Positions 1 through 57,935 of a DNA stretch of 57,935 bases are shown in pieces. The DNA comes from a bacterium. Its GTDB lineage: Bacteria; Vulcanimicrobiota; Vulcanimicrobiia; Eremiobacterales; Eremiobacteraceae. Position 1 is the first letter of the stretch, and each line of letters starts with the position of its first letter. The translations under genes were made by a program, and so were the position numbers. The stretch spans positions 1 through 57,935 of the forward strand of contig CADDZI010000007.1 in assembly GCA_902812405.1 (NCBI GenBank). Reading direction: 5' to 3'. Below the pieces are notes generated by a model. It searched no databases. It saw only the letters and a program-made list of their open reading frames with translations, and had not been told where the DNA came from.

Positions 1-294
1 GTAGCGGCCGCGCTTGCCGCGGCCGACGAAAGATAACGCCTGTGCGGGAGCTGGGCGCGGCGGCCGGGGTCCATGACAGAGGCCTCCGAGGGCGCGCGAA
101 GGCAGGACGGCGAGAGCGCGACCGAAGTGCAGCCGCGATCTTGTGCCGGAAGCGCAAGACGACTCGTCCTCGGGCATGGACCTCGGCCGTCGCGCCACCT
201 TCGCGCAGCCTTATGTCGGTCGCGCGAGCGCGACCGCTACGGATCCTCTCACACTCGAGGTGCCTTCTGTCGGTCGCGCGAGCGCGACCGCTAC
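1..294. repeat. Three palindromic intergenic repeats downstream of the TonB receptor
   Basis: Three copies of the GCGGYCGCGC/GCGCGRCCGC palindrome lie at 1-26 (reading GTAGC first, with one extra C at the centre), 215-240 and 269-294 (both in the opposite orientation, ending GCTAC). The second and third copies are 54 bp apart. No convincing gene was seen in the first 329 bases; short open frames here read through the repeats and have no protein-like composition. The sequence to about base 90 resembles 37116-37200 beyond the palindrome itself. Confidence 0.85.
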
Positions 295-329
295 AAAACC
301 AGCAGCGCGGACCCGGCGCATTCACAAAT

Positions 330-3300
330 TCACAATTTGAACGTCACGTCCATGAACATTTCAAACGGCGAGGTTGTGAACAAATTCCCGTAGGGATACT
401 GGACGATTCTCTGGATGGTGTCACCGGGATTGTAAATGTTGCCCACCGGCGGCAGGTGCCCCGGAATGACGTCGTACCCGCACTGATGCACGCCCAGGAC
501 CCACGGTTCGCGCGACCCGCCGAAGCAGGATGAGAAGAGATTGGCCGCCGTCAGCTGGATTGCCGTCCGCGACGACACGTCGTAGGCAATCTGCGCATGC
601 ACGCCGACGTACGACGGTTCGACGAATGCTCCCGGTGCATCGAAGACGCCGCTGAATTGATCCGGGATGACCATGGTCAGGGCACAGGTCGTCGCGTCGT
701 AGGGCAGTCCGCTGCCGCCAAACGGATAGCGGGGATCGCCGGCCAGCGACCCCATGAGGGGCGCGCACGTTGCCGGATTGATGCCGATCTGCTGCTGCGG
801 CGCACCATACCGGCTCCCCGAGATGTACTGCACGAGCGGCGTGATGCGCAGCGCGTCGTGGCGGTAGGTGAGTGCTAGGGTCGCATTGTTGGGCACGCCG
901 TAGCTGGCCGACGACAACTGGGTGCCGGTCGGCACAATGTCGTAGGTCGGGTAGGAGCCGTTGGGATCGAGCAGCGCCTGGAGAGGTGCATTGTAGTACG
1001 GGTTGGCCACGCCGGAGGGCTCGGTCGCAAGGGCATTCGCGTTGCCGTAGATGCCGCACGGTGCTAGTGGATTCGTGGACGGTGCCGCTCCCGCGCAACC
1101 TTTCGTGAACGAGTTGTAGAGCTGGATCGAGCCGTTCACCGGCGATAGGAGCGTCGTGCCGTTGGGCAGGCTGCCGTACTGCATCCGGCTGTAGGTGTAC
1201 GTGTAGGAAAACAGCGCCGAGAATCCGTTGCGCTCGGGTGAGCCGGCTTGCAGAAGAAACTCCGCCCCAAAGGCCGTCTGCTTGCCGGCGTTGACGCCCG
1301 AGACGATGCCCAGCGTGGGGTTGATGAAGAACTGTTGAATCTTGTCGCGCGTGCTGCGGTAGAACGGGGTGAGCTTGAAGCTGCTGTCGGTGCGGTGGAA
1401 GCGGTGCTCCCACGAGAGGTCGTAGTTGTAGGAAATCTGCGGCCGCAGGTCGTGTGCCGGCGTCGTGTAGCCCAAGGAGTAGTACAGCGAGCCGATGTCG
1501 TTGGCCAGGTTTTGCTGCAACGTGTCGGCCTGGATGTACTGAGCCTGCGGCGGCTGCGCGTAGACGCCCAGCGAGGCGCGCACGACGTCGTCGTCGCCGG
1601 CCTGATAGGTCGCTCCCACGCGTGGTTGGAACACCGTGTGGGCGAAGGACGCGGGCTCGGCGTTGGACAGCGTCGCGTTATGCCAGCCCGGGCCCAAGGC
1701 GACGCACGGTGTTCCCGGCGGCAACCCCGGGCCGCCAAAGACGGCGGGCGTGGTTTCATCAATCGGCACGCCCCCGTTGACCCCGGCATTGGCGCACATC
1801 ACGAGATTCCATTCGTTAAACCAAAACTGCCGCAGCGGGCCGCCGGTCGTAGAAGGCAGATCGTACTCGAAGCGGTCGAGACGGATCCCGCCGTTGACGT
1901 GCAGGCGATTGGCGGGCCGCCACTGATCCTGCACGGAGAAGGCGGCAAACCGGGGTCGCACCAGATTCTGAACGCCATATGGACCGTTTTCGACCGCCAG
2001 CCATTCAAAGCCCGAGGGCGCCGGATAGTAAGGTCCGCTGTAGGTGAGAAACTTCGTGTTGAAGGCCGGCGGGGGTCCTCCCGGCGGCACGGGTGTCGTC
2101 GGTTCGCAGGACGTCGGCGTCGGCGACGTCGGAACGGCCGGGCTATAGTAGTAGCACACGCCATCCGTCGGCGCCGCCGTGCTGACGAGAGCGGCAAAGA
2201 CCGACTGGGCCGGCGGGAAAAACGGCGGCCCCGGCGTTGAGTTGGTCATCTGCTCGTTGTCAAACGCGACGTTGTGCGACGTCAGGTAGGACGCCGAGAT
2301 GCTGAAGAGGTGCTCGGAGCTCAGCTGAGCCGCGTATTCGGCTGCGGCGCCGTAGGTGTGCGTCCACAGCTCGCGGTCGTTGGCGCTGACGAAGGCGGTC
2401 GGGTAGATCTGGTTCGTGAAATTGGGCTCGTTGATGAAGTAGTCCGAATACGCGCTGTAACCGTACACCCGCACGTACTCCCCGACGCCGAAGTCGTGCT
2501 GGTACTGAATCTTCACGAGTGACTGACCGTTCGTGCTGCCGTCGCGGCGCAGACTCGGAATCTGACCGTTCACGCCGTATGCGTCGGCACTCGGGAACAG
2601 GTAGGGTTCCATGCCCGCAATCGGCCCAAAGGGTACGCCGTTGACCGATGCACCCAGCGCACCGCCGTACTGAAAACCGGAGACGAAGACGGGCACCGAG
2701 CCCGGCGCATGCAAACCGGGTGTGTTCTGTTCCGCCCGCGTCCACAGTGCAGGCCCGCCCCAGTCGCTGTAGGAGCTGTAGACGGACGTGTACAGCTCGG
2801 ACACGTCGTACAACAGTTGCACGTCGTCGTTGACCCCGGCCCGCTCGTGAGGGATGCCGACGTGGAGATTGACCACGCTCTCGCGGTCAGCCACCGATGC
2901 ATTCTTGCCCATGACGTACGGCCCCAGAATGTAGCCGCCGGGCCCTGCGGGCAGCGATCCGAAGAAGGCATGATTGGCGTAGCAACCGGTGTAGTCGGAG
3001 CCGTTGGGCAGTGCCGGGCATCCCACGCCCGCAAACGGCAGCGGACTCAAAGGTCCGAAAGCCGCGTTGGCGAGGTCGAAGGCCTGGCCGAACTGCGAGC
3101 TGATCGAGGCGCCGTTGAACTGGTCAGCGTAGCGGAAATCCTGGTTGAAGCCGCCCGTCGCGAGGTAGTAGGTGAAACGGCGGTCGGGCGCGGCGCCTCC
3201 CACCTCAAGCGCGAGGTGATTGTAGAATGCCGCGGCGCCCAGAGAACCGGTGACGTCCGCAAAGCCCGGCAGCGTCCCCGTCTTGATGACCTGATTGACG

Positions 3301-4031
3301 TATCCCGAGAGGCCGTGGGACTCTGCGTCGGCAGGCGCGCCGCCCGTGTAGACTTGCAGCTGCTGCTGGCCCAGAGTGGAGAGATTGGTCGTCGGCACGT
3401 TGTCGAAAGCGCGATTGAGCGGAATGCCATCCAATTCGTAGCCGATCTCGTTGAAGTCGCCGCCGCGCAGGAAGATCGGTTGATTCCAGCCGGACTGCGC
3501 GGGCGGCACGAATGCTCCGGGGACTGCGGAGATGGACGCATATGCCTGGTTGATGCTCCCCCCGCCCCCCAATGCCGTCAGCGTATTGGCGACATTGGGC
3601 GTGATGGCGTAGACGCTCTGCGTCGTGCCGGGACTGAGCAGGCCCAGTACGGAGGACGAGACCACCACCCGGGAGAGAGTTCTCACCGCTTCCTCGAGGA
3701 CGAATTCGAGGTTGCGCGTGTTGTCCGCCAAGACCGTGATGCCGGGCTGCTTCAGCATCCGGTAGCCGTCTTTGGAGATAGTGACGGTGTACGTGTCCGG
3801 CAAAAGCGAGGCGAAGAGGAAGTGACCCGTGGCGTCCGTGCGGGTGACGGCCGCCTGCGCCGGGGATGTCACGGAAACAAGAGCACCGGCCACGGGTGCT
3901 CCGGACGTGGTGAAGACGTGGCCGCCCAGCGCCCCGGTCGTGCCCGCTTCGGAAGAACTAACGGATGATAGCAAAAGAGAAATGGCGAGCAGACAGGGCG
4001 CAAAGGCGGACCGCCATGACGATGGTGTCAT
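330..4031 (-). CDS. TonB-dependent receptor with carboxypeptidase-regulatory-like N-terminal domain
   Basis: Outer-membrane receptor of about 1233 residues, probably importing a large substrate with TonB energy; the substrate is not predictable. ATG at 4029-4031 is chosen because AAGGAGGGA sits 9 bases upstream and the protein then begins with a normal signal peptide (MTPSSWRSAFAPC, then a leucine/serine-rich core). Residues about 30-115 look like a carboxypeptidase-D regulatory beta domain (GHVFTTSGAPVAGALVSV, GHFLFASLLPDTYTVTISKDGY). The plug follows (FLRGGDFNEIGYELDGIPLN), then a long barrel rich in alternating aromatic residues ending in the phenylalanine-containing TFKL. The open frame could start 18 codons earlier, but without a good ribosome site. 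A repeat-filled gap separates it from the MFS gene upstream. Family assignment is firm; substrate unknown. Confidence 0.88.
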   Translation of the reverse strand: MTPSSWRSAFAPCLLAISLLLSSVSSSEAGTTGALGGHVFTTSGAPVAGALVSVTSPAQAAVTRTDATGHFLFASLLPDTYTVTISKDGYRMLKQPGITVLADNTRNLEFVLEEAVRTLSRVVVSSSVLGLLSPGTTQSVYAITPNVANTLTALGGGGSINQAYASISAVPGAFVPPAQSGWNQPIFLRGGDFNEIGYELDGIPLNRAFDNVPTTNLSTLGQQQLQVYTGGAPADAESHGLSGYVNQVIKTGTLPGFADVTGSLGAAAFYNHLALEVGGAAPDRRFTYYLATGGFNQDFRYADQFNGASISSQFGQAFDLANAAFGPLSPLPFAGVGCPALPNGSDYTGCYANHAFFGSLPAGPGGYILGPYVMGKNASVADRESVVNLHVGIPHERAGVNDDVQLLYDVSELYTSVYSSYSDWGGPALWTRAEQNTPGLHAPGSVPVFVSGFQYGGALGASVNGVPFGPIAGMEPYLFPSADAYGVNGQIPSLRRDGSTNGQSLVKIQYQHDFGVGEYVRVYGYSAYSDYFINEPNFTNQIYPTAFVSANDRELWTHTYGAAAEYAAQLSSEHLFSISASYLTSHNVAFDNEQMTNSTPGPPFFPPAQSVFAALVSTAAPTDGVCYYYSPAVPTSPTPTSCEPTTPVPPGGPPPAFNTKFLTYSGPYYPAPSGFEWLAVENGPYGVQNLVRPRFAAFSVQDQWRPANRLHVNGGIRLDRFEYDLPSTTGGPLRQFWFNEWNLVMCANAGVNGGVPIDETTPAVFGGPGLPPGTPCVALGPGWHNATLSNAEPASFAHTVFQPRVGATYQAGDDDVVRASLGVYAQPPQAQYIQADTLQQNLANDIGSLYYSLGYTTPAHDLRPQISYNYDLSWEHRFHRTDSSFKLTPFYRSTRDKIQQFFINPTLGIVSGVNAGKQTAFGAEFLLQAGSPERNGFSALFSYTYTYSRMQYGSLPNGTTLLSPVNGSIQLYNSFTKGCAGAAPSTNPLAPCGIYGNANALATEPSGVANPYYNAPLQALLDPNGSYPTYDIVPTGTQLSSASYGVPNNATLALTYRHDALRITPLVQYISGSRYGAPQQQIGINPATCAPLMGSLAGDPRYPFGGSGLPYDATTCALTMVIPDQFSGVFDAPGAFVEPSYVGVHAQIAYDVSSRTAIQLTAANLFSSCFGGSREPWVLGVHQCGYDVIPGHLPPVGNIYNPGDTIQRIVQYPYGNLFTTSPFEMFMDVTFKL

Positions 4032-4090
4032 GCGTGCGTGTCCCTCCTTGCGAGAAGAGGATTGCGCGATGCCGGGCGGCGCCACCTCCT

Positions 4091-4314
4091 AGGTCGCGCT
4101 TGCGCGACCGCGGGTAGCGGTCGGCTTTAGCCGACCGTCGCGCTTGCGCGACCGACGGAACGCAATATTCACGCGGCGTCAACCCAACGTGGCACGTGCT
4201 GTCGGCCGCGCAAGCGCGGCCGCTACGGTAAAAGCGGCGCGTTCCCCACCTACGACGTCACGTTCTCCAACCCAACGCGATACGCTCTGTCGGCCGCGCA
4301 AGCGCGGCCGCTAC
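4091..4314. repeat. Cluster of palindromic repeats between MFS and TonB receptor genes
   Basis: The 306-base gap before the receptor is almost entirely repeat. Copies: a half-copy at 4091-4110, a 42-bp double palindrome at 4114-4155 (a GGTCGGCTTTAGCCGACC hairpin followed directly by a GTCGCGCTTGCGCGAC one), and single copies at 4201-4226 and 4289-4314. The last two belong to a larger tandem duplication. Confidence 0.85.
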
Positions 4315-4355
4315 GGTAAAAGCGGCGCGTTCCCCAGCTACGACGTCACGTTCTC
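4180..4355. repeat. 88-bp tandem duplication containing the palindromic element
   Basis: Two adjacent 88-base units, 4180-4267 and 4268-4355. Each begins CAACCCAACG, contains the palindrome, and ends CTACGACGTCACGTTCTC. From 4199/4287 onward the copies differ at only about one base; the stretch just before the palindrome is more divergent. The second copy runs into the 3' end of the neighbouring MFS gene and supplies its stop codon. Confidence 0.85.
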
Positions 4356-5546
4356 AGGTGTCACCGAACGCCAGGCTGACGATCGGCGAATCAAAAGCAC
4401 GAGCACCGATCCTATCGCGAGGCAGACGCCTGCGAGAAAGAACAGGCTGCGGTATCCGGCGACCGGCTCGCTGACTCGTCCCAACAGCCATCCGCCCACC
4501 GCCGGAGCCGCAATGCTGGGCAGACCGCTGGCCAAACCCCACAGGCCCAGATCCCGCGCAACGTCGCGCAGCTGCGGCACGGAATCGATCGCCAACGCCC
4601 ATCCGGTTGAGACGAAGGCACCGTAGCCGAGGCCAAACAGCAAGGCAAGCCAGACCAGGCCGCGCATACCCGGCGCGAACGCAAAGAACAGGACGGCGAC
4701 GGTCATCGGCAGACCTGAGAGCGCCACGACGATTTTGCGGGGCAGGCGGTCGGAGAGCTGCCCAATCCACAGGCTCGTCAGCACGGCGCCCGCCAATGCC
4801 AGCCCTCCGAAAATGCCCGTCGTCGCGGATGGGTTGACGTTACCGACAACGTCGTGAAAGAAGTACAACACAAATGTCATGAGCAGCGTTAAACCGAAAT
4901 TAATGAACGACCGGGAGAAGAACGCGATCGTGAAATCATGCCACGAACCGATACGGGCCCGCTCTCCGTCGCCGGCGTAGGGTCCCTCGGGCGTCAGGGC
5001 GGCACACAGGGTACCGGCCGCGACCAGGACCGCGGTCCACGCAAAGAGGGTCGAGGGCGCAAGCAAGCTGGCGCAGGCCAATCCCAACACCGTACCCAGC
5101 AATGCCGCCACACCCTGGTAACCCGAGGCCAGACCCCAGTGCCCCTGTTCGACGGCCTCCGGGATGAGCGGCTGATACCCGGCCAGACTGACGTTTTGGC
5201 CGATTGTCGCCACAAACAATCCACCGGCAAAAGCCGGCAGATCCGTCGCACGTCCCATCCAAGCCAGGCCTGCGATGTTGAGGAGGGCGCCCGCGACGAT
5301 CACCGGCCGGCGGGGCGTGCCGCGCCGGCGCAGCCAATCCGAGACGGCGCCCGCGACAGGCGGCACGACGATGGACAGCGCGGTGGCCACGGTCGCCACA
5401 ACCGCCAACACCTGCGCGTGCCGGGCGGGTGCCAGGCGTAAGATTGCGGCCGGCACGGCGATCGTCATGAGTGCCGCCGTTTGGAAGTTAAGCGGCACCC
5501 AATATGCGTTGAGCAGGCTCTGGCGAAAAACGCTGCGGCCGATCAT
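4338..5546 (-). CDS. Major facilitator superfamily transporter
   Basis: Inner-membrane secondary transporter of about 400 residues with some 12 hydrophobic segments; substrate unknown. The loop SDWLRRRGTPRRP after the second helix is the usual MFS conserved loop, and SDRLPRKIV is its counterpart in the second half. The likely start is the internal ATG (MIGRSVFRQSLLNAYW) at 5546, where the membrane part begins; the frame can extend to 5606. It lies 96 bases after the RND gene on the same strand and may be co-transcribed with it. The last residues (ENVTS, then TAG) are encoded by the palindromic repeat unit downstream, so the original end appears to have been replaced. Confidence 0.8.
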   Translation of the reverse strand: MIGRSVFRQSLLNAYWVPLNFQTAALMTIAVPAAILRLAPARHAQVLAVVATVATALSIVVPPVAGAVSDWLRRRGTPRRPVIVAGALLNIAGLAWMGRATDLPAFAGGLFVATIGQNVSLAGYQPLIPEAVEQGHWGLASGYQGVAALLGTVLGLACASLLAPSTLFAWTAVLVAAGTLCAALTPEGPYAGDGERARIGSWHDFTIAFFSRSFINFGLTLLMTFVLYFFHDVVGNVNPSATTGIFGGLALAGAVLTSLWIGQLSDRLPRKIVVALSGLPMTVAVLFFAFAPGMRGLVWLALLFGLGYGAFVSTGWALAIDSVPQLRDVARDLGLWGLASGLPSIAAPAVGGWLLGRVSEPVAGYRSLFFLAGVCLAIGSVLVLLIRRSSAWRSVTPENVTS

Positions 5547-5642
5547 CGAGGAGGCGCGCCGAATCCCTGGCCCGCGCCGGCGGCCCGGGTCAGCCAGCGC
5601 GTACACCGCACGCGACGGCGTCGGACATCCGTGCTGGGTGCG

Positions 5643-8600
5643 CTATCCGTGCGCCGTTTCTTCGCCAACCGGGTACAGGTCGCTTGTGATCCAGCGCGGC
5701 TTGACCCGCATGCGCTGCGGGCTTAGGCGCACGTAGACGACGGGGATGAGAATCAGCGTCAGCATCAGCGAGCTGATGAGACCGCCGATCACAACTAGGC
5801 CGAGGGAGCGCCGCGAAACGACGGCATGGTCGAGCCCCAAGGCCAGCGGCAGCATGCCGAAGACCATGGCCGCCGTCGTCATGATGATGGGGCGGAAACG
5901 CACCCGGGCGCTCTCCTTGATGGCTGCCAGGCGGTCCATGCCGCGTTCCCGCAACTGGTTGGCATAGTCCACGAGCAGGATGCCATTCTTCGTCACGAGA
6001 CCGATGAGCAGGACCGTCCCGATCAGCGAGAACGCATTGAGCGATTCATGCGTCAGCGCCAGGGCCCCTACGGCGCCCACGACCGCCACCGGTACGGAGA
6101 ACATGATGATGAACGGCGAGCGGTAGCTGTTGTAGAGCGCCACCATGAGCAGGAAGACGAGCACCATACCGGCGGCCAACGACATGGCCATGCCGCGTAC
6201 GGTGTCGGCAAGGTTCTGCTGCGTGCCGGTACTGTTGGGAACGACCGACACCGTCGGCGGGAGGTGCAAGGCCGCCAGGCGCTGCGCAAACGCCTTCTCG
6301 ACGCCTGACAAGGTTTGGCCCGGAGCAACGTTGGCGCTGACATGGATGACGGTCTGGCGATCGACCCGGTCGATGGAGCGCGTGCTGCGCGTAAAGGTCA
6401 GGTGTGCGAGGTCGCCGACGCGGACGATCCGGCCGTCGTCGGCCCGCACGCGGATGTCTTGCAACTCGTTGAGCGTGTGCTGGTAGGCGACCGGGTACGT
6501 CACCTGAACATCCTTGAGGCCGTCGGCGGTTTCGAACTGGGTTGCACGCACGCCGCCGAAGGCGGCCCGAATGGCGGTTGCCATCGTCGCGATGTCCACG
6601 CCGGCCCGGTGCGCCGCATCTCGATCGAAGGTAATGTTGAGCTGCGGTGCGAGGCTGCCGCCGGAGCTGTACACGTTCACTGCACCCGGGGTCTGTTGCA
6701 GAGCCCGATACACTTTCTCCGCAGACCGCGCGGGATCGCCTTGCGTCGTGCTCACCAGGTAATCCAAGGGTTGTGAGTTGCCGCCTTGCGGGTCGGTGAC
6801 CGGAATAACGACCGGGTGCGCGCCGGGTGCCAAACGCTCGGCGATGCGCCGCAAGTACGCAACCCAGTACTGCGTCGGGTAGCGCCGGTCGGGACTCAAG
6901 TGGACGTCGATTTGGGCAACGCCGCCATCCATGAGGTAGCCCCCGGCCGGGGCCTGCGCCGCGCCCGCCACCGACGTCTCGCTGCTTAGGTCGGGGATGA
7001 AGTCCACCTCGCGCTCGATCGCCCGCACGGCCCGGCGCGTCACCGCCAGCGGTGTACCGCTCGGATAATTCAGCTCGACGTACATTTCGCCCGTATCCTG
7101 GGGCGGATCGAACTCGAAGCCGACGACGTTCAGCGGCCAGATCAGCGCCACCGCGCTGACGAGCGTCACCGCGGCCAGACCCAGCACTGCCGCCGGATGC
7201 GCAAGGCCCCACGGCAGGATGCGCTCGGCGTACCAGGTTCGGAAGCGTTCGAAGCCGCGCGTGAACTCCTCGATGATGCGCAGCGTGCGCTTGCTGGACA
7301 AAAGCGACCAGTTGCCGGCCAAGGCCGGAGTCACCGTGAAAGAGACGAGCAGCGACGAGAGCGTCGCGACGACGACGACGAGGGCGAACTCTCCCAGGAA
7401 CTTGCCGACGATGCCCGGCAGGAAGGCGATCGGCAGGAAAACGACGACGTCGACGAGCGTGATGACGATGGCCGCCAAGCCGATCTCCAAACGGCCGTTG
7501 ATGGCGGCACGGGGTGCAGGCTCGCCCAATTCGCGATGCCGCTCGCTGTTCTCCAGAACGACGATGGAGTCGTCGACCAAGATGCCGGTGATGAGCGTCA
7601 TGGCCAAGAGCGAGACCGTGTCGAGCGTGAAGCCGAGCAAGCGCATGACGATGAGCGTGGAGAAGAGCGAGGTTGGAATGGCGATGAGAACCGCCGCCGC
7701 GTTGCGCCAGGATCGCAGGAAGAAAACCATGACGATGGCGACAAGCAGGATGCCCTCGAGCAGCGTCCGCAGGACACCGTGGAGGAGGGCCGCGGTGTAG
7801 GCGGACTGGTCGTCGATGACTGACAGGGAGACGCCAGGGAAGCGCCGCTCGAGATCGGGCAGGGCTGCAATGACCGCGTGGGCCGTGTCGACCTCGTTGG
7901 CGCCCACGGCCTTTTGCACGGTGAGGAAAATGTTCGGGTCGCCGTTGACGTACGAGAACACCCGGGCGGGTGCAAAACTGTCGAGGACTTGGGCGACATC
8001 ACCGACGCGGATGCCGTTCGTGTGCGGGATGTCCAGCGCCGCGACCGAGGCTGGCCCGCTGATGTCGCCCCGAATGTTGATGCCTGTCTCGCGCTCGCTG
8101 CCGTACAGGATGCCACCCGGGAGGCGTACGTTGTTGACAGCAATGGCCCCGATGACGTCGTTGATTGTCAGGTTGTGCTGCTTGAGCTTGACCGGATTGA
8201 CTTCAACTTCCACCGACGGCGTCACGACGCCGTTGGCCTGGACGTACCCGACGCCGGGGATCTGCTCGATGGCGGGGATGAGGTGATTTTCCACCGTCGC
8301 CGACAAGTCACCGGCATTGAGGCTGGGCGAGGTAACGGCCAGGGTCAAGACCGCGGATTGCCCGGGGTCGAACGTCTCGATCCGCGGGGTGGGCAAATCG
8401 GCCGGCAGGTCGGCTTGCGCAGCTTGCATGCGGCGTTGCACTTCGACCAAGTCGTCGGTCCGCGACGACTTCAGGCTGAACTGGAGGATGATGCTGGCAA
8501 AGCCCTGCTGGATTTGCGAGTCTGTATGTTCGAGGTACGGGGCGCCGGCCAGCTGGTCTTCGATGGGTCGCACGACGCTGTCACGCATGTCGGCGGGCGA

Positions 8601-8759
8601 AGCACCGGGATAGAAGATGATGATGTCGACGATGGGCAGCCCGACGTTGGGGAGTTCCTGTTCGCGCAGGCTGTGCGCGGCGAGGAGGCCGCCGATCGTG
8701 AGCGCCGCCACGAGGACAACAGCCAGCGTGGGCCGTGCGACGAAGATTTTAGTGAGCAT
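5643..8759 (-). CDS. RND efflux transporter, AcrB/HAE1 family
   Basis: Inner-membrane proton-driven pump subunit of 1038 residues, the normal length for the family. It has the N-terminal helix, the periplasmic start (REQELPNVGLPIVDI, PGASPADMRDSVVRPIEDQL), the TM4 proton-relay aspartate pair in GILVDDSIVVLEN near residue 395, a second periplasmic half and a final membrane block (LIGLVTKNGILLVDYANQLRERG, FRPIIMTTAAMVFGMLPLALG). The internal duplication is clear. No membrane-fusion protein or outer-membrane channel gene is adjacent, although these normally accompany an RND pump. Drug, metal or lipid substrate cannot be told from sequence. Confidence 0.92.
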   Translation of the reverse strand: MLTKIFVARPTLAVVLVAALTIGGLLAAHSLREQELPNVGLPIVDIIIFYPGASPADMRDSVVRPIEDQLAGAPYLEHTDSQIQQGFASIILQFSLKSSRTDDLVEVQRRMQAAQADLPADLPTPRIETFDPGQSAVLTLAVTSPSLNAGDLSATVENHLIPAIEQIPGVGYVQANGVVTPSVEVEVNPVKLKQHNLTINDVIGAIAVNNVRLPGGILYGSERETGINIRGDISGPASVAALDIPHTNGIRVGDVAQVLDSFAPARVFSYVNGDPNIFLTVQKAVGANEVDTAHAVIAALPDLERRFPGVSLSVIDDQSAYTAALLHGVLRTLLEGILLVAIVMVFFLRSWRNAAAVLIAIPTSLFSTLIVMRLLGFTLDTVSLLAMTLITGILVDDSIVVLENSERHRELGEPAPRAAINGRLEIGLAAIVITLVDVVVFLPIAFLPGIVGKFLGEFALVVVVATLSSLLVSFTVTPALAGNWSLLSSKRTLRIIEEFTRGFERFRTWYAERILPWGLAHPAAVLGLAAVTLVSAVALIWPLNVVGFEFDPPQDTGEMYVELNYPSGTPLAVTRRAVRAIEREVDFIPDLSSETSVAGAAQAPAGGYLMDGGVAQIDVHLSPDRRYPTQYWVAYLRRIAERLAPGAHPVVIPVTDPQGGNSQPLDYLVSTTQGDPARSAEKVYRALQQTPGAVNVYSSGGSLAPQLNITFDRDAAHRAGVDIATMATAIRAAFGGVRATQFETADGLKDVQVTYPVAYQHTLNELQDIRVRADDGRIVRVGDLAHLTFTRSTRSIDRVDRQTVIHVSANVAPGQTLSGVEKAFAQRLAALHLPPTVSVVPNSTGTQQNLADTVRGMAMSLAAGMVLVFLLMVALYNSYRSPFIIMFSVPVAVVGAVGALALTHESLNAFSLIGTVLLIGLVTKNGILLVDYANQLRERGMDRLAAIKESARVRFRPIIMTTAAMVFGMLPLALGLDHAVVSRRSLGLVVIGGLISSLMLTLILIPVVYVRLSPQRMRVKPRWITSDLYPVGEETAHG

Positions 8760-8892
8760 GAACCCCGTTTACCGGTATCGCAAAGCCCATAGGTTTGTCA
8801 TCGGCACGGACTTCCACTTGTTCCAGCCGGGGCAAGGTCGCAGAAGACACGGTATCCGTCAGGACACCCAGCGGCTAGGCGGAAAGAGTACG

Positions 8893-9510
8893 TCAGTCGC
8901 CAGCCGTTTGTGGACCAGTTTCCGAAGAAGCCGCTGTGGCATCGGGCACAGTGTCTGCCTCGCGCCACACATCTCGGACCTCCATATGCGGCGCACCGGT
9001 TGGGTACACCCCCTGCGGGTGATCGGTCACCCAACGCCGCGCCAAGGCCGCAAGGTATTCGAAGTTCTGATACTGCACCGCCCCCCGGTGGCGACGTAGG
9101 ATTGCCATCACCGGCGTCAGGTTTCTCCAGGCGGCATTGATGAGCCGGGCAAATTGGTCCAAGAAGACGTCGGGTTCCACAATGTTGTATTTGACGAGCG
9201 TTCCCATCTCGTTGAACCAGTTGCAGACGGTCATTTCGGGATGGACGCGCGCGTCGATGAAGCCCAACTGGGCCAACTCGCGCCGGTACTGCGGATCCCG
9301 CATTTTGTGGTCCAGGTAAAATTGGACGTAGCGCAAGGCTTCCTGGAGTTCGGGGCTGCGGAAATCCTGGAGCAGGGCAATCTGTGCCTGAAGTTGGTTC
9401 TTCGCCTGCAGGTGCCGCAACTCAACGCCGGCTGCGATCGCCGTTGCCAGGATCACGAAGAATGTGCCGGCGGCGGCCACGGAATTCAGGAGCTCCAAGG
9501 ACCAGTGCAT
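8893..9510 (-). CDS. Membrane-anchored protein of unknown function (DUF4760-like)
   Basis: A 205-residue protein starting at ATG 9508-9510, with a GGAGGC ribosome site just upstream. One N-terminal membrane helix (SVAAAGTFFVILATAIAAGVE) is followed by a helical cytoplasmic region with FRSPELQEALRYVQFYLDH and MTVCNWFNEMGTLVKY. That pattern resembles the DUF4760 family, known mostly from hypothetical membrane proteins; I recognise it only loosely. The frame continues upstream to 9711, but that extension translates palindromic repeat DNA and is not credible. No functional partner is nearby. Confidence 0.6.
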   Translation of the reverse strand: MHWSLELLNSVAAAGTFFVILATAIAAGVELRHLQAKNQLQAQIALLQDFRSPELQEALRYVQFYLDHKMRDPQYRRELAQLGFIDARVHPEMTVCNWFNEMGTLVKYNIVEPDVFLDQFARLINAAWRNLTPVMAILRRHRGAVQYQNFEYLAALARRWVTDHPQGVYPTGAPHMEVRDVWREADTVPDATAASSETGPQTAGD

Positions 9511-9632
9511 GAGTGCCTCCTCGTGGCAAGACGCACTGGCCCCGCGCCGGCAACACGGTGGCCGGAGCTGGTGCGGGTCGCTAGCGGTCAGGTTGGCCGT
9601 CACAAAGCGCGTGCCCTGTAGAAAGGTGTTCC

Positions 9633-9846
9633 GTAGCTCGCGCTTGCGCGACCGATGGAGCGTCACCCCTTGGGGATCCGACCACGACGTAACGTTCTCT
9701 CGGCCGCGCAAGCGCGGCCGCTACCAATAAGCGAAGCTATTCTGACTCTGCGTTGCCCGTCGGCCGCGCAAGCACGGCCGCTACGGGGATTGGCGTTACG
9801 CTCCGTCGGCCGCGCACGCGCGGCCGCTACGTAAGCGCGGCCGCTG
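9633..9846. repeat. Cluster of palindromic repeats downstream of groEL
   Basis: Copies at 9633-9655 (CTCGCGCTTGCGCGACC variant), 9699-9724, 9759-9784 (a one-base arm mismatch, AAGCACGG), 9805-9830 (loop shortened to CAC) and a half copy at 9831-9846. The 9682-9700 flank (ACGACGTAACGTTCTCT) matches the tail of the 88-bp units at 4180-4355, showing that conservation extends beyond the palindrome on one side. Apart from these and the groESL terminator, the 415-base gap holds nothing recognised. Confidence 0.85.
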
Positions 9847-9868
9847 CGAAGAACGTACCCGCGACAAC

Positions 9869-9897
9869 AAAAAGGCTGCCGAGTTTTCCCGGCAGCC
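9869..9897 (-). terminator. Rho-independent terminator of groESL
   Basis: Read on the minus strand after groEL: stem GGCTGCCG, loop, CGGCAGCC, then a T run (AAAAA at 9869-9873 on the plus strand). The arms are 9890-9897 and 9874-9881. It sits about 30 bases past the groEL stop and is a textbook intrinsic terminator, unlike the palindromic repeats, which lack T tracts. Confidence 0.9.
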
Positions 9898-9925
9898 CCG
9901 TTGTGATGGTAACCGCAAGTGCGGC

Positions 9926-11898
<1,973 letters not shown>

Positions 11899-12063
11899 GG
11901 AACTTCGCTCCTCCTTGGGTTCGCGTTTCCAACTCCCCGCTGCACCCCGGCGCTTTGGGTCGGCCGCGGACGCCGGCTCGGGTTCGGTCACGTTTGACCA
12001 GCCCGGGCGATCGCGCGCGGTTTTCGTGTACAGAAGAGGCCGGAAACGGCTACACGGTTGCTC

Positions 12064-12090
12064 TTAGCAGTCTTAGCACTTGAGTGCCAA
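12064..12090 (-). promoter_or_regulatory. CIRCE operator (HrcA binding site) of groESL
   Basis: Inverted repeat of the CIRCE type. On the minus strand it reads TTGGCACTC, nine spacer bases, GACTGCTAA, against the consensus TTAGCACTC-N9-GAGTGCTAA (one mismatch per arm). It overlaps the expected transcription start of the promoter at 12095-12123, the normal position for repression by HrcA, which releases the operator on heat shock. No hrcA gene is in this window. Confidence 0.9.
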
Positions 12091-12094
12091 GTGC

Positions 12095-12123
12095 ATTATA
12101 ACCGGGTTACTGCCCCTTGACAA
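12095..12123 (-). promoter_or_regulatory. Sigma-A type promoter of groESL
   Basis: On the minus strand: -35 TTGTCA (12118-12123), 17-base spacer, perfect -10 TATAAT (12095-12100), with the CIRCE operator immediately downstream. Spacing and position relative to groES make this a strong call. The rest of the gap up to 12237 shows nothing further recognised. Confidence 0.88.
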
Positions 12124-12237
12124 GGCGTTCCTGCGTGGCCGGCCGGATGGGAGCGGGAGCACCGTGGGCGGGTGCGGAATAGGTCGCTACCGGGCGCACT
12201 CTGGCCGGCTGGTCGCCGGCCGAAAATGGTGGCAGCC

Positions 12238-13869
12238 ATGCGTCTCATCCCCCGTCCCTGGCAACCCCGAAGCCGTCTCGGGCTGTCGGCAGCATGCCTT
12301 TCGGCCGCCCTGGTAATTGCACTCGTTGCCACACCCGGGGTCGCCGCCCTGGCCTCCTCCCCGGCCCTAGTCATCGACGGCTCACCAGCCACTTTGGACG
12401 TTCCGCCGCTGGTCGAGGGCGGGCACGTCCTTGTCCCCATGCTGGCCGTCTTTGAGCAGCTCGGGGCCAGAGCATGGTTTGACCCGGCTTCCCAAACCGC
12501 CGTGGCCCAAGCCGGGGCAACCGTTGTGCGCGTTCAGGTGGGGGCAAGGACCGCCTCTGTGAACGGCCGGTCTGTGACCATGGACGCCACGCCGCGGCTT
12601 GTCGCCGGGCGCATCATGGTTCCTCTCCAGCTGGTCGCGCGTGCTCTGGGCGTTGCGGTGGACTATGACGCGCAGAGCAACCAGGTTTTCATCGTCAGCG
12701 GTTTTCATCCGGGCAGTTTCGCCGCCTATGCAGGCGGCCCGGTGTACCATCCGGCGGCGAGGTCTTTGCTCTCGGTAACCGACGTGCGCCCCGAGTCCGG
12801 ACAGATCGTCGGCTCTCCCTACCCGTCCATCTACGCGAGTTTCCAAGGCGGAACGTCGGCCGTCGATCCGGCCAGCGTCACGATCAGCGTTGACGGGGCG
12901 GACGTTACGGCAAGCGCAACCGTCTCGTCGCAATACGTCTCCTACACGCCCACCTCACCGCTGACGACGGGCGTTCACAACGTTGAGATCTCCGGACGCA
13001 CCGAGGATGGCACGCCGTTTTCGCAAGCCTGGTCGTTCCAGGTCGATGCCGGCACTGCCGCCGATTACGGCAGCGCAGCCTACGGCGGCTTCGGTGCAAG
13101 CGGCAGTTTCTATGACTGGCGGTGGTTCCACCGCTTTGGATTCTTCCCGCCGGGCTTTGCCGTCTTCACGCCGGGCCCGCTGTTCTTTGTCTCCGGCGGC
13201 GTCATCGAGGTGATCTTCTTCAACCGCTTTTTCCCGTTCGGGAACGCCTTCTTTACGATTTCCGGATGCCCCGGGACGTTCGCCTTGACGCCGTGGCTCG
13301 GCAACCCTGGGTTCTTCTGGGGCGTCATGCAGGTGCCGTTTGGGCTGCGGGCGCATCACGCCGTGATCACCGCACACTTCACGACGCCGCAGGGCCGCGT
13401 CGTCGCCGTGCGCTCGACCGCGCCGCTGGAGATCGACGGCACGCGCACAACGCTGCCGCCGGCTCTGCGCTATGCCGTCTTACCTCGTCTTGTCCAGCAT
13501 CCGCTCACGCCGCGCGATGCGGTTGTCTTCGACCACCTGGCCGGCCGGTTTGACCGCGACACGGGCGCGACGGCATACCCCCCGCCCCGTATCAATGCCG
13601 GTACAGGCGCGGGCACGGGGGTAGACGGCAACCCGCACGTTGTGCGGCCTGCCTTGCGGCCCCTGAGCCCCACGCTGCGCGAGCCTGTCTTCGAACATCC
13701 GGTGCACCCGGTGATAGCGCCGTGGGGTTCTCCCAGCATGCCGATCGTCCGTCAGCCGGTGATCGTAGGTCCACACATCCAGGGACCGTCCATCCCGATC
13801 TGGCACGCCGGCCTTCCGGGCGGCATGCATGGCGTCGTGCACCTGCCTGCGCCCCCGCCCCGGCCGTAA
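12238..13869 (+). CDS. Exported protein with copper-amine-oxidase N-terminal-like domain
   Basis: About 543-residue secreted or envelope protein. A signal peptide (GLSAACLSAALVIALVA) precedes a copper-amine-oxidase-N-type domain at roughly residues 45-150 (VIDGSPATLDVPPLVEGGH, VPMLAVFEQLGARAWFD, NGRSVTMDATPRLVAGR, VPLQLVARALGVAVDYD). This non-catalytic fold is common in envelope proteins and is thought to bind wall or other ligands. A beta-sandwich-like region follows (VTISVDGADVTASATV, TTGVHNVEISGRTEDG), then an exceptionally phenylalanine-rich stretch around residues 285-360 (FFNRFFPFGNAFFTI) and a Pro/His-rich tail. The start could also be the ATG at 12226; neither has a clear ribosome site. 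Function beyond the domain is unknown. Confidence 0.75.
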   Translation: MRLIPRPWQPRSRLGLSAACLSAALVIALVATPGVAALASSPALVIDGSPATLDVPPLVEGGHVLVPMLAVFEQLGARAWFDPASQTAVAQAGATVVRVQVGARTASVNGRSVTMDATPRLVAGRIMVPLQLVARALGVAVDYDAQSNQVFIVSGFHPGSFAAYAGGPVYHPAARSLLSVTDVRPESGQIVGSPYPSIYASFQGGTSAVDPASVTISVDGADVTASATVSSQYVSYTPTSPLTTGVHNVEISGRTEDGTPFSQAWSFQVDAGTAADYGSAAYGGFGASGSFYDWRWFHRFGFFPPGFAVFTPGPLFFVSGGVIEVIFFNRFFPFGNAFFTISGCPGTFALTPWLGNPGFFWGVMQVPFGLRAHHAVITAHFTTPQGRVVAVRSTAPLEIDGTRTTLPPALRYAVLPRLVQHPLTPRDAVVFDHLAGRFDRDTGATAYPPPRINAGTGAGTGVDGNPHVVRPALRPLSPTLREPVFEHPVHPVIAPWGSPSMPIVRQPVIVGPHIQGPSIPIWHAGLPGGMHGVVHLPAPPPRP

Positions 13870-14322
13870 CCGTCGCACAAGCGCAGGCGACGAAGCCCCC
13901 GGAGACCCGGCCACGAACGTCGCGGCGATCGCAGCGGCATGCTGTGCAGCGGCCACTCTTTGCACACGCGCCGCAGTCGCGGACACTTTGCCCACCTACT
14001 CGACGATGGAAGATTCCGTCGAAGGCGACATTGTCTTTAATCGACGGCAAGTTTGCCCTCCCGATCCGCGACGCCAAGGGATACCTCGAGCACGTGGCCC
14101 TGCATCAAGGCACCATCATTCTGCCGCGCGGGCTACGCTGACAACCGGGGGATGCTGGTGACCATGTACGGTTACCATGGCGGCTCGGTGCTTCGGGCGA
14201 ACGAGGTCGAGACGCCGTCCATTGTCTACGGATCTTTCCGACCCTCGTTCAGGGCGTTTGGCGGATGGTTGCCGGGCAACGTGGGCTTCGGCGTCTTCGG
14301 GGCATTCTTCGGCGAACCTTAA
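13829..14322 (+). pseudogene. Frameshifted small exported protein, unknown family
   Basis: Three overlapping frames read as one protein if two single-base insertions are removed. Frame one: a hydrophobic signal-like region ending TRAAVADTLPTYSTMEDSVE, GDIV. The shift near 14036 enters a second frame: IDGKFALPIRDAKGYLEHVA, LHQGTIILPRG. The shift near 14130 enters a third: GYADNRGMLVTMYGYHGGSV to the stop at 14320-14322 (GVFGAFFGEP). Each piece has sensible composition only in its own stretch. The pattern (short exported protein with a DGK-F-x-L-x-RD motif followed by HxGTII) looks like a real small beta protein, but I cannot name the family. Either a decayed gene or assembly/sequencing errors; the exact start is uncertain. 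Confidence 0.45.
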
Positions 14323-14447
14323 AGCCCACGTTCAGCCCCCGTCGTGCGCACGCACGCCGGCCGGACAAGGTGCATCCTCAAAGGCAGCGACATTAAGCTT
14401 TCTTAACCGGGACAAGACTAGGGCATAGAGGGGCGAAGCGGCGCGGC

Positions 14448-16859
14448 ATGAAGCGCCGCTTATTCTTTCTCTGGACACTTGGCATCTGGCTTGGGATCTG
14501 CGCCCACCTGGCCACGGCAGCCCGCGCCTCCCTCGAAGGACAACTCCCCGACGGGCGGCTTGTGACGCCGGTCGGGTACACGATTCCCGTTGAAGGATTC
14601 GCGTCCTCGCTTGCGCTGTCGCCCGACAAACGTTACCTGGCGGTCCTCTCGCAACAGGGCGGCGCCATTGATGTGCTCTTGCTGGGGGAAGACTCGCGTC
14701 TGGTCGCCCGGCTTGCCGTTCCGTGGGCAACCGGTATGGCTTGGACCGCAGATGGTCTGTTTGTCACCCGCGGCTACAGCGGGCTTGTCTCGCGCTTCAC
14801 CTATGCCCCCTCGGATCGTGATACACCCTCGTTCACCCCGCACGGCGACATCGACGTCGGCGGTCTCCTTAACGGTATCGCCGACGATCCGAACACCCAT
14901 CGGCTGGCGGTTGCGCAAACCGCCCTCCAGCAGGTTGTCGTCCTGGATGACCGCACCGGCAGCGTGATTGCACGCTTGCCGGCTTTCGGGCAGCCCTTTG
15001 CCACCGGGTTTTGCGCCGGCCGCATCGTTGCGACGCTGTTCGACTCCGACCGCGTCGCCATCTGGGAAGCGGGCGCAACGACCCCGCGTCTTGTCAACGT
15101 GGGCCCCCATCCGACCCGTTTGCTCGTCCACGGCTCGACGCTGTTCGTCACGGATGCCAACGGCCACGACGTCGTCGCGGTGGATCCTGTGCGCGCCGCC
15201 GTTATCCGAAGTTTTGACCTCGCCCCACTGCCCGGTTTTCCCTTCGGCCAGACGCCGGCCGGCATGGCCGTCTCCGATGACGGACGCACGCTGTTCGTCG
15301 CCGAGTCCGGTCTCAACGACGTTGCGATCGTGGATCTGGACCGCGGCGCGGTCGTCGCCCGCATTCCTGCCGGTCAGTATGCGGCCGACGTCGCCTACCT
15401 CAAGGGCGCCACGATCGACAAGGATCCGCGGATCAAACCCCAGCTCTTCATTCTGAGCGCACAAGGAGCCGGCGAGCAACCCAATCCGGGCTCCGAGTGG
15501 GACGGCTGGTACAGCGGACTCGTCCAGCACGTCGTGCTCGACCGCTACCTGTTCGCCCGTTGGACGCAGAGCGTTGCCCGCAATAACCGTCTGGCCGCCC
15601 TGGACCGGCGCGCGGCCGCCACCCTGCCGCCCATTCGCCACATCGTCTTCATCGTCAAGGAGAACAAGCACTTCGACGAAGAGTTCGGCAGCTTCCCGGG
15701 CGCCAACGGCGACCCGACGCTTGAGCTCTACGGACCGCGGTACACGCCCAATGCCCATGCACTGGCGGCGCGCTACACGCTCTTCGACAACTTCATGGGC
15801 AACGGCGATAACAGCGACATGGGCCATTCGTGGACGACGCAGGGCATCGCCGACGACTACCTCGAGCGCAGCGTAAACACGCCCGACGATCCGGCCGCAC
15901 CCGGCGTCTGGCGCATCGCGAGCTCGATTTGGCCCGTGCCGCGCGCCGGTGAGGACACGATCGCGCGCTCGGCGATGAACTTCGATTGGTTCACGAACCT
16001 GCAGGCACTACCCGCCCAGCCGCGGGTCAACGTCAGCGCCGTCTTCGGCCCGCGGGGGGAGTTGATTGACGAACTGTTGCGCGCCGGCATCTCCTTTCGC
16101 GTCTACGGCGAGCAGATGACGATGCTGCCCGACGGTCGCATTGCCCCCGGCCTCGCGGCGCACGCCGACCGCGCCTACCCGGGCGCCCACATCGACTTCA
16201 CGGTGCTCGACACACAGCGCGCACGGCTTTTTCTGCAAGATGTCGCCGCACACGGGCTTGCGGCCTACTCGTACCTCACCTTGCCGACCGATCACACGGC
16301 GGGAACCAAGCCCGGCTTCTACACGCCCGCCTCGTACGTGGCCAACAACGACCTGGCCTTGGGTGAGATCATCGCAGGTCTCTCGCACCGCCCGGAGTGG
16401 CGCGCGACGCTCGTCGTCGTCACCATGGACGACCCGCAGGGAACCGGCGACCACGTCGACTCGCACCGCATGCCCGCCCTGGCCATCGGCCCCTACGTGC
16501 GCCGCGGCTTCGTCGACCACACGCGCTACAGCATCCCGTCCATCTTGCGCACGGTCGAGGTCTTCTACCACCTGCCGCCCTTGAACATGGAGGACGCGCT
16601 CGCCCCGCCCATGCTCGATATGTTTGCGCGGCAGCCGGACGTTGCGGTCTATCGTGCGTTGCCCTCCAATGTACCGCTCGTACGCAACCCGGGTAAAGCA
16701 AAGACCGCCTACCTGGAACTGGATACTCCGGAGTCACGCCTCTTCCCGAACGAAGAATGGGCGTCCATCAAAGGAGCCCGCTCTCTGGCGCAGCACCTGG
16801 CATACTTGCGCAGCCTCTATCCGGTCGCCAACCTGGCACAAAGCGCCGGCGATCCCTGA
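14448..16859 (+). CDS. YncE-like beta-propeller fused to alkaline-phosphatase-superfamily phosphoesterase
   Basis: Exported 803-residue protein: signal peptide (MKRRLFFLWTLGIWLGICAH), then a beta-propeller region at about residues 40-330 with repeated blades (LALSPDKRYLAVLSQQGG, GMAVSDDGRTLFVAESGLND, VAIVDLDRGAVVARIPAG). A phosphoesterase domain follows from about 395 (HIVFIVKENKHFDEEFGSFP, the family's metal-site entry motif; NGDNSDMGHSW; FVVVTMDDPQGTGDHVDSHR-like metal site near residue 660; LAIGPYVRRG). Related domains include bacterial phospholipase C and acid phosphatases. Expected to hydrolyse a phosphoester or phospholipid outside the cytoplasm; the propeller may bind substrate or surface. 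Combined proteins of this type are known, but the substrate is not. Confidence 0.85.
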   Translation: MKRRLFFLWTLGIWLGICAHLATAARASLEGQLPDGRLVTPVGYTIPVEGFASSLALSPDKRYLAVLSQQGGAIDVLLLGEDSRLVARLAVPWATGMAWTADGLFVTRGYSGLVSRFTYAPSDRDTPSFTPHGDIDVGGLLNGIADDPNTHRLAVAQTALQQVVVLDDRTGSVIARLPAFGQPFATGFCAGRIVATLFDSDRVAIWEAGATTPRLVNVGPHPTRLLVHGSTLFVTDANGHDVVAVDPVRAAVIRSFDLAPLPGFPFGQTPAGMAVSDDGRTLFVAESGLNDVAIVDLDRGAVVARIPAGQYAADVAYLKGATIDKDPRIKPQLFILSAQGAGEQPNPGSEWDGWYSGLVQHVVLDRYLFARWTQSVARNNRLAALDRRAAATLPPIRHIVFIVKENKHFDEEFGSFPGANGDPTLELYGPRYTPNAHALAARYTLFDNFMGNGDNSDMGHSWTTQGIADDYLERSVNTPDDPAAPGVWRIASSIWPVPRAGEDTIARSAMNFDWFTNLQALPAQPRVNVSAVFGPRGELIDELLRAGISFRVYGEQMTMLPDGRIAPGLAAHADRAYPGAHIDFTVLDTQRARLFLQDVAAHGLAAYSYLTLPTDHTAGTKPGFYTPASYVANNDLALGEIIAGLSHRPEWRATLVVVTMDDPQGTGDHVDSHRMPALAIGPYVRRGFVDHTRYSIPSILRTVEVFYHLPPLNMEDALAPPMLDMFARQPDVAVYRALPSNVPLVRNPGKAKTAYLELDTPESRLFPNEEWASIKGARSLAQHLAYLRSLYPVANLAQSAGDP

Positions 16860-17042
16860 GAGGTCGTAGCGCAGTCCGGCTCGGCGATGCGGGGCAACAG
16901 TGCCGGACGCACCTCAAGGCGCAAGAAACGCATAGAAAGACCGGTTGCCAGGCGCTCCTTGAGCGTGGCGCCGGGCGCCGGGCATACCCCAAGCGCAAGA
17001 ACCGGATAGAACGACAGGGGCCGGACGTGGTAGGATGCCGGC

Positions 17043-18095
17043 ATGGGAGCTGGATCGACCGCGCCGGCGGCGTTGCCCGGCAAGGCAGCGTCTCGGCAGC
17101 CCGCCGCACACGCAGATGACGCCGCACGCATGCGTGCGATCTGCAGCGACATTCTGGCAGCCTGCCGGAAGGGCGACGCAGGCCCGTTGACGCTTGACAC
17201 CCTGGCGGCGCGGGCCGGCATGAGTACGTTTCACTTTGCGCGGCGCTTCAAAGCGATTGTCGGCGTGACGCCCGGACAGTTCATTGCGGCGGCTCGGTTG
17301 GAACACTTCAAGCGGCGCCTCGGGCAAAACGGCACGATCGGCGGGGCGCTCTACGACGCAGGGTACGGCTCGCCAAGCCGCGTGTACGAGCGGGCGGGGA
17401 GGGTATTGGGGATGACACCCGGCGAGTACAGGCGCGGTGGCGAGGGCTTGAACATCTCCTATGCCGTGCTGGACACGCCGGTCGGACGGCTGCTCATCGC
17501 GGCGACCGACCGGGGCATCTGTTGCACGCGTTTTGGTGAATCACGGCGTGCGCTTGTCCGGGATCTGCGCGCGGAGTATCCGGCTGCCCGCATCGTACCG
17601 GCGAGAACCGGCGGCAACCCGCAGTTTGCAGCCTGGGCGCAGGCCATCGCCCGCCATCTTACCGGCGGGCAGCCGCATCTCGATTTGCCGCTGGACGTAC
17701 GGGGCACGGCCTTCCAAATCAAGGTCTGGCAGTGTCTGCGGACCATCCCCTACGGCGAGCGCCGTTCCTACACCCAGGTTGCAGCCGCCATCGGCCAGCC
17801 GCGGGCAACGCGCGCCGTAGCCCAGGCCTGTGCGCGCAATCCGGTCGCACTGCTCGTTCCCTGCCACCGCGTGTTGCGCAGCTCGGGCGACCTGGGAGGA
17901 TACCGCTGGGGCGTGCGCCGCAAAGCCACGCTCCTGGCCCGGGAACGCCGAGGTTTAGACCTGCGGCGACGCCGGAGCGATGCGTCGCAAATCGCGGTGC
18001 AAGGGCAGGCGGCGCAGGATGTTTTCCCGCGTCACGAACCCGACGAGCTGACCGCCAGCGTCGATGACGGGAATCTGCGCCACGCCGGTTTGTGA
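17043..18095 (+). CDS. AraC-type regulator fused to methylated-DNA-protein cysteine methyltransferase (Ada-like)
   Basis: 350 residues. An AraC-type helix-turn-helix region at about 50-130 (LAARAGMSTFHFARRFKAIV, GVTPGQFIAAARLEH) is followed by an Ogt/AGT domain at about 138-300 with the acceptor cysteine at about 274 in the PCHRV motif and the helix FQIKVWQCLRTIPYGERRSY. It should transfer alkyl groups from O6-alkylguanine to itself and probably bind a promoter. The N-terminal Ada zinc/phosphotriester domain is missing, so the classic methylation-triggered switch is absent or different. The last 45 or so residues (RRRRSDASQIAVQGQAAQ...) are antisense to the converging site-2 protease gene and resemble no AGT tail; the natural end would be near LLARERRGL. 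Confidence 0.88.
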   Translation: MGAGSTAPAALPGKAASRQPAAHADDAARMRAICSDILAACRKGDAGPLTLDTLAARAGMSTFHFARRFKAIVGVTPGQFIAAARLEHFKRRLGQNGTIGGALYDAGYGSPSRVYERAGRVLGMTPGEYRRGGEGLNISYAVLDTPVGRLLIAATDRGICCTRFGESRRALVRDLRAEYPAARIVPARTGGNPQFAAWAQAIARHLTGGQPHLDLPLDVRGTAFQIKVWQCLRTIPYGERRSYTQVAAAIGQPRATRAVAQACARNPVALLVPCHRVLRSSGDLGGYRWGVRRKATLLARERRGLDLRRRRSDASQIAVQGQAAQDVFPRHEPDELTASVDDGNLRHAGL

Positions 18096-19088
18096 GAACA
18101 GCTTCAAGACGTCGGTTGCCTGGGTCGTGGGCGTCACGCTGTGCAGGTCTTCGAGGCGGGTCATGAGCGAGGTGACGTAGGCAGCACCCGGCGGACGATC
18201 CCCCAGCTTGACGAAGTCGCCCAGGCTGACGATGCCGAGCAGCCGGTCACCGAGCATGACGGGGAAGGCACGCCGGCCCGTTCGCATCATCGTTTGGAGC
18301 ACGACGTCCGCCGTGGCGTCCGCCGGCAGTGCGACAGGCGGCGCTTCGGCGATGTCGGCGGCGGTTAGGCCCTGGAGCGCGTGTTCAAGTTCGGCGTGCG
18401 TTTCTTCGGCGGTGCCGGCCTGGAGCAGGAACCATCCGATGAAGACCATCCACAGACCCGAGAGGGCGTTGTCAAAGCCGAAGTAGAGGGTCGCGAAGAT
18501 ACCGTACAGGATGAAGAGCCCGGCGAGGAGACGCCCGATGCCGGCCGCGATCTGCGTCGCCCGGTACCGGCTCTTCGTGATACGCCACACGAGCGCGTGC
18601 AGGACGCGGCCACCATCCAGCGGGAAGGCGGGGAGCAGGTTGAAGATGCCCAGCACGATGTTGGCGTAGCCGAGGTATTCCGTTGCAACCCCGAGCGGCG
18701 TGCGCGGGCCCAAAAGCAGGCTGAGGGAGAAAAAGATCGCGCCCAAGACGAGACTGGTCAGCGGTCCAACGAAAGAGATCCACGCCTCGACGGGCGCCGT
18801 TCCCGGCTCACCCTCCAAATTGGATACACCCCCGAACATGAAGAGCGTGATCTGCTTGATCGGGATGCCGCGGCTGCGGGCCACGAGGGAGTGCGCAAGC
18901 TCGTGGGCGAGGACGCTGCCAAAGAAGAGGAGCGCGGTGATAATACCCAGCGTGACGCGTTGCGCCGGCAACATGCTCACGTCGCGGAAGGGGCCGACGT
19001 CGGCCAATGCCCAGGCCACAAACGCGAAGATGAAGAGCCAGCTTAAGTTGATGACAATATCAATGCCGAAGATCTTGCCAACGCGCAT
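17955..19088 (-). CDS. Site-2 protease (M50 family) with C-terminal CBS pair
   Basis: 377-residue integral-membrane zinc metalloprotease. The zinc site is HELAH at residues 62-66 together with the aspartate of NLLPAFPLDGGR near 158. After the membrane core come two CBS motifs (about 240-365: DVVLQTMMRTGRRAFPVM, GIVSLGDFVKLGD, then VLKLFSQTGVAQIPVIDAGG, VGFVTRENILRRL), which usually bind adenosine nucleotides and regulate the catalytic part. Such proteases cleave membrane-embedded substrates, often anti-sigma factors; no substrate candidate adjoins it. It overlaps the converging AraC-Ogt gene by 141 bases at the 3' ends. Confidence 0.92.
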   Translation of the reverse strand: MRVGKIFGIDIVINLSWLFIFAFVAWALADVGPFRDVSMLPAQRVTLGIITALLFFGSVLAHELAHSLVARSRGIPIKQITLFMFGGVSNLEGEPGTAPVEAWISFVGPLTSLVLGAIFFSLSLLLGPRTPLGVATEYLGYANIVLGIFNLLPAFPLDGGRVLHALVWRITKSRYRATQIAAGIGRLLAGLFILYGIFATLYFGFDNALSGLWMVFIGWFLLQAGTAEETHAELEHALQGLTAADIAEAPPVALPADATADVVLQTMMRTGRRAFPVMLGDRLLGIVSLGDFVKLGDRPPGAAYVTSLMTRLEDLHSVTPTTQATDVLKLFSQTGVAQIPVIDAGGQLVGFVTRENILRRLPLHRDLRRIAPASPQV

Positions 19089-19163
19089 GGGAGGTTCGCC
19101 CTTTTTGACCGGCGGGGAAAATACCTGTGGGCCGCCACCGGTCTGGCTGCCTGATTGTGCGTC

Positions 19164-19297
19164 GTAGCGGTCGGCCTTGGCCGACCGTCGCGCTTGCGCG
19201 TTGCTGGTGGACCTGTCTTTTGTAGCGGTCGCGCCTGCGCCGCTCGTCGCTTAGCCCCCGCCTGATGTTAGCGTAGCCGTCGCGCTTGCGCGACCGA
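19164..19297. repeat. Palindromic repeats between the site-2 protease gene and murB
   Basis: A double palindrome at 19164-19200 (the second hairpin is cut off after GCGCG, compared with the complete 42-bp form at 57856-57897), a degenerate copy at 19222-19248 (GCGCCTGCGCCGC) and a copy at 19273-19297 with a GTAGCCG arm. These fill most of the divergent intergenic gap and form the left flank of the inverted murB gene. Confidence 0.8.
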
Positions 19298-19376
19298 CAG
19301 AACCCGCCGCCTTGCATCGCCACCGGGCACCAGGCCGTGTAGGGGCCCGACGTGGCGTTCCGAGAACGAGACCGCA

Positions 19377-20294
19377 ATGACCGCCGCTGCCTCCGTACCG
19401 GGCAAAGAGCTTGAGGACAACCATCGCGCCGCGTTGCGGTCGGCGCTGGGCGATGCGGTACGCTTCAACGAACCCTTGGCGCCCAAGACATCCATGCGAA
19501 TCGGGGGACCTGCCGCCGCCTATGTCTCGGTGAGCACCCCCGCGCTGCTGGCACAGGTCTTGCAGATCTGCGAGAGCGAGGGGCTTGCGTGGACGGTCCT
19601 CGGGCGCGGTAGCAACGTTGTGGTCCGGGATGCGGGCTTTGCCGGTGTCGTCATTCACCTGACCGGCGAGTTTACGAAAATTTCCGTCGAGGGTGAAACC
19701 ATCCGCGCCGGCGGCGCGGTCCCCATCGTTGCCGTATGCCGCGAAGCCGCCCGCGCCGGGCTCGAGGGCGCCGAGGAGCTGGCCGGCATACCGGGGAGCG
19801 TCGGCGGTGCGATTCGCATGAATGCCGGCACCCGGGTCGAGATCGGAGATTTGGTTAGGCGTGTCGGCATTCTGATTCCCGGCCATCCCGGTCTCGACAT
19901 CTTGCCTCAATTTGCGTACCGAACGTCGAGCCTTGATCGGCGCGCCGTCGTCTGCTTCGCCGACCTCGTGCTGCGGCGCGGCGATCGACAGGCGGTCCAG
20001 GCACGAGTGCGGGAGCACCTTGCGCGGCGCAACGCAACGCAACCGCTCTCGCTTCCCAATGCCGGGAGTATTTTCCGCAACCCGCCCGGTGATTTTGCCG
20101 CACGCCTGATCGAGGCGGCGGGATGCAAGGGCATGCGCTGCGGGGGCGCCGAGGTCTCGCCCAAGCACGCCAACTTCATCGTCAACCGCGGCGGGGCAAC
20201 CTGCGCCGACGTGCTGAGCCTCATCGATCGCGTCCGTGACGCCGTGCGGCAGCGGCACGGCGTGGAGCTGGAACTCGAAATTCAGATCCTCTAA
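19377..20294 (+). CDS. murB: UDP-N-acetylenolpyruvoylglucosamine reductase MurB
   Basis: 305-residue cytoplasmic FAD enzyme that reduces the enolpyruvyl group of UDP-GlcNAc-enolpyruvate to UDP-MurNAc with NADPH. Motifs: NTSMRIGG-like KTSMRIGGPAAAYVSV, FAD pyrophosphate region VLGRGSNVVVRDAGFAGVVI, GIPGSVGGAIRMNAG, the proton-donor serine in LPNAGSIFRNP, and SPKHANFIVNRGGAT near the end. In most bacteria murB follows murC in the dcw cluster. Here it lies about 2.3 kb beyond murC, on the opposite strand, with palindromic repeats on both sides, which suggests an inversion. No strong ribosome site was seen; the start follows the family. Confidence 0.95.
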   Translation: MTAAASVPGKELEDNHRAALRSALGDAVRFNEPLAPKTSMRIGGPAAAYVSVSTPALLAQVLQICESEGLAWTVLGRGSNVVVRDAGFAGVVIHLTGEFTKISVEGETIRAGGAVPIVAVCREAARAGLEGAEELAGIPGSVGGAIRMNAGTRVEIGDLVRRVGILIPGHPGLDILPQFAYRTSSLDRRAVVCFADLVLRRGDRQAVQARVREHLARRNATQPLSLPNAGSIFRNPPGDFAARLIEAAGCKGMRCGGAEVSPKHANFIVNRGGATCADVLSLIDRVRDAVRQRHGVELELEIQIL

Positions 20295-20322
20295 AACGCA
20301 AAGGCCCAAGGCGCGACGCTGC

Positions 20323-20493
20323 GTCGGTCGCGCAAGCGCGACCGCTACAGATAAACGCGTTTGATAAGCCCAGGTAGCGGTCGGCCTTGGCCGACCGATG
20401 GAACCTTGCACCTTGGGTGAGAGAACGGAACGTTTGGGAACGAAAACGTGACCAAGAACCACGTTCTTTCGATCACGCAAGCGCGACCGTTAC
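20323..20493. repeat. Palindromic repeats downstream of murB
   Basis: Three copies: 20323-20348 (GGTCGCGCAAGCGCGACC form), 20374-20398 (GGTCGGCCTTGGCCGACC form) and 20470-20493 (decayed: GATCACGCAAGCGCGACCGT). They lie between the converging ends of murB and the unknown exported gene and form the right flank of murB. Confidence 0.85.
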
Positions 20494-20519
20494 GGGCAAA
20501 CGTGTGAAGGTGCCGAATA

Positions 20520-21533
20520 TCAGCGGTGGGGAACGCGCGGCGGCAACACTTTGCCAAACCATACCGGCCGCCCGGGAACGAATGGCTGCGCAAAAGCCTC
20601 CAGGTAGTCCCACTCATAGAGAGGCGTAAAGTCCGGACCATCAACCGGGTAGCAGATTAAAAGCCTGCTGGGACCGGCCGCGATGATTTCGCCCCGCGTG
20701 ATGAGCTGCAAACGGCCACGTGTCAATTCCAAAACTGTCCCGTCGCCCCCCGAGTTGAGCGTGATGAAATCACGACCGTCAAAACTGCTGCACAAGAGGC
20801 TGGGAAAGACCGCCCCCCCGAAGACACCCCGTGTCGCACGCAGGACCTCCGCCTTGCTGACCAGCGGCCGCATGTGGTCCCGTGCGTCCACCGCAAACAA
20901 CGCCCAGGGCGTCGGGTTGTTATCGTCCGGCTCATAACACTTCTCGCCGGTGCTCAATAACGTGCCCTGCAGCGTCCCAACCAACGGCCGATACGGCACT
21001 TGGGTCACCCCGCTTGGCCGCACCACAAACAAGTACTGGTCACTCCCATGGTCGATACCCGACACAACTGGGACGATGGGTGTGCTGGCCTCTGTGAAAT
21101 CCAAGCCGGCATAACCCAGCTCAGGAGCGAACCGCGGCGGGGGAAGGGGAATTAGCGTGATGTGTCCGGCCCACAATAAGCCCAAAAGCCAACGCTCGTT
21201 AACACTGTCGTGGCTGCCCTGGTTGATTACCACATACAAGCGTCCGTCACTGGTCACATAGCCGCCAAGAATTGCCACCTTCAACCGGTAATAGACGACC
21301 CGTGTGCCTGGACCAAACGACACCTGGTTGAAAGGCGGGGCCTCGGCTTCCAGCAGCCGCTCCCCTCTCTGGCTCGCCCGCTCCATAGCATCCAGTCGAT
21401 TGGCCGGAGGTGGCAGCGGAGGATTCGACAACTCGGCTGAGCGCACGGCGGGATGACGGTGCACCAAGATAATCACCAGCACCGCGACAAGCGCCACCAC
21501 CACACCCACACCGGCTCGCCATCGTGCGTGCAT
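20520..21533 (-). CDS. Unknown exported or membrane-anchored protein
   Basis: About 337 residues. A single N-terminal hydrophobic helix (GVGVVVALVAVLVIILVH) follows MHARWRA, giving a signal anchor or signal peptide; a proline-rich linker (NPPLPPPANR) and a beta-rich domain with no motif I recognise follow (VVYYRLKVAILGGYVTSDGR, GTLLSTGEKCYEPDDNN, LITRGEIIAAGPSRLLICYP). The start is taken at ATG 21533, just after the stop of the upstream gene; an ATG five codons earlier is possible. It probably forms a two-gene unit with the frameshifted gene upstream. Base composition looks less GC-rich than the mur genes on either side, hinting at separate origin. Confidence 0.6.
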   Translation of the reverse strand: MHARWRAGVGVVVALVAVLVIILVHRHPAVRSAELSNPPLPPPANRLDAMERASQRGERLLEAEAPPFNQVSFGPGTRVVYYRLKVAILGGYVTSDGRLYVVINQGSHDSVNERWLLGLLWAGHITLIPLPPPRFAPELGYAGLDFTEASTPIVPVVSGIDHGSDQYLFVVRPSGVTQVPYRPLVGTLQGTLLSTGEKCYEPDDNNPTPWALFAVDARDHMRPLVSKAEVLRATRGVFGGAVFPSLLCSSFDGRDFITLNSGGDGTVLELTRGRLQLITRGEIIAAGPSRLLICYPVDGPDFTPLYEWDYLEAFAQPFVPGRPVWFGKVLPPRVPHR

Positions 21534-21548
21534 CAGCCGACCCTCCAC

Positions 21549-22449
21549 CTAAAACGGCGGAACCAGGTACCAAAAACGCACCGGATCTCCGTTGGCCGCG
21601 GATTGAACCCAAATGATCTTGCGCTGCGCGTTGGCCGTGTCAAAGCCCAGCGCAATCGAGGCCCCCACGGGCCTGGGCACCGTGGAAGGCTGTGGCGATG
21701 CAGCTCCCGGGTATGTCGTCGGCACAACGTACACGCCCGGAGAGACCGTCGCCAACGTGTGGGGATCTTGCATGTTGGCCACATACACCGCCGTGGCAAA
21801 ACCGAAATGGGGATCGTTGCCGCGCGGGTCCAAAAACCAGTATTCCCCAACCGGGTACGGCTTTCCGTCAATCTCAATCGGCACACCGAAATTTGCAGTT
21901 AGTGTGGTGGAGATGCCCTTGATAGCGTCTCTGCCTGGCAGCGGCGTTTGGCAGATGTCGACGCTATTGGGATAGGGTGTGGCTGTCGGCGAGGGTTCGA
22001 TGCGCCCGATGTCCCAGAAGGATTCTCCTCCGCCGTTGACTGATCGGCGGCCCGAGCACTCCCTCTTCAATGCGCACGGCCGAGCTGCCGTTCGCCCAGG
22101 TCTTGTCGCTCCATGTCTCCGGGTCGTCTGCGAAGATCTCCGGAGCGTCCGTCGCATCGTTGGTGCAGGGCGGATACGTGGCACCCGGCCACTCGCCGTC
22201 GGCCCACAGCGGGTAGGTAGGTTGCTGTCCACTGGGAATCGGCGCTGGAACCCCGGGAATCGGGTCAAAGGCAATACCCCCAAACGAATAGGGGGCCTGG
22301 TAGAAGGGTCCCGCAGGCCTATGGGCATTTCGCGCGTAGGCATGCATCGACAAGCCGTGGGGGTAGAGAGGTCCGTTGGGATGCCCCGGACTTGCGGCGA
22401 TAGACGCCAAGACGAAGAGTGCGACGATCGCAAAGCCGTTTGTTCGCAT
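21549..22449 (-). pseudogene. Frameshifted unknown exported protein
   Basis: Two frames form one plausible protein. The 5' part starts at ATG 22447-22449 with a signal peptide (MRTNGFAIVALFVLASIAAS) and continues through NDATDAPEIFADDPETW to EGVLGPPISQ. Near 22040 the coding signal switches frame by one base (consistent with one inserted base) to GGGESFWDIGRIEPSPTATP and runs to VRFWYLVPPF at the stop. Outside these stretches each frame gives arginine-rich shadow sequence. No family recognised; tryptophan/proline-rich and probably secreted. It could be a decayed gene or a sequencing error; a frameshift needed for expression is less likely, as no slippery run is evident. Confidence 0.6.
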
Positions 22450-22560
22450 GGAGCCTTCGCTGCCGGAGCGCATTGCCGGTAGTGGCTTTCAGTATACCCC
22501 CTCCCGATAAAAGTCAAGTTAAGGAAGCTTTCCGCGAGGAGTCGCAGGGCGGAACGTTCT

Positions 22561-22586
22561 CTCGGTCGCGCAAGCGCGGCTGCTAC
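22561..22586. repeat. Palindromic repeat overlapping the murC stop codon
   Basis: One copy (GGTCGCGCAAGCGCGGC, one arm mismatch) preceded by the conserved flank GGAACGTTCTCT at 22551-22562. Read on the minus strand, its GTAGC terminus provides the TAG stop of murC at 22583-22585. Confidence 0.85.
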
Positions 22587-24001
22587 GGGGTGAACGATTC
22601 CGTGGGGCGCGAAAACTCGGCCGCCAACTCGTGAGCGACCCCGCCGATATCTCCCGCACCCAACGTCAACACGAGGTCCCCGGGCTTGATCGTGCGCTGC
22701 AGGTAGGCCAAGACGTCCGCCGGCTTGGGCAGGTGCATGGCCTCCTTGTCGGCGTCGAGGTCCCGAATGAAATCCACGATTGACTCAGCGCGCACGCCGG
22801 GCAGGGGCAATTCACCGGCCGGGTAGATGTCGGTGACGAGCACGACGTCGGCGCGCACCAAAGCGCGTGCGAAGTCGCGCGCCAGGTAGGCCGTGCGGCT
22901 GTAGCGGTGCGGCTGAAAGGCCACGACGATGCGCCCCGGCCAGTACGCACGCGCCGCGCCGATCGTCTCCTGCACGGCGGTCGGGTGGTGCGCATAGTCG
23001 TCGACAACCATCAGCGACGAGCTCTCGTAGAGAACCTGGAAGCGCCGCGCCACGCCCCGGAAGCGCGCCAGCGCGCGGGCGATGACCTCGAACGGCACAC
23101 CGAAGCGCAACCCCACCGCCGTCGCACACAGCGCGTTGGAGACGTTGATCAACCCCGGCACGCGCAGGACGATCTCGCCCAGCGTCTGGCCCCCGGCCAC
23201 GACCCGGAAGGACGAACCGAAATCCGCCAGCTCGGCCTGCACGCCACGCACGCCGGCCGTTGCGTCAAAGCCGGCCGTCACAATCTCGGGATCGCCGAGC
23301 AGGCTCGGCGTCTGGCGCAGCCGGCGGATGAGCTCGTTGACCGCCGGGCAATCCGCCGAGGCCACAATGGTCCCGCCGGCGGGCACCCGCGCGACGAACG
23401 CACCGAAGGTTTCGATGAGGTGCTCGAGGTCACGATAGTACCCCAAGTGGTCGTTCTCGATGTTCGTGACGACCGCACAGGCCGGACGCAATCGCAGAAA
23501 CGAGGCATCGCTCTCGTCCGCCTCGGCGACGACAACGTCACCCGAACCCAGACGCGCGTTGGCGCCCAGGTCGTTGACCTCGCCGCCGATGAGAACCGTG
23601 GGTGCCATCCCCGCCGCATCCAGCACCGCGGCGATCATCGAGGTCGTCGTCGTCTTGCCGTGAGTGCCGGACACCGCGATGCCGCGTTTGCCGGCCATAA
23701 TCTCGGCCAGCATTTCGGCGCGCTGCAGGACCGGAATCCCGGCCTTGCGCGCCGCGATGACTTCCGGATTATCCGGCGGAATGGCCGATGAGATGACGAC
23801 GACGTCCGCCCCGGCAACATTCTCCGAGGCATGACCGAGCGTGACACGCGCGCCCAAGCCCCGCAGCTTCTCCAGCATGCCGTTCATCTTCAAGTCCGAC
23901 CCGGAGACGCTGACGCCCAGCGCCAACAGCACGCGCGCGATCGCGCTCATGCCGATTCCGCCGATGCCGACAAAATGCACGTGGCGATGATGGGTGTTCA
24001 T
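22583..24001 (-). CDS. murC: UDP-N-acetylmuramate--L-alanine ligase MurC
   Basis: 472-residue cytoplasmic ATP-dependent ligase that adds L-alanine to UDP-MurNAc, the first step of stem-peptide assembly. The N-terminal Rossmann motif is HFVGIGGIGMSAIARVL, the ATP P-loop GTHGKTTTTSMIA, followed by EADESDASFLRLRPACAVVT and NIENDHLGYY; the C-terminal ligase domain contains DDYAHHPTAVQETIGAAR and FQPHRYSRT. It is the last gene of the dcw run, separated from murG by about 225 bases of low-information sequence. Its stop codon lies in a palindromic repeat, so the final residues (around ESFTP) may differ from the ancestral end. Confidence 0.97.
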   Translation of the reverse strand: MNTHHRHVHFVGIGGIGMSAIARVLLALGVSVSGSDLKMNGMLEKLRGLGARVTLGHASENVAGADVVVISSAIPPDNPEVIAARKAGIPVLQRAEMLAEIMAGKRGIAVSGTHGKTTTTSMIAAVLDAAGMAPTVLIGGEVNDLGANARLGSGDVVVAEADESDASFLRLRPACAVVTNIENDHLGYYRDLEHLIETFGAFVARVPAGGTIVASADCPAVNELIRRLRQTPSLLGDPEIVTAGFDATAGVRGVQAELADFGSSFRVVAGGQTLGEIVLRVPGLINVSNALCATAVGLRFGVPFEVIARALARFRGVARRFQVLYESSSLMVVDDYAHHPTAVQETIGAARAYWPGRIVVAFQPHRYSRTAYLARDFARALVRADVVLVTDIYPAGELPLPGVRAESIVDFIRDLDADKEAMHLPKPADVLAYLQRTIKPGDLVLTLGAGDIGGVAHELAAEFSRPTESFTP

Positions 24002-24225
24002 CTCACCCGGCAGCGTTTGGCGCTCGCCGGTACGAGCGCCTTCCGGACGCCGCTCACGCCTTGCGACGCACGTTCACCGAACACACACGCACCCGCAGCC
24101 CTGCGCGCGTCGCCCCATGTGTCGCCCCCATACAACACCCACGCAGGCCGCCCCAATCACTGCGCCCCGCATCGCCCAACGCATCGCCCGCGCATCAGCC
24201 ACACCTCAGCCCCGCGCCCGCCCAC

Positions 24226-25413
24226 TCAGACGGTCGCCGCGCCCGTCGGCGCCGTTTCGAGCAGACGGGCCAGCATACGGCGTGCAGCGTCGGGTTGAGC
24301 CAGCGCCGCAAGCCGGCTACGCAGTGCATCGCGCTTCTCGGGCCGCGCGAGATCCATGAGCTGCCAGTAGAGGGCATCCGCGCTTAAAGCCGCATCCGCA
24401 ATGCTGACGGCGGCGCCATGCCGGGACAGGTACTCGGCGTTTGCCGCCTGGTGGCCGTCCGCGGCATGCGGGTACGGCACGAGCAGCGCCGGCAGTGCCG
24501 CCGCACAGAGCTCGGCGACCGTTGAGGCGCCCGCCCGGCATACCGCAACGTCCGCCGCCCAGTACGCCAAGGGCATCGAGTCAAGGTACGGCACCGCTAG
24601 GTAACGGTTGGCGTTGGGCTCTGCCTTGCGCTCGGCGGCCATCCACTCGTAGTCGCGCTGCCCGGTCACGTGCAACACTTGCCAGTCCGACGGCAATCGC
24701 CGGCGCGCCACCATACCGCTGACGGCCAGGTTGATGCTGCGCGCCCCTTGACTGCCGCCGAAGGCCAAAACGGTGAAGGATGAAGCGTCCAAACCCAGAC
24801 TGCGGCGCGCCTGATCGCGCGGTATCGGCGTTTGCAGCCCGGTGCGCACCGGAATGCCAGTCGGCACGAACTTGGATCCGAAGAACGCCGCCGTCGCCGA
24901 ATCCGGATAGGCACCCCACACTTCATCCGCAAAGCGCGCCAGGCGGCGGTTGGCCGCCCCCGGCACGACGTTGGGCTCGATGAGGGCAATGCGCAGCCCG
25001 CGCAGCGATCGGCTCGCGCGCAGCAGTGCGCCGGCGAGCACCGCAGGAACGCATGCAAAGCCCCCGCTGCCGACGATGACGTCGGGCCGGAAATGCGAGA
25101 CGACGGGCAAGGCCTGAACGACCCCGGCGGCGTTGGCGGCCAGACCGACCGCCCGTTGCAGACCGACGCTCCCGGCAAGAGGCTGTGACCTGACGGTCGT
25201 GTAGGGCACGCCGTCGCGCGTCAAGAGCTGCTCGTCGAGGTGGCCCTCCGATCCGACGACGAGCACCGCGTGGTGCCCGCCCGCTCCCGCCACCTCGCCG
25301 GCCGGCGGTGTGCAGACGCCCTCGTCCTTGCTGCCGCGCAGCAGGGCCTGCGCCAGCACGAGGACCGGATAGAGGTGACCGCCGGTCCCGCCGCCGGCAA
25401 ACAGCACGCGCAT
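24226..25413 (-). CDS. murG: UDP-GlcNAc:lipid I N-acetylglucosaminyltransferase MurG
   Basis: 395-residue membrane-associated GT28 glycosyltransferase making lipid II from lipid I. Motifs: the N-terminal glycine-rich loop FAGGGTGGHLYP, GSGGFACVPAVLAG, LAFGGSQGARSINLAV, and the donor-binding CRAGASTVAELCAAALPALL with YPHAADGHQAANAEYL. An unusual insert of about 15 residues (KDEGVCTPPAGEVAGAGG) follows the first helix, between ALLRG and AVLVVGSEGHL, compared with typical MurG. The start is supported by family alignment and by position downstream of ftsW. Confidence 0.96.
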   Translation of the reverse strand: MRVLFAGGGTGGHLYPVLVLAQALLRGSKDEGVCTPPAGEVAGAGGHHAVLVVGSEGHLDEQLLTRDGVPYTTVRSQPLAGSVGLQRAVGLAANAAGVVQALPVVSHFRPDVIVGSGGFACVPAVLAGALLRASRSLRGLRIALIEPNVVPGAANRRLARFADEVWGAYPDSATAAFFGSKFVPTGIPVRTGLQTPIPRDQARRSLGLDASSFTVLAFGGSQGARSINLAVSGMVARRRLPSDWQVLHVTGQRDYEWMAAERKAEPNANRYLAVPYLDSMPLAYWAADVAVCRAGASTVAELCAAALPALLVPYPHAADGHQAANAEYLSRHGAAVSIADAALSADALYWQLMDLARPEKRDALRSRLAALAQPDAARRMLARLLETAPTGAATV

Positions 25414-25497
25414 CCTTCAGCCACTCCGGAGGGTGTTGCGCATTGGAATCCTTCGCACGGCGAACCGGCGAGCAAAGGCAAACATCACGCCCAAGTT

Positions 25498-26634
25498 TTA
25501 GGCAGCCCGAGGCGGTACACAGGCCAGATCCGTGACGGGCCGGCGCGGTCCCCGCGACACACCGGCGATGAGGCCGGCCGAAAAGAGCGTCATGACAAGC
25601 GACGTGCCGCCATAACTGATAAACGGCAGCGGCACACCGGTAATCGGCCAGGACCCACTCACGACGGCCACGTTCATCAGCGCCTGGAGAGTGATGCCTA
25701 CCGTCAATCCAAACGCCAGGTGGAACCCAAACCGGTCCTCGGCGCGCAACGCAATGCGGATGCCGCGGTAGGCAAAGACGACAAAAAGCGTGAGGACGGC
25801 GAGGGCGCCGATGAAGCCCAACTCCTCGCCGATGATTGCAAAGATAAAATCCGTGTGCTGCGCCGGCAAGTACCCGAATTTTTGCCGGCTCTCACCCAAG
25901 CCCAAACCCAGCCAGCGGCCCGACCCCAGCGCGTAGAGAGACTGAATGATGTGGTAGCCCGTCCCCTGCGGGTCCTTCCACGGGTCGAGGAACGCCAAAA
26001 AGCGCGCGCGCCGGTAGGGGCTGGCGTAGATGAACTCCAGCATGGCGGGCACGGCCACCGCAGCTTCCAGCGCCAGATGTGACGGGCGCGCTCCGGCGGC
26101 AAACAACATGACGAAGGCCGTCACCAGGTACAGCGACGCCGTTCCCAGGTCGGGTTCGCGCATGACGAGAGCAAAGCACAGACCGACGCAGAGAAGCGCC
26201 GGAAAGCCAGCCCGCGCGAACGAACGCGCCCCCTCGCGACGCAGCGAGAACAGGTGGGCCAGCATCACCACGAGCGCCAGTTTTGCGACCTCCGACGGCT
26301 CGAAGGTGAAAATGCCGAGCGCAAGCCAGCGCCGCGCACCACCCTCGATGAAACCAACAGGCGACACGAGGACGGCGCCCAGCAGAACAACCGCCGCCCC
26401 GAAGATCCAGGGTGCCAGCAACCGCAGACGCCGATAGTCCAGCCGTGCACCGGCGTAGAACGCGCACGCACCGACGCCAGCCCACAACAGCTCGCGCTTG
26501 AGGTAGTACGCGGCGTCGTGGAACTGGACGTAGGCCACGGCCGAGGAGGCTGAAAAGACCATGACGATGCCGATGCCGGTCAGCACGAGCGTCACGATCA
26601 GAAAACCCGCGTCGAGAGGCCGCTGTGCGCTCAC
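25498..26634 (-). CDS. ftsW: SEDS-family peptidoglycan polymerase FtsW
   Basis: 378-residue inner-membrane glycosyltransferase with about ten helices that polymerises lipid II at the septum together with the cognate transpeptidase. Characteristic: GIVMVFSASSA in helix one, WLALGIFTFEPSEVAKLALV, MREPDLGTASL, the extracellular loop FLDPWKDPQGTGYHIIQSLY, LGLGESRQKFGYLPAQHTDF, and PFISYGGTSLVMTLFSAGLI. The position between murD and murG in the dcw cluster supports FtsW rather than RodA. Its start codon overlaps the murD stop by four bases, so translational coupling is likely. Confidence 0.95.
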   Translation of the reverse strand: MSAQRPLDAGFLIVTLVLTGIGIVMVFSASSAVAYVQFHDAAYYLKRELLWAGVGACAFYAGARLDYRRLRLLAPWIFGAAVVLLGAVLVSPVGFIEGGARRWLALGIFTFEPSEVAKLALVVMLAHLFSLRREGARSFARAGFPALLCVGLCFALVMREPDLGTASLYLVTAFVMLFAAGARPSHLALEAAVAVPAMLEFIYASPYRRARFLAFLDPWKDPQGTGYHIIQSLYALGSGRWLGLGLGESRQKFGYLPAQHTDFIFAIIGEELGFIGALAVLTLFVVFAYRGIRIALRAEDRFGFHLAFGLTVGITLQALMNVAVVSGSWPITGVPLPFISYGGTSLVMTLFSAGLIAGVSRGPRRPVTDLACVPPRAA

Positions 26635-28019
26635 GACGCCGCCACGTTGCGCCCGCCGGCGCCGGTCGAACGGGCCAAGACGGCAAAGCGCTCACCGCGT
26701 TGCTCGGCGCTTTCGAACATGTCGAAGGACGCGCAGCCGGGCGAGAGCAAGACCGCGTCGCCTGCCACGGCGGCCGCGGCCGCAGCCGAGACCGCTTCCT
26801 CCAAATCCCTTGCGTACTGCACGGGGGGGCCGTCAATATGCAACCCGATGTCGCGCGCGGCCTCGCCGATGAGAATGACGCGCTTGGCCCGCCGCGCTGC
26901 GGCATGACCAAGCGGACGAAAGTCGGTCTTCTTACTGCGGCCGCCGGCGATCAAGATCACGGGCCCGTCGACCGCCTCGAGCGCAGCGACCGTCGCCGCG
27001 GGGTTGGTGGCCTTGCTGTCATCGATCCAGGTCACGCCGTCGGCGACGTGCACCGTGGCCAGACGGTGCGGCAGCGGCGCAAACGTCGTGAGGCCGCGGC
27101 GCACCGCCTCCAGCGGCGCACCGGCGTGCAGGGCGGCCAGCGCCGCCGCCATCGCGTTGGCAACGTTGTGCGTGCCGCGCAGACGCAGATCGGAAACTGA
27201 GACCAGTGGAACTTCGCGGCGACGGTCGCGCACGACGAGGATGTCGCCCAGGCGCACGAGGCGCAGTCCCCGGTCTGAGGCGTTCGTGCCGAACCACGCC
27301 GCAGGGCACGGCACGCGCCGCGTTTTTCCCGTACGCAGGAGAGCGCAGTACGCATCATCGGCGTTACCGATGAAGACGTCACCCCGGGATTGATTGGCGA
27401 AAATCCGGTACTTGGCCTCGGCGTACTCCTCCATCGAGGGGTAGCGGTCCAGGTGATCTTCCGTGATGTTGAGCAAGACGCTGATGCGGGGTGCAAACGT
27501 GCGGATACTCTCCAGCTGGAAGCTCGAAACTTCGGCGACGATCCAGGCACCGTGGGGCGCTGCTGCGGCCTCGATGACCAGCGGGTTGCCGATGTTCCCG
27601 CCGACCCGGTTCGTGAGGCCGGCTTCGGTCAAGAGATGACCGATGAGGGCGGTGGTCGTCGACTTGCCCTTGCTCCCGGTGACGGCGATGAGCGGACCCC
27701 GGGCGATGGTGTACGCCAGTTCGATCTCCGAGATGACAGCAACGCCCGCGGCCTGAACCGCGCGAACCGCCGGATGGGTAAGCGGCACACCGGGTGAGAC
27801 GACGGCTCCCGTCGCGGCGCGTACCGCACTCGGCAATTCCTGGGGACCCACGAGCGGCACACCAAGTGCGGCCAACTCCTCTCGTTGCATGCCCAGGCGT
27901 TCGGAAGGCGCGTCGTCGTAGGCGACGACGCCAACGCCGCGCTCCCGCAGCACCTTGGCGGTCGCCATGCCGCTGCGTCCCACGCCGATGATGATGACCG
28001 AATCGTGCGCGCCGTACAT
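26631..28019 (-). CDS. murD: UDP-N-acetylmuramoylalanine--D-glutamate ligase MurD
   Basis: 462-residue cytoplasmic ligase adding D-glutamate to UDP-MurNAc-L-Ala. It shows the N-terminal nucleotide-binding start (IIGVGRSGMATAKVLRERGV), the ATP loop GSKGKSTTTALIGHLL, LNITEDHLDRYPSMEEYAEA, the hinge RGTHNVANAMAAALA, and the C-terminal WIDDSKATNPAATVAALEAV with LLSPGCASFDMF. Its start immediately follows the stop of the elongated mraY frame (one base apart); that close coupling depends on the repeat-encoded tail of mraY. Confidence 0.96.
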   Translation of the reverse strand: MYGAHDSVIIIGVGRSGMATAKVLRERGVGVVAYDDAPSERLGMQREELAALGVPLVGPQELPSAVRAATGAVVSPGVPLTHPAVRAVQAAGVAVISEIELAYTIARGPLIAVTGSKGKSTTTALIGHLLTEAGLTNRVGGNIGNPLVIEAAAAPHGAWIVAEVSSFQLESIRTFAPRISVLLNITEDHLDRYPSMEEYAEAKYRIFANQSRGDVFIGNADDAYCALLRTGKTRRVPCPAAWFGTNASDRGLRLVRLGDILVVRDRRREVPLVSVSDLRLRGTHNVANAMAAALAALHAGAPLEAVRRGLTTFAPLPHRLATVHVADGVTWIDDSKATNPAATVAALEAVDGPVILIAGGRSKKTDFRPLGHAAARRAKRVILIGEAARDIGLHIDGPPVQYARDLEEAVSAAAAAAVAGDAVLLSPGCASFDMFESAEQRGERFAVLARSTGAGGRNVAAS

Positions 28020-29159
28020 TCAGCTTCGACCTGTCGCGCTATTCGCGGCTTGCCCGGCATGTCCGCCTGCAGCCGGGCGTCGCGTCGGTCGCGCGAGCTC
28101 GACCGCTACAGGACGCCAGCCGCCCGCATGCAGCGCCGGCGATGTTTCTCGTAGCGGCTGCGCTCGCGCGGCCGAGAGAACGTAACTGTTTTGGGCCTTG
28201 TTGCTTGCCATCCATGCCGTCCACGTCGCCGCCGCGGCCAGCGTGCCGCAGGCAACGAAAAGCCAGGTCACCGCGGTCTCGCGCCAGCCGGACAGCTCAA
28301 AGTGGTGATGCAGGGGGCTCATCTTGAGGATGCGCCGGCCGGTGGTCTGAAAAGTTGCGACCTGAGCGATGACGGAGAGCGCTTCGGCAACGAAGACGAT
28401 GCCAAACAACGGCAGCAAGAGCAATGCGTGTCCTTCGATTGCGCAACCCGCAAGCAGGGCGCCCAGGGCCAGCGACCCGGCATCGCCCATGAAGATGCGG
28501 GCCGGGTGGCGGTTGAACCACAAGAACACCAAGAGCCCGCCGAGAACGGCGTCGGCGATCGCACCGCCCCCGGGCAGCCCGACGTAGTACGCGGTCAGCT
28601 GCACGCCGATGATCGCTGGCACGCTGGTTCCGGCGGCCAATCCGTCAAGCCCATCGGTGAGATTGACCGCATTGGCCGCACCAACGACTGCCGCGACGGC
28701 CAGCGCGTACCACAGCCACAGCGGCAAGGCCAGGCTGCCCGCAAACCACGCCTGGCGCGGACCGCCGAAACCCGCCGCATACGTCCACAACACGTATCCC
28801 AGAGCAGCTAGCAGGAGCAGCGCCATCTTTTCGCGCGCGCGCAAGCCCACGGCGCGGCCGGTGCGCACGATGAGGAGATCGTCGGCAAGGCCGATGAGTC
28901 CGGCGGCGACCACGAGCGCGAGCAGAGGCAGCAGCGCCCGCTGGTGGCCGATGAAAAATCCGGCAATGGCCGCCGGGATGAAGACGACGCCGCCGAACGT
29001 CGGCGTTCCAGCCTTCGCCGCGTGGGAGCGCGGTGCGTCCTCGTAGATCACTTGACCGGCACGTTGCCGGCGCTGCGCATCGATGAGCCAGGGCAAAAGC
29101 GCGGCTGCGATGGCCGCTCCAGCGGTGATGGCAAAGGCGGTCGGCAGCGATGCGCTCAC
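28020..29159 (-). CDS. mraY: Phospho-N-acetylmuramoyl-pentapeptide transferase MraY, with repeat-derived C-terminal tail
   Basis: 379-residue integral-membrane enzyme that transfers phospho-MurNAc-pentapeptide to undecaprenyl phosphate, giving lipid I. Catalytic motifs: the GLADDLLIV aspartate pair, VNLTDGLDGLAAG, and FMGDAGSLALG, then MSPLHHHFELSGW. MraY proteins normally end soon after the last helix, here TWLFVACGTLAAAATWTAWM. This frame continues for about 56 more residues. That tail contains YVLSAARAQPLR and PVAVELARPTR, which are translations of two palindromic repeats at 28151-28176 and 28084-28109. The tail is proline/arginine/alanine rich and probably cytoplasmic or unstructured. The start overlaps the end of the upstream CofE-like gene by four bases. 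Confidence 0.95.
   Translation of the reverse strand: MSASLPTAFAITAGAAIAAALLPWLIDAQRRQRAGQVIYEDAPRSHAAKAGTPTFGGVVFIPAAIAGFFIGHQRALLPLLALVVAAGLIGLADDLLIVRTGRAVGLRAREKMALLLLAALGYVLWTYAAGFGGPRQAWFAGSLALPLWLWYALAVAAVVGAANAVNLTDGLDGLAAGTSVPAIIGVQLTAYYVGLPGGGAIADAVLGGLLVFLWFNRHPARIFMGDAGSLALGALLAGCAIEGHALLLLPLFGIVFVAEALSVIAQVATFQTTGRRILKMSPLHHHFELSGWRETAVTWLFVACGTLAAAATWTAWMASNKAQNSYVLSAARAQPLRETSPALHAGGWRPVAVELARPTRRPAAGGHAGQAANSATGRS
28084..28176. repeat. Two palindromic repeats inside the 3' end of mraY
   Basis: Copies at 28084-28109 (GGTCGCGCGAGCTCGACC) and 28151-28176 (GCGGCTGCGCTCGCGCGGCC, followed by the GAGAGAACGT flank). They are the only copies in the window that lie within a coding frame. 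Read on the mraY strand neither puts its TAG in frame, so translation continues through both. Confidence 0.85.
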
Positions 29160-29947
29160 GCAGCGAGAAAAACGGCGTGCGGCGGTGACCCGCGCTGGGG
29201 CCGGTACTTGAGAACGACGAGCGGCGTCTGCTCGTCCGCGTTGCCCGCGGGATTGTGCAGCAGACAGGCGCGCACCGCGGCTTCGTTGACACCCGGGCTG
29301 GCACCCAACACCTCGGCCTTTCCCAGGTCATTGGCATCGACGATGCACACCGCGCAGCCGCAGGCCTGCGCGAGCCGAGCTGCCGTCTGCTGCGGTTCTT
29401 TGGGTCCGAGCACGATGTGCGTGTCGTAGGGCGGCATGGTTCCTGTGTAGCCGTCGATTTCGGCGACCTCGGGGCCGAGGATGCGGTAAAAATCACCGCG
29501 ACGGCCGATCAGGCGTCCGGCGGCGCCGGCCGCGGCCGCCGCAAGCACCTTCAGCGTGCCGGCCGACTCCAATACGAGCTGCATGGATTCGGGCTGACAG
29601 ACGGTCGAGTACGACCCCGCGCGGCGCGCCAACATGCGCGCCAGACGCGACGGGCGGATGTAGGGCGCCGCAAGAGCGCGACCCTGCGCAATGGCCACGG
29701 CTGTTTCGGCGACGCAGACGACGTCGCCGGGCTGCGCGATGCCGCGCACACACCGGGCCACGAGGTCCGGCAGGTCGTCGCCCGGGCGCACGAGCGGCGT
29801 GCGAACGGGAAGCGCGACGATGCGCGGCGGCATACCCGGCACGTCGACCGTGAAGCTGCGCCGACTCACCACGCGACGGCCTCCCGCCTCGAGCGCGTTG
29901 CGGTCAGACAAACGGTCAGGCAATCCGCGCCGGCGCTTCGTCGACAT
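29156..29947 (-). CDS. CofE-like (F420-0:L-glutamate ligase family) protein in the dcw cluster
   Basis: About 263 residues. The first half has the CofE/F420-ligase pattern (LPVRTPLVRPGDDLPDLVAR, PGDVVCVAETAVAIAQGRAL, YIRPSRLARMLARR). The second half (RLIGRRGDFYRILGPEVAEI, DGYTGTMPPYDTHIVLGP, VCIVDANDLGKAEVLG) matches bacterial CofE-like proteins of unknown role better than true CofE. The GRPWR-type motif of the family appears replaced by DANDLGKAEVLG. True CofE adds gamma-linked glutamates to coenzyme F420-0 with GTP. This gene is locked between murF and mraY by short overlaps or gaps, and no F420 biosynthesis gene is nearby, so a role in peptidoglycan-precursor modification is an attractive inference. 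ATG 29947 is chosen over a TTG at 29962, which would overlap murF. Confidence 0.75.
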   Translation of the reverse strand: MSTKRRRGLPDRLSDRNALEAGGRRVVSRRSFTVDVPGMPPRIVALPVRTPLVRPGDDLPDLVARCVRGIAQPGDVVCVAETAVAIAQGRALAAPYIRPSRLARMLARRAGSYSTVCQPESMQLVLESAGTLKVLAAAAAGAAGRLIGRRGDFYRILGPEVAEIDGYTGTMPPYDTHIVLGPKEPQQTAARLAQACGCAVCIVDANDLGKAEVLGASPGVNEAAVRACLLHNPAGNADEQTPLVVLKYRPQRGSPPHAVFLAA

Positions 29948-29951
29948 CGGC

Positions 29952-31355
29952 TCACGACGCAAGCGCCCCCGGACCCGCCAGCGCCGGCAGCACTTCCTCC
30001 AAACGGTGGATGCGCGACGCCTTGAGCAGCACGCAATCGCCGGGGCGCAGCGTGCGCGTCAGGAGATCGGCCAGCGACGCATTGTCCGTGAATCTCAGGA
30101 TGCACGCATCGGACATGCCGGCCTGCCGGGCGCCGCGCGCGATGGCGTCGGCGTGCTCGCCGCCCACGACGAGCAGGTGGATGCCGCTGCGCGCGGCCGC
30201 TTCGCCGACCGCTTCGTGGTAGCGCTCGGCGGCGGCTCCCAATTCCGCCATGCTGCCCAATACCGCGATCTTGCGGCTGCCGTCGAGGGCGGCAAAGGAT
30301 TGGAGCGTGCAGCGCACGGAGGACGGGCTGGCGTTGTAGGCGTCGTAGACGACCGTGGCTCCATGCGTCGTGCGATGCGTTTCGAAGCGTCCGGGCGGCA
30401 AACGCAAGCTGCCGAGGACGCCGGCCGCTTCCTCGAACGGGATGCCGGCCAACGTGACGGCGGCGAGCGCCTGCAAGGCGTCGCGCAGGTGGTGCTCGCC
30501 GGGCAACCGCCACTCCGCGAAGGCGTGCGAGGCGCCCAGCGTGAGCGGAATGCGCCCCGCCGCGGGTGAGCCGGCCTCCAACATGAGACCGGCCATAACG
30601 GGATCGCCGACCAGATGCACCCACAAGGCGGCGTCTTCGCGGCGCGCTTCCGCCGCCAGCATGCGCGACCAGGTGTCGGCCGCATTGAGCACCGGCTGCG
30701 CACCGTGCGAGAAGAGGCCGAACTTCGTCCGTGCCAGGTCCTCTTGGCCGCTGAAGAACTCGAGGTGCGCCTCACCGACGTTGGTGAGGATGCCGATGTC
30801 GGGCCGTGCGATGGCGGCGAGCTCGGCGATCTCGCCCGGATGGCGCGCACCGCATTCGATGACCGCGATATCACCCGGCGCCGCTGCGGCCAGCCGGTAA
30901 CACACCTTGGCCACACCCAACTCATTGTTCTCGTTGTGGGGCGTTGCGATGACGCGGCGGAACGCTCCAGCAAGCTGCGCCGCAAACTCTTTCGTCGTCG
31001 TCTTACCGTTGCTGCCCGTGATGGCGATGACGCGGCCGTCGAAGAGGCGCCGAGCCACGGACGCACCGGCGAGGTATGCGGCCCTGGCATCCCGGACCGC
31101 AACGACGGCGACGCCCAGATCGGGCGGGAGCACAGACGGATCGTCGGCAACGACCGCGACTGCACCGCGCGCCACCGCTTGGGCGGCAAACCGATGCCCG
31201 TCGAAGCGCGGCCCGCGCAGGCAGACAAAAGTTTCACCGGGCTCGATCGATCGGGAGTCCGTGCTGGGGACAAATTCTGCCAGCGGATCTGTCCGGCCGG
31301 GATGCACAAGCGTGCCGCCGCAAGCTTCCACAAAGCGAGCGAAGGTCAGGTGCAT
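29952..31355 (-). CDS. murF: UDP-N-acetylmuramoyl-tripeptide--D-alanyl-D-alanine ligase MurF
   Basis: 467-residue cytoplasmic ligase adding D-Ala-D-Ala to the UDP-MurNAc-tripeptide. Motifs: STDSRSIEPGETFVCLRGPR, P-loop ITGSNGKTTTKEFAAQL, HNENNELGVAKVCYRLA, the IGILTNVGEAHLEFFSG domain, and YDAYNASPSSVRCTLQSFAA before the C-terminal LGSMAELG with RYHEAVGEAA. The gene overlaps the end of murE by about ten bases, so the two are probably translationally coupled. Confidence 0.96.
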   Translation of the reverse strand: MHLTFARFVEACGGTLVHPGRTDPLAEFVPSTDSRSIEPGETFVCLRGPRFDGHRFAAQAVARGAVAVVADDPSVLPPDLGVAVVAVRDARAAYLAGASVARRLFDGRVIAITGSNGKTTTKEFAAQLAGAFRRVIATPHNENNELGVAKVCYRLAAAAPGDIAVIECGARHPGEIAELAAIARPDIGILTNVGEAHLEFFSGQEDLARTKFGLFSHGAQPVLNAADTWSRMLAAEARREDAALWVHLVGDPVMAGLMLEAGSPAAGRIPLTLGASHAFAEWRLPGEHHLRDALQALAAVTLAGIPFEEAAGVLGSLRLPPGRFETHRTTHGATVVYDAYNASPSSVRCTLQSFAALDGSRKIAVLGSMAELGAAAERYHEAVGEAAARSGIHLLVVGGEHADAIARGARQAGMSDACILRFTDNASLADLLTRTLRPGDCVLLKASRIHRLEEVLPALAGPGALAS

Positions 31356-32848
31356 GTGCCGTACCGGGCTTGCAGCGCTGTACGCGCCACATTGTGGTCG
31401 GAAAACGGGCGATGCTCGGTGCCTATGATCTGATATTCCTCGTGGCCTTTGCCCGCGATGACGACTGCATCGCCGGGCTGCGCGAGCTGGATCGCGCGTG
31501 CGATGGCGGCCGCGCGGTCGGCAACGTACTCGCCTCTGCCCGCATCGGCCGGCATACCGGCCAAGACGTCGCGGGCGATGCGATCGGGGTCTTCGGTTCG
31601 CGGGTTATCCGTGGTGAGAATCGCGTAGTCGGCAAGCAGCGCGGCAACCCGCCCCATGATCGGACGCTTGGCGGCATCCCGATCCCCGCCGCAGCCGAAG
31701 ACGCACAGGATGCGGCCGCGCGTTAGCTCACGGACGGCGGTGAGCACCTTCTCCAAACCGTCCGGCGTGTGCGCATAGTCAACGTACACGCAGACGCCGC
31801 CCGCCTCCAAACGCACCATGCGGCCCGGCACACCGGTCACGGACTCCAGGCCCTCGGCCATGTCCTCGACATCCCAGTCGAGGGCAACGCCGCATGCCAA
31901 CGCGGCCAACGCGTTGGCGACGTTGAACGCCCCGGGCAGCGCGATGCGAAACGGCACCGGCCGTAAGGCGGGCACCGAAAACTGCGCTCCCTGCGGCGTC
32001 AGGGTCACGTCGCGTGCCACGAGCGTGGCGCCGGTATCGGCAAGGCCGTAGGTGAGGCAGCGGCTTTTGGGGGCCGAGCGAATTTCAGCTGCAAGCTCGC
32101 GGCCCCACGCGTCGTCGGCATTGACGACCGCCACAGCCGGCACGGCGTGCTTGCCGTAAGCCGCACTGAAGAGGCGCTTTTTGGCTGCCCGGTAGGCCTC
32201 GAGGCTACCATGGAAATCGAGGTGATCGTGCGTAAGGTTCGTCAGGACCGCAACGTCAAAGCCGACGTCATCAACGCGGTGTAACGCGAGGGCGTGGCTC
32301 GATACCTCAAGGACGGCGCCGGCCGCCCCCTGCTCCCGAAAATCCGCCAGAAGCGACTGCAATTCGTGCGGGAAGGGTGTCGTGTTCTCGAGTTCGTGCA
32401 CACGCCGGCCCCGCCAGAAGGCGCCCAGCGTTCCCACCAGACCCCACGGCCGGCCTGCCGCGCGCGCCATCGCTTCGATGAAGAACGTCGTCGTCGTCTT
32501 GCCGTTCGTGCCGGTGACACCGACCATCGTCATGTGTGCGGCCGGCTCGCCGAAGAAACGCGCAGCAATTTTTGAAAGTGCGGCGAGCGGATCGGGCACG
32601 ATGACCTGTGGGGCGGCGACATCCCGGAGGACGTGATCGGCGACGACCGCAACCGCACCGGCTCGCACGGCATCTGCGGCAAAGGCATGACCGTCGCTGC
32701 GCGCGCCGCGCAGACAAAAAAAGAGCGCTCCGGGCCGGACCCGGCGGGAGTCGGTCGCGAGCGAGGTCACGGGCTGGGCTCGCCCGAGGACGGTCGCCGG
32801 CAGGCCTGCAAACAGGCGGTCGAGGTCCGCAACGGCGGTGGGTGGCAT
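31346..32848 (-). CDS. murE: UDP-N-acetylmuramoyl-dipeptide--meso-diaminopimelate ligase MurE
   Basis: 500-residue cytoplasmic ligase adding the third stem residue. P-loop GVTGTNGKTTTTFFIEAM, LTNLTHDHLDFHGSLEAYRA, VYVDYAHTPDGLEKVL, GCGGDRDAAKRPIMG and the specificity motif TTDNPRTEDP. DNPR (rather than the lysine-enzyme pattern) indicates meso-diaminopimelate as substrate, implying DAP-type peptidoglycan. Start and ftsI stop abut at 32848, and the end overlaps murF, so this is part of a tight operon. Confidence 0.96.
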   Translation of the reverse strand: MPPTAVADLDRLFAGLPATVLGRAQPVTSLATDSRRVRPGALFFCLRGARSDGHAFAADAVRAGAVAVVADHVLRDVAAPQVIVPDPLAALSKIAARFFGEPAAHMTMVGVTGTNGKTTTTFFIEAMARAAGRPWGLVGTLGAFWRGRRVHELENTTPFPHELQSLLADFREQGAAGAVLEVSSHALALHRVDDVGFDVAVLTNLTHDHLDFHGSLEAYRAAKKRLFSAAYGKHAVPAVAVVNADDAWGRELAAEIRSAPKSRCLTYGLADTGATLVARDVTLTPQGAQFSVPALRPVPFRIALPGAFNVANALAALACGVALDWDVEDMAEGLESVTGVPGRMVRLEAGGVCVYVDYAHTPDGLEKVLTAVRELTRGRILCVFGCGGDRDAAKRPIMGRVAALLADYAILTTDNPRTEDPDRIARDVLAGMPADAGRGEYVADRAAAIARAIQLAQPGDAVVIAGKGHEEYQIIGTEHRPFSDHNVARTALQARYGTCT

Positions 32849-34692
32849 CAGAGTGTTCTTCGTGCTTGCACTCCTGCGGCCCCCGCCCGCAGCGACGGGG
32901 CAAGGGACTCTCGCCAGACGAGTTTGGCGGCCATGTCACGGAAGGCCGGCGCGGCGACGATGGCCCCGTAGTATGCCCCTTGCGGTCGGTCGACTTTCAC
33001 CAGGATGACGTACTGCGGGCGGTCGGCGGGCAGGATGCCGACGAAGGATGCCGTGTACGCGCCCGGCACGTACTGGCCGTCAATGACCATCTGCGCGGTG
33101 CCGGTTTTGCCGGCCAGGGCATAGCCCGGCAGCACAAGTCCCTTGGCCGTGCCGCGGCTGACGACGTCGCGCAGGATCTTCAAAACCTCGGCGGCGGTTT
33201 GCGGACGCATGACGCGGCGCACGACCTCGGGCCTGACGACGCGGACCACACGCCCGTCCGGTGCGGTGATGGCGCGGACGATGAGCGGGCGCATGAGCAG
33301 GCCGCCGTTGGCAAGCGCCGCATAGGCGCGGGTCAGCGCCAGGGCGGTGACGGAGATGCCCTGCCCGAAACCGATCGTTGCCAGGCGCGAACCCCACCAG
33401 TCGTCCGGGGTTCCGACGATGCCGGCGCTCTCGCCCGGCAGATCGACGCCCGTCGGTTGATCGAACCCAAAACGGCGGATGTAGTCGTACATCGTCTCTT
33501 TGCCCAGCCGCAACGCGACTTCGGCCGCGCCGACGTTGTGCGAGTAGGTCACGATATCGTCCAGCGTCTCGTCGCGGTGACCGGACGCCATCAAGCCATC
33601 GTCGGCATTGTGAATCACCCGGCCGCCGACGCGCAAGGTATCCAGCGCCGGAAAGGTGTCGTCGAGCGACACTTTGCCGGAGTCCAACGCCGCGGTGGCG
33701 GTGACGAGTTTGAACGTCGAACCCGGCTCGTAGGGATCGGTGATCGCCCGGTCCCGCCAATCTGCCGCCGGCACGGCGTCGTAGTGGTTCGGATCGAAGC
33801 CCGGATAATTTGCGAGCGCCAAGATCTCGCCGGTCGTCGCGCGCATGACGATCAGCGAGCCGCTGCGGGCGTGGAAGCGCTCGACGGTGCGGCGCAGGAT
33901 CTGATCGGCGTCGAACTGCAGGGACCGATCGATGGTCAGCACGACCGTCTGGCCGGGCTGCGCGGCGTGAACGAGACGCTTCCCGAAAGGAATCGGACGG
34001 CCTTGAGCGTCCGTCTCCTCCGCCACCGAACCTGGATGGCCTGTAAGGAGAGCATTGTACTCGTACTCGATGCCCGCCAGCCCCTGGTCGTCCACTCCGG
34101 TGAAGCCGATGACCGAGGCGCCCGAGGTGCCTTGGGGTTCGACGCGCCTCCCGAACGGCTCGGGCGTCACCCCGATACCCGCGAGGTGGAGCGCTGCGAC
34201 GGCCCGCGCGAGCGCGCCGTTTTGGTCCCGCGCGAGGTACGCAAAGGGTGCCCGCGCTCTGAGCACCTGTTCAACCTGGCCGGGCGACAGGTGCAGTACC
34301 GGGGCGACGCGGAGGGCTTCCCCGCGCGGGTCGCGCACGTTGGCCGGCCATACGCCGATCGCGTACGACGGCAGCGTGACCGCCAAAGCCGTTCCAAAGC
34401 GATCGACAATGTCGCCGCGCGTCGGATACAGGGTATAGGTGGCCGCTTGTTCGTCGCCGGCCTGCGCAGCCAGGCGCGGCCCATCCCGTACCTGCACGAC
34501 GTACAGCCGGGCGCCGAGGGCACAGAAGAGGGTGACGACCACGCTGAAAACGAGGAAGGAGCGAAAGCTTAGGTGCGATCGCTCCTCATGGCTGATGGTG
34601 CGGCTGCGCGCGCTCGCCTCGCGCGCGACGGCGCGGCGGTTAGCGCGCGCCGATCCAGCGCGTAAGGCCAAGGAAGCGTGCGAAGAGCGCAA
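32848..34692 (-). CDS. ftsI: Division transpeptidase FtsI (class B penicillin-binding protein)
   Basis: 614 residues with one N-terminal membrane anchor (FLVFSVVVTLFCALGARLYV) and the bulk in the periplasm. Dimerisation/pedestal region about 75-245 (TRGDIVDRFGTALAVTLPSY). Transpeptidase domain with all three active-site motifs: STFK with catalytic Ser near 325 and Lys near 328, SHN near 384-386, and KTG near 529-531. It cross-links septal peptidoglycan in partnership with FtsW. Its 5' end overlaps the ftsL-like gene by about 50 bases, unless a later start is used. No C-terminal PASTA domain is present. Confidence 0.95.
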   Translation of the reverse strand: MRSSHASLALRAGSARANRRAVAREASARSRTISHEERSHLSFRSFLVFSVVVTLFCALGARLYVVQVRDGPRLAAQAGDEQAATYTLYPTRGDIVDRFGTALAVTLPSYAIGVWPANVRDPRGEALRVAPVLHLSPGQVEQVLRARAPFAYLARDQNGALARAVAALHLAGIGVTPEPFGRRVEPQGTSGASVIGFTGVDDQGLAGIEYEYNALLTGHPGSVAEETDAQGRPIPFGKRLVHAAQPGQTVVLTIDRSLQFDADQILRRTVERFHARSGSLIVMRATTGEILALANYPGFDPNHYDAVPAADWRDRAITDPYEPGSTFKLVTATAALDSGKVSLDDTFPALDTLRVGGRVIHNADDGLMASGHRDETLDDIVTYSHNVGAAEVALRLGKETMYDYIRRFGFDQPTGVDLPGESAGIVGTPDDWWGSRLATIGFGQGISVTALALTRAYAALANGGLLMRPLIVRAITAPDGRVVRVVRPEVVRRVMRPQTAAEVLKILRDVVSRGTAKGLVLPGYALAGKTGTAQMVIDGQYVPGAYTASFVGILPADRPQYVILVKVDRPQGAYYGAIVAAPAFRDMAAKLVWRESLAPSLRAGAAGVQARRTL

Positions 34693-35080
34693 CGCGGGGC
34701 GCCGGGCGGGGCGGTCCTGCGCTGGGAAGGGGCAGAAATGCGATCGAGCGCGGCTCGGTCATGTGCAACTTGCGCGCCACGGCCTGCAGGTTTTGAACGG
34801 ATTCCAGTTCCGCGACGCGGCTGCGCAGGGCGGCATTGCGTTCCGCCAGCGTCGCATGGAGGCGTTGCGCCGCCGCCAAGCGGTAGGTCTGTGTCGTGAG
34901 GTCGGCCGTGCCCGCGACGTAGAGGAGAATCAAAACCAGGGGCACGGCGCACCATGCGGCCAGGCGAGCCCGAGCCAGGGTCTGCGCCAGACTGCGCTGC
35001 CGTCGTCGCCGGGAGAGAGGTCTTTTTGTCGCCGGGGGCCGCGGTTCGTAGACGGGCTGCGCGATGGCCGGCATGCTCAT
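34640..35080 (-). CDS. ftsL: FtsL-like septum protein
   Basis: 146 residues: an arginine-rich cytoplasmic head (ATKRPLSRRRRQRSLAQTL), one membrane helix at about 41-58 (AAWCAVPLVLILLYVAGTA) and a short coiled coil (QRLHATLAERNAALRSRVAE, LESVQNLQAVARKL). Size, topology and position between rsmH and ftsI are those of FtsL, which links the FtsQBL complex to FtsWI; FtsL sequences are poorly conserved, so the call rests mainly on context. ATG at 35078-35080 overlaps the rsmH stop as ATGA. A longer upstream frame antisense or parallel to rsmH is not credible. Confidence 0.8.
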   Translation of the reverse strand: MSMPAIAQPVYEPRPPATKRPLSRRRRQRSLAQTLARARLAAWCAVPLVLILLYVAGTADLTTQTYRLAAAQRLHATLAERNAALRSRVAELESVQNLQAVARKLHMTEPRSIAFLPLPSAGPPRPAPRVALFARFLGLTRWIGAR

Positions 35081-36018
35081 ACTGCATCCTCTCCTTCCTG
35101 GAGTGCCTGCGGACGGGCCAGCGCGCGCAATTTTGCGCTGCGGCTGCGCGGGTTGGCAGCAACCTCCCGCGGGCTTGGCCGCAGAGGCTTGCGCGTCACG
35201 AGTGTCGCCAGGCCCATCCGCGCAAAGGCGGCAAACCGGCGTTTGACGACGCGGTCTTCGCCGGAGTGAAAACTGATGACGACCGCGCGGCCGCCCGGCC
35301 GCAAGCGCCGCACCGCGATGTCCAGACTGCGCTCGAGATTGCTTAGATCGTCGTTGACAAGCATGCGCAGTGCCTGGAAGGTGCGCGTGGCGGGATGAAT
35401 GCGCGACCGGCGTCGCCCGCGCGGTTGCGCACTCATGACGGCGGCCACCAGCTCGCGGCTGGTCCACGACCGGATGCGGTCGCGGCGCTTGACGATGGCG
35501 CGGGCAATCGCGCGTGCGTGCCGTTCGTCGCCGTACGTACGCAACGCAGCCTCGAGGTCGGCTTCTGAAAGACGCTGCAGTAGATCCGAGGCTGTGGCTT
35601 GGCCGCTCGTCGGGTCGAGGCGCATATCCAGCGGCGCATCCTCTGCGGCGCCGAACGAGAAGCCGCGCTGCGGGTCGGCAAGCTGCAAGGACGAGAGGCC
35701 GAGGTCGTAGAGGATGCCGTCGATGCCGCTCTCCCCAGCCGAGGCCAGCGCGGCATCCAGGTGGGCAAAGTTGACGTGGTGGAGGAAGAGGCGGCCGGGG
35801 TAAAGCTCGGCCAGCGCGCGGCCGCGGGCAATGGCCTCGGGATCAGCATCCAAGGCGACAACACTGGCGTCCGGCAGTCTTTCCAAGATGGCCCGCGTAT
35901 GGCCGCCGGCACCGAAGGTGGCATCCACGAATACGCGCGGCGAGCGACCTTCGCCGGCCGGTGCCAGCATGCTCATGCATTCCTCCAGCATGACCGGCTC
36001 ATGGCTAGTAGAGTCCAA
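35077..36018 (-). CDS. rsmH: 16S rRNA (cytosine-1402-N4)-methyltransferase RsmH (MraW)
   Basis: 313-residue SAM-dependent methyltransferase acting on C1402 of 16S rRNA. Start SHEPVMLEECMSMLAP, SAM motif FVDATFGAGGHTRAILE, LDADPEAIARGRALA, GILYDLGLSSLQLADPQRGF, LDMRLDPTSGQATASDLL, HPATRTFQALRMLVNDDLSN and VVISFHSGEDRVVKRRFA are all family signatures. It overlaps the mraZ 3' end by 14 bases and the ftsL-like start by four. Normal length and position as second gene of the dcw cluster. Confidence 0.97.
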   Translation of the reverse strand: MDSTSHEPVMLEECMSMLAPAGEGRSPRVFVDATFGAGGHTRAILERLPDASVVALDADPEAIARGRALAELYPGRLFLHHVNFAHLDAALASAGESGIDGILYDLGLSSLQLADPQRGFSFGAAEDAPLDMRLDPTSGQATASDLLQRLSEADLEAALRTYGDERHARAIARAIVKRRDRIRSWTSRELVAAVMSAQPRGRRRSRIHPATRTFQALRMLVNDDLSNLERSLDIAVRRLRPGGRAVVISFHSGEDRVVKRRFAAFARMGLATLVTRKPLRPSPREVAANPRSRSAKLRALARPQALQEGEDAV

Positions 36019-36445
36019 GTTCGGTCAGCAGTTCCGCCATGTTCTCGGGCGGTGCGTGGTGCCTGCGCCAGGTCTCGGCAGCCCACAGCTCCACGCGGGT
36101 CAGGGTACCAGCCAAGATCACGTCCCGTTTGATACCGGCTGCCTCGCGAAGGCCGGCCGGTATCAGCAGGCGCCCCTGGCCGTCAAGCGACACTTCCTCG
36201 GTGTGCGCGAACAGGTGGCGTACAAAGGCCCGGTAGGCAGCGTCTTTGCGAGGCGCAGCCTCCAACTTGGCGCAAAATTCCAGCCAGGTTGCTTCCGGAT
36301 ACAGGGCCAGGCAGGACTCCGGAGGCGCAATGGTCAGCACAAAGTGATCACCCAGCCTGGCCCGTATACGCGCGGGCACGGTCAGGCGGCCCTTGTCGTC
36401 TAGAGCGTGCTCGAACTGTCCCGTGAATTTGGGTAGGGAAGACAC
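36005..36445 (-). CDS. mraZ: Transcriptional regulator MraZ
   Basis: 146-residue DNA-binding protein with two SpoVT/AbrB-like repeats: HALDDKGRLTVPARIRARLG and VSLDGQGRLLIPAGLREAAG, each with the DxKGR/DxxGR core. MraZ represses or tunes its own dcw operon by binding phased short repeats, which are present directly upstream. Start codon GTG at 36443-36445; an AGGTGG sequence 7 bases upstream serves as ribosome site and is itself part of the fourth MraZ box. The first gene of the cluster, as in most bacteria. Confidence 0.97.
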   Translation of the reverse strand: MSSLPKFTGQFEHALDDKGRLTVPARIRARLGDHFVLTIAPPESCLALYPEATWLEFCAKLEAAPRKDAAYRAFVRHLFAHTEEVSLDGQGRLLIPAGLREAAGIKRDVILAGTLTRVELWAAETWRRHHAPPENMAELLTELGLY

Positions 36446-36451
36446 CTAAAA

Positions 36452-36486
36452 GCCACCTGTCCCCACAAAACACCACTTTGTCCCAC
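36452..36486 (-). promoter_or_regulatory. Four phased MraZ-binding boxes
   Basis: On the minus strand, GTGGG, GTGGT, GTGGG and GTGGC occur at 36482-36486, 36472-36476, 36462-36466 and 36452-36456, exactly 10 bases apart, each followed by five non-conserved bases. Known MraZ operators are TGGGN repeats separated by N5. A possible weak fifth box (GGTGT, 36442-36446) overlaps the start codon. The array begins at the -10 element and runs to the ribosome site, the expected place for autorepression. Confidence 0.85.
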
Positions 36487-36513
36487 TATACCCGACCATC
36501 GGCTGGTTGGCAA
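36485..36513 (-). promoter_or_regulatory. Promoter of the dcw cluster
   Basis: Minus strand: -35 TTGCCA (36508-36513), 17-base spacer, -10 TATAGT (36485-36490). The first MraZ box overlaps the end of the -10. It is the only good promoter seen upstream of mraZ. Confidence 0.75.
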
Positions 36514-36568
36514 GGGGAAAATAGGGTCGGGACCTATTCGGGGATCTGGCCCCCTGGTTGCGGCCACC

Positions 36569-36657
36569 GCCAGTGATGGGCGCGCACGGGCCGAGCGCTA
36601 CCGGGCGCTGTTCCGATGCCGGGCATGCGGCCAGTGATGGGCGCGCACGGGCCGAGC
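36569..36657. repeat. Pair of 28-bp direct repeats upstream of mraZ
   Basis: Two identical copies beginning GCCAGTGATGGGCGCGCACG and ending GGCCGAGC, at 36569-36596 and 36630-36657, 61 bases apart start to start. They lie in the divergent gap between mraZ and the zinc-ribbon gene and are unrelated to the palindromic family. Function unknown; possibly a regulatory duplication. Confidence 0.8.
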
Positions 36658-36672
36658 ACCCCGGGGCTGCGG

Positions 36673-36701
36673 TTGCTTTTTGAAAACGGAAGTGTTAGAT
36701 T
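36673..36701 (+). promoter_or_regulatory. Possible promoter of the zinc-ribbon gene
   Basis: -35 TTGCTT (36673-36678), 17-base spacer, -10 TAGATT (36696-36701). A GC hairpin (arms GCGCCGG 36719-36725 and CCGGCGC 36732-36738) follows in the presumed leader, with a T-rich stretch some 10 bases further on. Moderate match only. Confidence 0.4.
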
Positions 36702-36782
36702 TCAGGGGTAACCCGTCTGCGCCGGCCTACTCCGGCGCGACCATTCGTTTTTTCCAGCGGCCAAAAAATACTGGGGGCAACC

Positions 36783-37079
36783 GTGGCTTTTCAAGATCGT
36801 ACCCTGACCTGCCGCGACTGCGGCGCCGAGTTTGTCTTCACGTCGGGCGAACAGGAGTTCTATGCCCAGAAGGGGTTCGAGCACGAACCCACCCGCTGCC
36901 CTCAGTGCCGCCGGGCCCGCAAACGCGACCGCAGCTCGAGCTCGGGCGACCGGACGATGTTTGACGCTGTGTGTTCGCAGTGCGGGGCCGCCACCCAGGT
37001 TCCGTTTTCACCGCGTCCGGACAAACCGGTGTACTGTCAGGACTGCTATCGCGCAGTCGCCGGCCGCCGCGCCCGCTAA
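36783..37079 (+). CDS. Small zinc-ribbon protein
   Basis: 98 residues with two zinc-binding modules: residues about 9-47 (CRDCGAEFVFTSGEQEFYAQ ... CPQCRRARK, the pattern of the 'probable zinc-ribbon' family) and about 63-89 (CSQCGAATQVPFSPRPDKPV, YCQDCY, a CxxC-x17-CxxC module), joined by a serine/arginine linker (KRDRSSSSGDRT). Proteins of this type are widespread in deep-branching bacteria and are usually annotated only as zinc-binding; a nucleic-acid or ribosome-related role is possible but unproved. GTG start at 36783, with GGGGG about 6 bases upstream. All eight cysteines are present. Confidence 0.85.
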   Translation: MAFQDRTLTCRDCGAEFVFTSGEQEFYAQKGFEHEPTRCPQCRRARKRDRSSSSGDRTMFDAVCSQCGAATQVPFSPRPDKPVYCQDCYRAVAGRRAR

Positions 37080-37093
37080 GTGTAGCGGCAAGG

Positions 37094-37113
37094 TCCGGCC
37101 CGAACGGGCCGGA
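37094..37113 (+). terminator. GC-rich hairpin after the zinc-ribbon gene
   Basis: Perfect 8-bp stem TCCGGCCC/GGGCCGGA with a GAAC loop, 15 bases past the stop codon. There is no T run, so it may act as a weak terminator or as a 3' stabilising hairpin. It is distinct from the palindromic repeat family that follows at 37116. Confidence 0.5.
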
Positions 37114-37115
37114 TC

Positions 37116-37340
37116 GTAGCGGCCGCGCTTGCGCGGCCGACAGAGGATAACGCCCGTACCGGCGGGCGCGTCGCCGGGGTCCATGCCGGAGAACGCGTCG
37201 TCTTGTGCCGCCGCACGGACCGCGGCCGCCGCATCCCCTCAAGCTGGCGCACCGTTCTGTCGGCCGCGCAAGCGCGGCCGCTACGTATAGCGCCGCATGA
37301 ACGCGTTACCTTGTCTCGGTCGAGCAAGCGCGACCGCTAC
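37116..37340. repeat. Palindromic repeats between zinc-ribbon and transglycosylase genes
   Basis: Copies at 37116-37141 (GTAGC first), 37259-37284 and 37315-37340 (the last with GGTCGAGCAAGCGCGACC). The sequence from 37116 to about 37200 also matches the first 90 or so bases of the window outside the palindrome, including GATAACGCC and CCGGGGTCCATG. No gene was seen in the 367-base gap apart from these and the leader of the next gene. Confidence 0.85.
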
Positions 37341-37446
37341 GCGTAACAGCCTTCTCATCATGAAAAATGGAGGAAGGGAGGATTATCTCTCGACAAGCCG
37401 GCCTCTCTCTCTAGAGGCACTTCCTTCCGATAATCAAAGCAGGTCC

Positions 37447-37959
37447 ATGATGAAGGCCGTGCTGGTCTCTCGCCTGCGACTTGTCGCTTCCATCTTTGCG
37501 GCTGCCCTGGCCGGCTGCAGCGGCGGAGGTTTTTTGCCTTTTGACGCGGGGCCCCACACGATGGATCCGGCAGTGCTGGCAGCGATCGTTCGCACGCAGT
37601 CCCACGCGCATCGTGTTCCCCCGTCTCTCGTTCACGCGGTCATCACGCAAGAGTCGGACGGAGACCCTTCTGCTATCTCTCCGGCCGGCGCTATGGGTTT
37701 GATGCAGTTGATGCCCGCCACCGCGCGTGCCTACGGTGCCGTCAACCCCTTCGATCCCCAGCAGAACGTCGCGGCCGGGACCGCCTACTTGCACGACCTG
37801 CTGGTGCGCTACCACGGCAACCTGACGCTGGCGCTGGCGGCCTACAACGCCGGCAGCGTAGCGGTGGCTCGCTATCACGGCATCCCACCCTATGCCGAAA
37901 CGCGAGGCTATGTTGAACACGTTACGCAGTTGTACCGGGGCGCGGCGCACACACCGTAA
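37447..37959 (+). CDS. Lipoprotein lytic transglycosylase (SLT family)
   Basis: 170-residue envelope lipoprotein: signal peptide MMKAVLVSRLRLVASIFAAA ending in the lipobox LAGC, then an SLT domain from about residue 48 (VPPSLVHAVITQESDGDPSA) with the catalytic glutamate in QES, the GAMGLMQLMPATARAYG motif, NPFDPQQNVAAGTAYLHDLL and LALAAYNAGSVAVARYHGIP. It should cleave the MurNAc-GlcNAc bond of peptidoglycan, forming 1,6-anhydroMurNAc. Start chosen at ATG 37447 for the lipoprotein signal; an in-frame ATG at 37360 has no such support. A short hairpin-rich leader precedes it. Confidence 0.9.
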   Translation: MMKAVLVSRLRLVASIFAAALAGCSGGGFLPFDAGPHTMDPAVLAAIVRTQSHAHRVPPSLVHAVITQESDGDPSAISPAGAMGLMQLMPATARAYGAVNPFDPQQNVAAGTAYLHDLLVRYHGNLTLALAAYNAGSVAVARYHGIPPYAETRGYVEHVTQLYRGAAHTP

Positions 37960-38160
37960 GAGGGCGAGCATTGGAGCCCATGCGGATCCCGCGATAACCC
38001 GGTCTCCCCAAACAGCCGGGGGAAGCCCGTGGGCATGCGGCCTGCGTCACCGCATCGTCTGCACCGCCAACGCCACGAAAATGTTGCCCAGCATCTCACC
38101 CGTACCGCCCCGGCCCGCGTGACTCCAGGATAGGCGTAAAAAGCAAAGGAAGTGCACGGC

Positions 38161-39396
38161 ATGGCCTCTTCCCGCGAGGCGCAGGCCTCGCAGCCCCGCA
38201 TCGGAAGCCTGCTGCCCCAGCCCGCCGCTGCCGGACGGGCCAAGCGCGGCGTGGGATTCGACTGGATGCAGCGGGCGGGCTGGCAGCCGGTTGCCCGGCC
38301 CGGCGAACGCACGACCCGGCGCTTGAGTATCCTCGACCGCTACATCGTTTCCGAGATTGCGATTCCCTTTGCGTTTGGCGCCGCCGCCTTCACGATGTTC
38401 CTCCTCATCAACAGTTTCTTCTTGGCTCTCGACTACATCATCAACAAAAACGTTCCGTTCGGGCTCGTCGCGCGCTATATCGTCTTGCAGATTCCGTCCT
38501 TCGTGTACCTCATCTTTCCGTTCGGGGTGATGTTCGGCGTCCTCCAGGGCATCGGCCGGATGGCCGGCGACAATGAAATCACGGCCATGCGCACCAGCGG
38601 CATCGCCCTGAGCCGCATCACCCGGCCCATCGTCATCCTGGGTGTCGTTCTCACCGTGGTCTCGTTCCTCGTCAACGACTACATTGCGCCCGCCTCACAG
38701 CACAAGTCCCAGATCATCTTCCGCGAAATCGCCTACCACTCGAGCCAGCCGATCATCGAACCCGATCAGTTCATCCGCACCGAGGACGGACAGCACAGTA
38801 TCTTCGTCGGCTCGATCGATCCGAAGACCGGCCTCATGCACAGCGTCCAGATCTACTCGCTGGGCTCGGGGAACTTCCCCGAGACGCTCACCGCCGCCAC
38901 CGCCCGTCAAATCAACGGCACGCTCGTTCTCTACAACGGCATTCACACGACCTTCGGCCCGGATGGTCTGGTGACGCGGCAGCAGCACTTCGACCGGCTG
39001 ACGTTCCCCTTGGCCGACGCGTCGCTGCTGTTCGAGGGTCCGCGCGGACCCTTCGAGATGAGCTCCCGCGAATTGGCTCGCGAGATTGCTGCATTGAAGG
39101 GCAGCGGTGAAGATACGCGGCAATTCGAGATGACGCTGCAACAAAAATTCGCCATGCCCGTTGCGTGCCTGGTCAGCATCCTCATCGCCCTCCCGCTCGG
39201 CGTGCGCTTCGGCAAGGGTGGGCGCGGTGTGGCGGCCATGCTCGCGCTGATCGTGCTCCTCATGTACTGGCTGATCATGGCGGCAACCAACGCACTCGGC
39301 AAAAGCGGCGCCCTCCCGCCCCTCTTGGCGGCATGGACGCCTAACTTGTGCATGATTGCCGCCGGTTCGATCATGTTGTGGAAGGAAGGGCGTTGA
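38161..39396 (+). CDS. LptF/LptG family permease (LPS export)
   Basis: 411-residue inner-membrane protein of the YjgP/YjgQ family, the permease of the LptB2FG transporter that extracts LPS from the inner membrane. An unusual 55-residue soluble N-terminal extension precedes LSILDRYIVSEIAIPFAFGA; helices follow with PSFVYLIFPFGVMFGVLQGI, GRMAGDNEITAMRTSGI, a periplasmic beta-jellyroll (about 185-300) and C-terminal helices (MPVACLVSILIALPLGVRFG). ATG 38161 is chosen because AAAGGAAG ends about 8 bases upstream; a GTG at 38152 overlaps that site. Only one permease gene is present here, so it may form a homodimer or pair with one elsewhere. Confidence 0.9.
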   Translation: MASSREAQASQPRIGSLLPQPAAAGRAKRGVGFDWMQRAGWQPVARPGERTTRRLSILDRYIVSEIAIPFAFGAAAFTMFLLINSFFLALDYIINKNVPFGLVARYIVLQIPSFVYLIFPFGVMFGVLQGIGRMAGDNEITAMRTSGIALSRITRPIVILGVVLTVVSFLVNDYIAPASQHKSQIIFREIAYHSSQPIIEPDQFIRTEDGQHSIFVGSIDPKTGLMHSVQIYSLGSGNFPETLTAATARQINGTLVLYNGIHTTFGPDGLVTRQQHFDRLTFPLADASLLFEGPRGPFEMSSRELAREIAALKGSGEDTRQFEMTLQQKFAMPVACLVSILIALPLGVRFGKGGRGVAAMLALIVLLMYWLIMAATNALGKSGALPPLLAAWTPNLCMIAAGSIMLWKEGR

Positions 39397-39414
39397 GCGA
39401 CAGGGGCGCGGCGG

Positions 39415-41961
39415 TTGGTCCGGCGCTGGCCTAAGACTCGTCGAGGTCCCCGTCGCGCGGATCTGTGCCGTGCCGGGGCCGTGCTCGCCGCGCTGGCAGT
39501 CGCCTGGCACCTGCGACCCGCTGACGCCACAGCTGCAAGCACCAGACTGCCATCAATGGCCTGGCCTATGCCGCAAGCCGATCCCAGACAATCCGCCCAG
39601 CTCGAGGCACCCGGCATTCAGCCGGCCGACACCGGAGGCGGCCGGGCGGACGTGCCCGCAATCATCGCGCTGACAGGCTCGAGCGCCACAGCGCAGCCCT
39701 CCCCGTCCTCGTTCCCTGAGGGCCTCACGTCATCTCCCTCTCCCCCCGTCGCTACACCCGCACCAACACCGACGTTCACACCGGCCGGCACACCCGAGCC
39801 GGTCTTCGTGACCCCTCCGCCCTCCGAGGAAGAATTCCCGCACGAGAACGGCACGCCGGCACCTCTGGCGCCGCCCGCCGCTCCGCCCGCGGCGTCACCC
39901 GGCCCGACGCAGGCGCCGCTTCCGCCGGGCATCGCGCGCGTGACAGCGGACCAGATGTACGGGCGCAACACGCCGACCGGCGGCTTCACCGCCTACGGCC
40001 ACGTCGAGCTCGACTACAACGGCGGGCGGGTGACCGCGGATCAAGCCGTCTACGACGCCACAAGCAAAATCCTGCGGGCCACGGGGCACGTCACGCTGAC
40101 CCAAGACAACGGCGACACCGCGACCGGTTCGGCGCTCGAATACCACGCGGACACCGATCGCGTCGAGGTCTTCGATGTCGCCGGCTCGACCGGTGCGGTC
40201 TACTTCCAAGGCGAGCAGATCCAAGGCCGCCTGTATTACCGGGGCGAGAGCGCGATTGTCGATCCCAACGGGCACACGATCATCACGAACGGCTGGGTAA
40301 CGACCTGCGATCCCAAGCACCCGGCCTACCACATCAGCGGCAAGAAGCTCGAGATTTTGCCCCACGACCGGCTCATTGCGAGGAGCTCAGCCCTGTTCTT
40401 GGGCAAAGTGCTCGTCGCCGCTCTGGGCGTGCTCGTCATCCCGCTGACGGAGGAACACGGGGCGCGCCCCAGTCAATACGCACCCCGCGTCGGCTATAAC
40501 TCGGCCTACGGCATCTTCATCCGCAACTTCATCAACTTCTACCGCGGCCCCACCTGGTACGGCACGTACCACGTCGACCTCTACCAGAAGGTTGGGTTGG
40601 GCCTGGGCGCCGACCTGTTCTTCGCCCGCACGGATGGCCGCGGCAACGGCGAACTCTCGGTCTATAACCTCAACAACACCAAGGCGCAGCAGCTTCTCAC
40701 GGGCACGCGCAACACGTCCCAGGTGACACTCAATCTGCAGCGCATTTTCTCCAACCACCTCAGCGGCGCCCTCAGCTTCAACTACTCCGGGCAATCCGCC
40801 ATCTACACCGCACTCCCTTCGACCGAATCCGCCAACCTCTCGCTGACGCACACCGGCGCGCGCAGCACGACGAGCTACGTGCTCACCGACACCGCCAGCG
40901 GCCCGTCGCATTCCTTCGGCGGCATCGTCCAGCACACGATCGCGTTGTCGCCGGCCTTAAGCCAGATGATCGGGCTGACGCTGCAGGACAGCACGACGAC
41001 CGGTGAATTCTCGCGCTCGATCGGCATCAATGCGGACACGCACTTCATCACGCCCACCTTCGATGCCGACCTCGTCATCGCCACCAATCACGGCCTTCAG
41101 ACCTCAAGCCTGGGCGGCGTGCAGACCACGACGTCGGTCGTCGGCATTCAACGCGTGCCCGAGCTGACGCTGCGTTCGCGCCCGTTTGCGATTGCCTCGC
41201 TGCGCCTGCCGGTGAGCGCAACCCTCATCGACGGCATCTACAACGACCAGTACGACAACATCGAAACGTCCAGGCTGGAGTTCGACGCCCAGCTCGGGCC
41301 CGGCATCCTGCGTCTGGGCAACGACACGCTGATCGACGCCACCGCTTCCCTGCGTCAAGACGCCTACGGCACGGGCGACCTGCTGGGTGCGCTCAGCTAC
41401 CAGGTGACGATGCAGAACTACTTCGGCCACCACGCGGACAACACGCTGCTGTACACCGCGCAGAGCGTGCGCGGCTACACGCCGATGCCTTCGCTCGACC
41501 GCCTGAGCGGGTTAGAGCAGGTCAGCGAGGTCCTCAACCTCTACAATGCGCCCTTTTACCGCTTCACCGCCTCCACCTCGTACAATTTTCAAAACAAGCA
41601 GCTGAGCGCCGTCAACTACCAGTTGAATCTGACGCCGACGCCGTATGCGCTCGTCAACCTGGGGACCTCCTACACGCCGGGTGTGGGGTACTCGCCGCTC
41701 GTCATTCAGCTCGCAACACCGCTGTCACCCTACGACCAGGTGCAGTTCTCGGGCGACTACGACTTCGGCAGCCACGCGCTGCAGGGCCAAAATTGGTTTC
41801 TCTCCCACACGGTCGGCAACTGCTACGTCGTTCGGCTGGCCTACCACCAGCCGCTCAAAGAAGTCGACCTCTCCTTCTCGCTGCTCGCGTTCCCCGGTCA
41901 GAGCGCCTCTTTTGGCATCAACAACAACGGGCCGATCATCGCCCAGGGATTTGGACCGTGA
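39415..41961 (+). CDS. lptD: LptD-like LPS-assembly outer-membrane protein
   Basis: About 848 residues. Signal region (AVLAALAVAWHLRPADATA), then a long Pro/Thr/Ala-rich linker to about residue 170. The OstA/LptA-like beta-jellyroll follows (VTADQMYGRNTPTGGFTAYG, GGRVTADQAVYDATSKILRA, GHVTLTQDNGDTATGSALEY) and the junction motif VTTCDPKHPAYHISGKKLEI, typical of LptD; the C-terminal half is an outer-membrane barrel. Expected to insert LPS or a related glycolipid into the outer leaflet. The start is a TTG shortly after the permease stop with AGGGGC upstream; a different start is possible. Operon with the permease (18-base gap). Confidence 0.85.
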   Translation: MVRRWPKTRRGPRRADLCRAGAVLAALAVAWHLRPADATAASTRLPSMAWPMPQADPRQSAQLEAPGIQPADTGGGRADVPAIIALTGSSATAQPSPSSFPEGLTSSPSPPVATPAPTPTFTPAGTPEPVFVTPPPSEEEFPHENGTPAPLAPPAAPPAASPGPTQAPLPPGIARVTADQMYGRNTPTGGFTAYGHVELDYNGGRVTADQAVYDATSKILRATGHVTLTQDNGDTATGSALEYHADTDRVEVFDVAGSTGAVYFQGEQIQGRLYYRGESAIVDPNGHTIITNGWVTTCDPKHPAYHISGKKLEILPHDRLIARSSALFLGKVLVAALGVLVIPLTEEHGARPSQYAPRVGYNSAYGIFIRNFINFYRGPTWYGTYHVDLYQKVGLGLGADLFFARTDGRGNGELSVYNLNNTKAQQLLTGTRNTSQVTLNLQRIFSNHLSGALSFNYSGQSAIYTALPSTESANLSLTHTGARSTTSYVLTDTASGPSHSFGGIVQHTIALSPALSQMIGLTLQDSTTTGEFSRSIGINADTHFITPTFDADLVIATNHGLQTSSLGGVQTTTSVVGIQRVPELTLRSRPFAIASLRLPVSATLIDGIYNDQYDNIETSRLEFDAQLGPGILRLGNDTLIDATASLRQDAYGTGDLLGALSYQVTMQNYFGHHADNTLLYTAQSVRGYTPMPSLDRLSGLEQVSEVLNLYNAPFYRFTASTSYNFQNKQLSAVNYQLNLTPTPYALVNLGTSYTPGVGYSPLVIQLATPLSPYDQVQFSGDYDFGSHALQGQNWFLSHTVGNCYVVRLAYHQPLKEVDLSFSLLAFPGQSASFGINNNGPIIAQGFGP

Positions 41962-41990
41962 GGCGGCTGGGGTCGCGTTCGCCGCGCCGG

Positions 41991-42788
41991 CTACAGCGTG
42001 ACGATGATCTGCCCGCCGGTGATGAACAAATTGGGGTTCGGGGGACCCGGGGCGCCGGCAAAATTGGGCAGCGTCACCGTATTGGACTGCGTGAGATCGA
42101 CGGTTTGCGAGAAACCTACCGTTCCCAATCCGTTGGCGCCCAGCTGATCCTGCGGCACGCCGTTCGTGTCGGTCGTAATGTAATTGACGTAGATTTGCGT
42201 CACGGCCGGCATCGTGATGGTCGGCGGATTGGGGCTCGTGGGGTTGCCGCGTACGGAGAGCTCGCTCAGGGGAATGGTGATCGCCAGCACGTTACCCGAA
42301 CCGGTCCCGACGCTGCCGTTGGTGATCAACTGGAATTGGTTGGAGGTCAAAATGATGGGCAGGAAGGTTGCCGTCGCCGACCCCGTGCTGCCGCTGAGAA
42401 CCTTGTACTTGTACAGGAAGCCGTTGGGCTGGCCCAGGGTCGAGTTGCCGTAGATGAGCTCCTGATCCCAGTGCGTGTAGGTGGCGGGCGATCCCTGGGC
42501 TTCTTGCGCGGTCGGCTCGCCCGGCGTCTCGCCGAAGGCCGCGTTGACGTTGGTTGTCGGGGTGACGTCGGCGTTGATCGCGATGATGTAGTTACCCTGG
42601 TTGGCGGTGATCTGTCCGGCGACGTAGAGCAGGAATTGAATCGTCGGCACGACGGTCGTGATGGGCGGCGGCTCGACCGGGCCGCGGCCGCAGGCGCTCG
42701 GAGCCAGCGCCAGCAGTGAGGCCGCCAAGCAGATGCCGACTGCCCGGCGAAGGGGCTGGACAGCGATGAACGCCCTGTGGGAGCGCAC
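41991..42788 (-). CDS. Unknown lipoprotein between lptD and lnt
   Basis: About 265 residues with a lipoprotein signal (AVGICLAASLLALAPSACGR; modified Cys after SA) followed by PVEPPPITTVVPT and a beta-rich domain (IQFLLYVAGQITANQGNYII, HWDQELIYGNSTLGQPNGFL, VPQDQLGANGLGTVGFSQTV). No family recognised. It lies on the minus strand, convergent with lptD and divergent from lnt, inside an otherwise co-directional outer-membrane block. The start is uncertain: GTG at 42788 gives a good charged n-region but overlaps the lnt start region by about 20 bases; the frame extends further to 42914. Confidence 0.6.
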   Translation of the reverse strand: MRSHRAFIAVQPLRRAVGICLAASLLALAPSACGRGPVEPPPITTVVPTIQFLLYVAGQITANQGNYIIAINADVTPTTNVNAAFGETPGEPTAQEAQGSPATYTHWDQELIYGNSTLGQPNGFLYKYKVLSGSTGSATATFLPIILTSNQFQLITNGSVGTGSGNVLAITIPLSELSVRGNPTSPNPPTITMPAVTQIYVNYITTDTNGVPQDQLGANGLGTVGFSQTVDLTQSNTVTLPNFAGAPGPPNPNLFITGGQIIVTL

Positions 42789-44328
42789 GGCGCCGGCGGC
42801 GCCGAGGACCGCAGCAGCGGTTGCCTGGCCCGTGGCGCTGGCGGCAACCTGTGCCGGCCCTCTGCTGTTTGCCGCGGCATTTCCCCCCCTGAGCTGGGGG
42901 TACGTTGCATGCATCGCTCTGGCGCCGCTTTTCTGGCTATGGGCGAAGTCGTCCTGGAAACAAGCTTTCTGGTGGGGCTGGTTGGCAGGCTGCTTCCTCT
43001 TCGTCTTGCTGCTGCACTGGATGACGGAGTCGGTCGGTCAATTCGTGGGTGCCTGGGCGTGGGTTGCCCTCGCCGTGCTGTGCGTGGTGGAAGGGTTTGC
43101 CGTGGCCGTTGCCGCCGTCGTGACGTCGTGGGCCGCGGGCGGATGGGTCGGCCGGCGAGCTCTCTTGGCCGCACCCGCAGCGTGGCTTCTCACGGAGACG
43201 GCCCGCGGCCATGGACTCTTCGGCGTGCCGTTCGGAGATCTGGGGCTTGCCGCGGTCTCGGCCACCTGGTTTTTGCCGCTGGCTGCGTACGGCGGCGTTG
43301 CGCTCTTGACCCTGGTCTTTGCAGCGTGCAATGCGGCCGTCGCGGGCATCCTGTCGGGCAGCGCACCCGTGCGGCGGACGAGCATTGCCCTTTTTGCGGC
43401 CGTCATTGTCCTCACGGTGCTTGCGGGCTCGGCACGCCGTGCGGTCGTGCTACCTGCGCCCGGCATCCGCGTGGGCGTCGTTCAAGGCAACGTCTCGCAG
43501 GCCGAGAAGTGGTCGCCTCAAATGTTTGCCCGGACACTGCAGATCTACAGCCGGCTCACGCGTCAGGCTGCGGTACGGGGAGCACGCATCGTCGTCTGGC
43601 CGGAGACGGCCGTGACGGCATTTCCGCTGCAAGATCGCGCCTTGCTGGCGTTCTTGGGAGACCTCGCGCGTGGACTGCACGTCTGGATCGTTACCGGTGC
43701 CGTCGATCGGGCCACCGGCGGCGGCTACTACAACATCTTGTTGGATCTCGCCCCGGACGGTTCCGTCGCCGGCGTCTATCGCAAGCATCTGCTCGTGCCC
43801 TGGGCGGAGTATCTGCCGTGGCCGTCTCTGCGCCGCTTCGCGGTTTTCAATGCGGTGTCGGATTTTCTGCCCGGCCCCGGACCCGCCGCGCTGCCCGCGG
43901 TCGGCAAGAACTGGGGTACGCTGATTTGCTACGAGTCGGCGTTTCGCTGGTACGCGCGTCAAACGGTCAACCGCGGTGCCGACGCGCTTATCGTCGCGAC
44001 GGACGATGCGTGGTTTGGCGGCACATCGGGTCCAGTGCAGCACGCCGACATCGCGGTGGTTGACGCCGTGGCCACCGGGCGCTGGGTCGTGCGGGCGGCA
44101 GACACAGGTATTTCTGCCATCATCGACCCGGACGGACGAATCGTCGGGCGTTTGCCGTTCGATACGCAGGGCATTCTGGTCGCCGATGTCGGTGACGGTA
44201 TCGCGACGCCCTACGACAGGTTTGGTTCGTCGTGGCTGCTCGCGTTGGCAGGCTTGGCGGTCATCGGCGCACTGGTCCGGCGCAGGCAGGCCACGTTGGG
44301 TTGGCGCTCCAAACGCGGGCGCCCGTGA
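42766..44328 (+). CDS. lnt: Apolipoprotein N-acyltransferase Lnt
   Basis: 520-residue inner-membrane enzyme that adds the third acyl chain to the N-terminal cysteine of lipoproteins. Several N-terminal helices (PLLFAAAFPPLSWGYVACIA, WWGWLAGCFLFVLLLHWMTE) precede a nitrilase domain with the catalytic triad: Glu in VVWPETAVTAFP, Lys in YRKHLLVPWAEYLPWP, Cys in TLICYESAFRW. ATG 42766 is chosen by the membrane start and an AAGGGG site upstream; the frame opens 36 codons earlier with non-family sequence. Its stop overlaps the start of the LptC-like gene (GTGA). Presence implies triacylated lipoproteins and a diderm envelope. Confidence 0.95.
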   Translation: MNALWERTAPAAPRTAAAVAWPVALAATCAGPLLFAAAFPPLSWGYVACIALAPLFWLWAKSSWKQAFWWGWLAGCFLFVLLLHWMTESVGQFVGAWAWVALAVLCVVEGFAVAVAAVVTSWAAGGWVGRRALLAAPAAWLLTETARGHGLFGVPFGDLGLAAVSATWFLPLAAYGGVALLTLVFAACNAAVAGILSGSAPVRRTSIALFAAVIVLTVLAGSARRAVVLPAPGIRVGVVQGNVSQAEKWSPQMFARTLQIYSRLTRQAAVRGARIVVWPETAVTAFPLQDRALLAFLGDLARGLHVWIVTGAVDRATGGGYYNILLDLAPDGSVAGVYRKHLLVPWAEYLPWPSLRRFAVFNAVSDFLPGPGPAALPAVGKNWGTLICYESAFRWYARQTVNRGADALIVATDDAWFGGTSGPVQHADIAVVDAVATGRWVVRAADTGISAIIDPDGRIVGRLPFDTQGILVADVGDGIATPYDRFGSSWLLALAGLAVIGALVRRRQATLGWRSKRGRP

Positions 44329-44891
44329 AACGTTTGCGCGATTCTGTCTCGGAGCGGCCGGGTTTGTGGGTCGGCGGCTTGAGCGTCGCCATCGCGGCCG
44401 TCGCCCTGTATTTCCTCATCAGCGCGCTGGCGATGCCGGAACCCGCAGCGCCGCCGGGACAGCCGCAGATTCATATGCAGGGCATTGTAGGTCAGGGCGA
44501 GCGCGGCACTCACGTGGGCTGGCGTTTTGTCGCCGACAGTTCGGAACTCAGCCCCGACGGCGAGCAGACGGTCTACCACCACGTGCGCCGCGCGATTTAC
44601 TACCTGCACGGGAAGCCGGCGTACGAGATGACGGCCGACGAGGTCACGGTTGACCTGCGTTCGCAGAATTACTCCGCCAGCGGTCACGTGCACGTGTGGA
44701 GCGTTCGGCCTCGCGGCGTCTCCGACTTTCGCACCGACGACGTTCTATGGAGTAATCCGCTGCAGCTCTTGACCTGCCCGGGTCCGGTGAAGGTCGTGTA
44801 TCGGGGGATTGCTTTGAGCACGTCTCATCTGCAAGTCAACCTGCAAAACGGGACATCCTCGCTGGGTGCAACGGTCATCCACTCGCAGTAG
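44325..44891 (+). CDS. LptC-like periplasmic LPS-transport protein
   Basis: 188 residues: short cytoplasmic head (VKRLRDSVSERP), one membrane helix (VGGLSVAIAAVALYFLISAL) and a periplasmic beta-jellyroll-type region (GQGERGTHVGWRFVADSSEL, GKPAYEMTADEVTVDLRSQN, YSASGHVHVWSVRPRG, FRTDDVLWSNPLQLLTCPGP). Size, topology and the repeated beta pattern are those of LptC, which passes LPS from LptFG to LptA. GTG at 44325 overlaps the lnt stop codon (GTGA), so it is coupled to lnt. Assignment rests on topology, jellyroll pattern and neighbourhood rather than a signature motif. Confidence 0.7.
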   Translation: MKRLRDSVSERPGLWVGGLSVAIAAVALYFLISALAMPEPAAPPGQPQIHMQGIVGQGERGTHVGWRFVADSSELSPDGEQTVYHHVRRAIYYLHGKPAYEMTADEVTVDLRSQNYSASGHVHVWSVRPRGVSDFRTDDVLWSNPLQLLTCPGPVKVVYRGIALSTSHLQVNLQNGTSSLGATVIHSQ

Positions 44892-44902
44892 CAAAGCCAA
44901 CG

Positions 44903-45036
44903 GTAGCGGTCGCGCTTGCGCGACCCACGGAACGTCGCCGCTTGCGATTCTCCAAAAACGTTACGCGCTCTCGGCCGCGCAAGCGCGGCCGCTACATTTG
45001 GCAACCTGCTGTCGGCCGCGCAAGCGCGGCCGCTCC
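44903..45036. repeat. Palindromic repeats between converging lptC-like and isomerase genes
   Basis: Copies at 44903-44927 (GTAGC first, followed by the flank ACGGAACGT), 44970-44995 and 45011-45036. The last two face the opposite way. They may act as a bidirectional transcription barrier, as no other terminator is visible between the converging genes. Confidence 0.85.
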
Positions 45037-45063
45037 GCTTCGTGCCCTTCCCTCGTCAACGTT

Positions 45064-46152
45064 TTAGGGCGTCTTCTTTAACTCGGCTTTCAGCCAATCA
45101 ATCACCCTCACGGGTGTCGGATCCTCGCCGTATGCAATCGCCAGGTAGTACGACACGAAGTCGCCGACGTAGACGAGCGACAACATGCGAGCCAGGATAC
45201 TCTCGCCGCGCGACCAGACCTCATCAACCGCGACGCCGCGGCGCTCGATCAGCTGCCGCGTCAGCTCGACGCGCTTCCGGATATGCGACGGCTCCCGGTC
45301 GTCGCGCAGCACGACGACGGTCAGCCGGCTCTCGGGCTCGGCCTGCCCGTGCTCGCCGCTCCAGCCTACCGTCTCGTTGTGGTTGAGCTCGGGAAAGACG
45401 TTCGCGATCGCATATGCCTTGGCGTTCTCGTTGATCTGCGTCTTCCAGCGGTAGGCGACGACGCCGCGCTCGGCCTGCGAACCGTAGATCACCGGCAGGC
45501 GTCCCTTGAATCGCTCGGCCAGCTTCTTGGCCGGATTTGTGTCCAGCGGCACGTCTGGAGCGCATTCGTTGCGCACGGCCCGCAAAACGGCGCTGGCCTC
45601 GTCGATCTCGTCCACCAGCACGGCGGGCATGAGCCCCAGCCGTGCACACGTCACAACCAGCGGGATGAACGAGTACCCCAAAGCCGCCCGCGGCTGCAGG
45701 CCTCCCGGAAAGATGACGCACGGCACCTTGTCGCCGGCCGCCCGTTGCGCCAGCTGCCCCCCAGTCGTGAATGCCACCACACCTGCTCGCTCCTTCAGCG
45801 CGGCTTCGTAGCAGGCCAGCGTCTCTTCGGTGTTACCCGAATTGCTGGCCGCAAACACGAGCGTCGCGTCGTTCACGAACCCCGGCAGGTGATAATCCCG
45901 CACGACGAGCGTTGGCACGGTAAGAAACGTCTCATACCCGGCGCGCAAGAGGTCGCCGCCGATTGCCGACCCGCCCATACCCGCGATCACCAGCGAGGAG
46001 AATGTGCGTCCCTCAAGCGAGCCCAGGTCGGCCTTGAGCGCAATCTCCTTCGCCTCATCCACCTGCTCGGGCAAACCCAAGATTGCTCCGAGCATATCCT
46101 GCGGATCAACCGAGCGAAAAGATGTCGCGTCCAAAACCGCATGCGTGGCCAT
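45064..46152 (-). CDS. Bifunctional phosphoglucose/phosphomannose isomerase
   Basis: 362-residue cytoplasmic SIS-fold isomerase interconverting glucose-6-phosphate or mannose-6-phosphate with fructose-6-phosphate. Motifs: SLVIAGMGGSAIGGDLLRAG, the sugar-phosphate loop ASNSGNTEETLACYEAAL, PGGLQPRAALGYSFIPL, PVIYGSQAERGVVAYRWKTQ, INENAKAYAIANVFPELNHN and the C-terminal catalytic region. Length is typical of the short archaeal/actinobacterial-type bifunctional enzyme rather than classical Pgi. It lies upstream of nothing co-directional here and ends near a repeat cluster. Confidence 0.9.
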   Translation of the reverse strand: MATHAVLDATSFRSVDPQDMLGAILGLPEQVDEAKEIALKADLGSLEGRTFSSLVIAGMGGSAIGGDLLRAGYETFLTVPTLVVRDYHLPGFVNDATLVFAASNSGNTEETLACYEAALKERAGVVAFTTGGQLAQRAAGDKVPCVIFPGGLQPRAALGYSFIPLVVTCARLGLMPAVLVDEIDEASAVLRAVRNECAPDVPLDTNPAKKLAERFKGRLPVIYGSQAERGVVAYRWKTQINENAKAYAIANVFPELNHNETVGWSGEHGQAEPESRLTVVVLRDDREPSHIRKRVELTRQLIERRGVAVDEVWSRGESILARMLSLVYVGDFVSYYLAIAYGEDPTPVRVIDWLKAELKKTP

Positions 46153-46187
46153 CGTCGTCCTCCCGGAGAGAGGCCTCGGCCACGCCG

Positions 46188-46487
46188 TCAGCGCAGAATG
46201 CGTTTGGCCTCTTCGATGAGGCGTTTCACCTTCTGGCCGCCCTTGTGGCCGATGCTCTCGTAGAAACCTTGACCGTACTTATCCTTGACGGCCCGGCCAC
46301 CTTTTTGCCCGATGCTCTCAAAGAATGCGGGGCCGTGGCGCTCCCGGGTCGATGTGCCGCCCTTGCGGCCGATCGCCTCGTAGAAGCCCGGACCGTATTT
46401 GGCGCGGACCGCATCTCCGCCGCGCTTGCCCGCTTCGCGGACGGTCAGCTCGCGCGGTCGTTCCTCAGCCTGACTGCGATCCGTCAT
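46188..46487 (-). CDS. KGG-repeat (con-10/GsiB-like) stress protein
   Basis: 99-residue hydrophilic protein made of four imperfect repeats of about 20 residues: REAGKRGGDAVRAKYGPGFY, EAIGRKGGTSTRERHGPAFF, ESIGQKGGRAVKDKYGQGFY, ESIGHKGGQKVKRLIEE. This is the KGG motif of Neurospora con-10 and Bacillus GsiB general-stress proteins, associated with desiccation and general stress; biochemical role unclear, probably disordered. It overlaps the second KGG gene by four bases (ATGA), forming an operon. Confidence 0.9.
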   Translation of the reverse strand: MTDRSQAEERPRELTVREAGKRGGDAVRAKYGPGFYEAIGRKGGTSTRERHGPAFFESIGQKGGRAVKDKYGQGFYESIGHKGGQKVKRLIEEAKRILR

Positions 46488-46702
46488 GCGGCCGGCGTCC
46501 CATGCGTCTCACGTTTGGAGCGCTGACCGCCCTTGTGGCCGATGGTCTCGTAGAACTGCGATCCGTGCCGGCGCTTCGTGCTCTCTCCGCCCTTGCGGCC
46601 GATGGCGGCGAAAAACTCCGGACCATACTTGGTCTTGACGATGTCTCCGCCTTTTTTGCCGGCCTCGCGGACAGTCATGCCCACCGTTCCCTCATGGTTC
46701 AT
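46484..46702 (-). CDS. Second KGG-repeat stress protein
   Basis: 72 residues with three KGG repeats (REAGKKGGDIVKTKYGPEFF, AAIGRKGGESTKRRHGSQFY, ETIGHKGGQRSKRETHG), clearly paralogous to the four-repeat gene that follows and lacking one internal repeat. ATG 46702 has GGAGG about 10 bases upstream; an internal ATG at 46678 (MTVREAGKKGG) would also fit and would make the start match the paralogue. The frame upstream to 46975 is cysteine- and arginine-rich shadow sequence. First gene of the two-gene operon. Confidence 0.88.
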   Translation of the reverse strand: MNHEGTVGMTVREAGKKGGDIVKTKYGPEFFAAIGRKGGESTKRRHGSQFYETIGHKGGQRSKRETHGTPAA

Positions 46703-46917
46703 TGGGTTTGCGTCCTCCAAAGAGCGTAGCGGCTGATGATGAATCCCGTTCCTTGTACCCCTCTGCGCCTGCCTCAAACACGCACGGATGTTCCCTTTTC
46801 CGGCGGGCGGCATGCCGACGCCGCGGGGTCCTACACCTTGAGAGAGTCTTAATCGAAAAAGGAGGAATGGGCGTCCGGCACAGGCCCGCCGCGCACCCCG
46901 CGCCGAACAAACTTGCG

Positions 46918-48507
46918 ATGCTCGACCTTGTTCTCGAGAGCGGCTCCATCTGCGACGGCAGCGGTGCACCCGCATTCGTCACCGATGTCGGCGTGGCCGG
47001 AGATCGGATCGTCCGCATCGGGGATTGCCGCCAGCTGGAAGCACTCCAGCGTCTGGACTGCCGAGGTCTGGTTGTGGCGCCCGGCTTCATCGACATGCAC
47101 GGTCATTCGGATGAAATCTTGCTCGTGCTGCCGACGGCGGACAGCAAGATCCGTCAGGGTATCACGACCGAGGTGGGCGGCAATTGCGGCTTCTCGCCGG
47201 CGCCGCTTGCCGGAACCGCCTTGCTGGAAAAGCGTGAGAGCCTGCTCCGCCGCTACGAGATGGAACCCTCGTGGACGGATTTTGACGGTTTCTTTCGCGC
47301 CTTGGAGGCGGCGCAGCCCGCGCTCAACTTTTGCTGCCTGGTTGGGCTTGGCACCGTGCGCAGCGCCCTGGATGCCACGCAGCCCGTGCCCCTGGACGCC
47401 GACCAGATGCGCCGCGCCCGCGCTCTCGTCCGGACGTCCTGCGAGCAAGGCGCTGCCGGGGTGTCGTCGGGGCTCATCTACCCGCCCGGAAGCTTCGCCG
47501 ACACCGAGGAGTTGATCTTCCTCGCGCAGGCCGCGGCCGAGGGCGGCAGCCCGTTGTACGCGTCGCACCTGCGCAGCGAGGGTGACCATCTGGAGGAAGC
47601 GGTGGAAGAAGCGCTTACCGTCGGCGCGCGGACCGAATGCGCAGTGCAGCTCTCCCATCACAAGGCGTCGGGGAGGCGCAATTGGGGCAAGGTGCACAAC
47701 ACCCTGGCCCGCATCGAGCGCGCGCGTGCCGGCGGTGTGGATGCGGTGGTCGACGTCTATCCGTATAAAGCGTCCTCGACGAGTCTGGACGTCATCTTGC
47801 CCGACGACGTCCGCGTCGGCTCCCACGCCGAGATCGCCGGACGCCTGGCCGACCCGCGGTATGCGGCCTTGGTTGCGGCGCGTGTCGAGCTCGAGTACGG
47901 CGGGCGTTGGCACGAGATCCTCATTGCGTCGGTTGGCTCCGCCCGCAACCGGCCCTACGAGGGGCTGAGCATCGTCGATGTCGCACATCAGATGGGGCGC
48001 ACGCCCGTCGCCGCGGCGCTCAAGTTGCTCGTGGAAGAGCGACTCGAGGTGGCAGCCATCTTCTTTACGATGTGCGAATCCGACGTCCGCACCGTTCTCT
48101 CGTACCAGCACGCCACGGTCGGCAGCGATGCCTCGGTCCGCGCCGTGACCGGCATCACGGCGACGGGCAAGCCACATCCCCGTGCCTACGGAACCTTTCC
48201 GCGCATCTTCAAGCACTACGTGCGTAACACGCGGCTGCTGACGCTGGAGGAAGCCGTGCGGCGCTGTACGGCGCGCGCAGCCGAGCGCATGGGGTTGCGC
48301 CAGCGCGGCCGCATCGCGGAGGGCTGGTTCGCGGACCTTGTCATCTTCGATCCCCTGCGCATCGCCGACACCGCAACCTACGAAGATCCGCACCGGTATC
48401 CCGAAGGCGTCGTGCACGTCGCCGTCAACGGCGGTCTCGTCGTGCGCAACGGCGAGCCGACGGGCCTGCGTTCGGGCCGCGTGCTGCGCCGAGGCCGCGA
48501 CCTCTAA
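46918..48507 (+). CDS. N-acyl-D-amino-acid deacylase (D-aminoacylase)
   Basis: 529-residue amidohydrolase that removes acyl groups from N-acyl-D-amino acids. The family start MLDLVLESGSICDGSGAP leads to the metal motif FIDMHGHSD (His 61 and 63), GGNCGFSPAPL (Cys 90, the family's cysteine ligand), SSGLIYPPGSFADTEEL, YASHLRSEGD, QLSHHKASGRRNWGK and a C-terminal beta domain (RGRIAEGWFADLVIFDP). Possible role: recycling D-residues from wall peptides. The start is taken from the family; it has no ribosome site. A strong AAAAAGGAGG lies at 46856-46865, unusually close to an in-frame ATG at 46867, which would add 17 residues. Confidence 0.9.
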   Translation: MLDLVLESGSICDGSGAPAFVTDVGVAGDRIVRIGDCRQLEALQRLDCRGLVVAPGFIDMHGHSDEILLVLPTADSKIRQGITTEVGGNCGFSPAPLAGTALLEKRESLLRRYEMEPSWTDFDGFFRALEAAQPALNFCCLVGLGTVRSALDATQPVPLDADQMRRARALVRTSCEQGAAGVSSGLIYPPGSFADTEELIFLAQAAAEGGSPLYASHLRSEGDHLEEAVEEALTVGARTECAVQLSHHKASGRRNWGKVHNTLARIERARAGGVDAVVDVYPYKASSTSLDVILPDDVRVGSHAEIAGRLADPRYAALVAARVELEYGGRWHEILIASVGSARNRPYEGLSIVDVAHQMGRTPVAAALKLLVEERLEVAAIFFTMCESDVRTVLSYQHATVGSDASVRAVTGITATGKPHPRAYGTFPRIFKHYVRNTRLLTLEEAVRRCTARAAERMGLRQRGRIAEGWFADLVIFDPLRIADTATYEDPHRYPEGVVHVAVNGGLVVRNGEPTGLRSGRVLRRGRDL

Positions 48508-48613
48508 AGGCCCTGCAGGTGCGGTGCAGCGCAAGCCGAGTTTACCTGTCAGCGGCTTGACGGTCTACAGCGCCCCTTGCACCTGCAGCAGAGCGCATCC
48601 CGGCCCCTTGACC

Positions 48614-48641
48614 TTGACCGGCGACCTCGCCGCGGTATAAT
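48614..48641 (+). promoter_or_regulatory. Promoter of the exported-protein/deacetylase pair
   Basis: -35 TTGACC (48614-48619; a second TTGACC lies directly before it), 16-base spacer, perfect -10 TATAAT (48636-48641). It lies about 50 bases before the likely start of the exported protein and implies that the ATG overlapping the -10 is not used. Confidence 0.65.
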
Positions 48642-48693
48642 GCCAGCCAAGAGGAGGCGCAAACAAAGCGTTCGTGCGCGACGTTTCTCCAGC

Positions 48694-49278
48694 ATGAGGA
48701 GTATGTGGTGCGCGGCGGCGTTCACAGCGGTTCTGGCCTTTGTGTGGCCCGGAGCCGGTGTCGCCGCACCGCATCCGTTCCCCGCGGGGTCCGGTTTTGG
48801 AGGTCATGTCCCGGCCGGCCGCTTCGCTCCGCAGCGCGAGGTGCGCGAACCGTGGGTCGAGGGCGTTACCCCGCCCTTGGAGGACCGACTCTTTGACGCC
48901 ACCTACCGGGTTCTTCCCAACCACAACATCCTCAAGGTGTACGTCTTCGATGCCGCCGGGTACGAGTCGGCGGGCATCCGCTTCTCGGGTCGCGTTCCGC
49001 ATCAGCCCCGCGATCTCTCCGCACCCGAACTCTACCATGAGGCCGCCCTTTTGATTCGCACGGCGTTTGCGACCTTGCCTAACCTGCAAACGGTCGACGT
49101 ATGGGCGACAATCCCTGTGCCACACAGTCAGGCAACGATGGTCGAAAGCACGATCTTCTCGGTGTCCGCCGACCGTCAAACCTACGAGCGCCAGGCGTCG
49201 ACCCCCGGCCTCAGCGACGCACAATTCCTGTCGGGTTTCGGCCGTCTGTGGGTCGCGCCTGAGGTACCCGGTCAATGA
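48694..49278 (+). CDS. Exported protein of unknown function
   Basis: About 194 residues with a signal peptide (MRSMWCAAAFTAVLAFVWPG, then AGVAAPHP) and a compact domain (LFDATYRVLPNHNILKVYVF, HEAALLIRTAFATLPNLQTV, DVWATIPVPHSQATMVESTI, FSVSADRQTYERQA). I do not recognise the family. The promoter position rules out the longer frame starting near 48577. The stop overlaps the start of the polysaccharide deacetylase (ATGA), so the two are translated together and may act together in the envelope, for example as helper or inhibitor of the deacetylase; that is inference. Confidence 0.7.
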   Translation: MRSMWCAAAFTAVLAFVWPGAGVAAPHPFPAGSGFGGHVPAGRFAPQREVREPWVEGVTPPLEDRLFDATYRVLPNHNILKVYVFDAAGYESAGIRFSGRVPHQPRDLSAPELYHEAALLIRTAFATLPNLQTVDVWATIPVPHSQATMVESTIFSVSADRQTYERQASTPGLSDAQFLSGFGRLWVAPEVPGQ

Positions 49279-50042
49279 GTGCGGCACGGCTTCTTGCCCC
49301 GGTCGTCGCCGCGCTCGTTCTGGCGACGCCGTGGAGCGCGTCGCGAGGTGCGCCGCGTATCGCCCCATGGGGACCAACCGTGCACGCGGTCCCGGCCGGT
49401 GCGCAAAGCCTGGAGCGCGCCGCTCTCTTCGGACCGTATGACGAAGTCTGGCGCGTGCCGACCAGCCGCAAAATCATCGCCCTCACCTTCGACGACGGGC
49501 CCTTTCCGTTCTACACCCCGGTTTTGCTGCACATCCTGGCCCGCTCACACGTCCCGGCAACGTTTTTCGTGGTCGGCCGCAACGCCCAGGAGTTCCCGGA
49601 GCTCGTGCAACGCATCGTCGCGTCGGGCGATGAAATCGCCAACCACACGTTCAATCACGTGTTTTTAACCCGTCTCTCGGACGCGCAAATTGAAGAGCAG
49701 ATCCTTGCCGACGGCACGCTCCTCGAACACTTCACGGGCAAACCCTGCACGCTCTTTCGTCCGCCGCACGGTCGCTACGACCGCCGTGTCGTCAGCATCG
49801 CCCGCGACCTCGGCTACACCACCGTCTTCTGGAGTGCCGCCGCCAACGACACGCGCAACCTCACGCCACGCATCATCGTCCGCCGCATCCTGCACGAAGC
49901 CGGGCCCGGCGGGATCATCCTGCTCCACAACGGGCGCTATGCGACGATCGAGGCTCTCCCGGTGATTATCGATCGGCTGCGGGCGGCGGGGTACCGCTTC
50001 GTGACGGTGTCGGAGCTTCTGGCCGAGGCCCAGGCCCGCTAG
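49275..50042 (+). CDS. Polysaccharide deacetylase (carbohydrate esterase 4)
   Basis: 255-residue exported NodB-homology enzyme. Signal peptide (LLAPVVAALVLATPWSASRG), then the five CE4 motifs: TFDDGP (catalytic base and metal Asp), HTFNH (metal histidines), RPPHGRYD, the FWSAAANDTRN region and GGIILLHNG. It should remove N-acetyl groups from GlcNAc or MurNAc of peptidoglycan or another polymer outside the membrane. Coupled by an ATGA overlap to the exported protein upstream; its 3' end overlaps the converging coaE tail by 77 bases. Confidence 0.92.
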   Translation: MSAARLLAPVVAALVLATPWSASRGAPRIAPWGPTVHAVPAGAQSLERAALFGPYDEVWRVPTSRKIIALTFDDGPFPFYTPVLLHILARSHVPATFFVVGRNAQEFPELVQRIVASGDEIANHTFNHVFLTRLSDAQIEEQILADGTLLEHFTGKPCTLFRPPHGRYDRRVVSIARDLGYTTVFWSAAANDTRNLTPRIIVRRILHEAGPGGIILLHNGRYATIEALPVIIDRLRAAGYRFVTVSELLAEAQAR

Positions 50043-50643
50043 GCTGGGCTCGGTCGCGCCGCGCCAGTACAGCCTCCCAGGCGCGGTCGACCTCGCGTCC
50101 CAGAGCGGTCAAGGTACTGTCGTTCTCAATGACGATGTCCGCCCGCACCCGGTACTCCTCATCCGGCAGCTGGGCACGCATGCGAGCTGCAATCTGTGAT
50201 GCCGTCAGGCCGTCGCGCTCCTGCAGCCGTGCACGCCGCACGTCCGGAGGTGCGGTCACCGCGACGACGCAGTCGCAATTGCGCTCGAAGCCCGATTCGA
50301 ACAGCAGCGGCACGACGGCAACGACGACTACCTCCGGCGGCTGGCTGCCGATGATACTCAGGACGCGCTTGAGGATGGCCGGATGGGTGAGCTCGTTGAG
50401 GCGCGCCCGCCGTGCCTCGTCCTCGAAGACGAGGCGCGCAAGCGCAGCCCGATCCAGACGGCCGTCTGGCAACAGCACCTCGGGCCCGAATGCGTCGCGA
50501 ATCGCATCCAAAACCGGGCTCGGCGGTTCGACGACCTCGCGAGCGATGACGTCGGTATCGACGATGACCGCACCCTTCTGCGCCAACAGCGCCGCAACGG
50601 TCGACTTGCCGGAACCGATGCTTCCGGTCAGACCGACGATCAT
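49966..50643 (-). CDS. coaE: Dephospho-CoA kinase
   Basis: 225-residue cytoplasmic kinase making coenzyme A from dephospho-CoA and ATP. P-loop IVGLTGSIGSGKST at the N-terminus, DTDVIAREVVEPPSPVLDAI, the HPAI motif in LNELTHPAILKRVL, VVPLLFESGFERNCDCVVAV. Start chosen at ATG 50643 (MIVGLTGS); the frame opens 39 codons earlier with no homology. The last 25 residues or so (PSGPGPRPEAPTPSRSGTPP) overlap the end of the deacetylase gene antisense and are not part of the CoaE fold. Probably co-transcribed with rpsA (about 46-base gap). Confidence 0.93.
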   Translation of the reverse strand: MIVGLTGSIGSGKSTVAALLAQKGAVIVDTDVIAREVVEPPSPVLDAIRDAFGPEVLLPDGRLDRAALARLVFEDEARRARLNELTHPAILKRVLSIIGSQPPEVVVVAVVPLLFESGFERNCDCVVAVTAPPDVRRARLQERDGLTASQIAARMRAQLPDEEYRVRADIVIENDSTLTALGREVDRAWEAVLARRDRAQPSGPGPRPEAPTPSRSGTPPPAADR

Positions 50644-50689
50644 GCGTGCCGTGAGCCGCCGCGGGCGGCGGGCGAGAGGGCTGTGCGGG

Positions 50690-51895
50690 TCAGGAAACCG
50701 GCTCGTGTTCGGTTGGCGACACCGACGGCATCCAGGCCGCTTCGGCGGCGTCGCCCGCAACGTTCTCGGCGTGCCCTTCTTCGGTCGGAGCCGGTCTGGC
50801 AGGCTCGGCCGGCGTGGTCAGAGGCGGTGTCGCGGCCTTGATGCTGGCCGTGATGCGCCGCGCGGCCGGGTTGATCGAGAGGATCTTGACGGGCACGGTC
50901 GCTCCCGGATCCGGCACGTCGTTGGGATCGAACTCGGCCTTGGGCACCATCGCGGTCACGCCCGGCAGCAGCTCGACCAAGAGATAATTGGGCGTCGCCT
51001 TGGTCAGCGTCGCGGCGACGACCTCGCCCTCGTGGAGCACATCCGGGGCGGTCTTCCATGGGTCGTCGAGCGAGTGCTTGAGCGAGAGACTGACTTTCCT
51101 CGTCTCCGGGTCGAACTTGACGATCTCGACCTGCACGGTCTGGCCGACTTTGACCACTTCGCTCGGATGCTTGATGCGGCCCCACGACAATTCGGTGTTG
51201 TGGATGAGGCCGTCGATGCCGCCTAGGTCGACGAACGCCCCGAACTCGGCCAGCCGCACGACCGTGCCTTCGCGAATCTGACCCGGCTCGAGCGTCGCCA
51301 GCAGCTCCTGCTTCTTCTGATTGAGTTCTTCGTCGAGGACGACCCGCTGCGAGAGCACGACGCGGCGCCGCTTGTGGTCCAAGTCGATCACCTTGAGGCG
51401 CAGCTGCGTGCCGACGAGCTCCTCGAGATTCCCCACCGGTTGGCGCCGAATCTGCGACGCCGGCACGAACCCGCGCATGCCCAGGTCGACGAGCACGCCG
51501 CCTTTGACGACCTGCGTCACCGTCGCCGTGATCGGCTCGTTGCGCTCGTGCGCTTCCAGCACTTTCTCCCAGCTCTTGAGCGCCCGGGCGCGCTTCTCGG
51601 AGAGGTACATGGTGCCGTCGCCTTCACTGTCGATGCGGTACACCAAGACCTCAAGCCGGTCGCCGACGCGCAGGTCGGCGATGTTCAAGCCCGGCGACAG
51701 CTCGCGCGCGGTGACGATGCCCTCGGATTTGCCGCCAATGTCGACCAGCAGCTCGTCGTTGGATTTGGCGACGATCGTCCCGGGCAGGACTTGTCCCTCG
51801 TCGAGGGTGCGCAGACTCTCTTCGTAGAGTTTTTGAATGACTTCAAACTGGTCGTCAACCGCCTCGGGCTGATCGAGAACCGGAGCATCGGACAT
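50690..51895 (-). CDS. rpsA: 30S ribosomal protein S1
   Basis: 401-residue RNA-binding protein with four S1 domains at about 35-105, 120-190, 205-275 and 290-365 (PGTIVAKSNDELLVDIGGKS, GGVLVDLGMRGFVPASQI, EGTVVRLAEFGAFVDLGGID, the best-conserved repeat, and GEVVAATLTKATPNYLLVEL), plus an acidic/proline-rich tail. It has four rather than six repeats, as in many Gram-positive and deep-branching bacteria. Helps mRNA bind the small subunit. ATG at 51895 preceded by AAAGGTGA; the frame extends upstream to 51964 without support. Confidence 0.94.
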   Translation of the reverse strand: MSDAPVLDQPEAVDDQFEVIQKLYEESLRTLDEGQVLPGTIVAKSNDELLVDIGGKSEGIVTARELSPGLNIADLRVGDRLEVLVYRIDSEGDGTMYLSEKRARALKSWEKVLEAHERNEPITATVTQVVKGGVLVDLGMRGFVPASQIRRQPVGNLEELVGTQLRLKVIDLDHKRRRVVLSQRVVLDEELNQKKQELLATLEPGQIREGTVVRLAEFGAFVDLGGIDGLIHNTELSWGRIKHPSEVVKVGQTVQVEIVKFDPETRKVSLSLKHSLDDPWKTAPDVLHEGEVVAATLTKATPNYLLVELLPGVTAMVPKAEFDPNDVPDPGATVPVKILSINPAARRITASIKAATPPLTTPAEPARPAPTEEGHAENVAGDAAEAAWMPSVSPTEHEPVS

Positions 51896-51951
51896 CAGGA
51901 ACGTTTCACCTTTGCTTGTTAGACTATCTGTGGCCGGCCGCTGGGTGCCGG

Positions 51952-52758
51952 CTAGTGCTGACACACCGGGCAGTAAAAAGTGCCCCGCTGGGCGAGCACG
52001 ATGCGCCGAATCGGCGTGCGACAGCGCCGGCAGGGTTTGCCGGCACGACCATAGACTCGATGATGCTTCTGAAAGCGTCCCGCCTTTCCTTCCGCATCGA
52101 GGTAGTCGTCCACGCTGGAACCGCCATGGCGTATGGCGTCGCGCAACACGCGGCGCAGGGCTGCCAGGAGCCGCGCGAGCTGCGTCAATGAGAGTTTTCC
52201 CACGCGCCGTGTGGGACGCACGCCCGCCGCGTAGAGCGCCTCACAGGCGTAGATGTTGCCGACCCCGGCCAGCTTGCGCTGGTCCAAAAGCCACACTTTC
52301 ACGGGCGTTGTCCCACGCCCGGTAAGACGTCGCACAAGCTGCGGCGTCGTCGTGGGCGACAACGGATCGACGCCAATTCCCAACACGTCGCGGATGTCAC
52401 CGCGGCCGACGCACATGCGTCCGAACTTGCGCACATCCCCGAAAACGACGTTCACGCCGCCGCTCAGACGCAAGACGGCGCGCGTCGCCGGCCCGGGCGC
52501 CAGTCCGCGCCCCGCACGCAGCGTTCCCGTCATGCGCAGGTGGATCGCCAGCCACAGCGGCGGATCCAGATCGAAGACGACGTACTTGCCGGCACGCCGC
52601 ACGCCGCTGATGGTGTGCCCGCGGATGACGTCTGGCGGGAGACTCTGCGTCAAAAAGAGCGGCGGGCGGCGCGCATGCGAGAACTCCTCGATGCGCCGGC
52701 CGACGACGTACGGTGCAAGGCCGCGCGCGATGGTTTCCACTTCCGGCAATTCGGGCAT
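51952..52758 (-). CDS. mutM: Formamidopyrimidine-DNA glycosylase (Fpg/MutM)
   Basis: 268-residue base-excision repair enzyme removing 8-oxoguanine and formamidopyrimidines. Catalytic Pro2-Glu3 in MPELPEVETIARGLAPYVVG, the conserved lysine in the RRAGKYVVFDL region, the helix-two-turn-helix LLDQRKLAGVGNIYACEALY, GGSSVDDYLDAEGKAGRFQK, and the C-terminal zinc finger (CRRCRTPIRR ... CPVC). GTFYCPVCQH at the end is typical. It follows polA by about 15 bases, forming a repair/replication pair with rpsA downstream. Confidence 0.96.
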   Translation of the reverse strand: MPELPEVETIARGLAPYVVGRRIEEFSHARRPPLFLTQSLPPDVIRGHTISGVRRAGKYVVFDLDPPLWLAIHLRMTGTLRAGRGLAPGPATRAVLRLSGGVNVVFGDVRKFGRMCVGRGDIRDVLGIGVDPLSPTTTPQLVRRLTGRGTTPVKVWLLDQRKLAGVGNIYACEALYAAGVRPTRRVGKLSLTQLARLLAALRRVLRDAIRHGGSSVDDYLDAEGKAGRFQKHHRVYGRAGKPCRRCRTPIRRIVLAQRGTFYCPVCQH

Positions 52759-52773
52759 GGGGGAAGGAAGCGC

Positions 52774-55479
52774 TTACGCGACGGGTTCGGCGTCGGCCCA
52801 CGTGGGCCCCAGCTTCTCGTCGACGACGAGCGGCACCGCAAGGTCGGCGACGCCGGTCATGGCCTCGCGGACCGCGCGCGACGCGATCTCCGCCGCCTGC
52901 GGCGCCACGTCGGCAATCAACTCGTCGTGCACCTGCAAGACGAGCTGCGCGCCGATACCGGCCGTCGCAAACGCGCGCGCCGCAGCCACCATCGCCAGCT
53001 TGATGAGGTCGGCGGCCGTGCCCTGCGCGGGCGCGTTGACCGCCATCCTTTCGGCGGCCGCGCGCACCGGATGAACCCGCGAACGGATGTCGGGCAGGTA
53101 GCGGCGGCGGCCGAACAGCGTCGTCACGTAGCCGCGCTCGCGGGCTTGGGCCAGCGATGTCTCGACGTAGGCTTTGATGTTCGGGAAGCGGGCGAAGTAC
53201 GCGGCGATGAACTCGCGAGCTTGTGCGCGCGTCATGCCGGTCGCGGCGGCTAAGCCGGCTTCGCCTTGACCATAGAGGATGCCGAAGTTGACCGCTTTGG
53301 CGCGGCGGCGCAATTCGGACGGCACGGGCTCACCCGGCGCCACTGCGAAGACTTCGCGCGCCGTGAACGCGTGAATGTCATCGCCGCGGCGGAAGGCTTC
53401 GATGAACCGCTCGTCGCCCGAGAGGTGCGCAACGATGCGCAATTCGATCTGCGAGTAGTCGGCCGCGAGCAGCAGGTGGCCCTCGCCGGCCGGCAGGAAG
53501 GCGCGGCGAATGGCGCGCCCGGCGGCCGAACGCACGGGGATGTTCTGCAGGTTGGGGTCGGAGCTGGACAGCCGCCCGGTCGCGGCGCCCAACTGGTGGA
53601 AGGTGGTGTGCAGCCGTCCGGTCGCAGGATCGATGAGCGCCGGCAACGCATCCACATAGGTGGACTTCAGCTTGCTGAGCTCGCGGTAGCGCAAGAGTGC
53701 CGCCGCAATGGGATGCTCGTGGGCCAGGGGCGCCAAGATCTCGGCGCCTGTTGCATAGCCGGTCTTCGTTTTGCGGCCGGATGCCGGCAAGCCCAACTTG
53801 TCAAACAAGATGCCGCCCAGCGCCTTGGGCGAGTTGAGGTTGAACTCTTCACCGGCCAGGCGATAAATCTCGCGCGTGGTCTCCTCGATGTCGCGAGCCA
53901 GCTCGTCGCGGATGCGATCCAGCTCGGCAAGATCCAGCCGGAATCCCACCCCTTCCATCTGCGCCAACACCGGGCCCAGGGGCTGTTCGATCTCCAGCAA
54001 GACGCGCTCGAGCCCGAGCTCGCGGATCGTGGCCAGCCGGACTGGCGCCGCGCGCAGGATCGCATCGGCGGCCGCGCCCCAGCCGCTATCCGGACGCTGA
54101 CCGTCGAAGAGGTGGCGCGCTGCGTCCGGCGCCGGCAAAGGCGCCTGTGCACCCGGCGTTTTGTCCAGCGCCTGCGCGAGCGTCGGCTCACCGCGCGCGG
54201 GATCCAAAAGACCAGCCGCCAGCATGGCGTCAAAGGCAATGCGCCCGGCCAGAACGCCGTGGCGGTTAAGCCACCCGGCCGTGTTCTTGGCATCGAAAAC
54301 AAGCCACGCCGGCCCTGCGGGACCGCCCACCAGCCGCAGTGCCTCGCCCACGCCGCTGTGCGCTTCCACGAGCGCAGCGGGGATAATTGCCGCCTCGCCG
54401 GGACGCCACGCCAGCGCCAGGCCCAAGGGCGTCTGCGTGCGCCACGAGGTGATCGGCGGCACGGGCACGAGCGCGAGTTCTTCCTGCGCGGCAGCCTGGC
54501 GCAGGACCTCGAGCGCGGTATCGGCGGCATCCGCCATGCGGTAGGTCCCGGGCGTGAAGACCTCCGTCGCGGGTTCCACCGGCTCGCCGTCGCCGGCGGC
54601 GGCAAACGCCGGGGTTGCAATCGTCGCCAGCAGCGATTTGAACTCGAGTTCCTGATAGAGCGCGGCCAGGCGCTCCGGCGAGGGCGGCCGGTAGCGCCAG
54701 GCATCCCAGTCCGCCTGAATCGGTAGCGTGCGCTTGGCTCGCGACACGTCGCGGCAGGCACGCGCCAGATCGGCGTGGTTGCGGAGCACGTCGGCGATGC
54801 GCGGCGGGCTCACCTCGTCCAGGTGCGCCAAGAGGTTGTCGAGCGAGCCGAACTGCGCGATGAGCTTGGCCGCCGTCTTTTCGCCGATGCCCGGTACGCC
54901 CGGCAGATTGTCCGACGGGTCGCCTTTGAGACCGCGAAAATCGGGCAGCTGCGCGGGGGCCAGTCCGAAGCGCTCCCGGACCGCCGCCTCGTCGTAGCGC
55001 ACGAGGTCGCTGATGCCGCGCTTGGTCACGACGACCGTGCAGTGCGGGCTGGCCAATTGGAGCAAGTCGAGATCGCCGGAGAGCACGGTGCAGCGCAGGT
55101 TGCGCTGCTCGGCCAGCGTCACGATGGTCGCGATGCAGTCGTCGGCTTCCTCGCCTTCGACTTCAACGACGGGAATGCCGTACGTATCGAGGATCCGTCG
55201 CACGGTGTCGAACTGCGGTCGCAATTCGTCCGGCATTTCCGGCCGTTGGGCTTTGTACGCGGGCACGGCTACCAGGCGCTCCTCGGGGATGCCGGCATCG
55301 AAGCAGGCGACGACATGCGTGGGGTTCTCCTCGCGCAGCACGCGCTGCAGCATGCGCTGGAAGCCATAGGCGGCGTTCACCGGACGGCCGCTGGACGTCG
55401 TCAGCGGCGGCAGTGCGAAGAACGCGCGATAGACGAGCGCGTAGACGTCGATGATGAGGAGCGATTCTCCTTGGTTCAC
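52774..55479 (-). CDS. polA: DNA polymerase I, probably without proofreading activity
   Basis: About 901 residues. 5'-3' exonuclease/FEN domain at about 1-290 (LLIIDVYALVYRAFFALPPL, VVEVEGEEADDCIATIV, GDLDLLQL, GDPSDNLPGVPGIGEKTAAK). The central 3'-5' exonuclease-like region lacks the expected DxE metal site (SWRTQTPLGLALAW at that place). The polymerase domain has motif A DYSQIELRIVAHLSGDE, motif B RRRAKAVNFGILYGQGEAGL and motif C QVHDELI. It removes RNA primers and fills gaps. The start is uncertain: GTG at 55479 or 55488, with a good AAGGAG only just inside; upstream sequence to 55815 belongs to the MFS gene in another frame. Confidence 0.94.
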   Translation of the reverse strand: MNQGESLLIIDVYALVYRAFFALPPLTTSSGRPVNAAYGFQRMLQRVLREENPTHVVACFDAGIPEERLVAVPAYKAQRPEMPDELRPQFDTVRRILDTYGIPVVEVEGEEADDCIATIVTLAEQRNLRCTVLSGDLDLLQLASPHCTVVVTKRGISDLVRYDEAAVRERFGLAPAQLPDFRGLKGDPSDNLPGVPGIGEKTAAKLIAQFGSLDNLLAHLDEVSPPRIADVLRNHADLARACRDVSRAKRTLPIQADWDAWRYRPPSPERLAALYQELEFKSLLATIATPAFAAAGDGEPVEPATEVFTPGTYRMADAADTALEVLRQAAAQEELALVPVPPITSWRTQTPLGLALAWRPGEAAIIPAALVEAHSGVGEALRLVGGPAGPAWLVFDAKNTAGWLNRHGVLAGRIAFDAMLAAGLLDPARGEPTLAQALDKTPGAQAPLPAPDAARHLFDGQRPDSGWGAAADAILRAAPVRLATIRELGLERVLLEIEQPLGPVLAQMEGVGFRLDLAELDRIRDELARDIEETTREIYRLAGEEFNLNSPKALGGILFDKLGLPASGRKTKTGYATGAEILAPLAHEHPIAAALLRYRELSKLKSTYVDALPALIDPATGRLHTTFHQLGAATGRLSSSDPNLQNIPVRSAAGRAIRRAFLPAGEGHLLLAADYSQIELRIVAHLSGDERFIEAFRRGDDIHAFTAREVFAVAPGEPVPSELRRRAKAVNFGILYGQGEAGLAAATGMTRAQAREFIAAYFARFPNIKAYVETSLAQARERGYVTTLFGRRRYLPDIRSRVHPVRAAAERMAVNAPAQGTAADLIKLAMVAAARAFATAGIGAQLVLQVHDELIADVAPQAAEIASRAVREAMTGVADLAVPLVVDEKLGPTWADAEPVA

Positions 55480-55495
55480 GCCGTTCACGCCGGCT

Positions 55496-56692
55496 TTAGC
55501 GGGCCCGCAGATCGAACGCCGCCGGCGGTGCGTCGCCGGCGGCGCGCGCAAGTGCCGGCGGGGCGGCCGGCAAGCCGAGGGCGAGGCCAAACGAGGCAAC
55601 CGCAAGACCGACGAGCATCCACAGCACAGCCGGGAGGCCCAAGGCGTCGGCAAGGGATCCCAAAGCGCCCACCAAGAGGCCGCCAAGCCCGGTGGACAGT
55701 CCGATGAGCAGCGCAGACGCCAAGCCGACCCGGTGCGGTAGGTATTCCATGCCCATGACGACGGTCGTCGAGAGCGTGCCGATGATGAACGCGCCGACAA
55801 GCGCCAGGGCGACATAGGATGCGGGGCCGGCCGTGAGCAGGTAGGCGGTCAGGGCCGGCGGGGCCAGCGCGAGACTGGCCGCCGTCGTCTGCTTGGTGCC
55901 GAAGCGATCGGCCAGCGGCCCGGCGGCCAGATTTGCAACCGCACCGGCCGCGAGGAAGATGAAGAGCAAGTAGGCTCCGTGGGACGGCGGTGCGTGCATG
56001 ACCGCCACGGCATAGAGAGGGACAAACGTCAGGACGCCGCTATAGACGGCCGAACGCAGAGTGGTCACTGCGATCAAAACGTTCATCGCGCGCGGCCACG
56101 GGGTGCGCGGCATAGCCGAGGTGCGCGCGTCGTGCTCCTCGTGGGCACGTGCAACCGCGGGCACGGCCGCCGCCATTGCCAGAGCGACGGTGAGTGCCGG
56201 CACGAGGAGAAACACGGTCGCGCGCAAGCCTCCCCATCCGATAAGTCCGGCGACAAGAAGTGGGCCGAGCGCCACGCCGATGTTGCCGCCGACCGCAAAG
56301 AACGAGTTGGCGGTTGCCGGGAGCGCGCCGCAGACCGTGCGCGCCGATTTGGCGGCTTCCGGGTGGTACATCGCAGATCCGATGCCCGCCAGCGCGACGC
56401 AGAGCGCCGCCAGTACGTAGGAATGAGCGGGCGCGACGACCGCAAAGCCGCCCAGCGCGAGTGCGATGCCCAGGGGCAGGAGGAAGCGGGTACGCAGTGC
56501 ATCCGAGGCGATACCAAAGATCGGTTGCATGATGGACGAGGTGATACCCGAGAGCATGACGAGCGCCGCCAAGCCGAAGTACGAAACGTGAAACTCGGTG
56601 CGCAAAAAAGGCAGCAGCGCAGGCAGGCCGCCTGCACTGATGTCCACCATGAGGTGGCCGAGCGAAAGGAGACTTAGGATCGCGCGATTCAC
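55496..56692 (-). CDS. MFS transporter, fosmidomycin-resistance-like
   Basis: About 398 residues with 12 predicted helices. Start SLLSLGHLMVDISAGGLPAL, LMLSGITSSIMQPIFGIASD, AMYHPEAAKSARTV and NSFFAVGGNIGVALGPLLVA are the pattern of the Fsr (fosmidomycin resistance) branch of MFS exporters. GTG at 56692 is chosen (VNRAILSLLSLGH), with an AAGG/GGGGG-rich ribosome region upstream; the open frame reaches 56959 but that part is antisense to the CPBP gene. It ends 8-17 bases before the likely polA start, so it may be co-transcribed with polA. Substrate not deducible. Confidence 0.85.
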   Translation of the reverse strand: MNRAILSLLSLGHLMVDISAGGLPALLPFLRTEFHVSYFGLAALVMLSGITSSIMQPIFGIASDALRTRFLLPLGIALALGGFAVVAPAHSYVLAALCVALAGIGSAMYHPEAAKSARTVCGALPATANSFFAVGGNIGVALGPLLVAGLIGWGGLRATVFLLVPALTVALAMAAAVPAVARAHEEHDARTSAMPRTPWPRAMNVLIAVTTLRSAVYSGVLTFVPLYAVAVMHAPPSHGAYLLFIFLAAGAVANLAAGPLADRFGTKQTTAASLALAPPALTAYLLTAGPASYVALALVGAFIIGTLSTTVVMGMEYLPHRVGLASALLIGLSTGLGGLLVGALGSLADALGLPAVLWMLVGLAVASFGLALGLPAAPPALARAAGDAPPAAFDLRAR

Positions 56693-56764
56693 GGCGCCCC
56701 CACCCTTCGCATCGTCGCTCGCCACGCGAGGGTCGCGACGGGTTTCGGTAAAAGGCCGGACGCC

Positions 56765-57481
56765 ATGAGCCGTCCGTGGCCGGCCGCGCTGCTCATCCTC
56801 CTCATCCTCATCGTCGCGCTGCCCGTCAATGCCCTTTTGGCTGCCAAGCGCTTCCATGCGGCGCCGCCGTCGGGCCGCATCAAAGTCCGGCGGTATGTAC
56901 GAACGATCCTCATCCTGTGGGGGGTTACCGGTCTTGCGCTTTTCGCCCTGCGCTTGCATGGTTTGGATGCGGCATCCGTCGGCTTACGCCCGCCCGATCA
57001 TCCCGTGCAACTTGCTTACGGGCTGCTCGCACTGAGCGCACCGCTCGTGGCCGCGTGGAGCGGGCTGCGGCCCACCCCGCGGTCGGACTATGCCGGCGCG
57101 CTGCGGGCGTTGCTGCCCGACGAGCGCGTGCAGTGGGCGTGGTTTCTGGCCGTGGCCGTCAGCGCCGGCCTGTGCGAAGAGTTCCTCTATCGCGGTTACG
57201 CCATCACGATGCTGACGGCTGCCGGCGGCAGCTTGCCCCTGGGCATCGCCGCCTCAACCCTTGGGTTTGGCTTCGCCCATGCCTACCAAGGGCGGACGGG
57301 CGTCATCGGGGCGACGATTAGCGGCGGCGTGTACGCCGCGGTCTTCGTCGTGACGCACTCGCTGTATCCGTGCATGCTGGGACACATCGTTCAGGACATC
57401 GCGGGTGCGGTCGTCCTGACGCGCGCTCTACATGCGCCTATTGACGCAACCGGCGGCCCGGGCGGCTCACCTCGTTTGTAG
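56765..57481 (+). CDS. CPBP-family intramembrane metalloprotease (CAAX-protease-like)
   Basis: 238 residues, mostly membrane. The Abi/CPBP motifs are present: GLCEEFLYRGY (motif 1, the glutamate pair), STLGFGFAHAYQG (motif 2 histidine), and SLYPCMLGHIVQDIAG (motif 3 histidine and aspartate). Related proteins process prenylated or signal peptides or act as bacteriocin-immunity or scaffold factors; the bacterial role is often unknown. Divergent from the MFS gene, about 70 bases apart. Confidence 0.88.
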   Translation: MSRPWPAALLILLILIVALPVNALLAAKRFHAAPPSGRIKVRRYVRTILILWGVTGLALFALRLHGLDAASVGLRPPDHPVQLAYGLLALSAPLVAAWSGLRPTPRSDYAGALRALLPDERVQWAWFLAVAVSAGLCEEFLYRGYAITMLTAAGGSLPLGIAASTLGFGFAHAYQGRTGVIGATISGGVYAAVFVVTHSLYPCMLGHIVQDIAGAVVLTRALHAPIDATGGPGGSPRL

Positions 57482-57585
57482 GTTCGGCGGGGGGCCGGCC
57501 AGAACACAACCCGTACGATCCGCTCGATCCGCTCCGCGGCCCATCTTGCACTGCCAACCCGATAACCGCCCACCGGAGGGCCACC

Positions 57586-57840
57586 GTGACCTACGTCATT
57601 TGTCAACCGTGCATCGGCGTCAAAGATAAATCGTGCGTGGACGTCTGCCCGGTCGATTGCATCAAGGGCAAGGACGAAGACCCGCAGCTGTACATCGATC
57701 CCAGCGTGTGCATTGATTGCGGTGCCTGCGTCGCGGCCTGCCCGGTGAATGCGATCTACGCCGAGACCGAGGTTCCCGAGGAGTGGAAAGAATACACGAA
57801 GATTAACGCGGATTACTTCGCCTCGGAAGCCGCCTCATAA
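57586..57840 (+). CDS. 7Fe ferredoxin ([3Fe-4S][4Fe-4S])
   Basis: 84-residue electron carrier. It has TYVICQPCIGVKDKSCVDVC then PVDCI for the first half and CIDCGACVAACPVNAIYAET for the second; the pattern CxxC-x7-CxxxCP, CIDCGAC, CP matches Thermus and actinobacterial 7Fe ferredoxins (C-terminal EEWKEYTKINADYF also typical). One [3Fe-4S] and one [4Fe-4S] cluster are expected. GTG start at 57586 with GGAGGG about 6 bases upstream. No obvious redox partner is adjacent. Confidence 0.93.
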   Translation: MTYVICQPCIGVKDKSCVDVCPVDCIKGKDEDPQLYIDPSVCIDCGACVAACPVNAIYAETEVPEEWKEYTKINADYFASEAAS

Positions 57841-57855
57841 AGTCGCCTCACTTCT

Positions 57856-57935
57856 GTAGCGGTCGGCCTTGGCCGACCGTCGCGCTTGCGCGACCGAGTG
57901 CCTCGAAAGCGTAGCGGTCACGCTTGCGCGACCGA
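57856..57935. repeat. Palindromic repeats after the ferredoxin gene
   Basis: A complete 42-bp double palindrome at 57856-57897 (GGTCGGCCTTGGCCGACC then GTCGCGCTTGCGCGAC) and a single copy at 57911-57935 with one arm mismatch (GGTCACGCTTGCGCGACC) that reaches the window edge. Both read GTAGC first on the plus strand. Confidence 0.88.

Follow-up and report, generated by a model that had tools for sequence, protein, structure and literature searches.

An open reading frame lodged between murF and mraY in the dcw cluster of an Eremiobacteraceae genome encodes a CofE-fold ligase family protein, called X here, that is strongly tied to peptidoglycan. We propose with moderate confidence that X joins a polyamine by an amide bond to the alpha-carboxyl of D-Glu in a peptidoglycan precursor, and that it is the "diamine transferase" gene. 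More tentatively, the CofE-fold family to which X belongs in Eremiobacterota, Cyanobacteria, Negativicutes, and other Bacillota may be the missing polyamine:D-Glu enzyme, in which case polyaminated walls would be far more widespread. The fold and chemistry of X are known, while the reaction proposed for its family is new and is in no paper that we found; likewise, no paper naming the gene for a wall function was found in the open-licence literature, although subscription journals and preprints may differ. The window, as used below, is the whole 57,935-nucleotide stretch of DNA that was analysed (contig CADDZI010000007.1).

The X gene and its place in the dcw cluster

X is encoded on the minus strand at 29156..29947 of the window, as supported by its ORF, a PF01996 match, and an AlphaFold model with PDB matches. 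Starting from the ATG at 29947 gives a protein of 263 aa and from the TTG at 29962 one of 268 aa, with the stop codon ending at 29156. Four bases separate the ATG from the end of the upstream neighbor murF (29952..31355, minus strand), the UDP-MurNAc-pentapeptide synthetase gene, identified from its ORF, conserved order, and Mur ligase homology. The downstream neighbor mraY (28020..29159, minus strand; ORF and conserved order), whose product makes lipid I, overlaps X by four bases. The ORF coordinates thus bear out the original prediction of a CofE-like gene between murF and mraY with a four-base mraY overlap. The cluster as a whole spans 22583..36445 on the minus strand and reads, in the direction of transcription, mraZ, rsmH, ftsL/DivIC-like, ftsI, murE, murF, X, mraY, murD, ftsW, murG, and murC; the third gene has a DivIC match, and the other names were given by sequence similarity and order.

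The G+C content of X at the three codon positions (0.75/0.55/0.81) is coding-like. X is a real gene rather than a chance ORF, since orthologues are found in 106 of 117 genomes of the class (47 of 48 genera) and the murF and mraY flanks are conserved with it. In a first set of loci, both genes flank X wherever both neighbors are on the contig (28/28). The order murF-X-mraY was recovered in 19 of 20 loci of a second set, mraY not being reported under the blast filter in the twentieth, for 47 of 48 testable class loci overall.

Elsewhere in the window, a likely murB lies on the opposite strand (19377-20294), outside the dcw run. An LptF/LptG-family permease (38152-39396), a protein with a weak LptD N-terminal match (39415-41961), and a TonB-dependent receptor (330-4085) make the organism look like a diderm.

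Fold, motifs, and separation from CofE

X belongs to the PF01996 F420_ligase superfamily by both score and fold. The Pfam match covers residues 48-132 only, at 55.2 bits (E 9e-15) against a gathering score of 25 bits, and the only significant phmmer matches were the CofE chains 2phn, 7uld, and 2g9i, across the N-terminal 77 residues. The significant Foldseek matches of the AlphaFold model (pLDDT 87.7) in the PDB were likewise to CofE alone (2g9i/2phn/7uld; E 1.6e-9 to 9.7e-9, TM ~0.5), at 22-24% identity in the structural match. X therefore resembles CofE and the N-terminal domain of FbiB (PF01996, TIGR01916) in fold, in the N-terminal part of its sequence, and in its presumed carboxyl-activating amide chemistry. 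It differs from them in its cell-wall gene context, in belonging to a genome without CofD, and in having IDxxTGTxPP and VDANDL in place of the NAGID and GRPWR-type motifs.

The motifs VDANDLGKAEVLG and GYTGTMPPYDTHIVLGP, which the original prediction had quoted along with the missing GRPWR, are indeed present in the sequence. VDANDL (residues 203-208; 29324..29341, minus strand) lies near the position of D-S-F-G-R-P-W-R in CofE, and its D204 and N206 are invariant among 70 X relatives. The segment IDGYTGTMPPYDTHI (residues 164-178; 29414..29458, minus strand) falls past the CofE NAGID position in the profile alignment, with D165, G169, P172, and P173 invariant in the same set. Altogether, 18 positions are invariant in these 70 diverse relatives from four phyla, the remainder being T50, E81, A103, G130, G151, P182, N232, P233, G235, N236, T241, and P242 (window protein numbering). 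We put forward D165 and D204 as counterparts of the CofE metal ligands as a proposal only, because the hhalign match between X and CofE stops just short of VDANDL.

Replacement of the CofE active-site motif, together with the location of X between two enzymes of one pathway, could also be read as a sign of a non-catalytic pseudo-ligase that regulates or scaffolds the MurF-MraY step. We consider this quite improbable: Asp, Glu, Asn, and Thr are among the 18 invariant positions, suggesting a retained active site, and the X domain is also found fused to an enzyme. The idea in the original prediction that X might act as a sensor of the pathway found no support.

An automatic annotation would probably name X as CofE on the strength of its PF01996 membership, and it might then be a true F420-0:glutamate ligase sitting in the dcw cluster by accident. 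However, X scores 41.1 bits against an equivalog cut-off of 180.65 (TIGR01916) and 40.4 against 274 (NF009809), and the NAGID and GRPWR-type active-site motifs absent from it are present in the CofE-like copies at L056 and L058. The F420 check, which consisted of CofD (PF01933) and PF01996 searches, detected no PF01996 protein besides X and no CofD in the window genome (2.32 Mb in 110 contigs, 96.65% complete). The single PF01933 match there (E 5.5e-114) is of a high-scoring type that almost all genomes of the phylum have; we read this type as YvcK-like because E. coli, Thermotoga, and Lactococcus, none of which makes F420, also have PF01933 matches. Lower-scoring PF01933 matches (E ~1e-42 to 1e-55), which we read as CofD, were found in outgroup families only. 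The outgroup genomes with these genes carry a second, CofE-like PF01996 copy, adjoining the CofD-like gene in several of them. The two such copies examined have ANAGID and GRPWR/GRAWR motifs, and the branch separating them from X in the tree is about 4.5 changes per site long. The complete F420 pathway with X as its CofE, named beforehand as grounds for abandoning the wall hypothesis, was thus not encountered, CofD being absent. Judged by its score, replaced motifs, and the absent CofD, X does not pass the usual criteria for a working CofE, and we reject that reading as hardly credible.

Relatives of X and their cell-wall neighbors

X is not the one-off that it had first seemed; its family is broad and uncharacterised, with members in Cyanobacteria, Negativicutes, other Bacillota, and Eremiobacterota as a whole, a breadth that points to a specific reaction. 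A genome-wide scan yielded 503 relatives, the best 80 of which come from Eremiobacterota, Cyanobacteria, Negativicutes, Syntrophomonadaceae/Peptococcaceae, and a few other lineages. In the rest of the phylum (Eremiobacterota), most genomes have an X of about 400 aa whose extra N-terminal part opens with a hydrophobic helix. Such a helix is found in many relatives, and in several, as judged by eye, it is followed by Arg/Lys residues, which would put the ligase domain in the cytoplasm. Many Bacillota have the N-terminal module and the CofE-like domain split into two adjacent genes.

Cell-wall genes recur beside X across unrelated lineages: murF and mraY in the class, murI, an amidase fusion with a flippase, and Ddl. 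The Negativicutes, in which X is present in 97 of 100 genomes, have the locus order murI, N-module, X, and the glutamate racemase gene murI is directly upstream, within 1.5 kb, in 23 of 30 loci. It also lies directly upstream in Megasphaera, Veillonella, and Selenomonadaceae contigs. These murI products were assigned to the Asp/Glu racemase family in three contigs (Pfam) and to glutamate racemase in one (TIGR00067). In three genomes of one lineage, X is fused behind Amidase_3, an N-acetylmuramoyl-L-alanine amidase (L098:3960-5573, L119:5110-6765, and L144:5026-6714). The next gene belongs to one flippase cluster in all three, and the flippase beside X is of the SpoVB/MurJ type by Pfam in two of the fusion genomes and at L126. 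The fusion proteins have no obvious signal peptide. A genome of yet another class (G130) has a Ddl-family gene directly upstream of X.

None of the X loci fetched from Eremiobacterota outside the class lies beside mur genes, which we count against the polyamine-ligase reading. One of these copies abuts folD and another abuts a homocysteine methyltransferase/methylenetetrahydrofolate reductase fusion. These single loci recall Chlamydia CT611 (FolC2), a COG1478 member that complements an E. coli folC mutant (PMC1971073). Like X, CT611 would be a protein of this family that has taken on a role in a different pathway in a bacterium lacking F420; compared by description, it is linked with folate genes and stands in for an absent FolC, whereas the X genome has FolC (G000:C18:36283-37503, E 2e-104). 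This presence makes a folate gamma-glutamyl ligase function unlikely for the window genome, and FolC is above cut-off in nearly all of the class as well. X occurs both with and without FolC, some outgroup families lacking FolC above cut-off, and a folate role would leave the class-wide mur synteny and the murI and amidase contexts unexplained. For X in general, we regard it as improbable. Among the outgroup genomes, G117-G121 and G134-G148 represent several families that keep X though FolC was not found above cut-off.

Amine-side neighbors and genome-level correlates

Genes connected with amines also adjoin X. At L124, an Orn/Lys/Arg decarboxylase gene overlaps the end of X; no linkage statistics could be drawn around this locus because it is the sole X carrier among 36 genomes of its class, the other 35 being without X. 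A pyruvoyl arginine decarboxylase family gene adjoins X in 12 Syntrophomonadaceae/Peptococcaceae loci, and its divergent orientation counts against the polyamine reading. X is present in 74 of 96 cyanobacterial genomes and is followed by a GNAT acetyltransferase gene in 22 of 30 cyanobacteria. The conserved run at L096:5704-10917 and most other cyanobacterial loci consists of X, the GNAT acetyltransferase, RuvX, a DUF3727 protein, and MltG (YceG).

The class has a source of diamines, since a PF01276 basic-amino-acid decarboxylase was found in 109 of 117 genomes. The window genome has one, assigned at the level of the Lys/Orn/Arg family (L195; G000:C44:10154-11245). Such near-universality is weak evidence for a polyamine step because decarboxylases are common. 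In a relative (L197), the decarboxylase region is followed by genes that resemble tmk and the gene of a DNA polymerase III subunit. The enzyme known to amidate D-Glu, MurT, would not occupy this residue's alpha-carboxyl in the class, since no MurT_C domain was detected in the window genome or in 116 of the 117 class genomes. X itself has no MurT_C domain by Pfam, and no MurT was detected in any of the Negativicutes or cyanobacteria tested. MurT and X occur together in 4 of 16 X genomes. The SLH domain, by which Negativicutes read the polyamine mark, occurs in only 63 of 117 class genomes, and we do not claim an outer-membrane tether as a class-wide role. We would like to note that the two folate-linked loci, the co-occurrence of MurT with X, and the patchy SLH distribution all count against the polyamine reading.

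Proposed reaction

We propose X as a polyamine:D-Glu ligase because its wall and amine neighbors, its match to the Negativicutes, and the chemistry of CofE combine to suggest one. CofE phosphorylates a carboxylate to an acyl phosphate, and attack by an amine then gives an amide (PMC10861534). X would act in the same manner on a peptidoglycan precursor, with an NTP and two metal ions activating the carboxyl before the amine attacks. From the combined evidence we infer a substrate, a stage, an amine, and a product: the likeliest carboxyl would be the alpha-carboxyl of D-Glu at stem peptide position 2, on lipid I/II or UDP-MurNAc-pentapeptide, and the likeliest amine a polyamine that the cell's own basic-amino-acid decarboxylases produce, namely cadaverine, putrescine, or a related diamine. 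The amide so formed is established in the Negativicutes, whose peptidoglycan carries polyamines on the D-Glu alpha-carboxylate (PMC10628300; the original work is that of Kamio and Hamana, as cited in PMC10628300 and PMC12826042). As would be expected of a diamine transferase gene, X is present in these polyaminated organisms.

Glaucophyte peptidoglycan has N-acetylputrescine on the second stem residue, a trait described as distinct from cyanobacteria (PMC9434261), and the GNAT gene after X in cyanobacteria recalls it. Addition of putrescine in Cyanophora takes place while the precursor is membrane-bound and is more efficient on lipid II (PMC3266927); the N-terminal hydrophobic helix of X would likewise fit a lipid-linked substrate. 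X may thus be the gene behind the diamine transferase activity of Selenomonas and the N-acetylputrescine-adding activity of Cyanophora cyanelle membranes. The proposed D-Glu alpha-carboxyl-polyamine amide and the membrane-linked precursor are the same in both, and the Selenomonas activity also matches X taxonomically. The two sides differ in that these are known as activities, with no gene named in the papers found, and are not known from Eremiobacteria. The Selenomonas ruminantium enzyme bears the name lipid intermediate:diamine transferase. We know of no report of polyamine-modified peptidoglycan in cyanobacteria or Eremiobacteria.

Alternatively, the amine that X adds to the precursor could be ammonia, glycine, a D-amino acid, or one peculiar to a lineage, or the carboxyl could be a different one, such as that of DAP. 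Every cell-wall context of X and the absence of MurT from nearly the whole class fit this, and the polyamine linkage is established in Negativicutes and glaucophytes only. We nevertheless think it rather unlikely, as the decarboxylase and GNAT neighbors in unrelated lineages point to polyamines and X is near-universal in the polyaminated Negativicutes. A polyamine on D-Glu remains our preferred product. The original prediction is partly supported overall, and its core, a CofE-like ligase modifying a peptidoglycan precursor rather than F420, is strengthened by the lack of CofD and of a second PF01996 copy, the class synteny, and the wall contexts in other phyla.

The cadaverine or putrescine of Selenomonas and Veillonella peptidoglycan has been known since the 1980s and tethers the outer membrane via OmpM. 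With a candidate ligase gene, the wall-polyamine question can be tested directly in Veillonella parvula, a species for which deletion mutants already exist (PMC10628300). If the proposal is true, most Cyanobacteria and a largely uncultured phylum would have an unrecognised modified peptidoglycan, X would be a marker for polyaminated walls, and the misleading name "coenzyme F420-0:L-glutamate ligase" would be corrected for organisms that make no F420.

Two further wall systems bear comparison. MurT-GatD, which amidates D-Glu of lipid II, acts on the same carboxyl and at the same pathway stage as proposed for X; unlike X, it has an unrelated Mur-ligase fold with a glutaminase, uses ammonia, and is nearly absent from the class. 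QimC of Streptococcus pyogenes, set beside X by description, is also a CofE-fold protein, encoded in the wall-modification qim operon (PMC13059722).
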